Origin: an uncultured Clostridia bacterium
GTDB taxonomy: Bacteria; Bacillota; Clostridia; Lachnospirales; Lachnospiraceae
Assembly: GCA_947643415.1 (NCBI GenBank)
Contig: CANRWA010000006.1
Location: 1 to 64,000 of the forward strand
DNA length: 64,000 nucleotides
Reading direction: 5' to 3'
The notes under the pieces were generated by a model. That model did no database searches and was not told the DNA's origin. It was given only the letters and a program-made list of their open reading frames with translations. Of the stretch, positions 1 to 64,000 are shown in pieces; position 1 is the stretch's first letter, and the number at the start of each line of letters is the position of its first letter. Both the position numbers and the translations under genes were made by a program.

Positions 1-398
1 GAAATTCCGTATTTATGCGGTTTTTCGGCTATTATGGCTTTGAACGCTCCTCTTTTATGAGAAAGAGGATCATCCAACTGTTGTCAGACAGTTATGAACT
101 GGTGGAGGCCGGTTCCAGTATATCAGCAATCAAGATCATAACAACAGCCCCGCCAGATCTGGTTCTTATGGATTATGAAATGCCTGTTTGTGACGGCAGA
201 CAGACGCTGGAGATGATGCGCTCCGACCAGGACACTGCCAAAATCCCCGTTATATTCCTTACTGGGAAAGGTGACAGGGAAAGCGTCAAAAAGGTTATGT
301 CATTGAAACCGGAGGGATATCTCCTCAAGACTATGGCAGATGAAGATATAAAGAAAAACATTGATGATTTCTTCGGCAGGCAGAATATAGATAATTAG
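1..398 (+). CDS. Response regulator receiver domain, 5'-truncated by window edge
   Basis: A receiver (CheY-like) domain that ends the protein. The frame is open to the first base of the window, so the true start is outside it. The phospho-acceptor strand reads VLMDYEMP, with the Asp in the usual place, and the conserved Lys is in GYLLK near the C-terminus; the Thr of IFLTGK is the usual signalling Thr/Ser. The helix SSFMRKRIIQLL is typical of receivers, where it normally follows an Asp-Asp pair. Here the residues before it are GFER, so the metal-binding acidic pair looks altered, unless a frameshift lies just outside the window. No output domain follows: the stop comes 10 residues after the last helix. 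It may be the C-terminal receiver of a larger protein. Downstream, a perfect hairpin at 449-490 may act as a transcript end. Confidence 0.75.
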   Translation, partial: NSVFMRFFGYYGFERSSFMRKRIIQLLSDSYELVEAGSSISAIKIITTAPPDLVLMDYEMPVCDGRQTLEMMRSDQDTAKIPVIFLTGKGDRESVKKVMSLKPEGYLLKTMADEDIKKNIDDFFGRQNIDN

Positions 399-850
399 AA
401 TCAGATAGGAAATAGCTAGCGTACACAGACTGATAAGCTGTGGCTGGCGCAACGGCGCCAATTTAAATCCGTTCAAATTGGCGCCGTTGCTCTAGTACAA
501 CAAAAATTAAGTCTTTGATACATTCACGCAGAATTCAAGATCACTTTCTGTATCTGAAACATAGAAGAAATTACGATAATGAGTCCACGAAAGTATCGCT
601 CCATAAATAGTAATTGTCTACTTTTAAACGTTAATTAAGATATTAGTATCGGGGTCATATACTGTGCCTGCCATATCTTCAGTTATTTTTCCAAAATAAG
701 TATAACCAAGTCGTGTCAAATGAACTATTGCTGGCATTTGTTGTAACAGACAATGGATTTTATTTGCAGCTTACCACTGTTAAGGTGTCACTTTTTACAA
801 ACACCTAATACTGCATTTAAAGGACACGAAAAAAGAGATGCCGAAGCACC
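399..850. other. Intergenic stretch without a gene
   Basis: These 452 bases hold the 449-490 palindrome and AT-rich sequence. No reading frame with a ribosome binding site or recognisable protein was seen on either strand. Confidence 0.6.
449..490. repeat. Palindromic GGCGCC-type repeat, copy 1
   Basis: A perfect 16-bp stem (449-464 with 475-490) around a 10-base loop; each arm contains GGCGCCAATTT or its complement. No T-run follows, so it is not a classical terminator. The 19-bp segment GTTCAAATTGGCGCCGTTG recurs at 6572-6590, and the left-arm sequence recurs with one change at 18639-18656. Confidence 0.7.
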
Positions 851-1066
851 TCAGTTATACATTCTATGATTAACATTCAAAGCAATCATTGCAATGACCT
901 TTTCAATCGGCGGTTCTTTTCCGTCTGGTGCAACTGTCTTCCAAAAAGTCATCGCTTTCGGTTCAGAACTTTTCATTGCTTCCCGAATAGCAAACCGCAT
1001 TTCTTCTTTCACTACTTTTTCGGTTGTTCCACTTACTTTTGCTATTTGTCTAAAAATGTCGTTCAC
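851..1066 (-). CDS. Small Spo0A C-terminal-domain-like DNA-binding protein
   Basis: A 71-residue protein started by GTG at 1066, eight bases behind a strong AGGAGG. The sequence aligns by eye with the last two thirds of the Spo0A effector domain: QIAKVSGTTEKVVKEEMRFA resembles the Spo0A helix-turn-helix segment around IAKKFNTTASRVERAIRHA, and the tail with KEPPIEKVIAMIA resembles KPTNSEFIAMVA. There is no receiver domain, so any activity would not depend on phosphorylation. Short free-standing proteins of this kind are annotated in Lachnospiraceae genomes as Spo0A C-terminal-domain proteins; their role is not established to my knowledge. Two TGTCGAA boxes lie 70-90 bases upstream, which suggests control by Spo0A or by itself. 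It is monocistronic, with lysS transcribed the same way but more than 300 bases upstream. Confidence 0.6.
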   Translation of the reverse strand: MNDIFRQIAKVSGTTEKVVKEEMRFAIREAMKSSEPKAMTFWKTVAPDGKEPPIEKVIAMIALNVNHRMYN

Positions 1067-1371
1067 TTCTACTTCCTCCTAGGTTTATTAGTTATATCTA
1101 TCGCCAGCAGTTATTGTTATAACATATCCATTCTGTCGAAGTCCCAAAAAATTTGTCGAAAGCTGAAATTTTCTATACTAAAAAAGAAAGTCCATCGATT
1201 ATGACAGACTTTTCCAAAAAATATTATCTACACAACTTCTAATTGTATTTCCATTCATTTTAGAAAATGGACAATCCCGATTGGAATTGCCCACTCATTG
1301 TACTAATTATGCGATTTTTCTTGCCTGCACCGATTTCTGCATCAAATGATATAAGTTTGATATAAATTGAG
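1067..1371. other. Intergenic region upstream of the mini-Spo0A gene
   Basis: 305 bases carrying the two 0A boxes (1134-1160) and AT-rich DNA. No additional reading frame with a plausible ribosome binding site was found. Confidence 0.55.
1134..1160 (-). promoter_or_regulatory. Tandem Spo0A boxes (TGTCGAA x2)
   Basis: TGTCGAA occurs at 1134-1140 and again at 1154-1160, 20 bp apart and so on the same helix face. TGTCGAA is the consensus 0A box bound by phosphorylated Spo0A. A TATAAC at 1116-1121 on the minus strand could be the -10 element of the downstream gene at 851-1066. Binding is inferred from the motif only. Confidence 0.55.
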
Positions 1372-3279
1372 CTAATACAACTTTGCACCTGCTGGAATAT
1401 GGTCATCTACCATCAGAAGATGAAGCTTTTCTTCGCCTTCTTCTTCGTGAATAGCGCTGAGGAGCATGCCGCAAGAGTCAATGCCCATCATAGCTCTCGG
1501 TGGAAGATTTGTGATAGCAATAAGAGTCTTTCCAACCAGTTCCTCCGGCTCGTAATAAGCGTGAATACCGCTTAAAATGGTTCTGTCTGTGCCTGTTCCG
1601 TCATCAAGAGTGAACTGTAACAGCTTCTTTGACTTTGGTACTGCAACACACTCTTTAACCTTTACTACACGGAAATCCGACTTGCTGAATGTATCAAAGT
1701 CTACCAATTTCTCAAATAAAGGCTCAATCTTTACTTTAGAAAAATCAATCTTCCCAGGCTCAGCTTTCACTTCTTCAGCAGCCTTAGATTTTACATCATT
1801 TTTCTTATTTCCATCATTTAAGGTCTTCATCGTGGGGAAAAGCAATACGTCCCTTATCGCTGGCGAATCCGTCATCATCATCACCATACGGTCAATGCCG
1901 AAACCAATCCCTCCTGTAGGGGGCATACCGATATTCAAGGCATTGAGAAAATCCTCATCAATATGGTTCGCTTCCTCATCCCCCTGTGCAATCAGTGCCT
2001 CCTGTGCCTCAAAACGTGCTCTCTGATCAATCGGGTCATTTAACTCAGAATAGGCATTTGCCATCTCCCAGCCATTCATAAAGAACTCAAATCTCTCCAC
2101 ATAGTCCGGGTTGTCCGGCTTTTTCTTCGTAAGAGGAGAGATTTCAATGGGGTGATCCATGACAAATGTGGGCTGGATCAAATGATCTTCCACATATTCC
2201 TCAAAGAAGAGATTCAGAATATCTCCTTTTCCATGCCGTTCTTCATATTCAATCTGATGTTCTTTTGCAATCTTCTTTGCCTCTTCCGTATTCTTTATCT
2301 CATTAAAATCTACTTTGGCATACTTCTTAACTGCATCCACCATAGTGATCCGCTCAAAGGGCTTTGACAGATCCATCTCGTGTTCCCCATAGGTGAGAAT
2401 CTCTGAACCAGTCACCTCTTTTGCTACATAACGGTACAGGTTTTCTGTCAGATCCATCATACCGTGATAATCCGTATATGCCTGATACAATTCCATCAAT
2501 GTAAACTCTGGATTGTGCCTGGTGTCAAGGCCTTCGTTACGGAACACACGGCCGATCTCATATACCTTTTCCATACCGCCAACGATAAGCCTCTTTAAGT
2601 ACAGTTCAAGAGAGATGCGGAGTTTCAGATCCTCTCCCAGTGCATTATAATGAGTTTCAAATGGTCTTGCTGCGGCTCCGCCTGCGTTCTGTACCAGCAT
2701 CGGAGTCTCTACCTCCATAAAGCCCTGTCCATCCAGATAGTTTCGGACACTCCGCAGTACTTTGGAACGCTTTACAAAAGTATCCTTTACATCCGGATTC
2801 ACGATCAGATCCACATAGCGCTGACGGTAACGGATATCCGTATCGGTCAAGCCATGGAACTTCTCTGGCAATATCTGCAGGCTCTTGGACAACAGAACCA
2901 CCGTCTGGGCATGAACAGAAATCTCACCTGTCTTTGTCTTAAACACTTCACCTGTGATAGCCAGAAGATCTCCCACATCATATTTCTTAAAATCTTTATA
3001 AGAATCCTCTCCAATACTGTCACGTGCCACATATGCCTGAATATCCCCCTGCAGATCCCTGAGATTACAGAAAGACGCCTTACCCATAACCCGCTTGAAC
3101 ATCATACGTCCGGCTACCGTAACTGTCTGTCCCTCCAGCTCGTCATAATGATCCTTTATTTCAATAGAGTGATGCGTCACATCACATTTTGTGATCTGAA
3201 AAGGGTCTTTACCTGCTTCCTGGAGATTGGCAAGCTTCTCTCTTCTGACCTTCAACAACTGATTTATATCATCTGCCAC
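1372..3279 (-). CDS. lysS: Lysyl-tRNA synthetase, class II, with C-terminal tRNA-binding domain
   Basis: Charges tRNA-Lys with lysine using ATP in the cytoplasm. The N-terminal OB-fold anticodon-binding domain spans about residues 50-150. The class II catalytic core follows, with motif 2 at FRNEGLDTRHNPEFTLME and motif 3 at GGIGFGIDRMVMMM. Bacterial LysRS normally ends near residue 500, but this protein has 635 residues. After a charged linker (about 500-527) comes a second OB fold starting DFDTFSKSDFRVVKVKE, with LVGKTLIAITNLPPRAMMG, the signature of the Trbp111/EMAPII-like domain usually found at the end of methionyl-tRNA synthetase. The start is GTG at 3279 behind GAGAGGA. It lies 19 bases downstream of greA and is probably co-transcribed from the promoter at 3813-3841. 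Confidence 0.95.
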   Translation of the reverse strand: MADDINQLLKVRREKLANLQEAGKDPFQITKCDVTHHSIEIKDHYDELEGQTVTVAGRMMFKRVMGKASFCNLRDLQGDIQAYVARDSIGEDSYKDFKKYDVGDLLAITGEVFKTKTGEISVHAQTVVLLSKSLQILPEKFHGLTDTDIRYRQRYVDLIVNPDVKDTFVKRSKVLRSVRNYLDGQGFMEVETPMLVQNAGGAAARPFETHYNALGEDLKLRISLELYLKRLIVGGMEKVYEIGRVFRNEGLDTRHNPEFTLMELYQAYTDYHGMMDLTENLYRYVAKEVTGSEILTYGEHEMDLSKPFERITMVDAVKKYAKVDFNEIKNTEEAKKIAKEHQIEYEERHGKGDILNLFFEEYVEDHLIQPTFVMDHPIEISPLTKKKPDNPDYVERFEFFMNGWEMANAYSELNDPIDQRARFEAQEALIAQGDEEANHIDEDFLNALNIGMPPTGGIGFGIDRMVMMMTDSPAIRDVLLFPTMKTLNDGNKKNDVKSKAAEEVKAEPGKIDFSKVKIEPLFEKLVDFDTFSKSDFRVVKVKECVAVPKSKKLLQFTLDDGTGTDRTILSGIHAYYEPEELVGKTLIAITNLPPRAMMGIDSCGMLLSAIHEEEGEEKLHLLMVDDHIPAGAKLY

Positions 3280-3298
3280 TTTTCTCTAGTCCTCTCTC

Positions 3299-3781
3299 TT
3301 AATTTTTGTGAAAATCCAGAATCTCATATTTGATAACGCCAGCCGGGGTCTCCACCTCTACTGTGTCACCCTTCTGTGCACCGATCAGTGCCTTGCCTAC
3401 CGGTGACTCGTTGGATATCTTGCCCTGCAGGCTGTTAGCCTCCGTAGATCCGACGATCTTATACTCCATCTCCTCATCAAATTCAAGATCACGTATATTG
3501 ACTGTACAACCTACATTGATAATACTGGAATCTGTATCATCATCCACGACCACTTCCGCATTCTTCAGGATCTTGTCAATCTCCTCGATGCGAAGCTCGA
3601 TATCACGCTGCTCTTCTTTTGCAGCATCGTACTCTGCGTTCTCAGACAAATCACCCTGCTCTCTCGCCTCTTTGATCTTCTGTGCTACTTCCCTGCGGCG
3701 GTTCACCTTCAGTTCATGCAGCTCATCTTCCAATGCTTTCAGGCCTTCGTAGGTCAAAATATTTTTCTTTGTCTCTGCCAT
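3299..3781 (-). CDS. greA: Transcription elongation factor GreA
   Basis: Binds the secondary channel of RNA polymerase and stimulates cleavage of backtracked transcripts. At 160 residues it has the standard length. The N-terminal antiparallel coiled coil (about 1-75) carries the tip signature EAREQGDLSENAEYDAAKEE, which includes the acidic residues that coordinate the catalytic metal. The C-terminal FKBP-like domain includes NESPVGKALIGAQKGD. The ATG at 3781 follows AGGAGG. It is the first gene of a two-gene unit with lysS and has a consensus sigma-A promoter directly upstream. Confidence 0.96.
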   Translation of the reverse strand: MAETKKNILTYEGLKALEDELHELKVNRRREVAQKIKEAREQGDLSENAEYDAAKEEQRDIELRIEEIDKILKNAEVVVDDDTDSSIINVGCTVNIRDLEFDEEMEYKIVGSTEANSLQGKISNESPVGKALIGAQKGDTVEVETPAGVIKYEILDFHKN

Positions 3782-3812
3782 TCTATTACCTCCTAGGATT
3801 TTACATCGTTAT

Positions 3813-3841
3813 ATTATAACGTAACAGAGCCGAATTGTCAA
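3813..3841 (-). promoter_or_regulatory. Sigma-A promoter of greA-lysS
   Basis: On the minus strand, TTGACA (3841-3836) and TATAAT (3818-3813) are separated by exactly 17 bases: perfect consensus at both elements. The -35 box abuts the stop codon of the upstream beta-helix gene, so the two units are packed but independently promoted. Confidence 0.85.
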
Positions 3842-6295
3842 TTATCCCACGATCTTCGCAGCAGAACCAGTAGGAACTACCGGATCTTTATTATCGTCTT
3901 TCTTTTCCCCGATCAGTAGTTTTTCACTCTTTGCATCCGTATCATCTTCGGTTTTACGTATTACGATATACTGGAAATCTTCATCTGTTATATTTACCAC
4001 CGTGTTTTCCTGCATCTTCTTCCAGTTATCATCTGAAATCACACAGGAGGAATCCGGATAACCCGCATCCTCTGCGTCCTCTGTAGTAGCTTCGCAAGAC
4101 AATGTAACACGGATCGGGTAATAATGGAGGGTATCAAATGTGTTTCTTGTCACAACCGGGTTGATCACCCCTCTCAGGAATACTGCCACATACCTTGTCT
4201 GATTTCCCTTATCATTCAGTTTACCATCTTCCAGTGACTGTGTATTTTTAAATATATTATCCTGGATCTTACAGTCCTTCCAGTTCAGGGCACGGACTGC
4301 CGCATTATAGGTGCCATCAATGACATTTCCTGTCACCTGTACATTCTCATGATAAAGCAACTGGCTTCCATTGGCAGAATAAGTGTGGCTCCCCACTGCT
4401 GTTCCAATATTCCGGAATGAATTATTGCGGATATAGATGTTTTTACAGACAGTCTTGTCATGCGCTGACCAGTCATAATTAAATCCCTTTGTTACCTCAT
4501 CCGTTCCATCTACATTAATACATTCTTTGTAACTCCTCTTCTGCTCATCCGGACGGAACACGATAAAGGAACAGTTCTCCACTACTACATTATTTGACGA
4601 ATTCAATTCGATAAAGTGCAGCCCATTCTGGTTTGTAAAGGTAATACCTCTTATCGTAACATTCCTTGTATGCCCCATTACGATCGCCATAGAACTTATC
4701 ACGTCAGCACAATCAATCCTTGCGCTTCCGGTTCCCAGGAGCTTTACATTATTAGAACCGTTGTATCCTGTAACCGTTGCTTTGGTTCCGTCTTTCGAAG
4801 GAGGTACTAAGGTAAATACTGATTTTGCATAGGCAACATCTGCTGTCTTATTAGTACCTTTCCTCATAATAACCCCATCCTTTAAGGTTACAGTAACATT
4901 AGATGGGATACAGATATTGTTAGTCACCTCATACGTACCGGCCTCCACAGTGACCGCTCCGCCGCCAGCATACTCAAGCTGTTCCATGTAGGAACGGAAC
5001 ACATAATATACTTTTTTGCTGGCATAATTGGGTTCGTCCATATATTTCTCATGATATGGCAGTGTATTTACAGTAATCGTAAAATTCTTGTCTGTCTTAT
5101 TCATGAAATAGAAAAGCCTGGTATTATTCAGTGGCACATAATAATGTGTCAGGTTGGAAATCACATTATTCTGCATCTCATTGATGGATGCCGGAGAGAT
5201 TGCCGAATTACCGGCTGCCATCGTACTTCCCGTGCCACTGTTCTTCGCCGTTCCAAAATACATTGCATATTCGCAGGAAAGAATGGTATTCCCTTTGATG
5301 AGCGGATTCACCATACCCAGTCCCCTGACAAAATTCTTTGTCGGTGCTTTTCCTGCAGTCTTGATCATTTTATTGTTGGTAATGGATGGGGCATTCCAGT
5401 CAATGCCATAAACAACATATTGGGCGGTATCCCTGAAAGTATTGCCTGTAATGTTAATACCTTTCTGGTAATACATCCCTGTCCCCACAGCTACATGCTT
5501 TGTCGTTCCGATACAGGAATTCATAGCATAGAACGTATTGTTACTGATGGTGATCCCGCTATTAACGGTGTTGTCAAGTTTGCTCCATTTTCCAGAGAAT
5601 CCATTAATGGTCTTATTGATGGTTTCCAGACGGATCGCCAACTGGGATTTTACAGTTGTCTTGTCTGTTCCGCCATAGAATTTACATTTCGTCACAGTAA
5701 CATTATTGGAACCTTCCACCCAAATATAATTACTGTTGTTTTTGTTCCTGAACTGAATATTTGATACAGTAAGCCCTTTGGCATGTCCAGCATAGATCGC
5801 TGTGGCACCGCTGATCTTCCCCATATCAATCTTTACTGTACCGCTTCCCTTGATAACAACATTGGAAGAAGCCTTATATTTGGCAATCTTCGCCTTCTTC
5901 TTCGATTTGCTCTCTGATATCATCTGAAACATAAATTTTGTGCTTTTCAGTTTCTTCGTCCCTGTCTTTTTTGTCTTAAGAAACTTTACTCCCGTATTGC
6001 ACTGGATCGTTACATTAGATGGCACATACAGAGTACATGGGATCTTATATGTACCCTTTTTCAATTTCAGTGTTCCTCCGGTCTTGCCCAGTTTTGTCAG
6101 GTAGGACTGAATCGTATAATAATGTTTCGTATTTTTATTATACGTCTTCAGTTTCTTGATCTTTTTGTCAATCGGAGTTGTCTTAGTAGAAATCGTATAT
6201 TTTTTGGCTTTTGCCTCTGCCTTGTTCCCAGTAAGCAAAAAACACATACATAGAATGAATAGAACTCCCATTAACTTCACCCAATTTTTTTTCAT
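3842..6295 (-). CDS. Secreted duplicated right-handed parallel beta-helix protein
   Basis: An 817-residue exported protein. It begins with a signal peptide (MKKNW then a hydrophobic run LMGVLFILCMCFLLTG, cleavage likely after AEA near residue 28). The body is two homologous halves, about residues 30-400 and 405-780. Each opens with a block containing GTY-x-(I/V), then PSNVT, and continues into coils of the pattern NNVTVTKCKF, GINITGNTF, NVVVENCSF and NPVVTRNTF, which are right-handed parallel beta-helix repeats of the pectate-lyase/NosD kind. No lyase or hydrolase catalytic set could be placed with confidence, and no sortase signal or cell-wall-binding repeat is visible, so it is probably released or loosely bound. 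A carbohydrate-related role fits the nearby arabinanase but is inference. It is monocistronic, with RBS GAGGGA before the ATG. Confidence 0.7.
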   Translation of the reverse strand: MKKNWVKLMGVLFILCMCFLLTGNKAEAKAKKYTISTKTTPIDKKIKKLKTYNKNTKHYYTIQSYLTKLGKTGGTLKLKKGTYKIPCTLYVPSNVTIQCNTGVKFLKTKKTGTKKLKSTKFMFQMISESKSKKKAKIAKYKASSNVVIKGSGTVKIDMGKISGATAIYAGHAKGLTVSNIQFRNKNNSNYIWVEGSNNVTVTKCKFYGGTDKTTVKSQLAIRLETINKTINGFSGKWSKLDNTVNSGITISNNTFYAMNSCIGTTKHVAVGTGMYYQKGINITGNTFRDTAQYVVYGIDWNAPSITNNKMIKTAGKAPTKNFVRGLGMVNPLIKGNTILSCEYAMYFGTAKNSGTGSTMAAGNSAISPASINEMQNNVISNLTHYYVPLNNTRLFYFMNKTDKNFTITVNTLPYHEKYMDEPNYASKKVYYVFRSYMEQLEYAGGGAVTVEAGTYEVTNNICIPSNVTVTLKDGVIMRKGTNKTADVAYAKSVFTLVPPSKDGTKATVTGYNGSNNVKLLGTGSARIDCADVISSMAIVMGHTRNVTIRGITFTNQNGLHFIELNSSNNVVVENCSFIVFRPDEQKRSYKECINVDGTDEVTKGFNYDWSAHDKTVCKNIYIRNNSFRNIGTAVGSHTYSANGSQLLYHENVQVTGNVIDGTYNAAVRALNWKDCKIQDNIFKNTQSLEDGKLNDKGNQTRYVAVFLRGVINPVVTRNTFDTLHYYPIRVTLSCEATTEDAEDAGYPDSSCVISDDNWKKMQENTVVNITDEDFQYIVIRKTEDDTDAKSEKLLIGEKKDDNKDPVVPTGSAAKIVG

Positions 6296-6467
6296 CGCTT
6301 GTTCCCTCTTTTCTTAATTTTAAGATTTGTTTCATAGTATAAAGAGAAAATGCGTCATTTTTGTTACGAACCAGCAAAAATGATTGTTCCTTTCCATACC
6401 CTGTCCAGAGCAACGGTTTTGTACTCTCTGTTGTCCGGCATATGATTATGCAGAATAACGAAAATTA

Positions 6468-6496
6468 TTGCGTTTGCTTCCTATTCATTGTATAAT
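6468..6496 (+). promoter_or_regulatory. Probable promoter of the chemoreceptor operon
   Basis: TATAAT at 6491-6496 lies 17 bases downstream of TTGCGT (6468-6473). The -10 is perfect and the -35 is weak. The transcript would include the palindrome at 6558-6595 in its 5' leader. Confidence 0.5.
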
Positions 6497-6557
6497 ATCA
6501 ATAATCCATAAAATTAAACTGCAGATAGAATCCCTAGTAGATTATCTGTCTGCCAAT

Positions 6558-6595
6558 TAGCTCAACGGCGGGTTCAAATTGGCGCCGTTGAGCTA
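6558..6595. repeat. Palindromic GGCGCC-type repeat, copy 2
   Basis: A perfect 13-bp stem (6558-6570 with 6583-6595), 15 bases before the RBS of the chemoreceptor gene. It shares 19 identical bases with copy 1 at 471-489, but its left arm differs, so the two stems are independently perfect. Confidence 0.7.
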
Positions 6596-6620
6596 GCTCA
6601 TTTATGTTAGGAGGGTAAGT

Positions 6621-8645
6621 ATGAAAAAGAAAAAAACAGATGAGCAGAATGCCAGACAAACTGAACATAATGGAAAAAACGGCTCCATCAAGACAAAGAT
6701 CATTGGTATCACCATACCGATCATTGCCATACTGGTAATTGCCATGATATTACTGGCGTATACCATTTCCAGCCGCATTATTAAAACGAATGCCAGAGAC
6801 CTGTTAGATTCCTCTATCAGTTACCAGTCCTCCAGCATCGCCGCCTGGCTGGACGAGAATTTATCTGCCTTTTCCATGATGAAACATAATTTTGAGAAGA
6901 CGCAGCCAACCACTGAGGCATTACAGAAAGTTCTGGATTCTACCTATGGCTATAATTCAAATTATCCGGATGGGCTCTATATCGCCGACCTTCAGGGGAA
7001 TGTGATGAAAGCCGCCGCATCCAGGAAAAATTATACAGATGTAACGAATTCTATGTGGTTCAAGGAAGGACTGACCAGGGTAAATATGCGGTTTGGCACT
7101 GCCTATAAGAATGCAGAGGGTGAGAATATTGTCAGTGCCTCAGCGGTCTTAAATGATGGCACAAATAATATCCGTGTCATTTCCGGTGACGTTTCCCTTG
7201 CAAGGATTACCATCATCGTAAACTCTTTTGTGAAAATGGATGATGCCACTGCCTTTTTGGTAGATTCCAGGGATGGTACGATTCTGGCGCACCGTGACCC
7301 TTCCCTGGTTTCCCAAAAGCTGGATGTATCTAATACAGATCCTTTGATGTCAGCAGTGGCAGGTAAATTAAAAGAGCGCAATTACGAAGGATGCGACCTT
7401 GCTGATAACCTGGTTGGCTTTGATATGGTAGATGGAACGAACTGGGTGCTGGTTTCCTATATACCAGAAAAAATTATCCACGCAGATGTGAACAGACTGG
7501 GGACCCAGATGGGATTCCTTGCCGTTATCGTACTGGTGATTCTGATCGTGGCAATCGAACGTGTCATACATATGATTGTAAAACCAGTGCGCAGCCTGAC
7601 AAATACCATTACTACCATGGCAAGCGGGGACTTCACCATTGATGTAAATGCAAAGGGCCGCGATGAAATCGGTAAAATGGGACGCAGTGTAGAGAACTTT
7701 ATCCTATCGATCCGGAGCATGCTCCACCAAATCCGGGGCATTTCTGACCAGGTATCCATCCAGTCTGAGACCACCAGCGGATTATCCAGCGATATGTATG
7801 ATTCAACACAGATACAGGCAGACTCCATGTCCAAGCTGAACAACACTGTCGACCAGCTCTCTGAGTCCATTATGGATATTGCTGAAAATGCCACTTCCCT
7901 TGCCATGGCAGTTGCCGATACACGGACTACCAGCGTACAGTTGGAAGACTGTATCAATCATACGGTGTCTGCTTCAGAAAAGGGAAAAAGTGATATGAAT
8001 CATATTAATGCTGCTATGGATAATATCAGCATCTCCATCCAGAAATTAGACGCTGCCATCGGCAAGGTAGGTACTGCTTCAGAAGAGATTACAAATATTG
8101 CTTCCGTCATTGGCAATATTGCCGAAGAGACAAACTTACTGTCCCTGAACGCTTCTATCGAGGCGGCAAGGGCAGGGGATGCCGGCAAGGGCTTTGCAGT
8201 AGTCGCTTCTGAAATCAGTAAGCTGGCACAGACCAGCACCGATTCGGTAGGTAATATAGTAAGCCTTATCGGAGAGATCACCGGCCTGGTGCAGGAGACA
8301 GTAGAACAGGCAGCGGAAAGCATCAAAAACATTGATGAGAGCAGTGAGATGATTGATACTGCTTTGAAAACCTTTGATGAAATTTTTGATGATATTCAGA
8401 CGACAGGTGAACTGATCAAGAAGATTATGAAAAAGATGGAAGATGTCGATGATGTAGCCTCCAACGTAGCTGCCATCTCGCAGGAACAGGCAGCCAGCAC
8501 AGAGGAAATTCACGCCACATCAGAAAACATGGTTGTCCAGGCAAATAACATCGCTACCAGCAGCCAGTCTGTCTTAGAGGACGCCAAACAGCTCTCTGAC
8601 AGTGCAAACACACTGACAGAACAGGTTGCACAGTTCAAAATATAA
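6621..8645 (+). CDS. Methyl-accepting chemotaxis protein with dCache-like sensor
   Basis: A membrane chemoreceptor of 674 residues. The first membrane segment lies at about 27-48 ([20 protein letters not shown]). The extracytoplasmic region (about 50-290) looks like a double Cache sensor, with [15 protein letters not shown] and [20 protein letters not shown]. The second membrane segment is at about 297-315, followed by HAMP ([20 protein letters not shown]). The long cytoplasmic coiled coil contains the CheA/CheW-binding hairpin tip [18 protein letters not shown]. Ligand is unknown; dCache sensors bind amino acids, organic acids or sugars. The RBS is AGGAGG. The sugar-binding lipoprotein gene starts 11 bases downstream, so the two are probably co-expressed and may sense the same compound. 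Confidence 0.93.
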
Positions 8646-8656
8646 GGAGGTTTAAA

Positions 8657-9631
8657 ATGAAAAAAATAGTCAGTATGATAACAGTTCTCGCATTAGCACT
8701 GTGCTTTCTGGGAGGCTGTGGAAATAACAGCGGTGGAGAGGAATCTGCCAGTGGAATAAAGATGTACATGACAGTATCTACGGCAGACACCTTCCGGCAA
8801 AATCTCATGAACGCAGCTAAGGAAAAAGCAGAAGCTATGGGCGCCGAACTTACCACAAAGGATGCAGAAGGTTCCCTGGAAAACCAGATCACACAGATTG
8901 AAGAAGCAGTCAACCAGGGGTATGATGTAATCCTCTGTAATCCCGTGGATGTGGACACAGCGCTTCAGCTTAAACTGGCTGCGGGTGAACTGCCCATCGT
9001 TTTCTGGAACTCCTGCCCGGCAGATGAATATCTGGAAGAGGACAAATACATCTTTGTGGGTTCCAATGAAGAGGACGCTGGCAGGTATCAGGCAGAATAT
9101 ATATTAGACAAATTCTCTGGAAAAGACAGTATCAATGTGGCAATCTTTGAAGGGCAAAAACTGCACTCTGCCACTCTGGGAAGAACAAACGCCCTAAAGG
9201 CAGCACTGGATGATTCCGGAAAGACCATCAATTATGTATTTGAAGATTATGCTGACTGGGATACAGATATGGCTAAGAACCAGTTTGACCTGTTCCTGAA
9301 AACAGGCCAGACTGCTGATGTAGCTGCCTGCAACAACGACTCCATGGCACTGGGTGTGATTCAATCCTGCGAGGAGAACAAAATTAGTTTTGATGATATC
9401 ACTATAGTAGGAGTAGACGCCACAGAAGAAGGCTGCGCCGCCATCAAAGAAGGCAAAATGGAATTCACAGCATTGCAGCCGGCAGTGGGACAGGGCGAAC
9501 ATGCCATTATGGCAGCGGCCAGGCTGGCACAGGGAAAATCCTTAAAGGGCATGGAATATCTGGATGAAAGCAGCAAATATGTGTGGGTTCCCTTTGAAAA
9601 GGTTGATAACAGTAATGTGGCAAAATACTAA
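8657..9631 (+). CDS. Sugar-type ABC substrate-binding lipoprotein (RbsB-like)
   Basis: A periplasmic-binding-protein-like lipoprotein of 324 residues. The signal peptide ends in the lipobox LGGC (Cys about 21), so it should be anchored to the outer face of the membrane. The fold is that of the ribose/galactose-binding family (Peripla_BP_4): YDVILCNPVDVDTALQLKLA, VFWNSCPADEYL, ACNNDSMALGVIQSCEE and ITIVGVDATEEGC are the usual landmarks. No ATPase or permease gene is adjacent. It follows the chemoreceptor gene by 11 bases with RBS AAGGAGG and is closed by the terminator at 9687-9722. This suggests either a shared permease elsewhere or a role as ligand carrier for the chemoreceptor; the latter is inference. 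Confidence 0.88.
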   Translation: MKKIVSMITVLALALCFLGGCGNNSGGEESASGIKMYMTVSTADTFRQNLMNAAKEKAEAMGAELTTKDAEGSLENQITQIEEAVNQGYDVILCNPVDVDTALQLKLAAGELPIVFWNSCPADEYLEEDKYIFVGSNEEDAGRYQAEYILDKFSGKDSINVAIFEGQKLHSATLGRTNALKAALDDSGKTINYVFEDYADWDTDMAKNQFDLFLKTGQTADVAACNNDSMALGVIQSCEENKISFDDITIVGVDATEEGCAAIKEGKMEFTALQPAVGQGEHAIMAAARLAQGKSLKGMEYLDESSKYVWVPFEKVDNSNVAKY

Positions 9632-9686
9632 AAGCACAATCAGAAAACTACAGGCTATGATACCAAAAGACTTTTCTATCAACTGT

Positions 9687-9722
9687 AAAAGAGGACAAGC
9701 GGTAAAGCCTGTCCTCTTTTTT
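9687..9722. terminator. Bidirectional intrinsic terminator
   Basis: AAAAGAGGACAAGC, six-base loop, then the near-complement GCCTGTCCTCTTTT: a strong stem with A-run and T-run on both sides. It separates the convergent chemoreceptor operon (+) and nifJ (-). Confidence 0.85.
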
Positions 9723-9746
9723 ATTGCATTACATGATCCAAACTAT

Positions 9747-12700
9747 TTATTTGGCAGCTCTCTCTGCAAGTGCTTCATACTTCGCTTTTGCATCCTTTTC
9801 AGCCTTATCAAACAGCTCTTTTGCCCTGTCTGGGTTGGAACGTGACAACCTGTTGTAACGAACCTCGCCCATGATGAAGTCCTGATAACTTCCCTTCGGC
9901 TCTTTGGAATCCAGGATAAATGGATTCTTGCCTTCTTCAGCCAGAAGTGGGTTGTAACGGAACAGATGCCAGTAACCGCTCTCTACCGCTTTCTTCTCCT
10001 CTGCCTGTGCATTCTTAAGACCACCCTTAACACCATGGTTGATACATGGAGCATAAGCAATAATCAATGATGGGCCCGGATAAGCCTCAGCCTCTACAAA
10101 TGCTTTGATCATCTGGTTCATATCTGCGCCCTGAGCGATCTGTGCCACATAGATATAGCCATAGCTCATAGCGATTCCGGCAAGATCTTTCTTCTTTACA
10201 TCTTTACCGCCGGCAGCAAACTGTGCGATAGCACCCGTAGGGGTAGCCTTGGAAGCCTGTCCGCCTGTATTGGAATAAACCTCTGTATCGAATACAAGTA
10301 CATTGACATCCTGTCCACTTGCCAGTACGTGATCCAATCCGCCGTAACCGATGTCATAAGCCCAGCCGTCACCACCAAGAATCCACTGAGATTTCTTAGC
10401 AGCAAAATCCTTCAATTGAAGAATCGTCTGTGCATTCTCATTCTGGCAGCCACATTCCTGAAGAGCATCAATCATCTCTTTTGCAGCCTTGGCATTAGCA
10501 CCACTATTCTGAATCGTATCCAGATATGCCTGTACTTTTGCCTTTACATCTTCTTTCTCGGCAACCTTCACAAGCTCTTCTGCTGCTGCAACTACTTTTG
10601 CCCTGTTGGCTCTCTGGCCTAATTCCATACCAAATCCATATTCTGCATTGTCCTCAAACAGGGAATTTGCCCATGCCGGACCTTTGCCCTCATGGTTTAC
10701 TGTATATGGAGATGCCGGTGAAGAACCACCCCAGATGGAAGAACATCCTGTTGCATTGGCAACATACATTCTGTCACCGAAGAGCTGAGTCATCAGTTTC
10801 GCATATGGAGTCTCACCACATCCGCCACAGGCACCAGAGAACTCTAACAATGGCTGTTTATACTGACTACCCTTAACCGTTGTTTCCGGGAATTTATCCA
10901 ATACAGCCGCCGGGGCGTCAATGGTTACACCATAGTTGAAGAATTCCTGCTGGGAAAGCCCTTCTGCGTAAGGAACCATGGAGAGAACATTGTTCTTCAT
11001 GTTACCTGGGCAGACATTTGCACAGGAACCACATCCGGTACAGTCGTCTGCAGATACACTCATCACAAACTTCACGCCATCTACACCCTTGAGATCAACG
11101 GCGTTGTTGGCAGGCGCTTTTGCAAGCTGGTCTGCATCCATGGCAACCGGACGGAGGCAAGCGTGAGGACATACATAGGAACAGAAGTTACACTGGATAC
11201 ATCCTTCTGGATTCCACAGTGGAACATCTACTGCCACGCCACGTTTTTCGTAAGCTGCAGATCCGCTTGGCAGTGTACCATCTACATATTTCTCAAATGC
11301 CGATACAGGCAGATCATTACCAGTCTGGCTGTTGATGGCATTCTGTACTGTATTTACATATTCTACAAGATCTTTCCTATCTCCTGTTACAGTGACAGAC
11401 AGATCTTCATCCGCAGCATCCTTCCAGGAAGCCGGGATCTCAATCTTAACATAATTCTTTGCACCAGCATCAATGGCATCATGATTCATCTTAACGATGT
11501 CATCACCCTTCTTGGAATAAGAAGCGGTAGCAGCATCTTTCATATACTGGATCGCATCATTCTCAGGAATGATACCTGAGATGGAGAAGAATGCTGACTG
11601 AAGGATTGTATTGATACGTCCTCCAAGACCAATCTCCTTACCAAGTTTAAAACCATCAATGGTATAGAAGTTGATATTGTGCTCCGCCATATACCTCTTC
11701 ACCTGGCCAGGCAGATGTTTCTCAAGCTCGTCCATATCCCATGCACAGTTCAGAAGGAAAGAACCACCATCCTTCAGATCCTGTACCATGTTATACTTTC
11801 TGATATAAGCAGGCATGTGGCATGCTACGAAATCAGCCTTATTGATCAGATAGGTAGACTTAATCGGGGTATCTCCGAAACGAAGATGGGAGATCGTAAC
11901 ACCACCAGACTTCTTGGAATCATAATCAAAATATGCCTGTGCATATTTATCTGTGTGGTCACCGATGATTTTGATGGAGTTCTTATTTGCACCTACTGTA
12001 CCATCTGCGCCAAGTCCCCAGAATTTACAGCTTGTGGTTCCCTCCGGAGCAGTAACCGGATTCTCATTTCTGTCAAGGGAGAGGTTGGTAACATCATCTT
12101 TGATACCAATGGTAAATGTCTTCTTGGAATCGTTTCTGAATACAGCAATGATATCAGCTGGAACAGTATCCTTGGAACCAAGGCCATAACGTCCGCCAAG
12201 TATCTGAACACTGTCAAATTTAGTGCCTTTCAGTGCAGATACAACATCTAAGAACAGAGCCTCACCCTGAGCACCCGGCTCTTTGGAGCGATCCAGGACA
12301 CTGATCTGTTTTACCGTATCCGGAAGTGCATCAACAAGATGTTTTGCACTGAATGGACGGAACAGGCGAACTTTTACAAGACCTACTTTCTCGCCCTGGC
12401 TCATCAGGTAATCAATGGTCTCTTCTGCTGTATCACATACAGAACCCATAGCAATGATAACCTTCTCAGCATCTGGTGCACCATAGTAATTGAACAATTT
12501 GTAATCTGTGCCAATCTTCTCATTCACCTTGTCCATATACATCTGTGTCAGTTCTGGAACGGCATCATAATACTTGTTGCATGCCTCTCTTACCTGGAAG
12601 AAGATATCCGGGTTCTGGGCAGTACCACGCTGTACCGGATGATTTGGATTCAGTGCACGGTCACGGAAAGCCTGTACTGCCTCCATGTTGCACATTTCTT

Positions 12701-13274
12701 TCAAATCGTCATAATCCCATATCTCAATCTTCTGAATCTCATGTGATGTGCGGAAACCATCAAAGAAATGCATAAACGGAACGCGGCCTTCAATGGCAGT
12801 AAGGTGTGCAACAGCACCAAGATCCATAACTTCCTGTACATTACTGGAGCACAGCATGGCAAAACCAGTCTGGCGGCATGCATATACATCGGAGTGGTCA
12901 CCGAAAATAGACAATGCGTGACTAGCCAGTGCTCTGGCGGTTACGTGTACAACGCCAGGAAGAAGCTCACCAGCAATCTTGTAAAGGTTTGGCACCATCA
13001 GCAGCAAACCCTGGGATGCTGTGTAAGTAGTCGTCAGTGCCCCTGCCTGAAGAGATCCATGAACAGCACCTGCTGCTCCTCCCTCTGATTCCATTTCAGA
13101 CATCATTACAGTCTGTCCGAAAATATTCTTCCTTCCCTGAGTAGCCCACTGATCCGTATAGTCAGCCATCGGAGAAGATGGTGTGATAGGATAGATCGCA
13201 GCAGCTTCTGTAAACGCATATGACACGTGGGCAGCGGCTGTGTTACCATCCATAGTTTTCATTTTTCTGGCCAT
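9747..13274 (-). CDS. nifJ: Pyruvate:ferredoxin (flavodoxin) oxidoreductase
   Basis: Oxidatively decarboxylates pyruvate to acetyl-CoA and CO2 and passes electrons to ferredoxin or flavodoxin, the central pyruvate step of fermentative anaerobes. The single-chain enzyme of 1175 residues has the usual length. In order: pyrimidine-binding domain with YPITPSSPMADYTDQW; domain II; gamma-type domain; a ferredoxin insert with two 4Fe-4S motifs (CIQCNFCSYVCPHAC and CTGCGSCANVCPG, about 690-760); and the TPP/pyrophosphate domain with GACGGCGETPYAKL, ATGCSSIWGGSSP and GGDGWAYDIGYGG. The additional cluster Cys residues of the TPP domain are present. The ATG at 13274 follows AGGAGG. It is monocistronic, with a promoter at 13314-13342. 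Confidence 0.97.
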   Translation of the reverse strand: MARKMKTMDGNTAAAHVSYAFTEAAAIYPITPSSPMADYTDQWATQGRKNIFGQTVMMSEMESEGGAAGAVHGSLQAGALTTTYTASQGLLLMVPNLYKIAGELLPGVVHVTARALASHALSIFGDHSDVYACRQTGFAMLCSSNVQEVMDLGAVAHLTAIEGRVPFMHFFDGFRTSHEIQKIEIWDYDDLKEMCNMEAVQAFRDRALNPNHPVQRGTAQNPDIFFQVREACNKYYDAVPELTQMYMDKVNEKIGTDYKLFNYYGAPDAEKVIIAMGSVCDTAEETIDYLMSQGEKVGLVKVRLFRPFSAKHLVDALPDTVKQISVLDRSKEPGAQGEALFLDVVSALKGTKFDSVQILGGRYGLGSKDTVPADIIAVFRNDSKKTFTIGIKDDVTNLSLDRNENPVTAPEGTTSCKFWGLGADGTVGANKNSIKIIGDHTDKYAQAYFDYDSKKSGGVTISHLRFGDTPIKSTYLINKADFVACHMPAYIRKYNMVQDLKDGGSFLLNCAWDMDELEKHLPGQVKRYMAEHNINFYTIDGFKLGKEIGLGGRINTILQSAFFSISGIIPENDAIQYMKDAATASYSKKGDDIVKMNHDAIDAGAKNYVKIEIPASWKDAADEDLSVTVTGDRKDLVEYVNTVQNAINSQTGNDLPVSAFEKYVDGTLPSGSAAYEKRGVAVDVPLWNPEGCIQCNFCSYVCPHACLRPVAMDADQLAKAPANNAVDLKGVDGVKFVMSVSADDCTGCGSCANVCPGNMKNNVLSMVPYAEGLSQQEFFNYGVTIDAPAAVLDKFPETTVKGSQYKQPLLEFSGACGGCGETPYAKLMTQLFGDRMYVANATGCSSIWGGSSPASPYTVNHEGKGPAWANSLFEDNAEYGFGMELGQRANRAKVVAAAEELVKVAEKEDVKAKVQAYLDTIQNSGANAKAAKEMIDALQECGCQNENAQTILQLKDFAAKKSQWILGGDGWAYDIGYGGLDHVLASGQDVNVLVFDTEVYSNTGGQASKATPTGAIAQFAAGGKDVKKKDLAGIAMSYGYIYVAQIAQGADMNQMIKAFVEAEAYPGPSLIIAYAPCINHGVKGGLKNAQAEEKKAVESGYWHLFRYNPLLAEEGKNPFILDSKEPKGSYQDFIMGEVRYNRLSRSNPDRAKELFDKAEKDAKAKYEALAERAAK

Positions 13275-13313
13275 TTTTGTCTATGTCCTCCTTAATATAT
13301 TATTCATTCTATT

Positions 13314-13342
13314 ATTTTATCACTTCCCCTTAAAAATGTAAA
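13314..13342 (-). promoter_or_regulatory. Promoter of nifJ
   Basis: Minus-strand TTTACA (13342-13337) and TAAAAT (13319-13314) with a 17-base spacer, about 40 bases before the start codon. Confidence 0.65.
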
Positions 13343-13421
13343 GAATGCTTTTCCAAAAAATAGGTTAATCGCTAAAATGTGCCAATAGAGCAGGTATGAT
13401 ATCCGTCCCTCCCGTCTTCTT

Positions 13422-13718
13422 TTACCGGAATTCCAGTGTCGCATCCACCGTATCCACCGCCAGAGGTGATAACAGTTCCTGATAGGAATTGCAGTCTGCA
13501 GTCCTTCTCTTTTTGTGATTCTCCTTCATCTGGTCCCATATATCAAGATACAGCTTCTTTGTAATATGAGTCCGGTAAATAATACAGGGTTCCTCCTCAT
13601 TGTACAGTTCCCGGCTTTTCTCTATAATATACTCTTCCTTCACCGGAAGTTCATTCAGTGGGCCCTCATATATTATATCCCCATTCTGTGCCGTAACCGC
13701 TATATTCTTCCATTTCAT
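13422..13718 (-). CDS. Hypothetical 98-residue protein downstream of the CcdA-like gene
   Basis: I do not recognise the family. The start at 13718 (MKWKNIAVT) is chosen because GGGAGGAAGG sits at the right distance; an in-frame ATG at 13745 would overlap this site. The protein is soluble, with an opening strand-like segment (IAVTAQNGDIIYEGPL) and then a charged, mostly helical remainder (EEYIIEKSRELYNEEE, KKLYLDIWDQMKENHKK). It begins 29 bases after the stop of the membrane protein gene on the same strand and is probably its co-transcribed partner. Confidence 0.6.
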   Translation of the reverse strand: MKWKNIAVTAQNGDIIYEGPLNELPVKEEYIIEKSRELYNEEEPCIIYRTHITKKLYLDIWDQMKENHKKRRTADCNSYQELLSPLAVDTVDATLEFR

Positions 13719-13747
13719 TTTTCTGACCTTCCTCCCTGATGCCATGG

Positions 13748-15271
13748 TCAAACCAGGATCAGATAAACTGCCATTGCCACAAAAAGGACAGCACTGATCA
13801 GTTTGATCACAGGTATCTTCTCCAGCACGGCTTCCGACATTCCAAAGACTTTTTTCCCAAAGTAAATGACGATCATTAATAGGAACAAAGGCACGACGAA
13901 TGCTGCGCTGTATACAGCCAGCAGCAGTGTAGGCAGCATACCGCCGGTTCCCTTCTGGACCATAATAACAATAGAAGACAGATAAATCTGCCCAGTACAC
14001 AGAAATTCTCCGGTGGCCACCGCCATGCCGATACCAAACATAATGACGGGGCCCAGCTTCGCAGCTGTAAATTTATTTCCCCAGCGGAGCATGGAGTGAT
14101 TCATTTTCTTCACTCTCTTCGGCAGCTGAAGATTCATATCGCCATAGCGCTCTGCCCGCGCCTTATAGAAATCAAGGAGATTTAACAGGGCAAAGCAGAT
14201 GGCAAATACGATCATGAACAGGTCAATCCACTTGGAAAAAGCTGTCATATTAATTGAATTCACCACATTATACAGAATGGTTCCCAACAAGAAAAACATA
14301 ACCGCCTTTCCCGCCAGAAAAGAAAATCCGCATCGCATCATCTTCTCTCTGCCGGTCAGCATCAACGATAGAAGAAATAGGAAGATTGACAGACTGCAGG
14401 GACTCAGTCCATTTACAAAGCCAAGGCCAAAGGCCGCCGCCAGATGCAGAAATATATTTTTATCCTCTAACTCCCCACTCTCTTCCCCACTCTCCAGTAT
14501 GACAGTAGGCCTGTCCTGCTGATAATTTGTGACCATCGCCTCCAGCTTATGCTGTATCTCTGCCCCCAGAAACACCTGATCCGATATGAATATGCTGGGG
14601 GTAAATCCTCTTTTTTCCTCTGGCAGCTGATACACCTTCCCATACTCTACCAGCAGATCATAATTGGCAGTGGAATAGATATCGTATTTCCTTATATTAA
14701 GATTCGGAACACGGCTCTCCAGTTCCGCCAGATATTCTTGTATTTTCCCACAGGTATCACAAGTGGCTGAATAAAAATATACTGCCTGTATCAGATTGGA
14801 GGAAACCGTTATCTCTTTCTTTTCTTCATTCACCTCCACCTGCAGACCGATATTGTGAAACAGATCTGCCGGCGAATATGTCCTTCCGTCTATTTTCGTG
14901 TTCTCCGCAGACAACTCCACCACCTGGTCACCTACGCTGTAGCTCAAAAGATTCTGATACCAGTTGATGAAATAATGTCCCTTTTCCCCGGCATCCTCAT
15001 CACTCTTGTTATATACTTCATCCTTGCCGCATCTGGGGCATTCCTCCAATACATATCCGGCCGGCTCCACCATTTCTTTTACCGGCAGCAATAACACGCC
15101 ATCACCGTTTTTATACCCGGCAATCCTCACTGATGAGTTGTTTATCCGGCTGACCAGCGTATATTCCTCTTTTACATAGTCCGATTCCTCTGCTTTGACG
15201 CATATGGAACTGCCAGCGGCAGCTATGCATATAAACGCCAGCAATATCATTTTTATAACTATTTTTCTCAT
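13748..15271 (-). CDS. Exported thioredoxin-like domain fused to CcdA/DsbD-like membrane domain
   Basis: About 507 residues. The start at 15271 (MRKIVIK) is preferred because it follows GCAGGAGGC; upstream in-frame starts lack an RBS. A signal peptide covers about residues 1-27. The extracytoplasmic part has CPRCGKDEVYN, a knuckle-like Cys pair, and then a thioredoxin-like domain with the redox pair in YFYSATCDTCGKIQ. The C-terminal half is a six-helix CcdA/DsbD-type membrane domain with its conserved Pro-Cys sites at NGLSPCSLSIFLFLL and GEFLCTGQIYL. Known members carry electrons from cytoplasmic thioredoxin across the membrane to reduce exported disulfides. The fusion suggests a self-contained reductant relay; its client is unknown. 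The 98-residue gene at 13422 follows. Confidence 0.8.
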   Translation of the reverse strand: MRKIVIKMILLAFICIAAAGSSICVKAEESDYVKEEYTLVSRINNSSVRIAGYKNGDGVLLLPVKEMVEPAGYVLEECPRCGKDEVYNKSDEDAGEKGHYFINWYQNLLSYSVGDQVVELSAENTKIDGRTYSPADLFHNIGLQVEVNEEKKEITVSSNLIQAVYFYSATCDTCGKIQEYLAELESRVPNLNIRKYDIYSTANYDLLVEYGKVYQLPEEKRGFTPSIFISDQVFLGAEIQHKLEAMVTNYQQDRPTVILESGEESGELEDKNIFLHLAAAFGLGFVNGLSPCSLSIFLFLLSLMLTGREKMMRCGFSFLAGKAVMFFLLGTILYNVVNSINMTAFSKWIDLFMIVFAICFALLNLLDFYKARAERYGDMNLQLPKRVKKMNHSMLRWGNKFTAAKLGPVIMFGIGMAVATGEFLCTGQIYLSSIVIMVQKGTGGMLPTLLLAVYSAAFVVPLFLLMIVIYFGKKVFGMSEAVLEKIPVIKLISAVLFVAMAVYLILV

Positions 15272-15388
15272 GTTTGCCTCCTGCTGTCTCATCCGCGTCG
15301 GCCGGTTATAAATGAGTTCCGTGGCAGCACGCAGTAAATTAAAATCCCGCACACAGCCGATAAGGACCATGTGCAGGGATTCAAATTA

Positions 15389-16360
15389 TCAATATGTCGG
15401 CCAGCCGTTCCAGAAATACAGATCACTGATCAACAGGGTTGGTGTACCATTGTTGTATGCATCATAAGCATGACGTGCCATCACATAACCCATAGAACCA
15501 TTCCGGAATACATCCTGTCCGCCAGGACCTCTCCATCTGTCATTTCCAGAATCCATTATCGTTCCGCCGCCATTCAGCAGATTTCTTCCATTCTTATCTA
15601 CATACGGGCCGGTAATGCTTCTAGAACGGCCGTACATAATTTTATATGTACTGTTGACACCGTTGCAGCATTTACCAATGGACGTAAACAGATAATAGTA
15701 ACCGTTGTTGTACATAATACATGGCCCCTCAATACCACCGGACCGATAAGCAATCCTCACAGGTGCAGCAGCCGGTTTCATGGTAGACTGGTTCAGGCGG
15801 ACAACATAAATTCCATCAAACCAGGATCCGTAAACAAGCCATGGTTTACCTGCTGCATCCACTACCAGATTGGGATCGATGGCATTAAAGGTATCTCTTC
15901 CCGCCTTAGAGGAAACAACCATTCCGTCATCCCTCCAGTCGCCTCTTGAGATGCTTGAGCAGGATACTAACCCGATTGCCGAATTGTTCTTTCCAAACTC
16001 AGATACACTATAGAAGCAGTAATATCTTCCTCTGTAATATTCGAGATCCGGTGCCCATACATCATTGTAGGTCATTCTTGGCGCATACTGTCTCCACCAT
16101 GATAATGGCTGCGCAAAGATGGGAAGCCCATCCGTCCAGGTTCTTCCATTGTTGGTAGAATACTTCATTCCAATACCCTGTCCCGTAGAAGCAGACCACC
16201 ATGTACTTCCGCTCTCTCTGATGATAGTGGGATCATGGGTAACAACTCCTCCTGACAGCCCCCAGTGGGACGCCTGTGCGCCTGGCACGATAACAGCCAT
16301 CGCAAATGCCATTCCGAGGGCAATTAATTTGCTTGCCCTCCGCAGCTTTTTCTTAAACAT
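15389..16360 (-). CDS. Secreted GH43 arabinan endo-1,5-alpha-L-arabinosidase
   Basis: Cleaves internal alpha-1,5 bonds of arabinan, the pectin side chain. The protein has 323 residues, with a signal peptide (MFKKKLRRASKLIALGMAFA, cleavage near AQA), so it is exported. The five-bladed propeller family GH43 is supported by the three carboxylates: base Asp in VVTHDPTII, pKa-modulating Asp in FNAIDPNLVVDAAGKPWLVY, and acid Glu in GGIEGPCIMY. YGRSRSITGPY and GGQDVF, conserved late in the propeller, are also present. The start at 16360 follows AAGGAGGT. It has its own promoter at 16439-16467 and no adjacent transporter. Together with the beta-helix protein it points to use of plant cell-wall polysaccharide. 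Confidence 0.93.
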   Translation of the reverse strand: MFKKKLRRASKLIALGMAFAMAVIVPGAQASHWGLSGGVVTHDPTIIRESGSTWWSASTGQGIGMKYSTNNGRTWTDGLPIFAQPLSWWRQYAPRMTYNDVWAPDLEYYRGRYYCFYSVSEFGKNNSAIGLVSCSSISRGDWRDDGMVVSSKAGRDTFNAIDPNLVVDAAGKPWLVYGSWFDGIYVVRLNQSTMKPAAAPVRIAYRSGGIEGPCIMYNNGYYYLFTSIGKCCNGVNSTYKIMYGRSRSITGPYVDKNGRNLLNGGGTIMDSGNDRWRGPGGQDVFRNGSMGYVMARHAYDAYNNGTPTLLISDLYFWNGWPTY

Positions 16361-16401
16361 AATTACCTCCTTAAATTTTTTAGTTTTCCGCCACTTTTTT
16401 A

Positions 16402-16467
16402 ATCGAATTCGATATCTAATTGCGCAATTTATACATACAATATACAATTGTTCCAAAGCTTTGTCAA
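16402..16467 (-). promoter_or_regulatory. Promoter and possible operator of the arabinanase gene
   Basis: Minus-strand TTGACA (16467-16462) and TATATT (16444-16439) with 17-base spacing. The 12-bp palindrome ATCGAATTCGAT lies at 16402-16413, within the first 40 bases of the expected leader, a position where a repressor would block transcription. Confidence 0.7.
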
Positions 16468-16558
16468 TAATAAGTTATTAAATCCCTTCATCCCATAATT
16501 ACCTTTGTTAATATTACACAAAAGCAATGTGAAAAATTGTGTAAAATGCAAAAAACAC

Positions 16559-16598
16559 TTGACATTTTTACCAATAGGTGTATTATTGTATTATACAC
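16559..16598 (+). promoter_or_regulatory. Promoter and GntR-type operator of the ABC operon
   Basis: TTGACA (16559-16564), 16-base spacer, TATTAT (16581-16586). An imperfect 21-bp palindrome, GTGTATTA-N5-TTATACAC (16578-16598), covers the -10 box. GTGTA...TACAC half-sites are typical for YtrA-subfamily GntR regulators, so autorepression by the first gene is likely. Confidence 0.7.
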
Positions 16599-16640
16599 TT
16601 AATACATTGGTGTAGAATTATTATTGGAAAGGAGGATTTT

Positions 16641-17003
16641 ATGCCCTGGATGTTATCCAATGAAAAACCTATCTATCTCCAGCTCATCAATCAGATCAAA
16701 CTGCAGATCCTGGCCGGCTCTTATGAGTGCGGCGACCGTTTCCCCACGGTTCGTGAACTTGCCGCAGAAGCATCGGTGAATCCCAACACGATGCAGAAAG
16801 CACTGGCTGCGCTGGAGCAGGAGGGGCTGCTGGTAGGAAGCCGTACCAGTGGACGCACTGTCACTACAGACCAGTCGCTGATCCAATCCATGCGGAAAGA
16901 TCTGGCAGACCAAGAACTGGAGCACTTCCGCCACGCCCTGTCAGAACTTGGTTTCAGTGATGAGGAAATACTGGCATATATTATGAAAGAATATCAATTA
17001 TAG
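16641..17003 (+). CDS. GntR-family (YtrA subfamily) transcriptional regulator
   Basis: A 120-residue repressor. The winged helix at the N-terminus has the family signature PIYLQLINQIKLQILAG, YECGDRFPTVRELAAEASVN and PNTMQKALAALEQEGLL. The short C-terminal part (about 75-120) is the dimerisation helix pair of the YtrA subfamily, without a large effector domain. Such regulators normally control the ABC transporter genes that follow them. The start at 16641 is set by GGAGGAT. It is followed after 30 bases by the ATPase gene, and a palindrome over its own promoter suggests autorepression. The inducer is unknown; cell-wall-active compounds are typical for the family. Confidence 0.92.
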   Translation: MPWMLSNEKPIYLQLINQIKLQILAGSYECGDRFPTVRELAAEASVNPNTMQKALAALEQEGLLVGSRTSGRTVTTDQSLIQSMRKDLADQELEHFRHALSELGFSDEEILAYIMKEYQL

Positions 17004-17033
17004 GAATTGCCTTTATGGCAGAAGGGAGAACAT

Positions 17034-17729
17034 ATGATTCTACTTGAAGCAAAGAATCTGAGCAAGTCTTTCGGCGCTTCCAAAGCACTGAATTCCGTGA
17101 ATCTTACTTTGGAATGCGGCAGGATAGTCGGCCTGCTGGGGCCAAATGGAAGTGGGAAGACCACTTTCCTGAAGATCATCAATGGGCTTCTCGTACCAAC
17201 TTCCGGTTCCATCTGGATCGGTGGAGAGACACCCGGAATTATCACAAAACAACATGTATCGTACTTACCAGATACCACATTTTTCCCTAAATGGATGCGG
17301 GTTTCAAAACTATTTGATTTTTTTAATGATTTCTTTGTTGATTTTGACCGCGCTAAGGCAAAAGAAATGTTGAAACGTCTCGGCATACAGGAGAGCATGA
17401 AACTTGGACATATGTCAAAGGGAACACTGGAAAAAGCACAGCTCGTCCTTGCCATGAGCCGGGATGCCAACCTGTTCTGTCTGGATGAACCCATCGGAGG
17501 TGTCGATCCGGCGACAAGGGATTATATATTACAGACAATCATCAATAACTACAGCGAAAATGCTACTGTCCTCATCTCCACCCATCTCATTGCAGATATT
17601 GAGAGCGCACTGGATGATGTGATCTTTTTACAGAATGGCCAAATCCGGCTTCATTCCAGTGTAGACGATATCCGTGCCAAGGAAGGGCAGTCTGTGGATT
17701 CTTTATTCAGGGAGGTGTTCCGATGCTAG
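17034..17729 (+). CDS. ABC transporter ATP-binding protein
   Basis: A 231-residue ATPase subunit. Walker A is GLLGPNGSGKTT, followed by a Q-loop region around VSYLPDTTFF. The signature is degenerate: LGHMSKGTLEKAQLVLAMSR in place of LSGGQ. Walker B is LFCLDEPIGGVDP, and the switch His is in ISTHL. The weak signature and small size are usual for the YtrB/EcsA-like ATPases paired with GntR regulators. The start at 17034 is taken because of GAAGGGAGAA just upstream; an ATG at 17007 is possible. Its last bases overlap the start of the permease gene, indicating translational coupling. Confidence 0.92.
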   Translation: MILLEAKNLSKSFGASKALNSVNLTLECGRIVGLLGPNGSGKTTFLKIINGLLVPTSGSIWIGGETPGIITKQHVSYLPDTTFFPKWMRVSKLFDFFNDFFVDFDRAKAKEMLKRLGIQESMKLGHMSKGTLEKAQLVLAMSRDANLFCLDEPIGGVDPATRDYILQTIINNYSENATVLISTHLIADIESALDDVIFLQNGQIRLHSSVDDIRAKEGQSVDSLFREVFRC

Positions 17730-18538
17730 GTAAATTATTAAAACAAGAATTTGGAGCTACGGCAAGATATTTCATTCCTTTATATGGTTTAATACTTATA
17801 CTGACACCTCTTTTTGCCCTGACTTTCCGAATGATGAGTAATATGGATATGGACATTGAATCAGCAGGACTCAGCGTCATTGCCAGCATAGCTGCACTTG
17901 GTATCTTTGGTTATGCATTTCTCATTATTGCGATCTTTATCGCTACGCTGATCCTTATCGTAATCCGCTTTTACAAGACAACAGCAACCTCAGAAGCATA
18001 CCTTACCTTTACACTTCCGGTAAAGACATATCAGATCGTACTTTCCAAAACACTGGCAGCCACAGCCTGGGAAATCCTTGCCGGGATCATAGCCATCTTT
18101 TCTGTTATCGGTATGTTCTGTATCAGTGGATTTGTTACCTTTCACGAGATGATGGATGGATTACGTTCCTTGTTTGACGGATTGTTCATTTATATGGATG
18201 GAGATGATTATCTCACAGCGTCTCTTATTCTTATATCCATTCTTACTGGCACCATTGCCAGCGTTATGAAAGTATACTGTGCGATCTCTCTGGGACAGCT
18301 CTTCCGCAACCACAGAATATTGATCAGTATTGGATTCTATTTTGCTATATACTTTGCCCTGCAGATCATATCTATGTTCCTGTCTGTGGGCGGAATCATA
18401 TTCCTGCAGGGAGACAACCTCAGCCAGAGTTATTACAATTATACTTATAGCATCTCCATTCTGGAGAATGTCGCTGTCAGCGTCGCCGGATTCTGGGTAA
18501 CTACATTCATTATGAAGAAGCATCTGAATGTCATATAA
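17723..18538 (+). CDS. ABC-2-type permease
   Basis: A 271-residue integral membrane protein with about six hydrophobic segments: residues 14-32, 46-75, 106-135, 165-185, 205-230 and 245-262. The segment TTATSEAYLTFTLPVKTYQI, between membrane spans two and three, is typical of ABC-2 permeases of small regulator-ATPase-permease operons. It overlaps the ATPase gene by seven bases. The substrate cannot be read from sequence; related systems export lipids or antibiotics or act in envelope stress. The operon ends at the strong terminator at 18568-18623. Confidence 0.85.
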   Translation: MLGKLLKQEFGATARYFIPLYGLILILTPLFALTFRMMSNMDMDIESAGLSVIASIAALGIFGYAFLIIAIFIATLILIVIRFYKTTATSEAYLTFTLPVKTYQIVLSKTLAATAWEILAGIIAIFSVIGMFCISGFVTFHEMMDGLRSLFDGLFIYMDGDDYLTASLILISILTGTIASVMKVYCAISLGQLFRNHRILISIGFYFAIYFALQIISMFLSVGGIIFLQGDNLSQSYYNYTYSISILENVAVSVAGFWVTTFIMKKHLNVI

Positions 18539-18567
18539 TTAATAACAGCAAGACAGGAATTCTAGTC

Positions 18568-18623
18568 AAAAGGGAGTCCCCGGCTATGTCATGTAAAATG
18601 CCATAGCCGGGGACTCCCTTTTT
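18568..18623. terminator. Bidirectional intrinsic terminator
   Basis: AAAGGGAGTCCCCGGCTATG pairs perfectly with CATAGCCGGGGACTCCCTTT around a 13-base loop and is flanked by A- and T-runs. It separates the convergent ABC operon (+) and histidine kinase (-). Confidence 0.9.
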
Positions 18624-18638
18624 CCTTTTGTCCGAACT

Positions 18639-18656
18639 CAACCGCGCCAATTTAAA
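18639..18656. repeat. GGCGCC-type repeat half-copy
   Basis: CAACCGCGCCAATTTAAA, matching the left arm of the 449-490 palindrome in 17 of 18 positions, directly abutting the stop codon of the kinase. The matching right arm is absent. Confidence 0.5.
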
Positions 18657-21425
18657 CTATTCAGTAATAACTCTATCCAGTGTATCAAGGAGCATTTTCA
18701 CGTCAATAGGCTTCGATATATGTCCATTCATCCCACATCGCAGTGCCTCCTGCTTATCCTCCTCAAAGGCATTAGCAGACATTGCCAGGATCGGTATGGA
18801 GGCAAGCTCCTCATTCTCTAACTCCCGGATTGCCTTCGTCGCCTCATAACCATTCATCTCAGGCATCTGGATATCCATAAGCACCAACTGGTAGTAACCG
18901 GGTTCCGATTCCCTCACCATATCCACTGCGATCTTCCCATTGTCGGCAACCTCCGTAGTAAACCCGGCTTCATTCAGGATTGTGACCGCAATCTCCTGAT
19001 TTAACTCAATATCCTCAGCCAAAAGAATATGTCCTGTATAGCAGCGTTTCGATCTCTTTTTCTTCTTATCTGCCTTCTCTGATATAGCCCTGTGCTCATT
19101 TGCCTCCATATCCAGACGAAATGTAAAGGATACGGAAAATTCACTCCCTACGCCCTGCTTGCTCTTTACTTTAATAGCGCCATTCATCATATTTACAATA
19201 TTATTTGTAATCGCCATTCCCAGGCCTGTTCCCTGAATCCCGCTGATGGTGGAATTTCTTTCCCTCTCAAAAGGCTCAAAAATATGTTTAACAAACTCCT
19301 CACTCATGCCAATACCCGTATCCCGAATCAGAAATTCATAATTCGCACTGCCTGCCGGCGCCCCCGGATGTTCAGCAAGACTAACAGTAACCGTACCGCC
19401 TTCGTTCGTATATTTGACCGCATTACTGAGAAGATTCAAAAGCACCTGATTCAGCCGCAGCCTGTCACAATATATATCTGGATCTTTGACATTTACTGTC
19501 TCAATCTGTAATTTTAACCCCTTTGCCTGAATATCTGCCTGCAGAATATTACGCAGGTCATGCAGAATATCAGGAAGACTGCAGGGAGTCTCCTCCAACT
19601 GCATCTTACCGCTCTCAATACGGCTCATATCCAGAACATCATTGATCAGATTCAGAAGATGGTCTCCTGATGATTTGATCTTATTCAGATATTCCCCCAC
19701 CTGCTTTTTATCTCTAAGATGGTTCAGCGCCAATGTTGTGAAACCGACAATGGCATTCATCGGTGTGCGGATATCGTGTGACATATTAGAAAGAAATACG
19801 CTCTTTGCCTTATTCGCCTTATTTGCCTGAAAAAGTGCATCCTCCAAAGCACTTTTCTTTTCCATCTCATCCCGGGTCTCTGCATCCACACTGCGGAATC
19901 CCATAACAATACCTCTGCTTCCTTCTTCTGTCCCGGTAAGCACAACTTTCATCTGGTAATATTTTAACCCATCTTCATCCGATATGCGGTAACTTACATA
20001 ATACTGGTTATTCTCTGCCAATTCTTCCCTTAATATATCCAGAGAAGAGGCCTGCCTCATCATCTCCCTGTCCTCTTCATATACAAATTCCTGTATATAC
20101 TGTTCCATGCTGTCCTGCAGTGAAACTTTCCTGCTGTGAATAAAGTCAAATGTGGAAATATCATCTTCGTCAATACGGAGAGGCATTCCCAAACCGGTAT
20201 CCAGATCAAAGAAATAGACAAGGCTGTAATCAATACTCAGTGCATGAATCAACTCCATCTGTCTCTTTTCCGCTTCTCTCTGCCTTTTCTCTTCCTGCAG
20301 CTTCTGAGTCGTACAGTCCAGAAGAAAGCGTTGATAAAATAGCTGTCCGTTTTCTTCAATCAGTTTGACATTTCCCATAACGTGGAGAATTTCCCCATTG
20401 CTGTGCCTTACACGATATTCCACACTGACACTGTCCCCTACTTTTTCCAGCTTCTCGATGCATGCCCGAAGCCCTGGTTTATCTTCCTCCATAACAGAGG
20501 ATGCGATGGTAGCAAATCCCTCTGCTATCAGTTCCTCCTGCGATTCATAACCAAGTATCTTCAAGGCTGCCCTGTTTATACTGAGAATCCGTGAACCATC
20601 AATAGTATGACAGATCACTCCACAATCCATAGTGGTAAATATCATCTCTAAAGCATGGTTCTTTTCCACGATTTCCATCTCATAAGCACGTTCCTGTGTG
20701 ATATCATTGGCCACTCCGACAGTTCCCATTACGCTGCCATCAATATCATACAGGGGGGATTTATAGGTAGTGAGGATTCTCTTGCCCTCTCCTGCCTGGA
20801 TTATCTCCTCAGACACACAGGTTTTTTTGCTTCTCATAACCTCCTGCTCCGATTCAATACAGGCAGGGTCATCTTGTTCCACATCCCATATATAGGCGTG
20901 GCCACGCCCCTGAACCTGGCTTTTGGTCTTATTAACAGTTCTGCAGAAGCTGTCATTCACTTTCTTATGTATCCCGTCTTTATCTTTATACCAGATGAGA
21001 TTGGGAATATAATTGATGGTAGCCTCCAGATACTGGCTGGTCTCCCAATAATCTTTATCTCTTTTATAAGTTTCCTGCCACCGGAGAAAACGGAATCTGA
21101 TTTCATCAGCAGACATAGGCATGATCCATATATCTGTGATCTTGGACATTTTGTCTGACAAAGAGGCAATCTGGCCACTTCCCACAAGCACTATAAGCTC
21201 TGCACTTTCCTTTTTCTCCGAAACCAGGGTTTCTACCATTTCTTTTTCAGCCATATCCTGCAGGCAGGCGATGATCACATCTGCCTCTGCTGTCAGTCGG
21301 CCTTCCAGCATACCACTCTCTGAGAATTTGTGGGTAAAATGTTCAAGTGGCGGCATTTCTTTTATTATCTCAAACACCTCAGTCTTGCGACCTGTCAGAT
21401 AGAAATGAGTATGGCAATGATACAT
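18657..21425 (-). CDS. Hybrid sensor histidine kinase with PAS domains and C-terminal receiver
   Basis: About 922 residues, cytoplasmic: no membrane segment is visible. An N-terminal receiver-like region (about 1-110) lacks a clear acceptor Asp. PAS domains follow (YIPNLIWYKDKDGIHKKVND, and AALKILGYESQEELIAEG with its PAC segment), then a third, more divergent sensor block. HisKA has the phospho-accepting His in FLSNMSHDIRTPMNAIVG. The HATPase boxes are NLLSNAVKYTNEGG, RDTGIGMSEEF and GTGLGMAITNNI. The C-terminal receiver (about 785-915) has LAEDIELNQE, the acceptor Asp in LVLMDIQMPEMNGYEA, and K in HISKPID. The start at 21425 is chosen because of GGGGAGG; the ATG 42 bases upstream lacks an RBS. 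Hybrid PAS kinases of this layout are common orphans in Lachnospiraceae. Signal and output partner are unknown. Confidence 0.92.
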   Translation of the reverse strand: MYHCHTHFYLTGRKTEVFEIIKEMPPLEHFTHKFSESGMLEGRLTAEADVIIACLQDMAEKEMVETLVSEKKESAELIVLVGSGQIASLSDKMSKITDIWIMPMSADEIRFRFLRWQETYKRDKDYWETSQYLEATINYIPNLIWYKDKDGIHKKVNDSFCRTVNKTKSQVQGRGHAYIWDVEQDDPACIESEQEVMRSKKTCVSEEIIQAGEGKRILTTYKSPLYDIDGSVMGTVGVANDITQERAYEMEIVEKNHALEMIFTTMDCGVICHTIDGSRILSINRAALKILGYESQEELIAEGFATIASSVMEEDKPGLRACIEKLEKVGDSVSVEYRVRHSNGEILHVMGNVKLIEENGQLFYQRFLLDCTTQKLQEEKRQREAEKRQMELIHALSIDYSLVYFFDLDTGLGMPLRIDEDDISTFDFIHSRKVSLQDSMEQYIQEFVYEEDREMMRQASSLDILREELAENNQYYVSYRISDEDGLKYYQMKVVLTGTEEGSRGIVMGFRSVDAETRDEMEKKSALEDALFQANKANKAKSVFLSNMSHDIRTPMNAIVGFTTLALNHLRDKKQVGEYLNKIKSSGDHLLNLINDVLDMSRIESGKMQLEETPCSLPDILHDLRNILQADIQAKGLKLQIETVNVKDPDIYCDRLRLNQVLLNLLSNAVKYTNEGGTVTVSLAEHPGAPAGSANYEFLIRDTGIGMSEEFVKHIFEPFERERNSTISGIQGTGLGMAITNNIVNMMNGAIKVKSKQGVGSEFSVSFTFRLDMEANEHRAISEKADKKKKRSKRCYTGHILLAEDIELNQEIAVTILNEAGFTTEVADNGKIAVDMVRESEPGYYQLVLMDIQMPEMNGYEATKAIRELENEELASIPILAMSANAFEEDKQEALRCGMNGHISKPIDVKMLLDTLDRVITE

Positions 21426-21488
21426 TATAATCCTCCCCAAACTTTGTACGTTCTTTTCTAATTCCATTACGATTCATTCTTCAGCAGA

Positions 21489-23078
21489 CTAATTTCTTCC
21501 AAATTCGCTTAAGATCAATCCTTCATTCCGCTCCAGTGCAGTCTGTACGCTCCATGGATGTGTAAACAGGAGAAGAGGCTTGTCATGCAGGTCTTTCACC
21601 TTCTTTGTATCAGAAGTCACCGATAGTCCTGCCACATCCATCTCCTCATTTTCAATCCAGCGCACATGTTCATATGGGAGCTGTTCCATGCGGATCTCAA
21701 CATTATATTCATTTTCCAGCCGATACTGAAGAACTTCAAACTGCAGAACCCCCACAACCCCTACAATGATCTCTTCCATTCCCGTGTTAAACTCCTGAAA
21801 GATCTGGATTGCCCCTTCCTGTGCAATCTGGCTGATCCCCTTCATAAACTGTTTTCGTTTCATGGTATCAACCTGGCGCACCCTGGCAAAATGCTCTGGT
21901 GCAAAGGTTGGTATCCCTTCAAACCTCACAGGTTCTTTCCCCTTATATAGAGTATCACCAATAGAGAAAATTCCCGGATCAAACACGCCAATGATATCTC
22001 CGGCATACGCCTCTTCTACATGCTTTCTCTCCTGTGCCATCATCTGTTGGGGCTGGGACAGCCGCAGTTTCTTCCCTCCCTGCACATGCATGACCTCCAT
22101 GCCTGCCTCAAACTTCCCAGAACATACCCTCATAAATGCAATCCTGTCTCTGTGCGCTTTATTCATATTGGCCTGTATCTTAAAAACAAAGGCGGAGAAT
22201 TCATCAGAAAATGGATCCACCTCCGTTCCCTCTGAGGTACGCGGCAGCGGCGAAGTCGTCATATCAAGGAAATGCTGCAGAAATGTCTCTACACCAAAAT
22301 TTGTCAGGGCCGAACCAAAGAAAACCGGAGAAAGCTTCCCATTACGCACCCGCTCCAGATCAAACTCATCACTGGCACCATCCAGCAATTCGACTTCCTC
22401 GCTTAACTGATCATGATACTCCTTCGTGATCAGCTCATCCAATCCGGCATCCCCAAGCTTCACCTCCACAGTCTCTACCTTATGTCCATTATCTCCTGCC
22501 ATAAAGCGTGATATCGTCTGTGTACTGCGGTCATAGACTCCTTTAAAATTCTTCCCGGAACCAATGGGCCAATTAATGGGACAGGTGCGAATCCCCAGTA
22601 CATTTTCAATCTGATCGATGAGTTCGAAAGGATCCATCGCCTCCCGGTCCATTTTATTGATAAAGGTAAAAATAGGAATTCCTCTCATGACACACACCTT
22701 AAAGAGCTTGATAGTCTGTGCCTCTACCCCCTTGGAACCATCGATCACCATAACAGCAGAATCTGCTGCCATGAGCGTCCGGTAAGTATCCTCAGAAAAG
22801 TCCTGATGCCCTGGTGTATCCAGAATATTAATACAAAATCCGTTATAATTGAACTGAAGGACAGATGAAGTAACAGAGATCCCTCTTTCCTTCTCAATCT
22901 CCATCCAATCAGACACAGCATGTTTCGCCGCTTTCCGTCCCTTAACAGAACCTGCCAGATTGATCGCTCCCCCATATAAAAGGAACTTCTCTGTCAGTGT
23001 CGTCTTACCAGCATCCGGGTGGGATATAATGGCAAAGGTACGGCGTTTTTCTATTTCCTGTCTCAATGAACCACTCAT
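21489..23078 (-). CDS. prfC: Peptide chain release factor 3
   Basis: A GTPase that recycles RF1 and RF2 from the terminating ribosome. At 529 residues it has family length. G1 is SHPDAGKTTLTEK; the switch region is EKERGISVTSS; G3 is NILDTPGHQDFSEDTYRT, and DTPGHQDFSEDTYR is diagnostic of RF3 rather than EF-G; G4 is FINKMDRE. The C-terminal portion includes VGVLQFEVLQYRLENEY, also RF3-specific. The start at 23078 (MSGSLRQEIEKRRTF) is the family start and follows GAGGATTTTC. It is transcribed leftwards; the tRNA-Gln gene lies upstream on the same strand. Confidence 0.96.
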   Translation of the reverse strand: MSGSLRQEIEKRRTFAIISHPDAGKTTLTEKFLLYGGAINLAGSVKGRKAAKHAVSDWMEIEKERGISVTSSVLQFNYNGFCINILDTPGHQDFSEDTYRTLMAADSAVMVIDGSKGVEAQTIKLFKVCVMRGIPIFTFINKMDREAMDPFELIDQIENVLGIRTCPINWPIGSGKNFKGVYDRSTQTISRFMAGDNGHKVETVEVKLGDAGLDELITKEYHDQLSEEVELLDGASDEFDLERVRNGKLSPVFFGSALTNFGVETFLQHFLDMTTSPLPRTSEGTEVDPFSDEFSAFVFKIQANMNKAHRDRIAFMRVCSGKFEAGMEVMHVQGGKKLRLSQPQQMMAQERKHVEEAYAGDIIGVFDPGIFSIGDTLYKGKEPVRFEGIPTFAPEHFARVRQVDTMKRKQFMKGISQIAQEGAIQIFQEFNTGMEEIIVGVVGVLQFEVLQYRLENEYNVEIRMEQLPYEHVRWIENEEMDVAGLSVTSDTKKVKDLHDKPLLLFTHPWSVQTALERNEGLILSEFGRN

Positions 23079-23168
23079 GAAAATCCTCATTTCTGCAGAC
23101 CCGATGAGAACTGCTATAATAACTGTAATAATATAACAAAAGTCCTGATATCTATCAGGACTTATAAG

Positions 23169-23240
23169 CTGGGCTACCAGGATTCGAACCTGGAAATGCT
23201 GGAGTCAGAGTCCAGTGCCTTACCGTTTGGCGATAGCCCA
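23169..23240 (-). tRNA. tRNA-Gln (anticodon CTG)
   Basis: 72 bases fold into a full cloverleaf. The acceptor stem is TGGGCTA/TAGCCCA; the D arm is GCCAAACGGTAAGGC; the anticodon stem CTGGA/TCCAG encloses loop CTCTGAC, giving CTG, which reads CAG. The T arm has GGTTCGAATCC. The discriminator is G, as expected for tRNA-Gln. CCA is not encoded. Confidence 0.95.
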
Positions 23241-23345
23241 ATCACAACCACAAGCGATATTATACAATAAGAATCCTGATATTGCAAGAGGAAAATAGTA
23301 AATTTATATTTTTTTTATAAACACAACACGTTTCTCACTTTGGAG

Positions 23346-24200
23346 TTACTGGCAGGAAGGAATCCGAAATGCTGGAAATGGCTGAAAGACCGCCATTTCC
23401 GATATATCGTTTCTACTGCCATAGGCTAGGAAGCAGTCACAGGCCCGCCGTGTACATTTTTTCTCTGGCAAGCTGTCCAGCCCATCTTGATATAGATTTC
23501 CCATCTTCTGGTGGCAAAGAATACAGGAACGGATGCTTCCATCCCCTTCCACCATCAGTGCCCCCCTGCACTCCCGCGCATCCGGCTGAAAATACCTCAG
23601 CTCCAGTCCAAAATAATCATCAATAGCAGCAAATGCCTGTATCTCATCCTCTCTGTACCTGCGTCCAAGGCCATCCATTTTATTCACCCACATATAGATA
23701 TGGCTGTCCAATCTCCTGCGCAGTTCATGGAGAATACGGATATTCTCCGGCACGCCAACACTTCCCACACAGAACTGCACCCCGGCTTCCTGAATACAAC
23801 TGCACTGTTCCAGGAAACGGTCCACAGATATCATCGCCGGATGAAACGTCCCCCACAGCCTCAGTTTTTCTTTGTTTCCGCCATGGCCCTCATAAATATC
23901 CAGCATCTTCTCCACAGGAAAACTAAGATTACTCTGCGCCCCTACAGCCTTTATCCCGCCACACTTGGTGAGCTGCGCCAGCCCTTCCCAGTAATGTTCA
24001 TGGATCATCGCCTCCCCATAAGGAACAACCTGAACTGCCCCGAAAAATCCACATTCTTCTATTTTCCTGACAAAACGGAACCATTCCTCCTGATCCCTCT
24101 CCAACTGCCGTGTACTGGCTTTCTTTCTGGAAAATGGACAATATGGGCAGGAATAATTGCAGAAATCCAGACTGCCGCGATAATAAATCTGCCTGACCAT
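23346..24200 (-). CDS. Radical SAM protein, STM4011-like
   Basis: A 284-residue radical SAM enzyme. The cluster motif CNYSCPYC (C-x3-C-x2-C, residues about 14-21) lies at the very N-terminus after YYRGSLDF. The C-terminal region carries further cysteines (ECRGALMVEGDGSIRSC, ILCHQ, KKCTRRACDC), which could hold an auxiliary iron-sulfur cluster as in SPASM/twitch proteins. The start at 24200 follows GGAGGGGT; an upstream in-frame ATG lacks an RBS. It is the last gene of the five-gene operon 28285-23346. Gene content and order match the Salmonella STM4011-STM4015 set, of which the radical SAM STM4011 is one end. Substrate and product are unknown to me. Confidence 0.8.
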   Translation of the reverse strand: MVRQIYYRGSLDFCNYSCPYCPFSRKKASTRQLERDQEEWFRFVRKIEECGFFGAVQVVPYGEAMIHEHYWEGLAQLTKCGGIKAVGAQSNLSFPVEKMLDIYEGHGGNKEKLRLWGTFHPAMISVDRFLEQCSCIQEAGVQFCVGSVGVPENIRILHELRRRLDSHIYMWVNKMDGLGRRYREDEIQAFAAIDDYFGLELRYFQPDARECRGALMVEGDGSIRSCILCHQKMGNLYQDGLDSLPEKKCTRRACDCFLAYGSRNDISEMAVFQPFPAFRIPSCQ

Positions 24201-24247
24201 ATATCTACCCCTCCATTCCGAATAAGCTATCAAGCTTATTTTCCACA

Positions 24248-25540
24248 CTACCCCTCCAGCATCGGTGAGATCTCCGAATGCACCATTTTGCGTCTCACCT
24301 CATCTGAGATCAGCATCGGTCCCAGATAATCCGACAGGGAAAACCCTTTCTCGGTGAGCCAGATCTTCTCCCCATCCTCATAGGCATATCCTTTTTGTAT
24401 CCAGTCAGCCAACTCTGGAAAATCCCGTTCTGGTTCCGACCTGAAATATTTCCTGTAATCCACCTTTGACAGGCCACACTGAAACAGGATATTTTTAATC
24501 ACAAATCTCCGTCTCTGTTCCTCTTCAGACAAAATAAACCCATGATGGATTACTGTATGATCCGCTGTCTTTATATACTGGTCCAGGATCTTCCTGCACT
24601 GGTTCTGCCTGACACCATATGGCATACAGAAATGAAGTTCATCAATATATGTGCGGCCACCACAGCCAATCGATATCGTATTGTCAAAACCGCACCCCGA
24701 CAGTCCACTGGTCTCTCCGTTCCTCACAAACCGCCGCATAGAATAGGGTACATATCCTCTTTCCTTCAGATATTGCCTGGCAGAGAGGTACATCTGCCAG
24801 GCAGCCTCCGGCCTCCTGACTGCCTTCGCCGACAGATAAGTATCTTTCTTTATATATAGCGGATATATAAATAATTCCTCCGGCTCGTATGCCAGTGCCT
24901 GCTCAATGGAAGAAATGAAGCTCTCCTCCGTCTGACCCGGAATCCCATAGATCAGATCCAGGTTTACACAGGAAAATCCCACATTCATTATCATTTCCAT
25001 AGCACATCTAACCTGTTCCACAGTATGGCTGCGGTTCAGGGCCGCCAGCTCCTCCTCATAAAAGCTCTGTACTCCCATACTGATCCGTGTCACATGATGC
25101 TCCTTCAAAAGAGCTAACTTCTCCTTCGTTGTCTGTGCCGGGGAGGTCTCCACAACGGTCTGCCTTCCCCTGGCATCGAAACCCATCTGCTCCTCTGCGA
25201 TACGGAATACCCGTTCCATCTGCGGGACGGAAAGCATCAACGGCGTCCCGCCTCCTATGGTCAGATCAGTAAACACAATAGATTCCGGCAGGATTTCTGA
25301 TATCTGTCTGGCATGACGCCCCATTGCATCTATATATTGCCCCATTCGTTCCCCGCTCTGTCCTGTGACCGAAAACAGGTTGCAATATCCACACTTACTC
25401 TGACAGAAAGGAATATGAAAATAAAGGCTGCACTCACGGTTTGCCAGCCTGCCCATATAATCTGCCAAATTGATTCCCTCCAGTACCCCATACGCTGTCT
25501 TATGGGGATAACTGTACATATACTGCTGATATGGATTCAT
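24248..25540 (-). CDS. HemN-like radical SAM protein, STM4012-like
   Basis: A 430-residue radical SAM enzyme of the coproporphyrinogen-oxidase-like (HemN/HemW) superfamily. The cluster motif is CQSKCGYC (residues 46-53) inside LYFHIPFC, with the HemN-type aromatic after the third Cys replaced by Asn (CGYCNLF). TIGGGTPLMLS and NLDLIYGIPGQTEESF are the standard HemN-fold loops. The C-terminal extension (about 330-430) contains a small helical and winged domain like the HemN C-domain. It is not the haem-pathway HemN/HemW: it belongs to a five-gene cassette, separated by 12 bases from its upstream neighbour. The catalysed reaction is unknown. Confidence 0.82.
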   Translation of the reverse strand: MNPYQQYMYSYPHKTAYGVLEGINLADYMGRLANRECSLYFHIPFCQSKCGYCNLFSVTGQSGERMGQYIDAMGRHARQISEILPESIVFTDLTIGGGTPLMLSVPQMERVFRIAEEQMGFDARGRQTVVETSPAQTTKEKLALLKEHHVTRISMGVQSFYEEELAALNRSHTVEQVRCAMEMIMNVGFSCVNLDLIYGIPGQTEESFISSIEQALAYEPEELFIYPLYIKKDTYLSAKAVRRPEAAWQMYLSARQYLKERGYVPYSMRRFVRNGETSGLSGCGFDNTISIGCGGRTYIDELHFCMPYGVRQNQCRKILDQYIKTADHTVIHHGFILSEEEQRRRFVIKNILFQCGLSKVDYRKYFRSEPERDFPELADWIQKGYAYEDGEKIWLTEKGFSLSDYLGPMLISDEVRRKMVHSEISPMLEG

Positions 25541-25552
25541 CTGTCTCCTCCT

Positions 25553-26356
25553 TCAGGCCTTTTGCCCTGGAATCAGAAAATGTTTATATGGCACAGTATT
25601 CACAACAGGATGATTGAATCCATGATATAAATAACCATCCTCTCCATAACAGGTTCCATGGTCAGAACAGCAGATGCAGAATGTATCCCCCTTGTCCTGA
25701 AACGCTTCAAACAGCCTGTCCAATTCGCCATCCACATAACGGAGTGCTGCGGCATGTGTCTCCACACTGTCATGTTTCTCCCCTTCTATATAGAAATAAT
25801 TGGGATAGTGAATGGCAGAAATATTGATATACATCATGATAAGTTTTCCCTCTGGAATCTCATGAACTTTTCTCACGGCAAAGTCAATCTGGTTTGTGGC
25901 AGATTCTTTTATCTTACAGCCAAAGGAAGGATTCCAGTAACTATGTTGAAAGTAGCCGGGCATCACCTTCCCGATATCGGTCCGCTTGTCGAAGAAACTA
26001 AGCCCTCCAATACAATAAGTACCATATCCTTCTCTCTCCATCCCTTCTACAATAGTAGATCCCTGAAAACAAAAGGCATCTTCTGGCGCCTTTCGCCCCA
26101 TCCCGATATCCTCAGAGAAGAATAATTTCTCCCGTTTCTTCATATCCCGTACCTTGGAATCCACAGGCAGGAATCCGGCAAACATTGCCTGATGGGATGG
26201 ATATGTAAAATTCCCAGGAGCCTGACATTCCCTCCACTTTCCATACCGGTTCAGTACCGGGGTTCTGCCCTGCTCTTCTTCCCTTATCGCCACATCATAC
26301 CGAAGTGAGTCAATACACACAAAAAGAATGTTGTACTGCCCCACAATCTGATTCAT
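25553..26356 (-). CDS. Alkaline-phosphatase/sulfatase-superfamily hydrolase, STM4013-like
   Basis: 267 residues from the ATG at 26356, one base after the stop of the upstream gene; an in-frame start at 26386 inside that gene is possible. The sulfatase/phosphatase-superfamily metal sites are visible: LFVCIDSLRYDVA near the N-terminus (first metal Asp) and CSDHGTCYGEDGYLYHGFNH near the C-terminus (Asp-His-Gly plus later His). The TYPSHQAMFAGFLP segment occupies the place of the nucleophile Ser/Thr. No signal peptide is present, so it acts in the cytoplasm, unlike classical sulfatases. In the operon it could release or install a phosphate, phosphonate or similar ester during maturation of the product; this is inference. 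Confidence 0.8.
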   Translation of the reverse strand: MNQIVGQYNILFVCIDSLRYDVAIREEEQGRTPVLNRYGKWRECQAPGNFTYPSHQAMFAGFLPVDSKVRDMKKREKLFFSEDIGMGRKAPEDAFCFQGSTIVEGMEREGYGTYCIGGLSFFDKRTDIGKVMPGYFQHSYWNPSFGCKIKESATNQIDFAVRKVHEIPEGKLIMMYINISAIHYPNYFYIEGEKHDSVETHAAALRYVDGELDRLFEAFQDKGDTFCICCSDHGTCYGEDGYLYHGFNHPVVNTVPYKHFLIPGQKA

Positions 26357-26357
26357 A

Positions 26358-27407
26358 TCAATCACGTTTTCTCCATTCAAATGCATCTTCTACTACTTTC
26401 GTCCTTTTCTGTTCCTGCCACAAAGCGAATTCTTCCATATATCGGATCTGTTCTTTATAAATCTTATTTTCTTTAAAAATATCCTGATACATCAAATCGC
26501 CCTGTCCATTGATCTCAATAATACGGGGATGCAGGGAGCCTTTTTCCAGAAGAATGTCGATCCCTGCCACGGCAAGCTCCGGAAAAACTTCCATTGCCCT
26601 TTCGCAGACTCCCTCTATCTCCTTTATGGTCTGTTCGGAAAGCTGTAGTTTTTCGATCTCCATGGCCGCATTATTCAAGTGAAGGTTAGTGATCGGTCCC
26701 TTTGAACGCCGGACTACCATAAAGACAGCCCTGCCAAACTGCCACACTACCCTGAGATCATAGCTTTGCCCCTGAAAGGAAGCCTTTGGATGCCATCGTT
26801 CTACCACTGCCCCCAGGGAAAGTACGGCATTCAGGTGACGCTGGATCCCGCCTGGATCCTCCATGCGGTAAATGGTCTTTGTATTAACCAGTTCCCTCTC
26901 CTGCATGTGGCAGGAAGTATATGCGGTCTCCCTGTCCCTTCCCGGCGTTCTCCGATATGCCACCACCCCGGCAGCGCCAGAGCAGAATATCGGCTTAATA
27001 AACACAGAATAGGTCCGATGCCGCTCCATCGCCTCGGATAACTGCCAGAAGTTTTCTATCCTTTCCGGAAACATCTCTGTCACCGGGACACCATAATGTA
27101 TCAGTTCTTCTTTACAAGCCCTTTTGTCCAGAACACGCCGGATTCCTGCCGGGGAATTTAGAAAATGGCAGCCACAGTTCTCAAGTTTCGACAGGGCGCT
27201 CCCATATTCCCTGATCTGTCCGTTCATCTGGAAAAGATCCGCTGTCTCATAAGAAGGTGGATCAAGTTTCACCACCTCCCCGGCAAAGTCCACCTGATCC
27301 ACCTCTTTCCAGTCCACAAAGGAAACCGGTATATGTAACTGCTCTGCTGCTTTCAGAAAATAATCTGTCCGCCGTGTCTCACGCCTGCCTATCAGTCTGA
27401 TGCCCAT
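26358..27407 (-). CDS. ATP-grasp-like protein, STM4014-like
   Basis: 349 residues. The N-terminus has GIRLIGRRETRRTDYFLKAA; the central part shows features of an ATP-grasp ligase: VFIKPIFCSGAAGVVAYR (ATP-binding lysine and glycine loop), YDLRVVWQFGRAVFMVVRRS, AVAGIDILLEKG and PRIIEINGQGD, where the final Glu-Ile-Asn is the Mg-binding strand. ATP-grasp enzymes join a carboxylate to an amine, thiol or similar group through an acyl phosphate. Its ATG (27407-27405) overlaps the TAA of the preceding gene as TAATG, so expression is coupled to the LRR protein. Best inference: it forms an amide or peptide-like bond on the pathway's substrate. Confidence 0.8.
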   Translation of the reverse strand: MGIRLIGRRETRRTDYFLKAAEQLHIPVSFVDWKEVDQVDFAGEVVKLDPPSYETADLFQMNGQIREYGSALSKLENCGCHFLNSPAGIRRVLDKRACKEELIHYGVPVTEMFPERIENFWQLSEAMERHRTYSVFIKPIFCSGAAGVVAYRRTPGRDRETAYTSCHMQERELVNTKTIYRMEDPGGIQRHLNAVLSLGAVVERWHPKASFQGQSYDLRVVWQFGRAVFMVVRRSKGPITNLHLNNAAMEIEKLQLSEQTIKEIEGVCERAMEVFPELAVAGIDILLEKGSLHPRIIEINGQGDLMYQDIFKENKIYKEQIRYMEEFALWQEQKRTKVVEDAFEWRKRD

Positions 27408-28285
27408 TATTCTGTCAACATCGGCCAGCGGTAGATCTCACCATCATACTCATCATCCTCCTGCTGGTCCTCTACATTCACTTCAATGGACAACTTCTTT
27501 AACTTCTCCATCATGGCATCTGACATAAAATGATATTCCAGGTTCAAAGCCTTAATATTGGCATGTTCTGGAACTTCCTTTAGAAGTATCTCGCCGCCTT
27601 TATCAGACAAAGAACCCATAGAAAGATCCAGTTCCTCAATCTGCTTCATATACTTGGACTTAACAACAACTTCCGTTATCTCATCCTGAATCTCACTATC
27701 CATGATCCCAAGAACTTCAAGTTTTGCAAAATCAGATTTATCCAGCATTGCTTCAATATCAGACGTATCTCCATCAAAGCCATAGTCTTCCACACCAATG
27801 TACAGGAGCAGATTCCTTAGTTCGGGTAATTCTGCCTCTCCGATGCTCTGCAGCACCTCTTTGGGCAGGCCACCGCAAATGATCTCCAGACTTTTCAGGC
27901 TGCCATGCTTTATCTTGCCCAAAGACAGATTGTTACTGCCTTTGATGACCAGTTTTTCAAGCTGCGGCAGTGCCTCCCACAATTTTGAGTAATCTGCCTG
28001 CTCAATCCAGGAAACCTCACATTCATCATACTCCATATCTCCGATAAAGAGGCTCTTAATATGGGAGAACTTGTCCTTATTCTCCACCATGCCGTCTATG
28101 ATCGCCTGGGCATCATTATCCCATGATTCTCCCCAGCATCCCACAATGATCTCCTCTAATTCCGGCAGTTTCGGGTCTTCCAGGATCTCTGCGATGATGG
28201 TCTTCGCATTCTTTTCCCCACCCTCATAATCCTCCCATTCATAGGAGTATTTCTTACTCTTTTCCTCTGCATAAGTAAGCTCCAT
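27407..28285 (-). CDS. Leucine-rich-repeat protein, STM4015-like
   Basis: 292 residues, acidic, cytoplasmic. After a charged N-terminus (AEEKSKKYSYEWEDYEGG) comes a run of leucine-rich repeats: LPELEEIIVGCWG, FSHIKSLFIGDME, LPQLEKLVIKGSN, HGSLKSLEIICGG, LPELRNLLLYIGV, FAKLEVLGIMDSE, MKQIEELDLSMGS and HANIKALNLEYHF. The ATG at 28285 follows GGAGGT and is the first gene of the operon, so the LRR protein leads the set. In the Salmonella counterpart an LRR protein also accompanies the enzymes. A scaffold or substrate-recognition role for the radical SAM and ATP-grasp enzymes is plausible but unproven. A 158-bp palindromic element lies about 150 bases upstream. Confidence 0.78.
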   Translation of the reverse strand: MELTYAEEKSKKYSYEWEDYEGGEKNAKTIIAEILEDPKLPELEEIIVGCWGESWDNDAQAIIDGMVENKDKFSHIKSLFIGDMEYDECEVSWIEQADYSKLWEALPQLEKLVIKGSNNLSLGKIKHGSLKSLEIICGGLPKEVLQSIGEAELPELRNLLLYIGVEDYGFDGDTSDIEAMLDKSDFAKLEVLGIMDSEIQDEITEVVVKSKYMKQIEELDLSMGSLSDKGGEILLKEVPEHANIKALNLEYHFMSDAMMEKLKKLSIEVNVEDQQEDDEYDGEIYRWPMLTE

Positions 28286-28440
28286 TACACTTAACCTCCA
28301 TTTCTGCTGCCTGATCCTTCCATCAGGTAAAAATAATTTCATTTACCAGTTCAGCGCCATCAGTCCGACGCTATAAATTAGTTATAGTTTATCACAATCC
28401 AGTCCGCATGTCACTACATTTTCACTCTGGGATCGGAATA

Positions 28441-28598
28441 AGGAACTGTAAATAAATAACTTTTAAATAGTGCGCAGGATTTTTCTCCGGGAGTGTTACT
28501 CAAAATCAGGCGCATAGTAGGCTATGTAACTGATTTTTTGATAGCACTATTCGGAGAAAAAGACAAGCAGTATTAAAAGTTATTTATTTACAGTTCCT
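28441..28598. mobile_element. MITE-like 158-bp palindromic element
   Basis: Perfect 26-bp terminal inverted repeats (28441-28466 and 28573-28598; first bases AGGAACTGTAAATAAATAAC). Inside, further complementary blocks (TTTTTCTCCG at 28480-28489 with its complement at 28552-28561, and near-matches around 28491-28549) let the whole unit fold into one long hairpin. No reading frame of its own. Target duplications are not clear. The right repeat supplies the last codons and the TAA stop of the gene at 28584-28997. No second copy was noticed in the window. Confidence 0.75.
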
Positions 28599-28997
28599 AA
28601 TCCTTACGGCAGTGCTCTTCTCTGCATCATACTCATAAACCTGGTCACTGGAAGGGAATTTCATCCCCATCTTCTTTGCTTTTTTGTACAGTTCCTTATA
28701 ATCCACCGTAACATTCTCCACTTCCCTTGCCAGAACTGCATTTTCCTGCTCAAGTCCTTCAATCTCTCTCTTAAGGCTATAATTCTGCCGTTCCAGCATA
28801 ACGGATGTACTCTGCCGATTCACTATATAAAAACAAATACCCAGAAAAAACATACAGAAGAGCAGGGTTATGAAAATAATCCTGGCGAAATATCTTTTCT
28901 TCCGCTCCTTCTCCACATCAATTACTTTAACCTTCCTGCCTGTATTTACTATCTGAATGGCAGTATTGCCAACTATATAATCTGTCGTTATCTTCAT
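28584..28997 (-). CDS. FtsL/FtsB-like single-pass protein with altered C-terminus
   Basis: 137 residues, with one membrane segment at about 38-60 (IIFITLLFCMFFLGICFYIV) after a basic cytoplasmic part, then a heptad-like coiled coil (LERQNYSLKREIEGLEQENA) and a short tail. This is the layout of divisome linkers FtsL/FtsB/DivIC, but no family signature is decisive. It overlaps the upstream RHH gene by four bases and is probably co-transcribed. Its last residues RNCK and the TAA stop are encoded by the right terminal repeat of the MITE-like element, so the native C-terminus has been replaced. Confidence 0.6.
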   Translation of the reverse strand: MKITTDYIVGNTAIQIVNTGRKVKVIDVEKERKKRYFARIIFITLLFCMFFLGICFYIVNRQSTSVMLERQNYSLKREIEGLEQENAVLAREVENVTVDYKELYKKAKKMGMKFPSSDQVYEYDAEKSTAVRIRNCK

Positions 28998-29158
28998 CCT
29001 GTCCTCCGCTGTCCTGCTTCTTTCTTTTCGGATGTATCGGTAGCTTCTACTATAAGTCTCGTAATCGCTCCCGAACGGCTGGTAAAATGCTCATCCGCAT
29101 AGCGGTCAACCCGCCTGATCACTTCATCTTCAAGAGTGATGTTGATTCTCTTCTTCAT
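28994..29158 (-). CDS. Ribbon-helix-helix (CopG/MetJ-type) DNA-binding protein
   Basis: 54 residues. The start at 29158 follows GGAGGAACAG. The N-terminal strand KKRINITLEDEVIRRVDRYA and the helix SRSGAITRLIVEA are the ribbon-helix-helix fold used by small repressors and antitoxins. Its gene overlaps the FtsL-like gene by four bases (ATGA). A palindrome sits inside its promoter, so it is likely autoregulated. The partner is a membrane coiled-coil protein rather than a known toxin, which is unusual. Confidence 0.75.
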   Translation of the reverse strand: MKKRINITLEDEVIRRVDRYADEHFTSRSGAITRLIVEATDTSEKKEAGQRRTG

Positions 29159-29175
29159 TCTGTTCCTCCACACAA

Positions 29176-29213
29176 TATACACATAGTATACACGTAAAGT
29201 GTGTATAAATCAA
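29176..29213 (-). promoter_or_regulatory. Promoter with TATACAC operator repeats of the RHH operon
   Basis: Minus-strand TTGATT (29213-29208) and TATACT (29190-29185), 17-base spacer. The spacer holds a palindrome, TATACAC-N7-GTGTATA (29187-29207), and a further TATACAC half-site lies at 29176-29182. Repeated short half-sites are what RHH dimers bind. Confidence 0.65.
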
Positions 29214-29234
29214 CAATTTTTTACAAATGCATAG

Positions 29235-29558
29235 GGCAATCGCTTAATAATTTATTTCAAGATATTGTGATGCAAGATTGAGAAAATTGGCCTGCAAAGG
29301 AAATTCAGACCTTTTGACACCCTATTCCTATAAGACAAAAAAAGCTGCCACACCAGCGATCCAATTCGCTAATGTAACAGCTTCTTATTCAGCGCGAGAC
29401 GGGACTCGAACCCGCGGCCCCAACCTTGGCAAGGTTGTGCTCTACCAACTGAGCCACTCGCGCAGACATTATATTGTATGTCAGGCACGAATAATATTTT
29501 ACCACATTCTTAAAATAATGTCAAATATTATTTGACAGTCACCAAGGCAATCGCTTAA
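29235..29558. repeat. 13-bp direct repeat flanking tRNA-Gly
   Basis: GGCAATCGCTTAA occurs at 29235-29247 and 29546-29558 in the same orientation, 311 bp apart, on either side of the tRNA-Gly gene. It may be a scar of integration or deletion; the origin is unclear. Confidence 0.4.
29391..29463 (-). tRNA. tRNA-Gly (anticodon GCC)
   Basis: 73 bases with a complete cloverleaf. The acceptor stem is GCGCGAG/CTCGCGC; the D arm is GCTCAGTTGGTAGAGC; anticodon stem CAACC/GGTTG with loop TTGCCAA gives GCC; the T arm has GGTTCGAGTCC. The discriminator is U, as is usual for bacterial tRNA-Gly. CCA is not encoded. It sits at the left border of the mobile region. Confidence 0.95.
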
Positions 29559-29731
29559 ACATTTTTGGGATTCAAAGCGGGCGGATCCCATTCCGTCTCC
29601 TGTCTGGCATATCACAGCACACGAAAAATACATTGTTTCTCCCAGCGACAAAAATAATACGCCGCCCTTCGCATAACTCGCTGTCTGCTGCCCTTTGGCA
29701 TGGATTTTACAGCATTGCCGCCCGCCGGTCC
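29464..29731. other. Non-coding remnant between tRNA-Gly and parA
   Basis: Short open frames exist but none has an RBS or a recognisable protein. The sequence around 29560-29760 is GC-richer than its surroundings and resembles decayed mobile-element DNA. One copy of the 13-bp repeat is here. Confidence 0.4.
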
Positions 29732-30619
29732 TTATGCACCACCTGTTGCCGGTTGCTGCGGGCAGCACCGAAGGTGCGCGTACCAAAAAGAGGGAGGCGG
29801 CAAAAATAAATATATTTGTTTTTGAGCCTCCCTCGTAAAATCAGCATATGCTTTTGCTGCTGCACCATTTTTGTCATAAGCATAAATACTCTTTCCAGCG
29901 GCACTTGTCTCCGCTGCCTTGACCGATACGGGAATGACCGTCTTGTAGACTTTTACAATCCTCCCATAGTTCTGTTTCAAACTGTCCGCTGTGGCACGGG
30001 CAAGATTTGTCCTCATATCTGCAAGCGTAAGCACCACACCATCTACTTTCAGGGATGGATTTATCTGACGCTGTACCCTGCCGATTGTTTTAGTAAGCTG
30101 TGCCATACCTTTTAACGGGAGATAGTGTGCCTGTACCGGAATAATCACGCTGTCTGCTGCGGCAAGAGCATTGATTGTAAGCATTCCCAAACTTGGCATA
30201 CAATCAATAAGGATATAGTTATACTCCTTTTTTAAGCCTGATAGATAATTTTTAAGAGTAACCTCTCTACTCATGGCATTTACCAGTATCGTTTCCATGC
30301 CAGATAATTCGATATTTGTCGGCACAAGGTCTACACCTTCCTCATGGTGCAGTATTCCCTCATGACAGTCTAACGGTTCATCACGGATAATCCCCTCCAT
30401 ATGCGTTGTCAAGGTAACATCCAAATTGTCTGCCTCCGTCCACCCTAATGCTGTCGTTAAATCCCCCTGCGGATCAGCATCCACTAAAAGCACCCTTTTC
30501 CCCTGATTCGCCAGTCCGATACCTAAATTAACCGTTGATGTGGTCTTAGCGGTTCCGCCCTTTTGGTTAGCAATCACAATAACTTTTGCCTCTTGCGGTG
30601 GCTTTTGTTTTTTTGCCAT
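29732..30619 (-). CDS. ParA/Soj-family partition ATPase, probably with aberrant C-terminus
   Basis: 295 residues. Deviant Walker A KGGTAKTTSTVNLGIGLA, Walker A' region VLLVDADPQGDLTTALGW, and Walker B with NYILIDCMPSLGMLTINAL. The family body ends around AAKAYADFTREAQKQIY. The remaining 20 or so residues (beginning LFLPPPSFWYAH) look like read-through into non-coding DNA, which suggests a deletion removed the natural end and the usual downstream parB partner. ParA ATPases segregate plasmids and conjugative elements. The start at 30619 has a weak RBS (GGAGGCTAAGATGG). It is probably a leftover of an older integrated element. Confidence 0.8.
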   Translation of the reverse strand: MAKKQKPPQEAKVIVIANQKGGTAKTTSTVNLGIGLANQGKRVLLVDADPQGDLTTALGWTEADNLDVTLTTHMEGIIRDEPLDCHEGILHHEEGVDLVPTNIELSGMETILVNAMSREVTLKNYLSGLKKEYNYILIDCMPSLGMLTINALAAADSVIIPVQAHYLPLKGMAQLTKTIGRVQRQINPSLKVDGVVLTLADMRTNLARATADSLKQNYGRIVKVYKTVIPVSVKAAETSAAGKSIYAYDKNGAAAKAYADFTREAQKQIYLFLPPPSFWYAHLRCCPQQPATGGA

Positions 30620-30642
30620 TCCATCTTAGCCTCCTTTTGCAC

Positions 30643-30674
30643 AAAATAAAAAAACCACTCCACTATTGGAATGG
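30643..30674 (-). terminator. Intrinsic terminator
   Basis: On the minus strand CCATTCC-N6-GGAGTGG (one wobble pair) followed by seven T residues. It lies between the 114-residue gene and parA. Confidence 0.65.
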
Positions 30675-30716
30675 CTATGTATTTTCCCGCTGCGTAAACG
30701 GGAATATCTAAAAAAT

Positions 30717-31058
30717 TTACTCACAAATCAACCTACATTCATCTATTATCTCGTAAAAATCTTCCAAAACTTCTAACAAAAAAATTTCCTGTATTTCCTT
30801 TTGATTTTCAAAAGCAGCAATTAAGTAAGGATATTCCTCTCCAGCTATGCCAGATAATCCCCTGAGCATGCGTACTGCCTCCATTATCTTTCCCATTTCA
30901 TTCAATGCTGCCAGTGCAAAATAAATATCTTCTAAATCCGACAACTTCTTTTCTGTAGGAAATAACCTATCAATTAGATGTATAGTAAATGTACCCGATA
31001 TTTTATTCAACACATTTTTTACATCATTTCCCATTACTCCCTTTTCACTTGCTTTCAT
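30717..31058 (-). CDS. Hypothetical protein of a mobile element
   Basis: 113 residues from the ATG at 31058, seven bases behind AAAGGAG. It is all-helical in appearance (DVKNVLNKISGTFTIHLIDR, LEDIYFALAALNEMGKIMEA) and acidic at the end. I do not recognise the family. It is followed by a terminator and lies between the parA remnant and the composite att-like end at 31204-31291, so it belongs to the decayed element. Confidence 0.6.
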   Translation of the reverse strand: MKASEKGVMGNDVKNVLNKISGTFTIHLIDRLFPTEKKLSDLEDIYFALAALNEMGKIMEAVRMLRGLSGIAGEEYPYLIAAFENQKEIQEIFLLEVLEDFYEIIDECRLICE

Positions 31059-31452
31059 TGCGTTTTCTCCTTTCATTTTTTAGCCGCCGCAACAGGTTGG
31101 CTATGTACCAGAACGCAAAAAAGCCGTCTGCTCTAGCAAAAGAACAAACGACTATCCACTTTCATCTTTATTCAATTATTCTTTTTTATTCATCCTCATT
31201 TTAGTACCAAAATAGTACCACGGGACAAATTAAAAGCCGGAAAACCCAGTGTTTATGCGGCTTCCCGGCTCTCTGTTTACTATTCGAACTCCCTAGCAAT
31301 TAAACTATTTGTTAATCTTTTAGGCGTATTTTCTACTATTATATACCGTTTATTTCGCATATTTTCCATATTATTTTGAATTTCAGAGTAAACAGGTATC
31401 ATATGGGTATCATCAAATTTCTCTCCCATTCTTACATACTATTACCCCAATT
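31059..31452. other. Element junction without genes
   Basis: 394 bases. Besides the composite end at 31204-31291 it is AT-rich. No supported coding sequence. Confidence 0.5.
31204..31291. other. Composite att-like end, copy A
   Basis: Three parts in order: tandem arm-like repeats GTACCAAAATAGTACCAC (31204-31221), a hairpin AGCCGG...CCGGCT (31235-31270), and the core GTTTACTATTCGAACTC (31275-31291). The same three-part arrangement with a 16/17 identical core occurs at 43294-43380. This is the design of a tyrosine-recombinase attachment region with arm sites and core. Confidence 0.5.
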
Positions 31453-32034
31453 TTACAACGAACGAATTACACTTTCAAATTGTATTATTCCTTTTAAAAT
31501 CTCATCTATTTTATCAAATTCATCATTTTTATCAAATGATTGTTGGGTATGTTTTGTTGATAAATGTGCAATTTCTCCCCTCAACTCGCCATACGAGGAT
31601 AGTGTAGCTAAAAAAACCGCATCAAAATCATTTATTTGATATCCTAATGGTTCATACATCCTTTTTATATTATGTTCCTTTATTCCATGATTGTCTCGTA
31701 CCAATTGTCTATAATCTGTAATTATCTTATAAACTTTAGTCTGAATATCGTCCTTCTTTTCTATTTTTTCGTGACATATCAATAATGATGCCAAATGATA
31801 ATTTGCAATATGTTTATCAGTCCATTTCTTTTCAGCCAGCGTTAATAATTTTAGTGCCACACTTTCAAAATAATCCTCAAATTCTGCATGACATAACAGC
31901 CTCAAGCCCTTTAATCGATCTGATTGCCTTTTACTTATACCATTAATGGACTGTTTAAAATCAAAATTATTTTTTAATTCTCGTATTCTTCTTTCAAGAT
32001 ATTTGCACTCTGTTGATCTTTTTATTTCTTCCAT
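31453..32034 (-). CDS. HEPN-domain protein (predicted RNase) paired with DUF262
   Basis: 193 residues from ATG 32034, which follows GAGGGGAAAC; an adjacent start at 32052 is possible. It is all-helical. LRLLCHAEFEDYFESVALKL resembles helix 1 of the RiboL-PSP/MAE-type HEPN families, and YGELRGEIAHLS contains the catalytic R-x4-H motif of HEPN ribonucleases (RGEIAH). The C-terminal FDKIDEILKGIIQFESVI is the closing helix. HEPN toxins cleave RNA in toxin-antitoxin and phage defence systems. It lies immediately downstream of the DUF262 gene with essentially no gap, so the two are one unit. Activity and trigger are inferred. Confidence 0.65.
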   Translation of the reverse strand: MEEIKRSTECKYLERRIRELKNNFDFKQSINGISKRQSDRLKGLRLLCHAEFEDYFESVALKLLTLAEKKWTDKHIANYHLASLLICHEKIEKKDDIQTKVYKIITDYRQLVRDNHGIKEHNIKRMYEPLGYQINDFDAVFLATLSSYGELRGEIAHLSTKHTQQSFDKNDEFDKIDEILKGIIQFESVIRSL

Positions 32035-32052
32035 AAGTAAGTTTCCCCTCAT

Positions 32053-33261
32053 TTAAGAAATAGTTTTCACTTCTATTCCATCTTCCTTTATTGCTAAAAA
32101 TTGCAATTTCACTTTACAATCTAATTTCCCTTGTATTATATTAAGCAATTTTGCAAATTTTAGGAATCTTGTACATACTCGCTTAGTTTCTTTAGCAGTA
32201 TCACTAATGGCTGATACAAATTCGCTATCATCATTTAAAGCAATAAAAGATTCAGTAAACTCCTTTTTATTCTTTAAAACCATTTGCCTTATATCATTGT
32301 CACTAAAATAGTAAGAAAACAACTCAAAAATACATCTATTAAATCGATTATTGCTCTTTCCTTTGGTATATCTACTAAAAGGAGAATTGGTTTCCATTAC
32401 ATCATAAGAAAATTCAATTGCTTTTTCTAACTGCTCAAATTCTTTTTTCAACAATTCATTATCTTGTTCCCACCTGTTATTTAATTTTTCGCATGTATCA
32501 TCCAAGAAATTTTTTAAATTCCCTTTATATTCTTCTATATTAAATTTAAAAGAAAAATACCTTAATGCCAACTCTATATCTTTCATTCTTGAATCAGCTG
32601 TTTTATTGTTCAACATCTTCATCATTACATCACTTTTAGCAGTTGCATCATCTAAATAATTTAAAAAAGCTCCTGGCTTTAATGCTTGTCGCAACTCCTG
32701 CGAAGATAATTTTTTACTTCCAGTATTCAATCGCAAAAATACTGTATACAAAAAAGCTTCATCTGGCCAATTTTTTATCACAACAGTTCGTATGGACTGA
32801 TTCTCTAAATTTGCAATATAATCATTTTCCTCTCTCTCAATATCAGCATATGTCATCCCATTCAATTCACTCAGTATATCCAAACCACTCAATCGCAATT
32901 TTTTAAAGGCATTTTCTGAACCATCATCATTTGAAAAAAAGCGACGTATACTTAATAGTCTCTGTTTTCCATCAATAACAATATAAGAATTCTTCTTCTC
33001 CTTACTTTCTGCTAGTATAATTGGTGGAACTGGCAAACCTAAAATTAATGATTCAATCAATTTACTTTTATCACCATTACTCCATGCATCTCTTCTCTGA
33101 AAAGTAGGATTCAAATCAATAGTTCCTTTTTCTAATTGCCTTGCGATGGTCTCTGTAGTCCAATCAGTTCCCCAAATTACAGCTTGATAAAACTTCTCTT
33201 TATCTGCTTGTAAATCTGTTTCTTCATTTTCTATAATATCCTCAAAATTATTATCATTCAT
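32053..33261 (-). CDS. DUF262-domain (GmrS/ParB-like NTPase) protein
   Basis: 402 residues. The N-terminal DUF262/ParB-like domain shows FQRRDAWSNGDKSKLIESLI, LGLPVPPIILAE and the nucleotide-binding motif VIDGKQRLLSIRRFF. The C-terminal helical half (about 200-402) has no HNH (DUF1524) motif, so unlike GmrSD it lacks its own nuclease. The following gene encodes a HEPN protein that could be the effector. In GmrSD and related type IV restriction or defence systems the DUF262 part senses and powers the response. The start follows AAAGGATA. Base composition is more AT-rich than the flanking core genes, which fits acquisition. Confidence 0.8.
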   Translation of the reverse strand: MNDNNFEDIIENEETDLQADKEKFYQAVIWGTDWTTETIARQLEKGTIDLNPTFQRRDAWSNGDKSKLIESLILGLPVPPIILAESKEKKNSYIVIDGKQRLLSIRRFFSNDDGSENAFKKLRLSGLDILSELNGMTYADIEREENDYIANLENQSIRTVVIKNWPDEAFLYTVFLRLNTGSKKLSSQELRQALKPGAFLNYLDDATAKSDVMMKMLNNKTADSRMKDIELALRYFSFKFNIEEYKGNLKNFLDDTCEKLNNRWEQDNELLKKEFEQLEKAIEFSYDVMETNSPFSRYTKGKSNNRFNRCIFELFSYYFSDNDIRQMVLKNKKEFTESFIALNDDSEFVSAISDTAKETKRVCTRFLKFAKLLNIIQGKLDCKVKLQFLAIKEDGIEVKTIS

Positions 33262-33310
33262 ATCTAAATATCCTTTCTAATTAATGATAAACTTTACTAT
33301 ATCAACTTAC

Positions 33311-33709
33311 TTAACAATACCTCTCCACAAACTCCGCTGGCGTCAAAATCTCCGGCTTATCAACATCCACATCACTAAAATCATTATCTCCCGTCACAAG
33401 AATATCCACATCTTCTAGTATTGCTGTATAAAGAACCGGATAATCTTTCACATCTCTGATTTCAAATAACGTTTCATCCAATATGTCTGGTGTATATACA
33501 TACTCATAATTCATTTTAGCAAGCAACGTATCTATAACACCGACTTTGTTAGAAAATTTTCTTCTGACAACATCCTTTAATTCTTCCACAATATACGAAG
33601 AAAGAACTAACTGATGTTCCATAAAAATACACTCCATCATCTGATTCATTTTCTTACTGGAAAACACCAATAACGAAATCAGCACATTTGTATCAACCAT
33701 TATCCGCAA
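33311..33709 (-). CDS. PIN-domain toxin (VapC-like)
   Basis: 132 residues. The PIN nuclease fold is supported by MRIMVDTNVLISLLVF (first Asp), ELKDVVRRKF (acidic centre) and ILVTGDNDFSDVDVDKPEIL (later Asp residues). It belongs to the PIN family usually labelled putative toxin-antitoxin system toxin component. PIN toxins cleave RNA. It starts directly after the stop of the AbrB-type gene, the classic antitoxin-toxin arrangement. Confidence 0.85.
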   Translation of the reverse strand: MRIMVDTNVLISLLVFSSKKMNQMMECIFMEHQLVLSSYIVEELKDVVRRKFSNKVGVIDTLLAKMNYEYVYTPDILDETLFEIRDVKDYPVLYTAILEDVDILVTGDNDFSDVDVDKPEILTPAEFVERYC

Positions 33710-33967
33710 TTATTTCACCGTTCTTTCTTTCCGCAGATCCTTAACCATCGCCACAACATCTTCTTCTGTCTCCAAACCAAGTCTATTTGCTTCTCCTGCA
33801 AATGCAGACTGAGCCTCCCTTAGTGCTTCCATAGAAGAATTTGCCAAATATATCCGTCCCGCTTCCTCCAAAAAAAGCACCTTACTTCCTTCTTTAATCC
33901 CTAACTTTTTTCTAATCTCTATTGGTATTGTAATTTGTCCTTTTGATGTAACTTTTGCAAGTTCCAT
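33710..33967 (-). CDS. AbrB/MazE-type antitoxin (VapB-like)
   Basis: 85 residues from ATG 33967, set by GGAAGGAGG. The swapped-hairpin AbrB domain is clear: AKVTSKGQITIPIEIRKKLG and GSKVLFLEEAGRIYL. The C-terminal tail (GLETEEDVVAMVKDLRKE) would wrap the partner toxin. It is expected to neutralise the PIN protein and repress the operon. Together they stabilise the mobile element or respond to stress. Confidence 0.85.
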   Translation of the reverse strand: MELAKVTSKGQITIPIEIRKKLGIKEGSKVLFLEEAGRIYLANSSMEALREAQSAFAGEANRLGLETEEDVVAMVKDLRKERTVK

Positions 33968-34235
33968 ACAACAACCTCCTTCCGGCGCATTCCTTACTTT
34001 CCTTACATTTATTATACCTATTTTTATCCGTATTATCAACTATCATTTTATTATCACTTAAAAAGCTAATATAATAACATTTTAGAATGTATTATCTGAC
34101 CAAATACCATTCAAACAATATATATTTATTTAATTTCACGAACCCCTTTTTATCCTTCTCACAGTCCTTCGATTATAATGTTATCCCGCACCGCTGGTGC
34201 GAGAATTTCTTCAGCACTTACACCTCCACATCTCC

Positions 34236-34865
34236 CTACAATTCATTTAGATATTTTTGCAATTTATCCACAAATCGTCCAATATGTATTCCATCCACAA
34301 AAGAATGGTGTGCCTGAACTGACACTGGCATAATAATCCTCCCATCCTTCTCGTAATATTTCCCCCAGTCAAACAAAGGTGTTGCATTATCCTTCTTGCC
34401 CGAATTGGTATGGGAAATATGGGTATATGTCACCCAAGGCATCGGGGAACATTGAAATACATCATTGCCAAGCGGTCCAGTAAAATATTCTTTTTGTTCT
34501 TCTGCCGTCTGTGCCGCCAAATCCACATATTCTTTCATCGTGTCCTGCATAGGAACATTAACTACCTTAAATAATTCTGTCTCTTTGTTCAAGTATGTAA
34601 AAGCGGTATCAACTTTATCAAACAAAACGATTTTTCCATCTAAGAAACGATAACGGAATGCCTCAATCTCATTTGCACATTTACATACCGCATAGACAAA
34701 CGCAAGTGTAAAAGAAAAATTTTGTTTTTTTATCTGTTGCAGAAAATTCGTAATATCTGCATCAAAAGTCACGCAAAACGCAGGCTCAACACTGTTTCTA
34801 AAAATCATACAGTGCATAGCTCTTTCCCATGTCTTTTCATCTATGACCTTGTATGCATTTGCCAT
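34236..34865 (-). CDS. CatA-like O-acetyltransferase
   Basis: 209 residues from ATG 34865 with GGAGGATAT in front; the longer upstream frame has no RBS. It has the chloramphenicol acetyltransferase fold: WERAMHCMIFRNSVEPAFCV, FTLAFVYAVCKCANEI and the catalytic motif HHSFVDG near the C-terminus, where the second His is the general base. Length fits the family (about 210-220). Whether it modifies chloramphenicol cannot be told: several residues differ from classical CatA/CatP by eye and many chromosomal homologues act on other substrates. It lies in the cargo part of the mobile element. Confidence 0.75.
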   Translation of the reverse strand: MANAYKVIDEKTWERAMHCMIFRNSVEPAFCVTFDADITNFLQQIKKQNFSFTLAFVYAVCKCANEIEAFRYRFLDGKIVLFDKVDTAFTYLNKETELFKVVNVPMQDTMKEYVDLAAQTAEEQKEYFTGPLGNDVFQCSPMPWVTYTHISHTNSGKKDNATPLFDWGKYYEKDGRIIMPVSVQAHHSFVDGIHIGRFVDKLQKYLNEL

Positions 34866-35051
34866 AAAGATATCCTCCAGTCCTTTACTTTCTAGGTTCT
34901 TACTCATTTTATCATATATTTTCTCTATATGAAAGCAAAAACCGACATTTTTCGTCCAAAACAAAAGAGACTCTTTATTTTTTATATATCTACATAACCG
35001 TTTTCTTCCTATGCTTTCAAATAATATCCATAACATTTGCTTCAAAAAAGC

Positions 35052-35813
35052 TCACTTTTGCCCAAGCAGAAAAAGTCTCTTAAACGAAAATAATATTTTC
35101 CCATTTTTCTGATAATGATATTCTATCTCTAAATTCTTCATCACTTCATCCAAAAACAACTTCTGTTCTTCCTCATCCAGCCGTTCTATATATGGACGCA
35201 ATGCCGCTCCCCTTAGAAATTCAAGAATCTTTCCATGATTGTCCATCTCATGGCAATAATCGGTTATCCACATTTCAATTTTATTCGTAGATTTTGCTAT
35301 CATGTCATAGTATTCTGATGCAGAATGTAGAACGTATTTACCTTCTTCGATACCTTTAAATTTATCAGCAAATATTTTTTCCGATTTTATAATACATTGA
35401 TTTGCCGGCATTTCCTCAAATAACGGTATCTGTGTCGCAAAAATTCCATTTTCATTCAGCATAGAAAACGCATTTGATATAAAGTCTTCCTGATTTGGCA
35501 ACCATTGTACAAAAGCATTAGAAAATATCAAATCAAACGTCCCCATATCTAAAAGTGGTTTACTGCAATCCCTTTGTATAAATGTAACTGTCGGCAAAAC
35601 CTCCCTTGCTTTTTCCAACATTTCCTTTGACAAGTCTACTCCTATGATTTCAGCATTTTCCCATGCTGATACAAGCGGTACTGTACTCATTCCCGTACCA
35701 CACCCTACATCTAAAATTCTTTGAAATTGCATATCCTTGATTCTAGCAGCCAAGTCAATTGAAGGTTGTATCCGCTCTTTGCCATAGCGGTTATAAATTT
35801 CAGTATTCCACAT
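35052..35813 (-). CDS. SAM-dependent methyltransferase (trans-aconitate methyltransferase-like)
   Basis: 253 residues. Class I methyltransferase motif I is ILDVGCGTGMSTVPLV, with the acidic residue at IIGVDLSKEMLEKAR, motif II at FDLIFSNAFVQWLP and motif III near LNENGIFATQIP. The N-terminal MWNTEIYNRYGKERIQPSID and the QWLPN segment match the Tam family. The natural substrate is unknown. The start at 35813 (ATG) follows GGAGAGG; a TTG six bases upstream is possible. It sits between the CatA-like and GNAT genes, all leftward. Confidence 0.8.
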   Translation of the reverse strand: MWNTEIYNRYGKERIQPSIDLAARIKDMQFQRILDVGCGTGMSTVPLVSAWENAEIIGVDLSKEMLEKAREVLPTVTFIQRDCSKPLLDMGTFDLIFSNAFVQWLPNQEDFISNAFSMLNENGIFATQIPLFEEMPANQCIIKSEKIFADKFKGIEEGKYVLHSASEYYDMIAKSTNKIEMWITDYCHEMDNHGKILEFLRGAALRPYIERLDEEEQKLFLDEVMKNLEIEYHYQKNGKILFSFKRLFLLGQK

Positions 35814-35839
35814 ACGCAACCTCTCCTTTTTCCACAGCT

Positions 35840-36289
35840 TTATCCTTTCTCCATATACACAAACCTCAATTCCTCTGTAACCTGTTCCTCGTCAAAAATT
35901 TTATAGCCAAGTTTCTGATACAATGTTATATTCTTTTCACTTCTGCTACTGGTAAACAACTCGTACCTTTGATCCGGATATTGCTTTTCCATTTCAAGTA
36001 GAAGTTTTGTCCCTATCCCTTGTCCCTGCTTTGATGGATGCACCATCAATTTTCCAATATAAGCAGTCCCGTTATCGCAAAATGCTCTTACAGAACCAAT
36101 GATAGTTTTGTCTTCATCTAATGCTTTTAAAATAATCCCTTTTTGATATTCATTCTCCACATCAGTCAAAGTTTGTTTTAGTGGTGGAATATCTTGGTTA
36201 TCAAAAAGTCTCGCCTCACTTTGATAGGCGAGATACTGCAAGTCAAGTATTTTCTGTAGGTCTCTCTTTTCTGCTCTTGCAACAATCAT
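35840..36289 (-). CDS. GNAT-family N-acetyltransferase
   Basis: 149 residues with the acetyl-CoA loop QGQGIGTKLLLEME preceded by the strand AYIGKLMVHPS, then NITLYQKLGYKIF near the C-terminus. This is a stand-alone GNAT domain. The substrate is not predictable. It is close to the methyltransferase gene on the same strand (26 bases), so probably the same cargo operon. Confidence 0.88.
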   Translation of the reverse strand: MIVARAEKRDLQKILDLQYLAYQSEARLFDNQDIPPLKQTLTDVENEYQKGIILKALDEDKTIIGSVRAFCDNGTAYIGKLMVHPSKQGQGIGTKLLLEMEKQYPDQRYELFTSSRSEKNITLYQKLGYKIFDEEQVTEELRFVYMEKG

Positions 36290-36388
36290 AATATATCCTC
36301 CAAAATATAAAACTCAAAGTTTTTCTTCATACAAAGCAATTATCCTTTTATATTTCAAGCAGTATATGACAATGCTCTTTCGATATTC

Positions 36389-37150
36389 TCATAAATACTT
36401 TTCTATTCTCCCCTGCTCTACAACACGTTTCCCCAACAATGTAATTGCCTGCTTTGGACAAATGTTTATGCACCGATAACACATGGTACATCGATTCCCA
36501 GCTTTGGCAACATTGTTTTCAATATTCAAATTCTTCATTGGGCATGACTCCACACATTTCCCACAGGCAACACACTTTCCGGCATCAATCTTCACTTTAT
36601 CCGTATATTGCTTCGTTTTATTATAAAAATATAAACGCTGTCCAAACAATCCTGCCAAATGGTACATTAATCCAATTCCTTCTTGTGGCATCCTTCCATT
36701 TTTCATATCCCGAACTGTAATATCTATTTTCCTTTCCGCTGCTCTCACAAGTTCCACATTTTGCTCTATAGGACGTTTCAATGCTTTTACATCAGCTATG
36801 CTGTCCGGCATCTTCAAATGCAATCCACCTATAATTTTTGCTCCATCCTTATGAAGCCGACGAGCCAGAATGCCTGCCCCATCTCCACTAAATAATCCCA
36901 TCGTTGCTATTACAAATATTTTTTTGCCTTGCCATAACCGTTGATATCTATCTACAAAATCCTTAAGCATTTTGGGAATATTGCTATACTGCACAGAGTA
37001 ACTAAAAACAATTTCTTCATTGTTTTTTATGTGACTAACTACGTTTTCATCTTCTATTGCAAAAATTTTCGCTGATTCATCATATTGACCAAGAAAAGTT
37101 TCCAAGGCATATCGTGAATTTCCTGTTCCACTAAAATAAATACCAATCAT
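36389..37150 (-). CDS. EFR1-type flavodoxin-ferredoxin fusion protein
   Basis: 253 residues. The N-terminal flavodoxin-like domain (about 1-155) starts IGIYFSGTGNSRYALE, which provides the FMN phosphate loop. The C-terminal domain holds two 4Fe-4S motifs, CVACGKCVESCPMKNLNIE and CTMCYRCINICPKQAI. It should move electrons between flavin and iron-sulfur centres; partners are unknown. It is encoded 13 bases downstream of the CPBP protease gene, and both are cargo genes of the mobile island. Confidence 0.88.
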   Translation of the reverse strand: MIGIYFSGTGNSRYALETFLGQYDESAKIFAIEDENVVSHIKNNEEIVFSYSVQYSNIPKMLKDFVDRYQRLWQGKKIFVIATMGLFSGDGAGILARRLHKDGAKIIGGLHLKMPDSIADVKALKRPIEQNVELVRAAERKIDITVRDMKNGRMPQEGIGLMYHLAGLFGQRLYFYNKTKQYTDKVKIDAGKCVACGKCVESCPMKNLNIENNVAKAGNRCTMCYRCINICPKQAITLLGKRVVEQGRIEKYL

Positions 37151-37163
37151 TTCAAGCCCCCCT

Positions 37164-37829
37164 TTATTTGATATAGGAATATACCATCATAACATAAGAA
37201 ATTAAATTATATCCGCCATGTGCTATCATGCAGCACAATATAGAACTTGTCTTGATATAGAGCAATCCAAGAACAATGCCACATACAAACGCTGACAAAG
37301 TCTGCACCATATTAAAGTGTAACAATGCAAAAAGCGTAGCAGAAATCAATAATGCGGTTACTGTTCCGTAAGAATTTTTCAATCCGCCCAAAACCACTCC
37401 CCGCATCAGTATTTCTTCAATCACAGGAGCAAGTATGCATACCTGTATCAAACTTATTATTGGTGATTTGATAAGGCTTTGAATCATTTCCTGATAATCC
37501 TGCTCACTTTGTGGGAACATGCCCTCAAAAATTGGATCTAACCCCCTATCCAACAACAGAAAAAATAAAATCGAACAGCCAATACTTAACATCATTCCCA
37601 CAAAACTTATGTTAGACAATAACTGCACTTGGTAGCCTATCGTTCTCTTTAAAAATACAATGAAAACACCTATGCATATTGCTATGGTAACAATATTAAT
37701 TATATTGGAAAAATCAGGGACAACCTTTCTCCAAACTACCACATCTAAAAATGTGTAAAAAAGCATAATCCCAAAATATGCCAGCACTAACAAAAAAGCT
37801 GTGCCAATTTTTATATTATATTCTTTCAT
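37164..37829 (-). CDS. CPBP-family intramembrane metalloprotease
   Basis: 221 residues with about six or seven membrane segments. The CPBP (Abi/Rce1-like) motifs are present: EEILMRGVVLGGL (Glu-Glu-x3-Arg), the His in LLHFNMVQT, and the His near the end in IAHGGYNL. Relatives process prenylated proteins or peptide pheromones and confer bacteriocin self-immunity. Substrate unknown. It is the first gene of a pair with the EFR1 protein. Confidence 0.85.
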   Translation of the reverse strand: MKEYNIKIGTAFLLVLAYFGIMLFYTFLDVVVWRKVVPDFSNIINIVTIAICIGVFIVFLKRTIGYQVQLLSNISFVGMMLSIGCSILFFLLLDRGLDPIFEGMFPQSEQDYQEMIQSLIKSPIISLIQVCILAPVIEEILMRGVVLGGLKNSYGTVTALLISATLFALLHFNMVQTLSAFVCGIVLGLLYIKTSSILCCMIAHGGYNLISYVMMVYSYIK

Positions 37830-37954
37830 ATTCCTTAAGCACTCCTAAACTCTTGTCTAACATCACATCAATATAAACAGTATATCATGTCATTCCACAT
37901 AATTCCACATTTTCCGCAATCAAAATACAGAGCAGTCCTCTACCCCGCACACGT

Positions 37955-38341
37955 TTACACATATACCAACTTTCTCAGCACAATCTCCTCCGCAGCAATC
38001 CTCACATTATTCATAAGTCCAATCCACTTCATTTGCTCTGTAGCTTTTAACTCCTCCGTAATTCTCTCCTCTGCTTTCATCTGTTTTACGAGCTTTTCCA
38101 CCCTTGCATGGCCTTCTTTATCTATCTCATGCAGATGTTCATTCAATTTGCCATCCAGCATCAACTGTAAATACTCTGCTCTGCAATTTGCCTACAAATA
38201 CTCCCACCGCATAAGTCCATACTTCCCTATATTGTAATCCGTTCCCTCAGGCAATCCCAAATCAGGATAATACAAATCATGCTCTCCCAAGCGGTATACA
38301 ATTCCATTTTCCACAATAACTTCTGCTAATTCTATACTCAT
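37955..38341 (-). pseudogene. tnpV: tnpV pseudogene (in-frame amber)
   Basis: Read from ATG 38341 the frame encodes the TnpV-type transposon protein (YYPDLGLPEGTDYNIGKYG, MRWEYL) to a TAG at 38194-38192. Then, in the same frame, come ANCRAEYLQLMLDGKLNEHL and MKWIGLMNNVRIAAEEIVL to 37955. The TAG occupies the place of a Lys codon in intact relatives (EYLKANCRAEYL), so one A-to-T change broke the gene. TnpV occurs in Tn4451-type and related clostridial mobilizable transposons, where it is found near cat genes; here a CatA-like gene lies 3 kb away. The 69-residue part downstream could be re-initiated but has no strong RBS. Confidence 0.75.
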
Positions 38342-38417
38342 AATCTGCCTCCATTCTTATGTACGGATAAGAAGAAAAAATCATTTCTTTTATCCGTATC
38401 TGTTATCTGTTCTACAA

Positions 38418-38885
38418 CTACCTGCTCCTACTACCAAAACCGATATTCTCCGAAAAACTCTGCACTTTCTCCCCAACAGACTCCAGAAAACGCTCCAGCA
38501 TATTCAAGCCATTAATAGTAAACTGCTTCATGAAATCATATGCTTTCTGCAATCTCTCTTTCAAAGTCCTGTTCTCGTCCTTCAATATCATATTCTCCTG
38601 CTTTAATCGCAACATATCATTAAACATAGCCGTTCCTCGTTCGCTTGGCTCTACTCTGCAGTACTTCTCATACTGCTGCACAGCCTGCTCTCTTACAAAT
38701 CCCGCCTGTTTCTGCACATCTTCAAATTCATTCACCGCCTCCTGTATCTGCATTTTCACAATATCCAGCTTTATCTCCTCTGCCTGTACTTCTTCCGCTT
38801 TATCGGATTTTCTCTGTTCCAATTTTTTTATCTGCCCCTCAAGAGAATTTATTTTTTCCTCAAACATACTGCTTTTTTTCGGCAT
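38418..38885 (-). pseudogene. C-terminal part of the Mob/Pre relaxase, out of frame
   Basis: About 155 residues of coiled coil (MFEEKINSLEGQIKKLEQRK, RLKQENMILKDENRTLKERL) that continue the relaxase reading frame after a one-base shift at the seven-A tract 38873-38879. Removing one A would join both parts into one protein of about 480 residues, the usual length of Mob/Pre proteins. An internal ATG at 38885 could allow separate translation. Annotated as a fragment because the break is in a homopolymer, which could be a true mutation, phase variation or sequencing error. Confidence 0.65.
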
Positions 38886-39867
38886 ATTCCTCGTAAGATT
38901 TCTTTTTATCCTCATACCATGATTGATACAGTTCATACAGTCCTTTTGTACTTTCTTCCAGACTTTTATAATGTTCATAGGAATCCTGCACCCTGTCCTT
39001 ATCTATCTGTACTTTTTCCCAATCTTCTTTCGCCTGTTCCGTCTCCTGCCGGATTTTCTCTGCCTTTGCCGCATTCTCCTCCAAAATCTGCTCTTGGGAC
39101 TGCAATGCTTCCACATTGACTTCCATCAAAAAGCTCTGGCTTGCTAACTTATCCCTCTGCCCGGAAATCTCCTGCTCCAGTTCTTCTACCTCTGCTTTCC
39201 GCATTTTCTTCTCATAATCATAAACTGACAGATGTTTTTCATGCGTTCCTTTTTGCAACCATTCCATCCGATAACGTTCCATAATCTCAGCAAGGCACTG
39301 CTTTTCACTCTCTACCCAGCGTTTCCACTCGGTATCAAACCGCCCTGTCCCGACGAATCCCTGTGCCTTCAATGCACCTTTTAAGGACACCTTTGTTTCC
39401 AGCCCACGCTTATTTCCGGTTGAAAACGGTACATAATCAATATGCAGATGCGGTGTTTCCTCATCCAAGTGCATAACCGCATTAAATACCCGGAGATTGG
39501 GATTCCTCTCTTGAAATCCCAGCATATAATCTTCCAATGCTGACTGTGCATAAATACTCTCCACCATGCCACAATTAGTATCATCCCTGTTGCCAATTTG
39601 GACGATCAGCTCATGGAACAGTTTCTCCTGTCTGCTGGTGCGGATTTTTTCATAATAATTATCAATCCTGCGGTCTGCCCTGCTCTGTTTCGCATTATAA
39701 GCCTCTAATGCTTCATCAAAGAGTGAATGATACACCTTTTTGATACTTTCCTTGTCATAAACCTTATTGCATTTACTCCGTTCTTTATCAACATTTTTTG
39801 CCGTAAATGTCCGATTATTATGATTCAACGACCCTTTCCCCACCATCATCGAAATTGTTCTCTCCAT
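38860..39867 (-). CDS. Mob/Pre (MobV-type) relaxase, truncated by frameshift
   Basis: 335 residues. The relaxase nicks at oriT and leads the transferred strand during mobilisation. The HUH motif appears as HLDEETPHLHIDYVP; FNAVMHLDE precedes it, and the N-terminal HNNRTFTAKNVDKE is typical of the family. The catalytic domain (1-230) is complete. From about 230 the coiled coil runs into the frameshift at 38873-38879, after which only KQYV is added before the stop. So the enzyme may still cut DNA but lacks its C-terminal half. It lies downstream of the mobC-like gene and the presumed oriT region. Confidence 0.82.
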   Translation of the reverse strand: MERTISMMVGKGSLNHNNRTFTAKNVDKERSKCNKVYDKESIKKVYHSLFDEALEAYNAKQSRADRRIDNYYEKIRTSRQEKLFHELIVQIGNRDDTNCGMVESIYAQSALEDYMLGFQERNPNLRVFNAVMHLDEETPHLHIDYVPFSTGNKRGLETKVSLKGALKAQGFVGTGRFDTEWKRWVESEKQCLAEIMERYRMEWLQKGTHEKHLSVYDYEKKMRKAEVEELEQEISGQRDKLASQSFLMEVNVEALQSQEQILEENAAKAEKIRQETEQAKEDWEKVQIDKDRVQDSYEHYKSLEESTKGLYELYQSWYEDKKKSYEEYAEKKQYV

Positions 39868-40550
39868 ATATACCGCCCTTTCTTTCTGTCTTTATCTGTA
39901 AATGCCCATAATAAAATTTTTCTGCTCATTGCCCTAATATCTCCTTTCCAAATTTTCCAACCTGTGCTATGAAGTTCCTATCCAGCCACATCAGCAAAAA
40001 TTTTCACTCTCCAGTTGTTTGACACACTGTAAAACAAAACCCTCTTTTGTCGCACAAACTGTTATACAACTGTTTTTATCCAAATCACTTTTCCTCTTCT
40101 AGCAGAAAATTTCCGCTTGCTTTGTAATACAGACTGTACTACACTGTTTTACATGAAAATCTGCTCCCGGCGAATCATATTCCAGCCAAAGACGAGCCGA
40201 CAGGCGAAGTCTGAGGCGGAATATGTTTTGTTACTTTTGTCAAAAGTAACGCAAAAGCATTTTTGACAGGCAAGCCCATCAAAAATGCAACCCGCAAGCG
40301 GGTTTTGCGTCCTGCCGGAGGCTTGCTTACGAAGTCCAGCCGATGAAATATTTGTCGCACAGCTACAAATATTTCAAGCTGTCTGCTCGGCTGTCCTCCC
40401 ACACCCCACATTCCCTCCTGTATATATTCCAAATCTCCCCACCGTCTAACCGGTCTTTTTTCCTTTCCTGTGACGGTTGTGACGGTATTTTTGCTATCGG
40501 CACTGATATACCAAATACCGTCGCAACCGTCACTTATCGTCACGCCTGCT
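39868..40550. other. Presumed oriT/regulatory region between mobC and relaxase genes
   Basis: 683 bases. Hairpins include GTTACTTTTG/CAAAAGTAAC near 40229-40250 and AACCCGC/GCGGGTT near 40288-40305, and the large inverted repeat at 40470-40533. A long open frame on the minus strand (40175-40657) overlaps mobC, crosses all these structures and has no RBS, so it is not called as a gene. Position next to mobilisation genes and density of palindromes suggest the transfer origin. Confidence 0.5.
40470..40533. repeat. Near-perfect 21-bp inverted repeat with internal direct repeats
   Basis: Arms at 40470-40490 and 40513-40533 match in 20 of 21 positions. Each arm itself contains two TGACGGT-like units spaced nine bases apart. 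The layout suits binding of a relaxosome or replication protein. Confidence 0.65.
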
Positions 40551-40922
40551 TTATTCCTGTTCTTTTCCGGTGTCTTGCTCCCACAGATATTTTGCACCAT
40601 CCAGCATCCGAATGACGGCTCGTAGCATATGCAGGTAATCCGTCTGCATGTCCGCAAATTCTTCCTCCGGCATTACAATTTCCCCCTCTGCCTCGAACTG
40701 TTCTCCCAGTGCTGACATTTGCTCCTGCATTTTCCGCAGTTCCTCCACCAATGGATAAATAGTCTCTTTCTTCCCCACCACGCATACCCTGTTGTAAATG
40801 CAGCTGCGTATAAAATAATCTTTCTTCAGCATCCCGCCCATTTTGATATTTGCCTCAATCGCCCGTCTCTCATAATCCGATACACGAAAGCTTATGGTCG
40901 GGTTCTTGTGTTTTCCCGGCAT
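40551..40922 (-). CDS. MobC-like plasmid mobilisation relaxosome protein
   Basis: 123 residues. The N-terminus NPTISFRVSDYERRAIEANI followed by KMGGMLKKDYFIRSCIY is the ribbon-helix-helix region of MobC-type accessory proteins, which open oriT for the relaxase. The C-terminal half is a helical, acidic coiled coil (LVEELRKMQEQMSALGEQFE). It starts two bases after the integrase stop and is followed by the presumed oriT region. Confidence 0.8.
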   Translation of the reverse strand: MPGKHKNPTISFRVSDYERRAIEANIKMGGMLKKDYFIRSCIYNRVCVVGKKETIYPLVEELRKMQEQMSALGEQFEAEGEIVMPEEEFADMQTDYLHMLRAVIRMLDGAKYLWEQDTGKEQE

Positions 40923-40924
40923 AA

Positions 40925-42037
40925 CTAATCATCCTCCTTTTTCTCCCCGGATTTTTCCGGCTGTTCCATTACAAATGCATCATTTAACATTGTTGCCATT
41001 TCTTTCTGCTCTGACGGAAACATATGGGCATAACGGTAAGTGATATCCGCACTCTCATGACCTACCCTGTTCCCGATTGCGACCGCTGTAAATCCCATGT
41101 TGATAAGCAGGGACACTGAAGAGTGCCTGATGTCATGGATGCGGATTCTCTTTACTTCTGCTGCTTTTGCCCCTCTGTCCATCTCATGGTGCAGATAGGA
41201 TTTTGAAATCTGGAAAATACGATCCGTCGGCATATAGCCATACAGCATCCCCAGATACTGCTCCAGTTCCCCACACAGAAAATCCGGGATACTGACATCC
41301 CGCTTGCTCTTTGGTGTTTTCGGGTCGGTTATCACATCCCTCCCGCCTATCCTCTGGTACGATTTTGTGATGTGGAGAACCTTGTTTTTGGTGTCAATGT
41401 CACTGACACAAAGCGCAAGTAATTCTCCCAATCGCAGCCCGCACCAGTAAAGTATTTGAAAAGCGTAATAAGAAACCGGCTTATCCTTTACCGCTTCAAT
41501 AAATTTCAGGTATTCTTCCTTTGTCCAGAAATTCATTTCATCCGCTTTTCCCTTCCCCAGCGGTCCGGCTTTGATGACCGGATTCTCTTTCAGTTCATAA
41601 AACCGTACCGCATGGTTGAACAATGCCGACAGCTCCGACTGGATTGTTTTCAGGTACGTTGGCTTAAACGGTTTCCCGTCTGCCCCTCTCTGTGCCGATA
41701 TCATGTTCTGCCACGTGATAATGTCCTTTGCCCGGATATCCTTCATTTTTTTGTCCTTAAAATAGGGAAGTATCTTGCTCTTTACCACCGCCTCTTTGGT
41801 ATTCCATGTGTTTTCCTTAAGTTTCGGCTTTATGTCCATCTCATAGGACTTCCAAAAATCCCCGAACGTCATGTCCAGATTGGATTCCTCCCTCATGCGG
41901 AAATGCTGCTCCCACTCCAGTGCCTCTTTTCTGGTCTTAAACCCACGTTTCAGCTTGCGTTTGTTTTTGCCGGTCCAATCGTAATAATGAAACGAGACGT
42001 ACCATGTGCCACGTTCTTCATCCTTGTATGCTGCCAT
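40925..42037 (-). CDS. Tyrosine recombinase / site-specific integrase
   Basis: 370 residues from ATG 42037, preceded by AAGGAGAGG. The N-terminal arm-binding domain (about 1-55) has TWYVSFHYYDWTGKNKRK; the SAM-like core-binding domain follows; the catalytic domain shows WCGLRLGELLAL (Arg I), IRIHDIRHSSVSLLINMG (His-x2-Arg) and VGHESADITYRYAHM (His and the nucleophile Tyr). It is an ICE/IME-type integrase related to that of Tn916-like elements. It should act on the composite ends at 31204-31291 and 43294-43380. The excisionase-like gene lies upstream and mobC downstream. Confidence 0.92.
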   Translation of the reverse strand: MAAYKDEERGTWYVSFHYYDWTGKNKRKLKRGFKTRKEALEWEQHFRMREESNLDMTFGDFWKSYEMDIKPKLKENTWNTKEAVVKSKILPYFKDKKMKDIRAKDIITWQNMISAQRGADGKPFKPTYLKTIQSELSALFNHAVRFYELKENPVIKAGPLGKGKADEMNFWTKEEYLKFIEAVKDKPVSYYAFQILYWCGLRLGELLALCVSDIDTKNKVLHITKSYQRIGGRDVITDPKTPKSKRDVSIPDFLCGELEQYLGMLYGYMPTDRIFQISKSYLHHEMDRGAKAAEVKRIRIHDIRHSSVSLLINMGFTAVAIGNRVGHESADITYRYAHMFPSEQKEMATMLNDAFVMEQPEKSGEKKEDD

Positions 42038-42171
42038 ACAATCCTCTCCTTCCTGCAAGGCGGCTTTCTGCCGCACTGCCCATGCTGTTCACGATTTCCG
42101 GTTGCTGCCCACTATTCCCTGCACAGCCGGAAATACAGCCACCAGTTCCAAACAATTTTTCCAAGCCCTGC

Positions 42172-42354
42172 TCAGCCTGCCACCCCGTAGAACTCTTCTT
42201 CAAAGAATTTCCGGCTTACCCTGCCTGCAACGGTAATAAAGCCTTTTGCAGACAATTCTTCATTCAGTTCCCGGACAATGGCATATGCTTTGGACTTTGA
42301 AATCCCAAGCAGCTCCGCCACTTCCTTTGCGGTAATGAAAACACCCCGCTCCAT
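42172..42354 (-). CDS. Excisionase-like small helix-turn-helix protein
   Basis: 60 residues from ATG 42354 behind GGAAGGGGG. The MerR-like winged HTH is visible in ITAKEVAELLGISKSKAYAI, with the wing around GFITVAGRVSRKFFEEEFYG. Proteins of this size directly upstream of a tyrosine integrase act as excisionase or as a regulator of it. About 135 bases separate it from int, same strand. Confidence 0.75.
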   Translation of the reverse strand: MERGVFITAKEVAELLGISKSKAYAIVRELNEELSAKGFITVAGRVSRKFFEEEFYGVAG

Positions 42355-42573
42355 AACGGCACCCCCTTCCATTTTTTATGTAACGGTTTCTTTTATTCGC
42401 TTATATGTTAATCTTGATTTGATACCCATTATAATTCGCAACTTTGTTAATGTCAATACTTTTATTTCGCATTTTTGTTAATTTTGTCTTTACTTCCCCC
42501 ATTCCATGACGTATAATGGAAACAGGCAGGACAGTTTTGCCACCTGCCAATCCGATGAAATGAGGTAATGTTT

Positions 42574-43158
42574 ATGACCGTTGGCGAAAAAATAAGATAT
42601 ATCCGTACATTCCGGGGCATGACACAACAGCAACTAGGCGTTGCTATTGGTCTGTCTGCCAAAGGGGCAGACAACCGCATGGCACAGTACGAAACAAACT
42701 ATCGTGTCCCGAAGAAAGATATGCTGGAGGACATTGCAGAGGCACTGGATGTCAGCCCCCTCAACTTTATCTCCCCCGTACCCGGTGCCGCCGAGGACAT
42801 CATGCAGACATTCTTCTGGCTGGACGAAGATAACCCGGAGGCACTGCATTTCTTTCCGATGGTTCCAAGCAAAAAGAAGTACGGAACAGGCAATGCAATC
42901 AAGGCACAGTATGACAATAACGATGATATGCCCTCTGTCCCACCTGTCGGCATGTGGTTCCATTACAGTACCGTAAATGACTTCATGCACGAATGGATGG
43001 TACACAAGCAGGAGCTTGCCGAAGGGCAGATTACACAGGCTGAATATCTAGAATGGAAACTCAACTGGCCCGATACCTGCTGTGAGCGTGGCCCCGCATA
43101 TGAACCATGCGAGCCAAAATATCAATGGAAAAAATCTGATTCCGAAACGGAATCCTGA
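42574..43158 (+). CDS. XRE-family regulator of the mobilizable element
   Basis: 194 residues, transcribed divergently from xis/int. The N-terminal Cro/C1 HTH is KIRYIRTFRGMTQQQLGVAI, with KKDMLEDIAEALDVSPLNFI after it. The C-terminal part (about 70-194) is a conserved extension of ICE-associated XRE proteins of unknown function, with WFHYSTVNDFMHEW. ATG 42574 follows GAGGTAATG. It probably controls excision and transfer genes from the divergent promoter region 42373-42573. Confidence 0.85.
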   Translation: MTVGEKIRYIRTFRGMTQQQLGVAIGLSAKGADNRMAQYETNYRVPKKDMLEDIAEALDVSPLNFISPVPGAAEDIMQTFFWLDEDNPEALHFFPMVPSKKKYGTGNAIKAQYDNNDDMPSVPPVGMWFHYSTVNDFMHEWMVHKQELAEGQITQAEYLEWKLNWPDTCCERGPAYEPCEPKYQWKKSDSETES

Positions 43159-43518
43159 ATATCGGGGCTGCTGACGCAGCCACATTGCAAGTTGCTCCGC
43201 AACTTGAGCCATGCCGCGAAACATGGCAATGCATAAGAATAATAGAAAATACGTTTAAGAATTCCTGTTATTCTGTAAATACCTCCGATATAGGTATCAA
43301 AAAGGTATCACAGAACATAAAAGAACCCCGCAAACAGCGTGTTTACGCCATTTGTGGGGTTCGGTTTACTACTCGAACTCGATTTCCTATTAGCATTTTC
43401 ATGTACGTTCAATGCCAAAAAATCTTAGAAAATCGGGTTCTTTTTGAATGTGTCCACACATTCCATACATTTCACATAGTTATAAATCTCACGACAATCT
43501 CACAACTTTATCTCCAGC
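43159..43518. other. Right end of the mobilizable element, no gene
   Basis: Contains the composite end at 43294-43380 and, to its left, a short GC-rich palindromic stretch (43165-43220, with GCAAGTTGC and TTGAGCCATGCCGCGAAACA). No supported coding sequence. Confidence 0.5.
43294..43380. other. Composite att-like end, copy B
   Basis: Arm-like repeats GTATCAAAAAGGTATCAC (43294-43311), hairpin GAACCCC-G-CAAA / TTTG-T-GGGGTTC (43323-43362), core GTTTACTACTCGAACTC (43364-43380). The distance from arm repeats to core is 70 bp here and 71 bp in copy A. Confidence 0.5.
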
Positions 43519-43917
43519 CTAAACTTTATTCCACTCAATTTCAGTCTTTCTGAGACACAAAGAGATATACTCTATATTTTCCTTTATCGCTTCAATCGTA
43601 TGTGTCGCATCTTGATATGTATAAACCATATTATAGCCTTCATCAAGCGTATTGTAAAGCATTACAAAATAGGCTTCCAGAGCATTTCTTTTCTTTCGGT
43701 TGTCACTCTTTTTCAGAGCAGCCAATATCTCTATCCGAAATTCGTCTCCTGCATCAAAATCTGTTTGCAGCGCTGAATTATAATGTTTACCATTCTTTAA
43801 TGTATAAAAATGTTCTGCAAGCCTTGTCCTCAGGTTCTTGGTATTTCCAATATAAGATTTTTCACTTCTGATATTCACAATCCTATAAATGCATGAAATA
43901 TCATCCACATCATACAT
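43519..43917 (-). CDS. GIY-YIG domain nuclease
   Basis: About 132 residues from ATG 43917; a GTG at 43968 overlapping the upstream gene is also possible, and neither has a convincing RBS. The GIY-YIG core is visible as CIYRIVNIRSEKSYIGNTKN (I-Y-R ... Y-I-G), with the catalytic Arg in LRTRLAEH and the Glu in KRNALEAYFVMLY. Free-standing domains of this type are common in phages and mobile elements and nick or cut DNA. It is downstream of a small XRE gene. Confidence 0.8.
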   Translation of the reverse strand: MYDVDDISCIYRIVNIRSEKSYIGNTKNLRTRLAEHFYTLKNGKHYNSALQTDFDAGDEFRIEILAALKKSDNRKKRNALEAYFVMLYNTLDEGYNMVYTYQDATHTIEAIKENIEYISLCLRKTEIEWNKV

Positions 43918-43927
43918 TGAATAATGT

Positions 43928-44143
43928 TCAAGCCTCTTGGATATCTTCGGTAAATTCAAACAAATCACCTACCTTACAATGAAACATCCGACAGAGCTTG
44001 TCGATCGTGTTATAGTCAATCCGAGCCACTCTATCATAATACAGGTTAGACACCGTGTTTCTTGCTAACCCTGTTTCATTACATACTTCTTGAACATTTT
44101 TGCGATTCTTGCCCATAAGTATGGATAAATTACACTTTACCAT
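43928..44143 (-). CDS. Small XRE-type (Cro-like) repressor
   Basis: 71 residues from ATG 44143, behind AAGGAGGTG. The HTH is LMGKNRKNVQEVCNETGLAR with NTVSNLYYDRVARIDYNTID as recognition and dimer helices. It has the YozG/YobD-like length. The gene diverges from the amidoligase operon, with a perfect palindrome between them, so it probably represses both. Confidence 0.85.
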   Translation of the reverse strand: MVKCNLSILMGKNRKNVQEVCNETGLARNTVSNLYYDRVARIDYNTIDKLCRMFHCKVGDLFEFTEDIQEA

Positions 44144-44204
44144 TTTATGCACCTCCTTGCTTTTTCTACTATTATAAATCACAGCATATCAATATGTCAA
44201 TAAT

Positions 44205-44226
44205 AATAATCAGTTTTTTGATTATT
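44205..44226. promoter_or_regulatory. Palindromic operator between XRE and amidoligase genes
   Basis: AATAATCA-N6-TGATTATT, perfect 8-bp arms. Just right of it, TTGACT (44242-44247) with a TAATAT (44264-44269) forms a plausible promoter for the rightward operon. The leader has further AATCAA-type half-sites. Confidence 0.6.
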
Positions 44227-44327
44227 TTAATTAAAATCCTATTGACTTCTCCGCTCCATATGTTAATATGTTTATAGATAAAGTTAATCAATTTAATCAA
44301 CATTTTAATTATTAGGAGGACAAGCAT

Positions 44328-45251
44328 ATGTTAAAAAATCAGCTATTCGGAGTAGAAGTAGAAATGACAGGTATTACAAGAGAAAAGGCAGCTACCATTG
44401 TTGCAGAAGTTCTCGGAACCACAGCATCCAGACCAGACAGCACTTGCTATGAAACCCGCATTATTGCAGACCAGGCAGGACGCAAATGGAAAGTTATGAG
44501 AGATTCCTCAATTTCTCCAATCAGAAATGACGGAAGCAATAACTCAATAGATGAATACAAAGTAGAATTTGTCACGCCACCGCTTAAATATGAAGATATC
44601 GAGTTGCTGCAGAGTATCATCAGACAATTGCGTGAAAACGGTGCAAAATCACATAGCAGCTGTGGCATACATATTCATGTGGATGGTGCAAATCACAATG
44701 CTGGTTCCCTTCGGAAACTGGTAAACTTTATGACTTCCCGGCAGGATCTGATTTATGAAGCACTTGAAATTGGTAACCGTGCTAACCGTTGGTGTCATAA
44801 ACTAAATTCCACTCTCCTAACTGAAATGAAAAAAGCCAAAAACCTCTCAAAAGAAAAGGCAGAACAGATTTGGTATAGTAGCGCAAATGATGGATATACT
44901 GGCGGCATCAGTCACCAACACTATAACGACACCCGGTATCATGGAGTAAATCTTCACAGCTATTTTTCCAAAGGCACTGTAGAATTCCGGCTTTTTAACA
45001 GCACTTTGCATGCCGGAAAAATCAAAGCATACATTCAGTTTTGCTTGGCGATATCTGCATGGGCCATCACTTCACAGAATAAAATCGTATTTCGTTCAAT
45101 GAACGGATACTCCGCAGAGCAAAAAGTGACTATCATGAGAAACATCCTTACCAACCGCCTGGGACTATATGGGGATGAATTCAAAACTTGCCGTCTACAC
45201 CTTATGACACCATTAAAGATAGCCGCAGGAATGACCTGCAGAGCTGCTTAA
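44328..45251 (+). CDS. Amidoligase-family enzyme (Amidoligase_2, COOH-NH2 ligase)
   Basis: 307 residues. Motifs of the COOH-NH2 ligase family within the glutamine-synthetase fold: FGVEVEMTG (acidic metal ligands) at the N-terminus, KVMRDSSIS and YKVEFVTPPLKYED, CGIHIHVDGANHNAGSL (His-x-His) and HGVNLHSYFSKGTVEFRLFN. Such enzymes join a carboxylate to an amine with ATP. The RBS is AGGAGGAC. It is the first gene of a three-gene unit with a small protein and a gamma-glutamylcyclotransferase-fold protein, a pairing noted in published comparative genomics of amidoligases, where a peptide or wall-directed gamma-glutamyl chemistry was proposed. Location beside a prophage suggests a phage-borne accessory module. 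Confidence 0.85.
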   Translation: MLKNQLFGVEVEMTGITREKAATIVAEVLGTTASRPDSTCYETRIIADQAGRKWKVMRDSSISPIRNDGSNNSIDEYKVEFVTPPLKYEDIELLQSIIRQLRENGAKSHSSCGIHIHVDGANHNAGSLRKLVNFMTSRQDLIYEALEIGNRANRWCHKLNSTLLTEMKKAKNLSKEKAEQIWYSSANDGYTGGISHQHYNDTRYHGVNLHSYFSKGTVEFRLFNSTLHAGKIKAYIQFCLAISAWAITSQNKIVFRSMNGYSAEQKVTIMRNILTNRLGLYGDEFKTCRLHLMTPLKIAAGMTCRAA

Positions 45252-45297
45252 AATTTCACGCTGACCTATCGGTGCAACGGGGGGAAAGAGAGACGAA

Positions 45298-45513
45298 ATG
45301 AAAACAAGGCTTAAATTAACAGACAAACAATTTGATACACTAGACAAAGAAACTCGTAGAAGTATGATATACCAGCTGATGTTTATTGACACACCGAGAT
45401 ATCAATATTGCATAGGCGCAAACGGTCAGTGGTGGACAATGGTCAGATATGAGTGGCAACATGCCGGAGAAGTGGACAAAAAAACTTCAAAAATCGTTGA
45501 TAAATGGTTATAA
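45298..45513 (+). CDS. Small conserved partner protein of the amidoligase operon
   Basis: 71 residues, unrecognised. It is lysine-rich at both ends, with an aromatic centre (YQYCIGANGQWWTMVRYEW). The RBS is GGGGGGAAAGAGAG. It lies between the amidoligase and the cyclotransferase-fold genes, 12 bases before the latter. It may be the substrate or a specificity factor of the two enzymes, by analogy with other operons in which a short protein sits between modifying enzymes; this is speculation. Confidence 0.6.
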   Translation: MKTRLKLTDKQFDTLDKETRRSMIYQLMFIDTPRYQYCIGANGQWWTMVRYEWQHAGEVDKKTSKIVDKWL

Positions 45514-45525
45514 GGAGGAAACGTC

Positions 45526-45969
45526 ATGGGAAAATTTTATATCGCTTATGGCAGCAACCTTAATTTAGCACAGATGGCCGCTAGATGTCCCTCTGCTAGA
45601 GTTTATGCAAAGGGAGTATTAAATAACTGGGAACTGGTCTATAGAGGCTCTGAAAGAAACTCGCACGCAACAATCGAAAGGAAATCCGGCTCAACCGTTC
45701 CTGTTCTTGTATGGGAAATTCAACCAATAGATGAGTATCGACTAGACATATATGAGGGGTATCCACGTTACTATTTCAAGAAAAATATCATGGTGGATAT
45801 TGGAGGAAAGCAAAAGAAAGCAATGGTATATATCATGGATGAGAGACAACTTCCCGGAAGACCATCCGCCAACTATATAGAAACCATCCGCCAAGGATAC
45901 ACTGATAATAATATGGATATATCAATTTTTGAAAAATCTTTGGAAATAAATTCCATTGAATGTGAATAA
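45526..45969 (+). CDS. Gamma-glutamylcyclotransferase-fold (AIG2-like) protein
   Basis: 147 residues. The fold signature FYIAYGSNLNLAQM is at the N-terminus (substrate-binding loop YGSN) and the catalytic Glu is in LDIYEGYPRYYFKK. PVLVWEIQPIDEYRL is the conserved strand. Members cyclise gamma-glutamyl groups to release 5-oxoproline, or run gamma-glutamylamine chemistry. Next to an amidoligase it could trim or reverse the bond made by that enzyme. RBS AAGGAGGAA; a terminator follows. Confidence 0.88.
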   Translation: MGKFYIAYGSNLNLAQMAARCPSARVYAKGVLNNWELVYRGSERNSHATIERKSGSTVPVLVWEIQPIDEYRLDIYEGYPRYYFKKNIMVDIGGKQKKAMVYIMDERQLPGRPSANYIETIRQGYTDNNMDISIFEKSLEINSIECE

Positions 45970-45982
45970 CATTTGTGGTATA

Positions 45983-46014
45983 AAAAAGACGTTCGATCCT
46001 TGAACGTCTTTTTT
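45983..46014. terminator. Intrinsic terminator of the amidoligase operon
   Basis: AAAAGACGTTC, seven-base loop, GAACGTCTTTT: an 11-bp stem followed by a T-run on the plus strand and an A-run on the other side. It can also end the leftward XRE transcript. Confidence 0.9.
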
Positions 46015-46035
46015 GTGACAGCCAGTGTTGCAGCA

Positions 46036-46299
46036 CTATCTGTCAGTTGATGATGAAATCAGAGAACCGTTCTTGGTATGAATGATTTTAGGGCTCGCAT
46101 CCGGCACCCGCACAATCAATTCATCGAGTTGACAATCCAAAGCCTCGCAAATGAGGTCTAAGTGTTCAAGATTTACTCTTTCAACCAACTCATGGTACAA
46201 TTCATTGATTGTGTTTGGCCGGATACCAGTAGCCCTTGCCAAATCAGCCTGTGTCCATCTGAGTTCACCGAGCTTTGTAGATAGTAAAATTCTTATCAT
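46036..46299 (-). CDS. XRE-family (Cro/C1-type) regulator
   Basis: 87 residues. The HTH is KLGELRWTQADLARATGIRP followed by NTINELYHELVERVNLEHLD; the segment ALDCQLDELI closes the domain. The RBS is AAGGAGCGG. A 16-bp perfect inverted repeat surrounds its promoter (46314-46372). Position at the left end of the prophage late region fits a regulator of the prophage or of the accessory module. Confidence 0.85.
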   Translation of the reverse strand: MIRILLSTKLGELRWTQADLARATGIRPNTINELYHELVERVNLEHLDLICEALDCQLDELIVRVPDASPKIIHTKNGSLISSSTDR

Positions 46300-46313
46300 A
46301 CATCGCCGCTCCT

Positions 46314-46372
46314 TCCGCTATAAAATAACATCTTTCGACAAACTTGCGTAACAATAGTTATTTTATAGCGGA
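46314..46372. promoter_or_regulatory. Operator: 16-bp perfect inverted repeat upstream of XRE gene
   Basis: Arms TCCGCTATAAAATAAC (46314-46329) and GTTATTTTATAGCGGA (46357-46372). The left arm is immediately upstream of the RBS. The 27-base loop contains TTTCGACAAA, a 0A-box-like sequence (TTCGACA at 46334-46340). The XRE protein is the likely ligand. Confidence 0.6.
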
Positions 46373-46426
46373 ATTAGATAAATCCTATCAAACATATGTT
46401 AGGATATTTATGGGAAATCACAAAAC

Positions 46427-47155
46427 CTACATCTCCTTGATCTTTTTCAAGGAAATCCACTGCCACCTGCCTTTGGCATCTTTCTCCAGCAACCTCCCCC
46501 AATTTCCTATGGTTTTGGAAACTGTAACGGTCCTTCCCTTTGGAACATTACCAATTTTGTTCTTAGGTTTTACGCCTTTACTGGATCGTATGGCAGCCGC
46601 TTTAGTGACCTTTGCTTTGTACTGGTAGTTCTTTGTGACTTTGTTTAGGAAATGCTCCCATTTCTTGTTATGTCCGCCAATCAGGCGTGCCGGGCATTCC
46701 TTTCCATTCACATCCCAATGCCTCACCACATGCTTGATGTTAGGGCACTGATCCTTGATCCACAAGTAAAACTGCCTACAGGCAAGCATCTGTTCCCATG
46801 AAGGGTCTTTTGCAACGCAGTCGCAGAGTTCGATACTGATGCTGTTGACATTGGTAATCTTTCCGTAGTAACTTCCAGCACCACCAGAGGTGCTGTACTT
46901 GCCACCCACGGCATATGCCACCCTTTCGATCGGGATGGAATAGGCTATATCACCATTCCGGCTTACATAGATATGTGCTCCGGCAGCTCTTGTATTCCCA
47001 GTAGCATAGTAATCAGCGTTATTTTTAGCCGTGTCACCCTTATTGGCTGTGTAATGGAACACTACAGCAATGACCCCTTTCAGGCTTCTTGCCCCTCCAT
47101 AGCTGAGCTTTTTTGCTGTCCTGGTATATCCTGCTGGCTTTTTTACTTTTGCCAT
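46427..47155 (-). CDS. Phage endolysin: N-acetylmuramoyl-L-alanine amidase
   Basis: 242 residues from ATG 47155, which follows AAGGGGTGA; the longer frame overlaps the holin gene. The Amidase_2 (T7-lysozyme-like) zinc ligands are in VVFHYTANKG and VVRHWDVNGKECPARL. The C-terminal part from about 185 is a bacterial SH3-like wall-binding domain (RTVTVSKTIGNWGRLLEKDA, GRWQWISLKKI). It cuts the amide between muramic acid and the stem peptide to release phage. It is the last gene of the late operon, after the holin, as in PBSX (xlyA). Confidence 0.92.
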   Translation of the reverse strand: MAKVKKPAGYTRTAKKLSYGGARSLKGVIAVVFHYTANKGDTAKNNADYYATGNTRAAGAHIYVSRNGDIAYSIPIERVAYAVGGKYSTSGGAGSYYGKITNVNSISIELCDCVAKDPSWEQMLACRQFYLWIKDQCPNIKHVVRHWDVNGKECPARLIGGHNKKWEHFLNKVTKNYQYKAKVTKAAAIRSSKGVKPKNKIGNVPKGRTVTVSKTIGNWGRLLEKDAKGRWQWISLKKIKEM

Positions 47156-47159
47156 GGTA

Positions 47160-47447
47160 TCACCCCTTTTCATCAAATACTGTGTCAGAGTCATCCGTAT
47201 CAAAGTTTCTCAGCTTAGCCAGGTAAAAATCTGCCGCTTTCGCCTTGTCCGTAAAGCTGTTGTTTTTCCAGAATCCCAGAATAATCACTCCTATGCTTAC
47301 AAGACTTTCAATAAGGCTGTTAAGGGACGCCCCGTCAATCTCCACCGGATGGATACCCAGCGCTTTCAGCATGATATTAATAATTACCACTACTGTAAGG
47401 ATTGTCCTTACTACTGTACCTTTTGTTACTTTTAAACCATTTACCAT
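47160..47447 (-). CDS. Phage holin (phi-LC3 family)
   Basis: 95 residues. A single long hydrophobic segment near the N-terminus (TVVRTILTVVVIINIMLKAL) is followed by a second (LVSIGVIILGFW) and a charged tail with WKNNSFTDKAKAADFYL, the phi-LC3 holin pattern. It makes the membrane lesion that lets the amidase reach the wall. It ends four bases before the endolysin start. Confidence 0.9.
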   Translation of the reverse strand: MVNGLKVTKGTVVRTILTVVVIINIMLKALGIHPVEIDGASLNSLIESLVSIGVIILGFWKNNSFTDKAKAADFYLAKLRNFDTDDSDTVFDEKG

Positions 47448-47466
47448 ATCAATCTTCCTCCTGTCC

Positions 47467-47760
47467 TCAGCCTTTTACAGGCAAATTTTCAACTTCCTTC
47501 ATTAAATGTGTCACCATGCCATTCCCTCCCAGGTCATGATACGCCTGGTACATCTCTGTGAAATTTTCCAAGCCATGTTTCGTCGTATATCCGCGCTTTG
47601 TCCATTCCTCATGATATTCAATAAGCTGGACCCTCAACAAAAGCATGGTCCCTGTCCCGTTGGCATCCCGGTCTTTTTTCTGCTGCTTTAGCAGCCATAC
47701 TACATATCCCATTATGATTGGCAGTACAATCGTGTATGTAGAAAAAAGAAAATCTTTCAA
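47467..47760 (-). CDS. Small phage membrane protein of the lysis cassette
   Basis: 97 residues with one N-terminal membrane segment (TYTIVLPIIMGYVVWLL) and a soluble tail (RVQLIEYHEEWTKRGYTTKH). I do not recognise the family with certainty. In this location PBSX-like phages encode a small haemolysin or holin partner (XhlA-like), so a lysis-accessory or antiholin role is plausible. It is encoded 19 bases upstream of the holin. Confidence 0.65.
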   Translation of the reverse strand: MKDFLFSTYTIVLPIIMGYVVWLLKQQKKDRDANGTGTMLLLRVQLIEYHEEWTKRGYTTKHGLENFTEMYQAYHDLGGNGMVTHLMKEVENLPVKG

Positions 47761-47782
47761 TTCCCCGCCTCCTTTACAAAAT

Positions 47783-47801
47783 AAAAAGAGCCTCCCGGCT
47801 C
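47783..47801 (-). terminator. Intrinsic terminator after the tail-fibre gene
   Basis: On the minus strand GAGCC-GGGA-GGCTC followed by TTTTTAT. It lies between the fibre and the lysis genes and may reduce read-through into lysis functions. Confidence 0.6.
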
Positions 47802-47866
47802 AGTCTGCTACTACCTATATTGGATGGTCCCTTGCATTATGATGCATAATATACACCCCTTCAATG

Positions 47867-49171
47867 TCACCTATAATAAATTGTTAAAATTGCACCGTCT
47901 CCTACATACTCTCTATTGCCAACTATCGCTTTTACTATTTGAGCATAAGAGGTGCTGATGAGTACTTCGCAGTATCCACTATACCCTCCCGTTGAATATC
48001 CGCTAATCAATCTCTTTCCTTTTTGTGACGATGCTGGCAGTGATGATCGTGCAATATTCCACGTATAAACATATCGTGATTCTGACTCGCCACAAAGAAC
48101 CTCAACTATGATATCATTATACAAAGATGTAATACTGGACAAGCTGATCGAGATTAATCCCTGACTTCCCCCTATGCTTTTCCATTTTAATGTATCTGTA
48201 ATCGCTGCCCTTGTCATAGTCCCATCCGTGCTTGTGCCTGTGGATGTATACAGTTTGGTCAATCCAGACACAGAAGCCGTACCTGTACCATATGTGGTAT
48301 TTGTATCAGATGCCGGAATCCCTAATGCTGTAATATCTGCCTTTGTCACTGCTGTTACCCCGGTCACATGGCCATTTGCATCCGTAGCGATCTTGTACAA
48401 CCCACTGGATTTTACCCCGGTAGCACTAGCCGGATGGGTATATTTATTTGCCCCTGTGGCAATACCAGCCAGCTTTGTGCGCTCTGATGCAGTAAAGTGA
48501 ATTGCATCATTGTTTACATGGGTATCCAACTCTGATTGATTCGCTTTTTGTCCGATTGCTTCCTGCATAGCAGTGGACAGTGGTTTATCCTTATCTGCTG
48601 TGTTGTCTACATTCCCTAAACCTATCTCTTCCTTGCTATAGACAGGTTTTTCTGGATTTCTTGCCCAATCATGGATATCGCTCTCATTTACTTTTTTCTT
48701 GTCTAATTCACTCAGTTTTTGCTCAACCTCTGTTGACAGGGCATACAAATTACTTGCTGTATGTACAGTAATATTGACGTCATCATTCACCACCACAGTC
48801 AGGCGGATCCTTTTCTCTTTTGATACCAACTCTGAATCCGGATCAATATACTCAGCATCCCCGGTCCCTGCATTGTCATAATAACATAATGCCCCATTGC
48901 CTATGATTCCTATTTCCCGGAAATAAAATCCTTGCGGTGCCTGGCTGCTGTTCCAGTCACAGTCTATCGTCACCTCATTATCCCGTCTTGCTACCCTTGT
49001 GACCGGGATTTCCATAACCATGTTGGTCAATTCCTTTTTGCTCGGATAAGAACCATTAAATACCCCATCACCAAACTGTACATGGGTAAACTGTAATGCC
49101 TTCTCACTGCCTATAGCTGCTGCTATTTTATTTCTTCCCTGATTTGTCAGGATCAGTCCTCCAAAACTCAT
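47867..49171 (-). CDS. Phage tail-collar fibre protein (XkdV position)
   Basis: 434 residues. The N-terminus, GGLILTNQGRNKIAAAIGSE then FGDG, is the tail-collar fibre family (DUF3751-like) that attaches to the baseplate. RKIxL-type strands follow, then repeats rich in SGLTKLYTSTGTSTDG and HFTASERTKLAGIATGANKY, a phage side-fibre repeat. The C-terminal domain (about 330-434) would bind the host surface. It overlaps the previous gene by four bases. Confidence 0.88.
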   Translation of the reverse strand: MSFGGLILTNQGRNKIAAAIGSEKALQFTHVQFGDGVFNGSYPSKKELTNMVMEIPVTRVARRDNEVTIDCDWNSSQAPQGFYFREIGIIGNGALCYYDNAGTGDAEYIDPDSELVSKEKRIRLTVVVNDDVNITVHTASNLYALSTEVEQKLSELDKKKVNESDIHDWARNPEKPVYSKEEIGLGNVDNTADKDKPLSTAMQEAIGQKANQSELDTHVNNDAIHFTASERTKLAGIATGANKYTHPASATGVKSSGLYKIATDANGHVTGVTAVTKADITALGIPASDTNTTYGTGTASVSGLTKLYTSTGTSTDGTMTRAAITDTLKWKSIGGSQGLISISLSSITSLYNDIIVEVLCGESESRYVYTWNIARSSLPASSQKGKRLISGYSTGGYSGYCEVLISTSYAQIVKAIVGNREYVGDGAILTIYYR

Positions 49172-49740
49172 ATAACCACCTGCCTTAACTTAAATATTTC
49201 ATTATCCTGCCATACAATACCAGTACTGATACGTTCCTTGCTCTTCGTGGATGCATAGATATCTATAGTAATATGTGCTGGTATAGTATAGTTATTAATA
49301 GCTTCACGAATCATACTCACATAATCTGTTATATTTTCACGGAAGGGAATATCTATAACCAAATGTGAACTGCCAAAAGTTACCTCACAATCAGCTCCGC
49401 AACATTCCTTTACGATTGCTTTGATCCTTCTGCCTGTCATTTTACCCCCGCCATTCCATTTCATCTTTACTATGGAACGTCTGTCCTCGATGCTGGTTCC
49501 CTGTGCAGGAGTAATATGCAGGAATGCTTCATACCGTGCCAGCATAGCTTCTGAACAGCTGTTAAAAAACCTATCTTTCACAGTCCTTTCCATGTCCGAT
49601 GCCATCCTATCAAGCGTATATCCGGCAAAAGTATTGTTTGCCTCCATTTCACGAATATCCCGCCAATATTTCGGAAGGTACGAATCAAGCTCTTCCTTTC
49701 CCGGATGTTCCCGGTTATAAAACACATCATGTGTCAGCAT
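49168..49740 (-). CDS. xkdU: Phage tail protein, YmfQ/DUF2313 family (XkdU-like)
   Basis: 190 residues. LDSYLPKYWRDIREMEANN at the start and RMASDMERTVKDRFFNSCSE, with ARYEAFLHITPAQGTSIEDR after it, are the YmfQ family pattern. It links the baseplate J protein to the fibre. It overlaps both neighbours (XkdT-like and fibre), the compact arrangement of PBSX-like tails. Confidence 0.85.
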   Translation of the reverse strand: MLTHDVFYNREHPGKEELDSYLPKYWRDIREMEANNTFAGYTLDRMASDMERTVKDRFFNSCSEAMLARYEAFLHITPAQGTSIEDRRSIVKMKWNGGGKMTGRRIKAIVKECCGADCEVTFGSSHLVIDIPFRENITDYVSMIREAINNYTIPAHITIDIYASTKSKERISTGIVWQDNEIFKLRQVVI

Positions 49741-50851
49741 TCAATACCACCTCCGCAAGGACAGCCACCGATTCCCGGTCTATTTCTATATTCTCCCCAC
49801 TGCCATTGATTGTCAGGCTGTCGTAATCATAATCAAGGACACCAGAGAGCGCTGTGATAATAGATCCAATATTACTAATCCGGACAGTTGTAGAACCCTT
49901 ATCAGAAGCCTCCAGTGCAATCCTTGTCAGGTAGGCTGTAATCTGTCCCCTCGCAGCATTTATAACCTGTTCCCTTGTATAACCTTCCATCAGATCTACA
50001 GCAGCCGTTATCGTTAAATAGACGGGCTCTGCAGAGGCTGCCAGAAAGTGCAGGCCAATATTGGCTGCCCCCTCACCAAGACCATCCCCAAAGGTATATA
50101 CCTTTCCATCTACAACCACATCGTAACCTTTTTCGATCGGATCAATATACTGTTGCACCGCTGCCACCACTTCATTGGAAACATTCTGTCCCATCTTTGA
50201 CAACAATACTGCCTTAACCGTATTCTCACCACCCCATAACGAAAATATTTTTGCCCTGCCAATACCTTCGTGCTGTTCACATAACAGTTTCAACTGTGGA
50301 ACATTACTATTTGACGCTGGGTTTATTTTTGATGCCTGCCATCTGGCAAGCAGGCTTTCATCTGATTCCTCCACCATTCCAGATATTATCAGTTCGCCGA
50401 GTGTAGCGCTTTCCAAATCGTCAATATTATCTACCGGAATTAGATCACTCCCTGGCAGGAGTGCATTACTCTCTTCTCCTGGTTCATTGGCAACCATACA
50501 CAATACTCCATCCGCATCAGATAATGTAAAATAGGTATCTTCGCACATAAACTCCGTTCCTGTCTCTGGTGTAATCCCCTTAAACTGAACAGACCAGCAG
50601 GAAGGTGTTGCAGCAATCCGATATACATTATCTTGGGCGGCATATTCAGTCAAAAACTCACCTACAGCAGTATCCGGCATCATCATATCGTGAAGCAATG
50701 AGAGATCCCCATAAAATTTTGCAACACGCATACAGTGTCCCATCTGCATATCCATAAACACAGAACCCTCTCTAACGTCAACCCCCAGTTCTTCCCCCAT
50801 ATCTTCTGCCAGATCGGACCAAAATTCTTCGTCCATTTCCTCCGTAAACAT
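49727..50851 (-). CDS. xkdT: Baseplate J/gp47-family protein (XkdT-like)
   Basis: 374 residues. It builds the outer wedge of the contractile tail baseplate. AEDMGEELGVDVREGSVF opens the sequence; SDLIPVDNIDDLESATLGEL and ESDESLLARWQASKINPASN mark the BPJ core; VYLTITAAVDLMEGYTREQV is typical of the C-terminal part. Four bases separate it from the upstream DUF2634 gene. Confidence 0.9.
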   Translation of the reverse strand: MFTEEMDEEFWSDLAEDMGEELGVDVREGSVFMDMQMGHCMRVAKFYGDLSLLHDMMMPDTAVGEFLTEYAAQDNVYRIAATPSCWSVQFKGITPETGTEFMCEDTYFTLSDADGVLCMVANEPGEESNALLPGSDLIPVDNIDDLESATLGELIISGMVEESDESLLARWQASKINPASNSNVPQLKLLCEQHEGIGRAKIFSLWGGENTVKAVLLSKMGQNVSNEVVAAVQQYIDPIEKGYDVVVDGKVYTFGDGLGEGAANIGLHFLAASAEPVYLTITAAVDLMEGYTREQVINAARGQITAYLTRIALEASDKGSTTVRISNIGSIITALSGVLDYDYDSLTINGSGENIEIDRESVAVLAEVVLNADT

Positions 50852-50854
50852 TTG

Positions 50855-51274
50855 TCAAAACACTCCTTCCATGTTTAATTCCCCATAGATGGTAGATACA
50901 TCAAACGTAACTTTCATACCATCCCGTTCATCTGTACTGTCATAAAATTCAAAATGATCCACGCCGAGTATCCTTTCGTCGTCCGCCAAGGCATCTGCAA
51001 TCAGATCTGGTATTTCTGCCTCCAGAAAAGCATCCGTATTTTCATCACTCATCATGGTATCCAGGACCTCGCAGCCATAATCATCTGAATATGCCAGATT
51101 TTTATACCGTTCTGTCAGCAGGATTTTAGTGATAGCCTGCTCTACAGCCTCTAAACCATCTATCATACCGCTTATGCAGCCATTTTCAAAATCAATCCTG
51201 TATGTTCTGGTTTCCTGCTCCGCATCTTCCTCCACCTCATCTATATCCAGCACAAGGTCTGTATCCATTTCCAT
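50855..51274 (-). CDS. xkdS: DUF2634 phage protein (XkdS-like)
   Basis: 139 residues from ATG 51274, which follows GGAGGTG. It belongs to the gp25-like/XkdS family: TYRIDFENGCISGMIDGLEA, ILLTERYKNLAYSDDYGCEV and VTFDVSTIYG. gp25-like proteins are inner baseplate wedge components. It is acidic. Confidence 0.82.
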   Translation of the reverse strand: MEMDTDLVLDIDEVEEDAEQETRTYRIDFENGCISGMIDGLEAVEQAITKILLTERYKNLAYSDDYGCEVLDTMMSDENTDAFLEAEIPDLIADALADDERILGVDHFEFYDSTDERDGMKVTFDVSTIYGELNMEGVF

Positions 51275-51292
51275 GACAACACCTCCATCCAT

Positions 51293-51556
51293 CTATGATT
51301 TATCCAGAACATAGTATATTTTTCCGTTATTACATATGAGCAGATTCACTTTGTCCCCGGTTTCCAATGCTCCTTCCTTTTCCAACCTTGCCGGCAGGAT
51401 AAGATCCGTTTTGGAAAGCTTCATTTTTTTGTCATTGACAAGAGTGACCGATAATGGCTCTCTTTTTGTAATGATCCCTTCTTCAATCATTGTTGGTGAC
51501 ATACAATCCTGAACGATCTTTACCAGCATATGCTTTATGCTTGTTTCATTATCCAT
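51293..51556 (-). CDS. DUF2577 phage protein (XkdR-like)
   Basis: 87 residues. It belongs to a small conserved baseplate-cluster family (DUF2577): GIITKREPLSVTLVNDKKMK, LPARLEKEGALETGDKVNLL and NGKIYYVLDKS, with OB-like strands. Exact role unknown; always between the XkdQ- and XkdS-like genes. Confidence 0.75.
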   Translation of the reverse strand: MDNETSIKHMLVKIVQDCMSPTMIEEGIITKREPLSVTLVNDKKMKLSKTDLILPARLEKEGALETGDKVNLLICNNGKIYYVLDKS

Positions 51557-51569
51557 GAGCCCCTCCTAT

Positions 51570-52556
51570 CTATCCGGCAGAAGCAACATCCGTGGCAAAA
51601 TTCAGAGTAAGTGACATGGTATGTGTCTCTCCCTTAAACGTATGCTTATCCTCATCAATATAAAAAGTACGTTTGATATTCAGATGAGGAATAATGACAT
51701 ACAGACAGCCCCCGGCAATCGCTGATATAATGCCAAGGGTGGATATTGAAAGGCTCTCCTCTGGATACCCGTTCTCCTCCATAAGCGAATTTACCAGCTT
51801 TTTAATCTGCGCATCATTCTGTTTATCATCCACTGAATCCACCATGATAAAACGTCCCAGCCTTTTTTCAAGTTTAGCGTTTTTCTTCTCATAGACAACC
51901 TTCCCCTTATCTGAATAAATCCTGAAACGGGTTTTAATCTTCTCTATGCTCTTATCATAGGTGTAGCCACTGATGTTTGCACCAACTTCCATCACCCATT
52001 GCGTCATATGTTCTTTGCGCCAAAGCAAAGATACCTTGCCGCCATCTGCACGGATATAGTACCTTTTCTTAGTTTTCTTGTATGTAGTGCTGAGGGCATC
52101 CAGCAAACAATCTGAAAAGTAAGATTTCGACTTCTGCAGGGATTTTATTTTGTATCCAGTGTTCACAGCAGTTCCAAGCGTAAGCCCGGCACGCTTTAGG
52201 CAGCTTTTGAAAATTTCCGTTGCCGTCTTATTTTTAAACGAAAAGGAATCCTTGGAATTGGCAAGGTATATGCATTCGTCATATGCCTTTATTATTAATT
52301 CTTTTTTCTCTGACTGCGTCTGTCTCATAATAATTCCCCGGAACTTCTCTTTTCCTTTCCACTTAAACACACAGGTATAGCCTTTCTCCACATCCATTTT
52401 CATCCGGTCCTGCCCCTTCGAATCATCATCCGATAAAGTAACTTCGAGAACACGGGCCAGTGATCCTTTCCTGCCAGACCATGTGATTTCCTGGACGAGC
52501 CTGGATACATCCCAGCCTTTCTTGCCATGGTATATCAACAATTTTATATTACCCAC
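51570..52556 (-). CDS. xkdQ: XkdQ-like tail/baseplate hub protein
   Basis: 328 residues. It starts NIKLLIYHGKKGWDVSRLVQ, with ARVLEVTLSDDD next, the XkdQ/gpD-like hub opening. The central region with YTCVFKWKGKEKFRGIIMRQ and the C-terminal VIIPHLNIKRTFYIDEDKH fit the T4 gp27-like hub fold. It lies between the LysM protein and DUF2577, as in PBSX. Confidence 0.82.
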   Translation of the reverse strand: MGNIKLLIYHGKKGWDVSRLVQEITWSGRKGSLARVLEVTLSDDDSKGQDRMKMDVEKGYTCVFKWKGKEKFRGIIMRQTQSEKKELIIKAYDECIYLANSKDSFSFKNKTATEIFKSCLKRAGLTLGTAVNTGYKIKSLQKSKSYFSDCLLDALSTTYKKTKKRYYIRADGGKVSLLWRKEHMTQWVMEVGANISGYTYDKSIEKIKTRFRIYSDKGKVVYEKKNAKLEKRLGRFIMVDSVDDKQNDAQIKKLVNSLMEENGYPEESLSISTLGIISAIAGGCLYVIIPHLNIKRTFYIDEDKHTFKGETHTMSLTLNFATDVASAG

Positions 52557-52574
52557 TCCGCATAACCTCCTCCG

Positions 52575-53342
52575 TTACTCTTTCGGTATTGTCAGCACCT
52601 GTCCCGGATAAATCAAATTAGGATTGCCGCCAATTACCTTTTTATTAGCATTATAAATCACGGTATACTTTGCACCCTTTCCATAAAATTTCTTTGCAAT
52701 ATTCCACAGACAGTCGCCTTTCTTTACCGTATATTTACTGGCTTTACTCTTGCTGCTGGTCCGGTTACTGGTTTTCTTAACTTTTGCCTTTTTCTTACTC
52801 CCATTCTTCTTTTTCTTCTTTTTGACCTTGAGCTTACGGATGGATGTTTTCTTGTACTCGGTTATGGTAATGGAGTAGTGGATGGTTCCCAGGTCGCCTC
52901 CTTCCTCACTTGCCTCAAAGTCAATCGTACATTGGCTGCTCAATCTGCAGGCTCCACCAGTATATACAATCTTGGCCGGCTTCTCGATTTTCATAACTTT
53001 CTTCAAGAAATCAAGACATTCTTTAGGTTTCTTAGGGTTTGAAATACACCCCTGGCACTCAGCAGCAGGGAAAAACCCACTCCATTTCATAACAAAAGCG
53101 CCGGGGTGCTTCTTTATCGTCACTTCTCCGACGCCATATACATATACCGTATCATTCTTTTCCGGATAGGATATTTCAATCTTTTCTGGAAGAACAGGTA
53201 TTTGTAATCGTTTTTTATTACTGTTGTAAGTCAGCCATATTTCATATGTACCGCTCTTATTATTGGCAGAAACCCGCTTTTTCCATTTCTTCGCTGATTT
53301 TGCCGCTTTGGAAACCTTCTTTTTTTTCTTTTTAGAAGTCAT
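52575..53342 (-). CDS. xkdP: LysM-containing tail protein (XkdP-like)
   Basis: 255 residues from ATG 53342, behind GAAGGAGCTGG; it overlaps the end of the tape-measure gene. The first 35 residues and about 170-205 are strongly lysine-rich. The middle domain (about 40-160) is the XkdP family body, with WLTYNSNKKRLQIPVLPEKI, and VYVYGVGEVTI. The C-terminal 50 residues form a LysM (YTVKKGDCLWNIAKKFYGKG, then NPNLIYPGQVLTIP). It probably crosses the cell wall during injection. Confidence 0.9.
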   Translation of the reverse strand: MTSKKKKKKVSKAAKSAKKWKKRVSANNKSGTYEIWLTYNSNKKRLQIPVLPEKIEISYPEKNDTVYVYGVGEVTIKKHPGAFVMKWSGFFPAAECQGCISNPKKPKECLDFLKKVMKIEKPAKIVYTGGACRLSSQCTIDFEASEEGGDLGTIHYSITITEYKKTSIRKLKVKKKKKKNGSKKKAKVKKTSNRTSSKSKASKYTVKKGDCLWNIAKKFYGKGAKYTVIYNANKKVIGGNPNLIYPGQVLTIPKE

Positions 53343-56300
53343 AGGCTCCAGCTCCTTCCTCAAATACTTCCTCTTTCAGTATCTGCATGAATACTGATTT
53401 GATTTTACCTTTGGCTCCATTCCAGATTTCTTCTTTGGAACTTCCTGGTCCTACCGATACAGTGCCGCCTCCCTCTAATTTTATAGTCATCGTCCTGTCG
53501 CTGCCTGCAGGCTCATCGTAACCTTCGCTCTTTATGATCTCCGATCTTCTCATAAGGGATGGCTCCGTAATCTGCCGGTTGTCATTTTCTTCGGATACTG
53601 CAGAAATAATCCTGTCTGTTTCCGATTTCGGGAAAACAGTATCCCCGCCTCCGGACAAAATCAACTCCGGTCCTTCCTCACCAGCGACATATACCTCTTC
53701 GGAATCCGTTGTCCCTGATGCATGCCCAGGCAGCGAAGGATACAAATCGGACAGTTTAGGAAGATTGCTTGTTGGATTGTTCGGAAGCTGAGGTGTTTTA
53801 GGCTCAGGAACTTTGAGCGCCTTTGCTGCTGCTTTTGCCACAGCATCAGCAGCACTTTGGGCCCCACTCACACCAGAACGGATCGCATTGATATATGCCT
53901 GAATGGTCTTTTTAGCAGCAGTTTCTGCATCCTGTTCCATATTCATCTTCTCAACAGATTTCTTAAGATCGTCTGACATTTCTTTGCATTTTGACGCAAA
54001 ATCTGTTTCTAGATCTGCTACTTTATCCGCTGTTTTCCCTTGGGCTTTCTGCAGTTTTTCATACTTCTGGACAATTTTTTCCAACTCCTTATCCGAAGCC
54101 TTTGCCATTCCGGCAAGAGCTGCGGCACTCTCTTCCGAACCATCATCCATATTTTTCAGCACATCATCCAATCCTTTTACATCTCTGCCTTGCAAATTGT
54201 CAAGATTTTTTGAGTAATTTTCCCAGTATTGGATCTGCGAATCAAGGGCTGATCCGATTTTATCCACGGATGTTTTTGCACCCAGAACTTTTTTATCTAT
54301 TTTGTCCCATAATGAATACTGTCCCTCAATACTATCCAATGCGGCCTCATAGGTATCATCATACGCCTTTGCCAGTTCTTCCAGTTCCACCTGTGAAGAA
54401 TTGACAGCGCCGGTAACTGCATCTTCGTAAGAAACAAGCTCTTCGCCTGATTCACCAAATTTTGCTGCGCTCTTTTCTGCTTCCAGACTGCCATCCTCCA
54501 GACTGGAGATAAACTTTTCAGTCTCTTCATCTGAATAACCAAGTGTCTTACAGTACCCTTCAATATCGTTTTTTAATTTTGTCATTTCAGCAGAGGCCGC
54601 CCGGCCCGCATCCTCTGTCTGTCTCATATGGTCAAGTGCATTTCCCACATCAGCAGACATGTCCCTTGCACCTTCCCCGAATACTTCCATAAGGACCGGA
54701 TGATTCACACTCCATCTGTTCCGGGTCTCTTCGTACTTTTCTTTTGATATGGCAGCTTCCTGGGTGGCATCCTGATAATTTTTCCATGCCTCATCATATT
54801 CCCCCAGTGCTTTTGCCAGCCCTTCGCTGGCCGCTTCGGCTTCCTGCTGCTGTTTCTGTGCTTTTGCATAGTCAAAGAGATCACCTATGGAATAATTTAA
54901 CTTCCCTGTTTTCTCATTTATTGTCAAGCCAAGATCCGCATATGACCCATTTAATTCCCCTACAACGGATTTCATAACCTGGAGTTCTGCGTCAGTAAGG
55001 TTTGCCTGGTTCTGGAGTACCTGCAGTTCTCCAATAAGGATATTTGCACTCCCATACATATCATCCGCTGATTTCACATTATCCCTATACCTTTGATGTA
55101 TTTCATCCAGGGATTTCCCTAATTCATCAATCTTTTCCCTGAACTGCCCGACAGTCTCGCCACTTTCTCCATATGACTGTTCCAGTTCATAGATCTGCGA
55201 GGCAAGCTCTGAGGCTCTTTGTGAGCTGGCACCCTCTGATTCACACACCCCATCATATTCTTTCCTCAGCTTCTCCAGTTCTTTTCCCTGTTCCTCTGAA
55301 GCATATGTGAGATCATTAGTAGAATCCGTTGCATCTTCATAATTACTCGCCAAGAAAACTACACCAGCCGACAATGCAGCGATCCCTCCAACCAGCCAAA
55401 ACACTGGATTGGCAAGCATGGCGCCATTAAAAGCTGTCTGCACGGCAGTCGCTATTGTAGTAGCTGCTGTATAAGCCGCTATTCCTCCGGCAAAAGCCGC
55501 CACACCGGCCGTAACCGCCGCTATTGCCTTTACTACCACCGGGTGCTCTGTAACGATATTGCCAATACCTGTATAAACTGCCTCCATTCCTGCATACAGC
55601 TTATTCAATGTCGGGTTTAGAACTTCTCCGATCTGCACAGACAAATTCTTGGCAGCGTTATTCATCTTATTATGAGCATACTCCGTAGTTCCCGCCATAA
55701 TTGAGTAGGCTTCTGCTGTGGTTCCTGCGCCTTCACGAAGAGTAACAAGATTATCGTTGAATGTATCAAGCCCCTGCCCGATAATGGCATTAGCCGCCTT
55801 CCCGGCCTCAGCACTCCCCCACATGTTCATCATAGCTTCAGCGTTATTATCACAGGCATCATACACCAGTCCTAATACATCTGCAAGGGATTTTCCTTCG
55901 TTCATCAACTCGCCAAATGTACTCCCAGTCTCATCTTTTAACAATTTGGATATCGCTGATCCGCTGTTACCTAACTCATCCAACATGGAAGAAAGATATG
56001 TCGTTCCCTCCGCTGTATTGATTCCGGCTTTCGTCACGGATATGTAACCGCTTTCCAGGTTTTCCAAAGACACATTATAGGCAGACGCCGTACTGATTGC
56101 CTTGCCCATCTGGGCGGCCAGTTCCCGCACGGTGGTTACACCAAGATTCTGCACAGTAATCAGGGAATCTGATATATGTTCCATCCCTCCGGCAGCTTCT
56201 CCATAACTGTTCGTAGCTGTTTCCAAAACGGATAATGCCGATGTAGTGTCCGTAAAACCTGCCAACGCCAACTGATTAGCCTGAGCAGCAGCTTCTACAG

Positions 56301-56976
56301 ATTTCTCTACATCAGTACCTGCAGAGATAGCATTATATGCTGTACCCGCTAATCCTTCTGCCGCCTGTCCGGTATCGTTAGACAACCCCATTAGTTCTTC
56401 CCTTAACATGCCAATAGAGCCACCGCCTGCTATCGTCTGCAGCTGGGCCACGGAGGTTTCCACTATCTCCGCCTGCTGTGCACATTCAGCAAAACCATCG
56501 GATAATTCATGAAGGGCAGCTAAAATCCCGCCTGACACCAAAAGATTATTCAGATCGTTCATTGCACCGGAAGATTTCTCCCCGAATTCTTCTGAACTGT
56601 TGCCGGCCTCTTCCGCCTGTTCGCCCAGCCCGCCAAGTTCCTCCGCAGCATCCTCTGCAGCGCTGGCTGTCTCATTCAATGATGTTTCTGCATTACTGCT
56701 AGAAATGGCAAGGTTATCAGCAGAACTAACCGCACTAGCTGCCTCACCGCTATATGTCCCAACGCTGGAAGCAAGGGAAGCAGCAGATGATGATGTTCTT
56801 TCAAACGACTGGCTGATCGCATCCGAACCGGCTTCAATGTTTCCCAAACTCTCATTCGCACTATTCTCTATACTTTGAAAAGACGATTCCACAGCACGTC
56901 CTGATGATGCAATGGAACCAAGTTTGCTTGACATATTGTCAATCGCATTAAATATTACTGATAAGTTCGTCGCCAC
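53332..56976 (-). CDS. xkdO: Phage tail tape measure protein (TP901 core; XkdO-like)
   Basis: 1214 residues; start is GTG at 56976 after AAGGAGGGA. It sets tail length and helps DNA passage. The N-terminal 110 residues are Ser/Ala-rich. The TP901/PhageMin_Tail core spans about 150-350, with IAGGGSIGMLREELMGLSND, and GTDVEKSVEAAAQANQLALA. Two or three hydrophobic spans lie at about 480-560 (VVKAIAAVTAGVAAFAGGIA, NPVFWLVGGIAALSAGVVFL). A long coiled coil (about 570-1040) follows, then a Pro-rich linker and a C-terminal tail with YVAGEEGPELI. The end overlaps the LysM gene. Confidence 0.93.
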   Translation of the reverse strand: MATNLSVIFNAIDNMSSKLGSIASSGRAVESSFQSIENSANESLGNIEAGSDAISQSFERTSSSAASLASSVGTYSGEAASAVSSADNLAISSSNAETSLNETASAAEDAAEELGGLGEQAEEAGNSSEEFGEKSSGAMNDLNNLLVSGGILAALHELSDGFAECAQQAEIVETSVAQLQTIAGGGSIGMLREELMGLSNDTGQAAEGLAGTAYNAISAGTDVEKSVEAAAQANQLALAGFTDTTSALSVLETATNSYGEAAGGMEHISDSLITVQNLGVTTVRELAAQMGKAISTASAYNVSLENLESGYISVTKAGINTAEGTTYLSSMLDELGNSGSAISKLLKDETGSTFGELMNEGKSLADVLGLVYDACDNNAEAMMNMWGSAEAGKAANAIIGQGLDTFNDNLVTLREGAGTTAEAYSIMAGTTEYAHNKMNNAAKNLSVQIGEVLNPTLNKLYAGMEAVYTGIGNIVTEHPVVVKAIAAVTAGVAAFAGGIAAYTAATTIATAVQTAFNGAMLANPVFWLVGGIAALSAGVVFLASNYEDATDSTNDLTYASEEQGKELEKLRKEYDGVCESEGASSQRASELASQIYELEQSYGESGETVGQFREKIDELGKSLDEIHQRYRDNVKSADDMYGSANILIGELQVLQNQANLTDAELQVMKSVVGELNGSYADLGLTINEKTGKLNYSIGDLFDYAKAQKQQQEAEAASEGLAKALGEYDEAWKNYQDATQEAAISKEKYEETRNRWSVNHPVLMEVFGEGARDMSADVGNALDHMRQTEDAGRAASAEMTKLKNDIEGYCKTLGYSDEETEKFISSLEDGSLEAEKSAAKFGESGEELVSYEDAVTGAVNSSQVELEELAKAYDDTYEAALDSIEGQYSLWDKIDKKVLGAKTSVDKIGSALDSQIQYWENYSKNLDNLQGRDVKGLDDVLKNMDDGSEESAAALAGMAKASDKELEKIVQKYEKLQKAQGKTADKVADLETDFASKCKEMSDDLKKSVEKMNMEQDAETAAKKTIQAYINAIRSGVSGAQSAADAVAKAAAKALKVPEPKTPQLPNNPTSNLPKLSDLYPSLPGHASGTTDSEEVYVAGEEGPELILSGGGDTVFPKSETDRIISAVSEENDNRQITEPSLMRRSEIIKSEGYDEPAGSDRTMTIKLEGGGTVSVGPGSSKEEIWNGAKGKIKSVFMQILKEEVFEEGAGAYDF

Positions 56977-56988
56977 AGGCTTCCCTCC

Positions 56989-57632
56989 TTACTTCCATAG
57001 TAATTTATTCCGTAAATGACACGAACCCTCTCTGGCTTCAATCCCAGCCGCAATATAAAACATCTGCATCCGCCTGGGCTTGGCAAAAAATTCTTCCGGC
57101 GGGATATTGTGGTTAATTAAAAAATATGCCGCCCACCATGCCAGCGAGCCTTCGTGCCTGATCAGTTTTTTGCACTGTCCAGATCATCCTGCTGCTCTTC
57201 CTCGTCTTCATCATCGATCCCCAGTACATGATTGAGCATTTTGATTACTTCCGCATACTCTTTCTGGGTGAATACCTTTATCGGCATTTCCGTCATATCA
57301 ATGCAGTCATAAAACTTCATCAGTTTTTCATCCCGCAGATTCGGATATACAAGTGCTTCTGCCATTACATGGCGGAGAGCCTTTGCATAATCTTTCTCTT
57401 CCTTCATTACCATTTTCCCATCCACCACATAAGGCTTTTTGTTTTTATCCAAAGCAGGTTTCAGTGTCCTGTAATAATCATAAATCTTATCCACCGTTTC
57501 CCGGCGCAGCCTCTTGATCTGGAACACAACGGGATTCCCATTCTCGTCCTTAATGCTGTCCGGACCAGCCATTTCCACAATTTCCTCATTTTTCAGTTCC
57601 TCACGCATAAAATAAGATAAATTTTTTTCCAT
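56989..57632 (-). CDS. Tail assembly chaperone, -1 frameshift product (GT-like)
   Basis: The XkdN-like frame ends GCA AAA AAC TGA. The heptamer A AAA AAC (57171-57165) is a canonical -1 slip site directly before the stop. Slipping by one base opens 58 further codons (57165-56992), beginning LIRHEGSLAWWAAYFLINHN and ending RNKLLWK with TAA at 56991-56989, 13 bases before the tape-measure start. The extension has no start codon or RBS of its own, so frameshifting is the simplest way to express it. The joined protein would have 214 residues. Established knowledge: conserved translational frameshifts between the tube and tape-measure genes make G and GT chaperones in many tailed phages. Confidence 0.75.
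57162..57632 (-). CDS. xkdN: Phage tail assembly chaperone (XkdN-like), short form
   Basis: 156 residues from ATG 57632, behind GGAGGATTA. The family signature is in the N-terminal half: MEKNLSYFMREELKNEEIVE, the phrase NPVVFQIKRLRRETVDKIYD and MVMKEEKDYAKALRHVMAEA. The C-terminus is very acidic (DEDEEEQQDD) just before the slip site. It works with the longer frameshift form to load the tape measure during tail assembly. Confidence 0.85.
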   Translation of the reverse strand: MEKNLSYFMREELKNEEIVEMAGPDSIKDENGNPVVFQIKRLRRETVDKIYDYYRTLKPALDKNKKPYVVDGKMVMKEEKDYAKALRHVMAEALVYPNLRDEKLMKFYDCIDMTEMPIKVFTQKEYAEVIKMLNHVLGIDDEDEEEQQDDLDSAKN

Positions 57633-57660
57633 GTTCTTAATCCTCCAATCATTGTCTGTA

Positions 57661-57760
57661 CGCCCTATCTCTGTCGATACGGGCATTTTATTCATTATTC
57701 GTTGTCAAATAGGGCGACAGGGAAAACAGGCACACAAAGCCCATATGCCGCTTCCCTGTC
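57661..57760. other. Hairpins between tube and chaperone genes
   Basis: GACAGGGAA (57716-57724) pairs with TTCCCTGTC (57752-57760), and CGCCCTAT (57661-57668) with ATAGGGCG (57709-57716). In the leftward transcript this hairpin follows the tube gene and could limit expression of the chaperone and tape measure relative to the abundant tube protein. Confidence 0.5.
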
Positions 57761-57771
57761 TCAAGAAATAA

Positions 57772-58206
57772 TCAAGCATACATATTTTTTGCTCCCAGTG
57801 TAAGTGTATCTTTTACGAAATCTCCACCGGTATCCAGATCAAAAATTGGTATGTCTCCAGTAATTACACATCCTGTACATGTTACCGTTTCAATACCAAC
57901 TACTTCATAATAATCACTGTCTTTATCTTCACGCTGTCCCTGAACCTCCAGTTCCGGCGTCCTGCCATTCTCCTCATACTCTTTAATCACATCCAAGAGC
58001 CATGATGTAGAACGGTATTCCTCGATAACTACTTCGATATCCCGCCCGATCCACCTGCGGTTGGTCCCCTTGTCGCGAAGTGATTTATAACTCCCTACCT
58101 CTGGTTTATACCGCACTGTCATTTTACTGGCTTCCAGGACCGGAACCTTATTCACAGTGACGGTCCCATCACGCAAGCTGATGGCATGCCTGTTTTCTCC
58201 ATTCAT
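57772..58206 (-). CDS. xkdM: Phage tail tube protein (XkdM-like)
   Basis: 144 residues. It forms the rigid inner tube of the contractile tail. VTVNKVPVLEASKMTVRYKP and NRRWIGRDIEVVIEEYRS match the XkdM/DUF2001 family, and the length is typical. 17 bases separate it from the sheath gene. The protein ends FVKDTLTLGAKNMYA. Confidence 0.88.
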   Translation of the reverse strand: MNGENRHAISLRDGTVTVNKVPVLEASKMTVRYKPEVGSYKSLRDKGTNRRWIGRDIEVVIEEYRSTSWLLDVIKEYEENGRTPELEVQGQREDKDSDYYEVVGIETVTCTGCVITGDIPIFDLDTGGDFVKDTLTLGAKNMYA

Positions 58207-58223
58207 AATGTCCTATCCCCCTT

Positions 58224-59555
58224 CTACTGTGTGGAAATGCTGTAATACAACTTCTCAGCAGAATCAACCGGCTGCAGGGCCACATTGAAATAAGTGGCGT
58301 CGCCCTTGCTTCTGGACTGATCGATTATAAAATCATTATCCGCACTCACATTTTTGATTGCATTATCTTCCTCATATTGCTTTAACAGCAATTTGCCAAG
58401 CTGCAGCATCTTTTCCCAGCCTTTAGGCTCATTGTCGAACTGATTTGGTCTGATAGTCGCTCTCAGATCATCTGCGAAACTGTCAAAAACCCGGATAACA
58501 CGATTCTTTTTATAAGAATCATCCTGCGTGCTGCTTGGATGAACAAGGCTGTTGATGTCATATTCAACAATGACTTCTCCAGTATCATCTGACATGGAGA
58601 AAAACATTTTCCCGGCCAGTATGGCTTCCTCTGCCTGTTCATTAGTCAATTCCCCAACTACCGCAGTTGCATTTGATACAACCTTATAAGTATTGGACTG
58701 TGACTTTGTGGCAGCTGCTGTAGCACCAGCTACCCACGCAGCGGCATCAGCCACAGACAAATCCCTGTCATACAGATGGAATGAATTAACCACATTTATG
58801 ATCCCGATATCATCCCCAGCGTAATCCGCAAAAACAAACTGGACTGTCTTGCCGACCTTTGTACGAAGGTATTTAACTTTTGAAGCCGCTGCGGCCGCCA
58901 GTGATTCTTCTGATACCGGGATAAGTACGGTATTGCATTTTACTTTCTCTACTGCATCCAGAAAAGCAGTAAAGGAAGAATTTTTATTTTCTGCTGCCTG
59001 CCCTCCTTCCAGAACAGCCCCTGCAAACGCTGTCAGTTCTCCCTCACCAGAAAAATCAACGTACAGACTTTCAAATTCCTTCAGTTCCTCAACAGTGGCA
59101 ACGCCAGCAAATGTCTCCATGAGTTCTCCATCAAGGTACAGAGAAACGTCAAAACCGCCATCCACATTGGCGGTACTTGTCACAGTAATATCATTTCCCC
59201 TCTTTCCGGCGTATTTGGCTGTAATCGTCAGGGCATCCTTAACGACCTTTGCCTTTGTTCCTCCGGCAATGATATAAACCCACACTTTGACAGCGTTTTC
59301 AAAAGCAAGGCGCACAAGGCGGATCAGCTCATTATCGTCATAAATACTCCTTCCAAGCTGCGCAATCTCTGCATCCGGGGCATCATTGTAAAGCTGAATA
59401 AACTTTGCATCCGGTCCCCAGTCATACCCAACAAGCGGAACAACAACAACGCCCCTCGATGAAACCGCTGGGGCGTAGGTCTTTTTTGCCGCAAAGTTCA
59501 TGTAACTGCCCGGTCTGACTTTATTTTGGTTAATGTCAAAATTTCCTCCTGCCAT
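58224..59555 (-). CDS. xkdK: Phage tail sheath protein (XkdK-like)
   Basis: 443 residues from ATG 59555, preceded by AAAGGAGATG. It is the contractile sheath subunit. The N-terminus is GGNFDINQNKVRPGSYMNFA. The PBSX-type sheath domain is seen at VVVPLVGYDWGPDAKFIQLY, TVQFVFADYAGDDIGIINVV, and the C-terminal DSFADDLRATIRPNQFDNEP. The start codon overlaps the preceding TAA (TAATG), so translation is coupled. Confidence 0.92.
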   Translation of the reverse strand: MAGGNFDINQNKVRPGSYMNFAAKKTYAPAVSSRGVVVVPLVGYDWGPDAKFIQLYNDAPDAEIAQLGRSIYDDNELIRLVRLAFENAVKVWVYIIAGGTKAKVVKDALTITAKYAGKRGNDITVTSTANVDGGFDVSLYLDGELMETFAGVATVEELKEFESLYVDFSGEGELTAFAGAVLEGGQAAENKNSSFTAFLDAVEKVKCNTVLIPVSEESLAAAAASKVKYLRTKVGKTVQFVFADYAGDDIGIINVVNSFHLYDRDLSVADAAAWVAGATAAATKSQSNTYKVVSNATAVVGELTNEQAEEAILAGKMFFSMSDDTGEVIVEYDINSLVHPSSTQDDSYKKNRVIRVFDSFADDLRATIRPNQFDNEPKGWEKMLQLGKLLLKQYEEDNAIKNVSADNDFIIDQSRSKGDATYFNVALQPVDSAEKLYYSISTQ

Positions 59556-59797
59556 TACCCTTTCATCTCCTTTCCTAACCATTTTTTGATTATTTCTTTT
59601 GCTTCCTCAATGCTATACTCCTTATCAGCACAACAAAAAAAGGCACCGTCAAAGGTGCTTGTAGTACAGCCAAACAGTTTCACGCAATCAGCACGAAGCG
59701 TTGAAACCAGAAAGCGCTGTTCTCTCTTTGGAGTTGCTGAACCAGAAGCCTTCTCAGCGGCAGAAGCAACCGCTGAAACATTCTCCTGTTTAGCCAT
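59555..59797 (-). CDS. Small phage protein before the sheath gene
   Basis: 80 residues, with no family I can name. A Lys/Glu-rich Ala-Ser N-terminus precedes a conserved C-terminal half (FLVSTLRADCVKLFGCTTST, EYSIEEAKEIIKKWLGK). Its TAA overlaps the sheath ATG. Similar short genes occur between the terminator-type and sheath genes in Clostridia prophages. Confidence 0.65.
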   Translation of the reverse strand: MAKQENVSAVASAAEKASGSATPKREQRFLVSTLRADCVKLFGCTTSTFDGAFFCCADKEYSIEEAKEIIKKWLGKEMKG

Positions 59798-59806
59798 AGG
59801 CTCCTC

Positions 59807-60259
59807 CTATTCTTTAGGTGATGCAGGAAGTCCATCATAGAAAAATCTGGATGCTTTTGTATATGTTTCTTCGTCATAGGCAGTATGCGTTTTCCATGAT
59901 ATTTGAATCTGTGTAACTCCTGCATCAATGTTTCTGGCATTAAGCTTTATGATACGGAAATTCTTGCCAGTTAATTTCCCATCTTCATCATAAAGCGGTA
60001 TCCGTTTTCTCCGGGACTGAATAGATTTTACAATTTTTGAAGCCAAATCGTAGGATTCCATAGAAGTCCTGTCAAAAATCTTTATAAAGACAGTAAACAA
60101 ATTCTCGTATGTTGACACTGAGAACTGGTTTCCATCTACTTCCGGTGGTGGGAAATACACGGAAGGAGTAGCCGCTCCCTCTGGCAATTCCCCAAAATAA
60201 GGTTGCATACCCATCGGTTCAATAAATCGAACCAATGCGGCAATTTCCTGTTCTAACAT
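59807..60259 (-). CDS. Phage tail terminator-like protein (DUF6838 type)
   Basis: 150 residues. It likely caps the tail and joins it to the head. PSVYFPPPEVDGNQFSVSTY, and TVFIKIFDRTSMESYDLASK with VTQIQISWKTHTAYDEETYT, suggest the phage tail terminator family; assignment rests on position and pattern. Follows XkdI-like gene by 9 bases. Confidence 0.65.
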   Translation of the reverse strand: MLEQEIAALVRFIEPMGMQPYFGELPEGAATPSVYFPPPEVDGNQFSVSTYENLFTVFIKIFDRTSMESYDLASKIVKSIQSRRKRIPLYDEDGKLTGKNFRIIKLNARNIDAGVTQIQISWKTHTAYDEETYTKASRFFYDGLPASPKE

Positions 60260-60268
60260 TTTTCCTCC

Positions 60269-60808
60269 TTATATTCCCAGATAGTCATGCAGCCATTCCG
60301 ATATTTTGGCATCCAAAAGTCCGGGAAGCATCCTTTCCATAATGCGGATGGCAGCCTCCCAAAAATGACGCCCTTCTACCCATTTCTGGTGAAGCATCAT
60401 TCCAGTCTTTGCAGATGGATTGTAGGTAAATTCAATAATCTTTCCATCCCCATCCAGAACCACATCTCCTGGTATAAACCTTCTTTCCACGCCTTTAGGA
60501 TTTGTCCAGTGACCATCATTGACATAAGAGGCATACTCCACATTGGTTCCTACTTCCAATGTCAGGCCACCGTCTTTTATGTTCCACATACCATCTGAAC
60601 TCCCTTTTTGAAAACTGTTCAATAACAGCCGGGTGTCTACCACCTCCCTGCGTATAATCTCCTCTGAAACTATTCTGAGAAATTCATCCCCAATTCCCTC
60701 TATAAATTTTATCATTTCCTGCTTGAGTGCACCGTTTCCGGCTGCCTCCAGCTGGTCGAAAAAAGAGGATAATTGGGAAAAATTAATTTCCACTGCTTTT
60801 GTTGCCAC
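60269..60808 (-). CDS. HK97-gp10/XkdI-like head-tail connector protein
   Basis: 179 residues. The HK97 gp10 family pattern is ISEEIIRREVVDTRLLLNSF (here with VSEE), then TLEVGTNVEYASYVNDGHWT, and a C-terminal HFWEAAIRIMERMLPGLLDA. It plays a tail-completion or connector role. It overlaps the previous gene by one base at 60808. Confidence 0.8.
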   Translation of the reverse strand: MATKAVEINFSQLSSFFDQLEAAGNGALKQEMIKFIEGIGDEFLRIVSEEIIRREVVDTRLLLNSFQKGSSDGMWNIKDGGLTLEVGTNVEYASYVNDGHWTNPKGVERRFIPGDVVLDGDGKIIEFTYNPSAKTGMMLHQKWVEGRHFWEAAIRIMERMLPGLLDAKISEWLHDYLGI

Positions 60809-61182
60809 TATAAAGCCTCCTTTATAGTCCCGGATCTGTTCACATAGACAATAATATGGTGGTTCCGGACATTCCTTGGAATCTCAGCCACATAAGCATA
60901 CCCTGTAACACCGCTGACAACCTTATCATTAACACGGATATCTGTGCCAATCGGCAGGGAAAGTTTCAAACGTGCAGCATAAGCATTCTGCGGTTCTCCC
61001 TGAGCCACTTGATAAGTTCCAGATTTGACTGAAAAGTGGCATGGCACGTTACTATCCTTCTCGTCAGCCGCATCCGGATACGAAAAATGATTCTTATCTG
61101 AAATTCCATATCCAAGATTGTTGCTACCCCTTTCTGCATGAAACAATGTGCATGTATGGTCGAAAAAATCTTCTAATGCCAT
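60808..61182 (-). CDS. Phage head-tail joining protein (DUF3599/XkdH-like)
   Basis: 124 residues. EDFFDHTCTLFHAE at the start, and LPIGTDIRVNDKVVSGVTGY, are typical of the small stopper proteins (DUF3599). In PBSX the XkdH gene occupies the same place. It is probably the stopper that closes the portal after packaging. Confidence 0.7.
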   Translation of the reverse strand: MALEDFFDHTCTLFHAERGSNNLGYGISDKNHFSYPDAADEKDSNVPCHFSVKSGTYQVAQGEPQNAYAARLKLSLPIGTDIRVNDKVVSGVTGYAYVAEIPRNVRNHHIIVYVNRSGTIKEAL

Positions 61183-61192
61183 CCCTGTCCTC

Positions 61193-61579
61193 CTACAGTT
61201 TTCTAAGATTCATTATGAAACGTTCCTTCGCTTTTTCCTCGACAAACTGGTCCAGAAGGGCTTCCAGTCCCAGAGAGGATATCTCGATCTGATCGTCACT
61301 TGTCGTATACGAATAATCATCAAATGTTTCCGATGTTTTTCTGCCGACGTTCTGCTTGGAATATGCATAATGTTCAGCCAAAAGCAGAGCAGCCATTCTG
61401 ACATCCTTTGGAACACTGCCGGCATATTTTTCATCTGAAAAATCGTGATTGCAGTAATGTATAATGTAACTCTCTGCCCGCTGGATATCTTTCTCCAGCT
61501 TTTCATCCTGCCGGCTCTGTATGCTATGCAAATCACTGTACTCCCTGACTTCTTTCGGTGTTACCCACGGTCTGCCCAT
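61193..61579 (-). CDS. Phage head-tail connector (YqbG/DUF3199-like)
   Basis: 128 residues. It has the helical adaptor family pattern: VTPKEVREYSDLHSIQSRQD, DIQRAESYIIHYCNHDF and VRMAALLLAEHYAYSKQ. It forms the adaptor ring under the portal. The RBS is AGGAGGC; ten bases precede the stopper gene. Confidence 0.75.
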   Translation of the reverse strand: MGRPWVTPKEVREYSDLHSIQSRQDEKLEKDIQRAESYIIHYCNHDFSDEKYAGSVPKDVRMAALLLAEHYAYSKQNVGRKTSETFDDYSYTTSDDQIEISSLGLEALLDQFVEEKAKERFIMNLRKL

Positions 61580-61588
61580 AACTGCCTC

Positions 61589-62002
61589 CTATTCCTCAAA
61601 ATCAACGGAACCAAAACTCACAAATCCGAGAGCTTCTTTGATTTTCTCCAGCCTCTCCTCATTGTTGTTGCAATCTTTGATGTCAATACCCTTCTCCGCT
61701 GCGAGAGCGATAAGTTCATCCTTTTTCATTTTGTCAAGGAGTTCTTCCGTAAGCTCTCCGCCATCTTCCGTATTGTCATTCTTCGGATTTTGAGGTTCCT
61801 CAGGAACCAGCGACTTGTTCTTATCCGGTTTCCCATCTTCCTCTGTTTTTAGACCTTCGCCAACAACTCCAAGCATTTCAAAACGTCCGGTGGACAGAAG
61901 CTCTTCTGCCTTTTCATCATCCACACAAAATGGCTCCCCTTTTTTGCAAGAAAAATTTATCATGCAAAAGGAAAGCCCTTTAATAAGTTTTAATCTTTTC
62001 AT
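61589..62002 (-). CDS. Acidic phage protein with SAP/HeH-like helix-extension-helix
   Basis: 137 residues. The N-terminal 50 residues are a small compact domain (INFSCKKGEPFCVDDEKAEE); a disordered acidic linker rich in Glu, Asp, Pro and Asn follows (about 60-90). The C-terminal ELLDKMKKDELIALAAEKGI, with IKDCNNNEERLEKIKEAL, looks like a helix-extension-helix (HeH/LEM-like) nucleic-acid-binding motif. It lies between capsid and connector genes; the function is unknown. Confidence 0.65.
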   Translation of the reverse strand: MKRLKLIKGLSFCMINFSCKKGEPFCVDDEKAEELLSTGRFEMLGVVGEGLKTEEDGKPDKNKSLVPEEPQNPKNDNTEDGGELTEELLDKMKKDELIALAAEKGIDIKDCNNNEERLEKIKEALGFVSFGSVDFEE

Positions 62003-62012
62003 GGCATCCTCC

Positions 62013-63077
62013 TTAATTCGTTCCCTGCAGGATCAGCGGAAGGTTTTTGATAATGGACGTTGCTTCGATTTCCTCAATAATTGCATCAAAATCAAAGTGC
62101 ACCACATAGAATCTTTTGTCCTTCCTTATGGCTTCTACAGATGTTTCATCCTTCTTGATCTTCATTGTATAGGTGTTAACCTGTAAAAAATTCTTTGGAT
62201 TGGAAAGGATGATTGTATCGTTCGGCATCATCGGAACACCCATGGAAGGAATCCCAACCGGACTTTTGTACAAGCTTTCCGGAACCACACCGCCTGCATC
62301 GATTACCTTATTAAGCAAAAACAATTCCCATTGCTGCTGCCTGGTTGGGCTCATCATCCAGCGGAGTGTTCCATCATTAAATCTGTTAGGCATGGCAGCT
62401 ACTGCATTGTAAAACATTTCCAGTTCCATTTCCTTGGCACCGGAAACATCAATAATATGGCTGTCATTCAGTGTTTTGATTATTCCGTCGTTCTGTCCCA
62501 GAAATACCTTATCTGTAGCGTCCCCGATTTTCTCAACCTCTGCTTCATTCCATGTACCGGCAGCATGAGCTTTCAGAAAACGATAGAGACCACCTGCCTC
62601 TGTTACACAATCACCTGCTGCGTAAGTGCTTGTGCTGGAAAATGCTTCTGCTTCAGATGCTTTCTCATCCCCATTGAGCAGAAGGTCCTCAGAATCAACA
62701 CCAACCTGCTTTGTCATGAGATTAGTCACTACCGTATCCATATTTTCCCCCTCGATATTCTGCCGAAGGGTTTCATTGGTAATATCCCAGTCAAGCCTTG
62801 TTGCTTCGCAGGAATATTTGACTACCCCGAATTTCGGGCTTGCCGTTACCCCATCAAAGGCGTTCTCAACCTTGGGACGCAACAGCCTGTGTCCAATCCC
62901 GATTTTGTCAATTTCGCCAGATTTTTCCGTCCGTGTGACATGTCTGATCGCCTGCTGGAACGGTGTAGCTTCAAAAGTCTGCTGCAAAAACTTCTTTGCC
63001 TGATATGGGGAAAGCAGACCATGCGATACGGACTCTGTTGTTATCGCATCCTTGATAATCTGTTTATTAGTTGCCAT
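62013..63077 (-). CDS. Major capsid protein (XkdG-like)
   Basis: 354 residues. HK97-fold capsid subunit of the PBSX XkdG type: the N-terminal ITTESVSHGLLSPYQAKKFL, then RHVTRTEKSGEIDKIGIGHR, EATRLDWDITNETLRQNIEG, and the C-terminal NDTIILSNPKNFLQVNTYTM and KRFYVVHFDFDAIIEE. An extra segment at about 150-185, YAAGDCVTEAGGLYRFLKAH then AAGTWNEAEV, resembles a small carbohydrate-binding (CBM5/12-like) module and probably forms a surface decoration. RBS AAGGAGGAG. Confidence 0.85.
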   Translation of the reverse strand: MATNKQIIKDAITTESVSHGLLSPYQAKKFLQQTFEATPFQQAIRHVTRTEKSGEIDKIGIGHRLLRPKVENAFDGVTASPKFGVVKYSCEATRLDWDITNETLRQNIEGENMDTVVTNLMTKQVGVDSEDLLLNGDEKASEAEAFSSTSTYAAGDCVTEAGGLYRFLKAHAAGTWNEAEVEKIGDATDKVFLGQNDGIIKTLNDSHIIDVSGAKEMELEMFYNAVAAMPNRFNDGTLRWMMSPTRQQQWELFLLNKVIDAGGVVPESLYKSPVGIPSMGVPMMPNDTIILSNPKNFLQVNTYTMKIKKDETSVEAIRKDKRFYVVHFDFDAIIEEIEATSIIKNLPLILQGTN

Positions 63078-63095
63078 AATAGTTTCTCCTCCTTC

Positions 63096-64000
63096 TTAAA
63101 CAATGCCATGCAGGAAATGCTCCTCCTGCTTTTCAACGGTTCCTTCTGCGTCATTGAGGTTCCCTGGGAGCGCCCTGCTTTTCATTACAGGTTCCAACGC
63201 CTTCATCATAGGTTCCATGGCTTTCGTCACTTCCTCACCTACCATCTTTGCCACGCTTTCCGCTGTAACCTCTTCTGATGGCGGTGTTTCTGCCCCACCT
63301 CCCTCTGCATCATTGCCCTTGGCAATGGCTTCTACCTGCTTCGTAACAGGCTCCATAGCCTTGGCAACTTCCTCGCTTACCAATTTCTGAACTTCTTCGT
63401 TCGTCATGTCAGCATCCTCCTTTTTTACTGTACTATTTGCAGTTTCCCCCGGCTCTCCCTCATCGAATTCTGATAAGAAATTACCAAGTGTATCATAAAT
63501 GCCTTGAATGGCACTTAGATTCTTTGCACTCAGGCTTTTCCCGGCTTTTTTAATATGGCTTCCTTTCTTTTCTCCAGAATCCGCTTTCTGCCCGCCTGAT
63601 TCTTCTCCGTTGTCCAGTCTGGTCTTTCCATCCTTCTGACTGTCCTCTCCCTGCAGTGCCTTAATAATACTGCCATCAGAAGCAAGTATCTGCGTGACAA
63701 TATCATTAAAATCTGTAAGGGCTTCTCTTATGGCAGATTCATCATCTGTAAGACCATATCCTCCATCTGGTCTGCGGTGCAGTATGTTATCCAGCGCATA
63801 CCATGCCTGGCGGAAGTTTGTCTCTTTGACCTCTCTGTTGTAATAATCTTTCACAGCGCCCTTTTCTACAACATCAAACCCCAGAGCTTTTGCCAGTTTC
63901 TTCAGCAGGCCTCTCGGCTCTTCTGATTTTTCAACAGAGGACAAATCAACATCTTCCTCAGAGTACACTCCTGCCCCGCCCATAGAAAATCCGGTAATTT
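63096..64000 (-). CDS. XkdF-like phage prohead protease/scaffold, truncated by window edge
   Basis: The C-terminal 301 residues of a longer protein; the frame is open to the last base, and ITGFSMGGAGVYSEEDVDL at the edge corresponds to the end of the XkdF protease domain (GFSMGG). The visible part is the scaffold: KKLAKALGFDVVEKGAVKDY, then helical acidic segments, and EVQKLVSEEVAKAMEPVTKQ repeated as ESVAKMVGEEVTKAMEPMMK. It guides capsid assembly and is cleaved off. The true start and protease active site lie outside. Confidence 0.8.
   Translation of the reverse strand, partial: ITGFSMGGAGVYSEEDVDLSSVEKSEEPRGLLKKLAKALGFDVVEKGAVKDYYNREVKETNFRQAWYALDNILHRRPDGGYGLTDDESAIREALTDFNDIVTQILASDGSIIKALQGEDSQKDGKTRLDNGEESGGQKADSGEKKGSHIKKAGKSLSAKNLSAIQGIYDTLGNFLSEFDEGEPGETANSTVKKEDADMTNEEVQKLVSEEVAKAMEPVTKQVEAIAKGNDAEGGGAETPPSEEVTAESVAKMVGEEVTKAMEPMMKALEPVMKSRALPGNLNDAEGTVEKQEEHFLHGIV

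Follow-up and report, generated by a model that had tools for sequence, protein, structure and literature searches.

What does an operon that groups two radical SAM proteins with an ATP-grasp ligase, a hydrolase and a leucine-rich repeat (LRR) protein produce or modify? In the window, the 64,000-nucleotide stretch of DNA analyzed here, positions 23346–28285 hold five complete ORFs, all on the minus strand and each with a single stop:

27407–28285, minus strand: STM4015 (NF038076), LRR protein, proposed carrier or substrate (ORF open to 28342)
27410–27484, minus strand: last 25 codons of STM4015, covering its acidic C-terminal linker and the conserved tail
26358–27407, minus strand: STM4014 (NF038074), ATP-grasp ligase, RimK/MptN/LysX-like
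25553–26386, minus strand: STM4013/SEN3800 (NF038075), alkaline phosphatase superfamily hydrolase (alternative inner ATG at 26356)
24248–25540, minus strand: STM4012 (NF006067), HemN-like radical SAM protein
23346–24200, minus strand: STM4011 (NF038073), radical SAM protein with SPASM/twitch-like C-terminal cysteines

STM4015 and STM4014 overlap by 1 base. STM4014 and STM4013 are separated by 1 base if the inner ATG is used or overlap by 29 bases from the outer start, and gaps of 12 and 47 bases separate STM4013 from STM4012 and STM4012 from STM4011. Each protein scored above the curated cut-off of its NCBIfam family (score/cut-off: STM4015, 334/275; STM4014, 317.4/175; STM4013, 378.3/250; STM4012, 524.5/380; STM4011, 291.8/200), which confirmed the assignment of this leftward set to STM4011–STM4015 made in an earlier note from the sequence. 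The same gene order in Salmonella, also claimed there, was found in Salmonella record L011. NCBIfam gives no function to any of these five families, and the earlier statement that they lack an assigned product or reaction agreed with the open-licence PMC papers searched, where no function, product or reaction was found for them. A HAD phosphatase domain, absent from the earlier reading, proved to be a frequent sixth part of the system. No such domain turned up next to the window operon, whereas in the Salmonella record a separate HAD gene follows STM4011.

Of 80 loci retrieved through STM4013, 65 contained all five genes; these 80 were the best-scoring of at least 562 relatives and mostly close ones. 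In most of the other 15, a contig end cuts the set or the absent genes are located elsewhere in the genome. At least six bacterial phyla carry the cassette; among the listed loci its gene order is kept, with the exceptions of L024, L051, L074 and L082. Tabulated in this manner, neighborhood conservation upheld the proposal that the five genes form one unit in both Gram-negative and Gram-positive hosts, rather than homologs that mostly occur singly. One Chloroflexi locus (L095, genome G559) was alone among the 80 in having STM4013 with STM4015, STM4014 and STM4011 nowhere in the genome; its only STM4012 match was below cut-off. Outside the 80, STM4013 relatives without partners in the fetched stretch were seen in L106, where the gene belongs to another cassette, and L107, and a distant relative in L114. 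L012 has no STM4012 and only a fragment of STM4013. STM4015 was not found in genome G596, and for the Calothrix copy (L016) the search covered its plasmid only. The five genes form a near-constant set and also co-occur at the genome level, which suggests a single pathway.

The new observation here is a terminal-Glu rule for STM4015. The acidic tail of the window protein ends in IYRWPMLTE-COOH, and Glu, following an acidic linker, was the last residue in 114 of 114 STM4015 proteins, tandem and orphan copies included (a set with matches under 100 bits dropped and a few partial re-reads retained). The count was 96/96 in a narrower set that dropped matches below 150 bits (one partial copy in L057) and 110/110 under stricter de-duplication. 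ORFs cut at contig ends were dropped before counting, as were the window copies L001 and L100 in some counts. As a control, proteins ending in Glu were tallied for the partner families (STM4011, 5/78; STM4012, 3/94; STM4013, 5/101; STM4014, 5/98). The terminal Glu is encoded by both GAA (81 of 110) and GAG (29), is followed by all three stop codons, and is kept in every spacing class to the next gene as well as in STM4015 copies without a partner gene nearby, although one of seven such "no neighbor" copies (L013) is an artifact of an over-extended STM4014 ORF. The mixed codons, stops and spacings and the partnerless copies argue for selection on the amino acid rather than for a coupling signal, and an artifact of ribosome binding or gene overlap is ruled out.

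Within alignment A8, the terminal Glu was the sole invariant column of the last ~60 residues. It is mostly preceded by Thr, then by hydrophobic residues, with the variable acidic linker upstream. At position -2, 20 of 114 tails have Ser, Ala, Gly or Tyr in place of Thr, and Cys, Tyr, Trp and Lys are nowhere invariant in the tail. When its own genome was searched with a DNA pattern for MLTE-stop, STM4015 was the only protein matched (reversed-pattern control, 5); looser tails fall outside this pattern. A nearly invariant residue cluster, CEVSWIxQ, was also observed in STM4015. The family includes an uncharacterized crystal structure, 2RA8 (Q64V53_BACFR; E 1.9e-110), although the match begins at chain residue 74 and several Bacteroides-type homologs are longer at the N-terminus. 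Seven of 59 members bear an extra N-terminal WGR domain and keep the terminal Glu.

STM4015 is strongly acidic, with a median charge of -30 (range -50 to +3) and a median pI of 4.39. Median pI values for its partners were 8.1 (STM4014), 8.6 (STM4011), 6.4 (STM4013) and 6.3 (STM4012), and the STM4014 of the window is itself slightly acidic (pI 6.5). Tandem STM4015 copies occur in L015, L026, L075, L077, L083, L112 and L113, and genome G592 encodes five STM4015 copies and one STM4014. Distant copies in L109, L111, L122 and L140 follow the identical tail rule. Several copies per enzyme set are as expected for a substrate.

We then consider the ligase. ATP-grasp-type residues are conserved in 67–68 of 68 STM4014 members. 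Their commonest family matches were MptN (53/68), RimK (38/68) and CofF (13/68), yet STM4014 falls below the cut-offs of all three; LysX was matched by 6/68, whereas the most frequently matched d-Ala ligase model reached 8/68. The best E-values (MptN, 4.5e-14; RimK, 4.8e-11; LysX, 3.8e-7) were all far from family cut-offs. Comparison by hhalign against single-sequence templates gave 90.1 percent for RimK, 94.6 percent for LysX and 0.3 percent for DdlB, and a PDB profile search returned weak and mixed matches: carboxylases (E 0.005–0.008), d-Ala ligases (0.011) and then RimK (0.024). STM4014 is longer than RimK (349 and 300 residues), with the insertions on the STM4014 side. By sequence, STM4014 thus resembles the MptN, RimK, CofF and LysX ligases at the superfamily level only. 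CofF and MptN ligate onto a terminal glutamate. RimK, whose target is S6, is reported to do likewise.

A terminal Glu, an acidic protein and a RimK/LysX-like ligase together follow the logic of LysW-type carriers, here on an unrelated LRR fold. Pearlin (PEARL) ligases offer a second comparison and are LanB-like. In PMC9303977, amino-group carriers are described as combining a C-terminal Glu with electrostatic docking; in pearlin pathways (3-thiaglutamate, ammosamide), a ribosomal carrier has an amino acid assembled at its C-terminus, and the 3-thiahomoleucine pathway includes a radical SAM step. The pearlin ligase is reported to be aminoacyl-tRNA-dependent. STM4015 has in common with the amino-group carriers (LysW-LysX; Vzb22) an acidic globular body, a C-terminal extension that terminates in Glu, and a RimK/LysX-type ATP-grasp partner, although the STM4014 match is at the superfamily level and far below the LysX cut-off. 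However, LysW has ~53 residues, whereas STM4015 is an LRR protein of ~290 residues, sometimes with a WGR domain, and lacks the small LysW-type fold. The downstream enzymes also differ, being two radical SAM proteins and a phosphohydrolase, and a peptidase is absent from the five genes, whereas LysW systems rely on an isopeptide bond to the terminal Glu and hydrolytic release. Pearlins use a short peptide as carrier and a ligase that is not ATP-grasp, in contrast to the LRR protein and ATP-grasp ligase here; no tRNA-dependent ligase is present among the five window proteins, and pearlin membership was rejected.

We place an even chance on the operon being a protein-tethered modification pathway, in which STM4014 loads a carrier or substrate, STM4015, at its C-terminal Glu and the other enzymes then process it. 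STM4015 would be a soluble, very acidic LRR protein with a flexible C-terminal arm and an obligatory glutamate at its end. STM4014 would activate a carboxylate of this Glu for coupling to an amine supplied by an amino acid or a small molecule, while partner enzymes would dock on the LRR body and the acidic arm. STM4011 (SPASM-like) and STM4012 (HemN-like) may then act on the tethered group or the STM4015 tail, and STM4013, as a two-metal phosphodiesterase-like enzyme, often joined by a HAD phosphatase, would take off a (nucleotidyl)phosphate. Ligation, tethering, docking and the order of these steps are what we infer from the computed features. A more ambitious version, to which we lean slightly less, is a further route, of independent origin, by which metabolites are built on the C-terminus of a protein, present as an accessory module in six or more phyla: the LRR protein would be a giant amino-group-type carrier, its terminal Glu loaded by an ATP-grasp ligase, with two radical SAM enzymes and phosphohydrolases downstream and one enzyme set loading several carriers. 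The terminal-Glu rule narrows an undirected radical SAM operon to one residue of one protein. If the proposal is true, carrier-protein biosynthesis would extend to a new carrier fold, and the operon could point to a metabolite, or a modification of a protein, common to gut commensals, soil actinomycetes, deinococci, cyanobacteria and Salmonella.

The remaining enzymes bear on how this proposal compares with its rivals. In STM4012, the CxxxCxxC motif is invariant (95/95), and profile comparison matched the protein to HemN (1OLT) and to NocN (9P2U), a methyltransferase with a thiopeptide role. STM4011 contains the radical SAM Cys triad in 75/75 members and five further Cys in 74–75 of 75, consistent with the extra Cys clusters noted earlier. 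A full SPASM domain has seven Cys; STM4011 has these five, and its Pfam SPASM match (E 0.0028, in L012) is below cut-off. It also weakly matches SkfB (E 0.00041). Asp26, Thr61, Asp242, His243 and other residues are invariant in 61/61 STM4013 proteins. Thr61 was placed at the likely nucleophile position by motif and by eye; FTYPSH aligns on LTFPNH of 2GSN, a stretch not significant alone (6.3 bits).

A haem-related or sulfatase-maturation operon is very improbable. STM4012 is HemN-like, and STM4013 scores above the Pfam Sulfatase cut-off (36.2/25) with sulfatases as its best PDB matches. However, STM4012 falls below the cut-offs of both HemW (175.7/205.4) and HemN (153.9/324.95), far from the 524.5 on its own family. 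Sulfatases require Cys or Ser as the nucleophile, as does formylglycine formation, and the Thr at this position in all STM4013 members makes a phosphodiesterase-like enzyme the better reading. The "ester hydrolase" of the earlier note is revised to this reading. A RiPP-like system is unlikely, though less so. Here the STM4015 tail would itself be the product, crosslinked or methylated by radical SAM enzymes and given an intramolecular ester or amide by the ATP-grasp enzyme, as in graspetides, with nothing external attached. The SPASM-like cysteines and weak SkfB similarity of STM4011 suit peptide-acting radical SAM enzymes, and STM4012 resembles NocN. Against this reading, the tail varies apart from its last Glu, even at the -2 Thr. 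Graspetide membership was rejected on ligase type, as MvdC and MvdD were each matched by 1/68 STM4014 members, weakly.

Two further alternatives are both quite doubtful. STM4014 may add Glu residues to the STM4015 C-terminus as regulation, similar to RimK, while the other enzymes make up a metabolite pathway of their own that the LRR protein binds or regulates. RimK-family similarity and the terminal Glu agree with such tagging, but it leaves two radical SAM enzymes without a link to the tail and sits poorly with the single pathway suggested by co-occurrence. To a similar degree, we doubt that STM4015 merely organizes the enzymes without covalent change. Its fold and the CEVSWIxQ cluster, a possible docking site, would fit a scaffold, yet this role does not explain why the last residue behind a variable linker should be exactly invariant, nor why G592 has five STM4015 copies per ligase gene. 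Of the "carrier or scaffold" first suggested for the LRR protein, the carrier is thus favored. The invariant Glu could also mark STM4015 for recognition by a different partner.

Beyond the five genes, a search of the flanking 5 kb at up to 91 loci gave no constant further partner among the families listed, nor did a listed peptidase or transporter family recur in most flanks (top family, 11/91 loci). A role in phage defence was rejected, as PADLOC gave no specific match, only PDC-M51A through a partial 38.7-bit match of STM4012. Flank families read by eye included a sensor-kinase-like family (11 loci) and a MATE-like family (10 loci), and an additional family is common to L075, L077 and L078. 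In L176, a LysX over its cut-off adjoins a LysW-like ORF ending in QEDWGE. DUF6745 and a ~100-aa protein adjoin the operon in L013, L014, L015, L108 and L113.

The window carries five complete minus-strand genes flanked by a tRNA-Gln and a DivIC-like gene. Each of the five encoded proteins passed its NCBIfam cut-off, bearing out the leftward STM4011-STM4015 set proposed in the earlier note.

21489-23090, prfC-like gene (named by eye), beyond the tRNA-Gln as seen from the operon
23168-23240, tRNA-Gln, bounding the operon on one side
23346-28285, minus strand, the five-gene operon
28584-28997, DivIC-like gene, bounding the operon on the other side

Transcription proceeds from STM4015 (LRR protein) through STM4014 (ATP-grasp), STM4013 (alkaline phosphatase superfamily), and STM4012 (HemN-like radical SAM) to STM4011 (radical SAM with extra cysteines). 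STM4015 and STM4014 overlap by 1 base. Depending on the choice of STM4013 start, STM4014 and STM4013 are separated by 1 base or overlap by 29 bases, followed by gaps of 12 bases (STM4013/STM4012) and 47 bases (STM4012/STM4011).

STM4013 exceeded its cut-off in 11 of 31 genomes of the genus and 6 of 249 of the phylum, and STM4015 did so in 7 of the 299 from the window's own family. In two genus relatives (loci L156 and L154), backbone matches continued through the tRNA-Gln and picked up again at the DivIC gene after just 387 and 440 bases. This patchy occurrence and these short intervals mark the operon as accessory at the tRNA-Gln/DivIC site. One empty-site relative (genome G585) carried STM4013 on a different contig; a search of the other genome (G573) found no STM4013. 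Elsewhere in the window, a low-GC stretch (29732-42076; GC 0.32-0.36 at 30-38 kb) with a ParA-like gene and an integrase-like ORF (40925-42076, by eye) is probably a mobile element adjoining a tRNA-Gly. A long leftward gene run at 47867-63983 resembled a contractile-tail prophage and included a large tape-measure-like ORF (53332-56976), both by eye.

Scanning genome contigs with the STM4013 alignment yielded at least 562 relatives, and the best 80, mostly from Lachnospiraceae-type genomes, were kept. Tabulating neighborhoods, as the earlier note had suggested, revealed all five genes in 65 of these 80 best-scoring loci, usually in the same order. For 12 of the 15 incomplete loci, the genomes were searched for the four partners; the other three, L058, L072, and L089, are cut by contig ends. 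STM4014 was found in 10 of 12 genomes and STM4011 in 10 (not G595 or G559), STM4015 in 10 (not G596 or G559), and STM4012 above cut-off in 9. STM4012 lay in two pieces in G544, both below cut-off, and was interrupted by a contig end in G595. Only in the Chloroflexi genome G559 were all four partners missing, with STM4012 matched at a sub-cut-off 168 bits.

Plasmid records of Bacillota, Pseudomonadota, Deinococcota, and Actinomycetota also contained the five genes. Contigs added Bacteroidota (L086, L087, and L092) and Cyanobacteriota (L094 of genome G558, with STM4011 on a separate contig). A Bacteroides plasmid (L012) was without STM4012 and retained a fragment of STM4013. The 3-kb Salmonella stretch from STM4013 to STM4011 had no near match among 5,426 E. 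coli collection genomes. In Actinomycetota (L015, L108), Deinococcota (L014, L113), and Methylobacterium (L013), a DUF6745 gene and a gene of ~100 aa adjoined the operon in variable orientation, and are possibly accessory parts in these lineages; the ~100-aa protein scanned, from L014, had no Pfam match. An extra family, ATP-grasp-like by eye, was common to the flanks of L075, L077, and L078, lying directly after STM4011 in L077; L075 and L077 also carried tandem STM4015 genes.

Every STM4015 examined ended in Glu (15 of 15 in an initial alignment, then 96 of 96, 114 of 114 including some partial re-reads, and 110 of 110 distinct proteins). Terminal Glu was found in 5 of 78 STM4011, 3 of 94 STM4012, 5 of 101 STM4013, and 5 of 98 STM4014 control proteins. 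An acidic linker of variable length precedes the conserved end, where the commonest residues were A/P/V at -5, M/A/L at -4, L/V/I at -3, and T at -2 (94 of 114, then S/A/G). The Glu codon varied (GAA 81, GAG 29), all stop codons were used after it, and the rule was independent of distance to the next gene. It also held in tandem copies, off-operon copies (L109, L111, L122, L140, and the plasmid copy L016), and all 59 members surveyed for a WGR domain, which 7 contained with the tail retained. Genome G592 encoded five STM4015 copies versus one STM4014. The earlier note had cast the LRR protein as carrier or scaffold; tail pattern and copy numbers are better explained by a substrate or carrier, and a scaffold accounts less well for the tail.

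Among 68 STM4014 members, family models matched MptN (53), RimK (38), CofF (13), D-Ala ligase (8), LysX (6), MvdC (1), and MvdD (1). Aligned to single-sequence templates, the STM4014 profile scored 94.6 percent with LysX (E 6.5e-8, 196 columns), 90.1 percent with RimK (E 1.8e-7, 280 columns), and 0.3 percent with DdlB. Counting against this RimK/LysX-type likeness, ATP-grasp matches in the PDB were weak and mixed, with carboxylases and D-Ala ligases slightly above RimK. Lys95, Lys138, Glu203, Asp217, Arg219, Arg233, Thr240, Asn241, Asp284, and Asn300 were present in all 68 members, and Glu298 in 67. LysX is the partner of the carrier LysW, and at L176 a LysX above cut-off adjoins a LysW-like ORF ending QEDWGE. 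RimK reportedly attaches glutamate to the S6 C-terminus (Kang et al.).

In the most likely reading, the LRR protein STM4015 is a carrier that receives cargo on its terminal glutamate, and the tethered group would then be altered by radical chemistry and phosphohydrolases; we infer both the tethering and the reaction order. By analogy, the operon would most likely work like amino-group carrier systems, where the gamma-carboxylate of a C-terminal glutamate is the attachment point and positive enzyme residues face a negative carrier (PMC9303977). STM4015 has a median charge of -30 (from -50 to +3 across members), with a median of -7 over its last 25 residues, in accord with this electrostatic scheme. 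Median pI was 8.1 for STM4014 and 8.6 for STM4011, but STM4013 and STM4012 are acidic (median pI 6.4 and 6.3), and the window STM4014 lies at 6.5. We did not class the operon as such a system, since the STM4015 fold differs from that of the carrier there and the terminal-Glu bond is putative.

STM4013 had Thr at the likely nucleophile position in 61 of 61 members, in a motif aligning to TFPNH of the nucleotide pyrophosphatase/phosphodiesterase 2GSN. As the aligned stretch (6.3 bits) is non-significant alone and the best PDB matches overall were sulfatases with weak E-values, 'phosphodiesterase-like' is a motif reading and the class putative. On a Streptomyces albidoflavus plasmid (L106:6860-10309), an STM4013 relative belonged to a different cassette, which also encoded a radical SAM protein weakly resembling MoaA, a thymidylate-kinase-like protein, and a NUDIX hydrolase; STM4015 was not found in the fetched stretch. 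This cassette would fit a nucleotidyl or phosphodiester substrate for the STM4013 type.

STM4012 contained CxxxCxxC in 95 of 95 members and matched HemN and the methyltransferase NocN. Haem synthesis, named in the earlier note as a refuting outcome, was rejected, as STM4012 missed both HemN and HemW cut-offs. All 75 STM4011 members had the radical SAM triad, and 74-75 of them shared five further cysteines, a SPASM/twitch-like pattern judging by sequence. STM4011 was fused to a HAD phosphatase in 47 of 69 STM4011-bearing loci of the STM4013 contig set (L017-L096), and 11 of the remaining 22, where no fusion was found, were also long (481-526 aa). The window had no HAD fused to STM4011 or within 3 kb of it; Salmonella has a separate HAD gene following STM4011.
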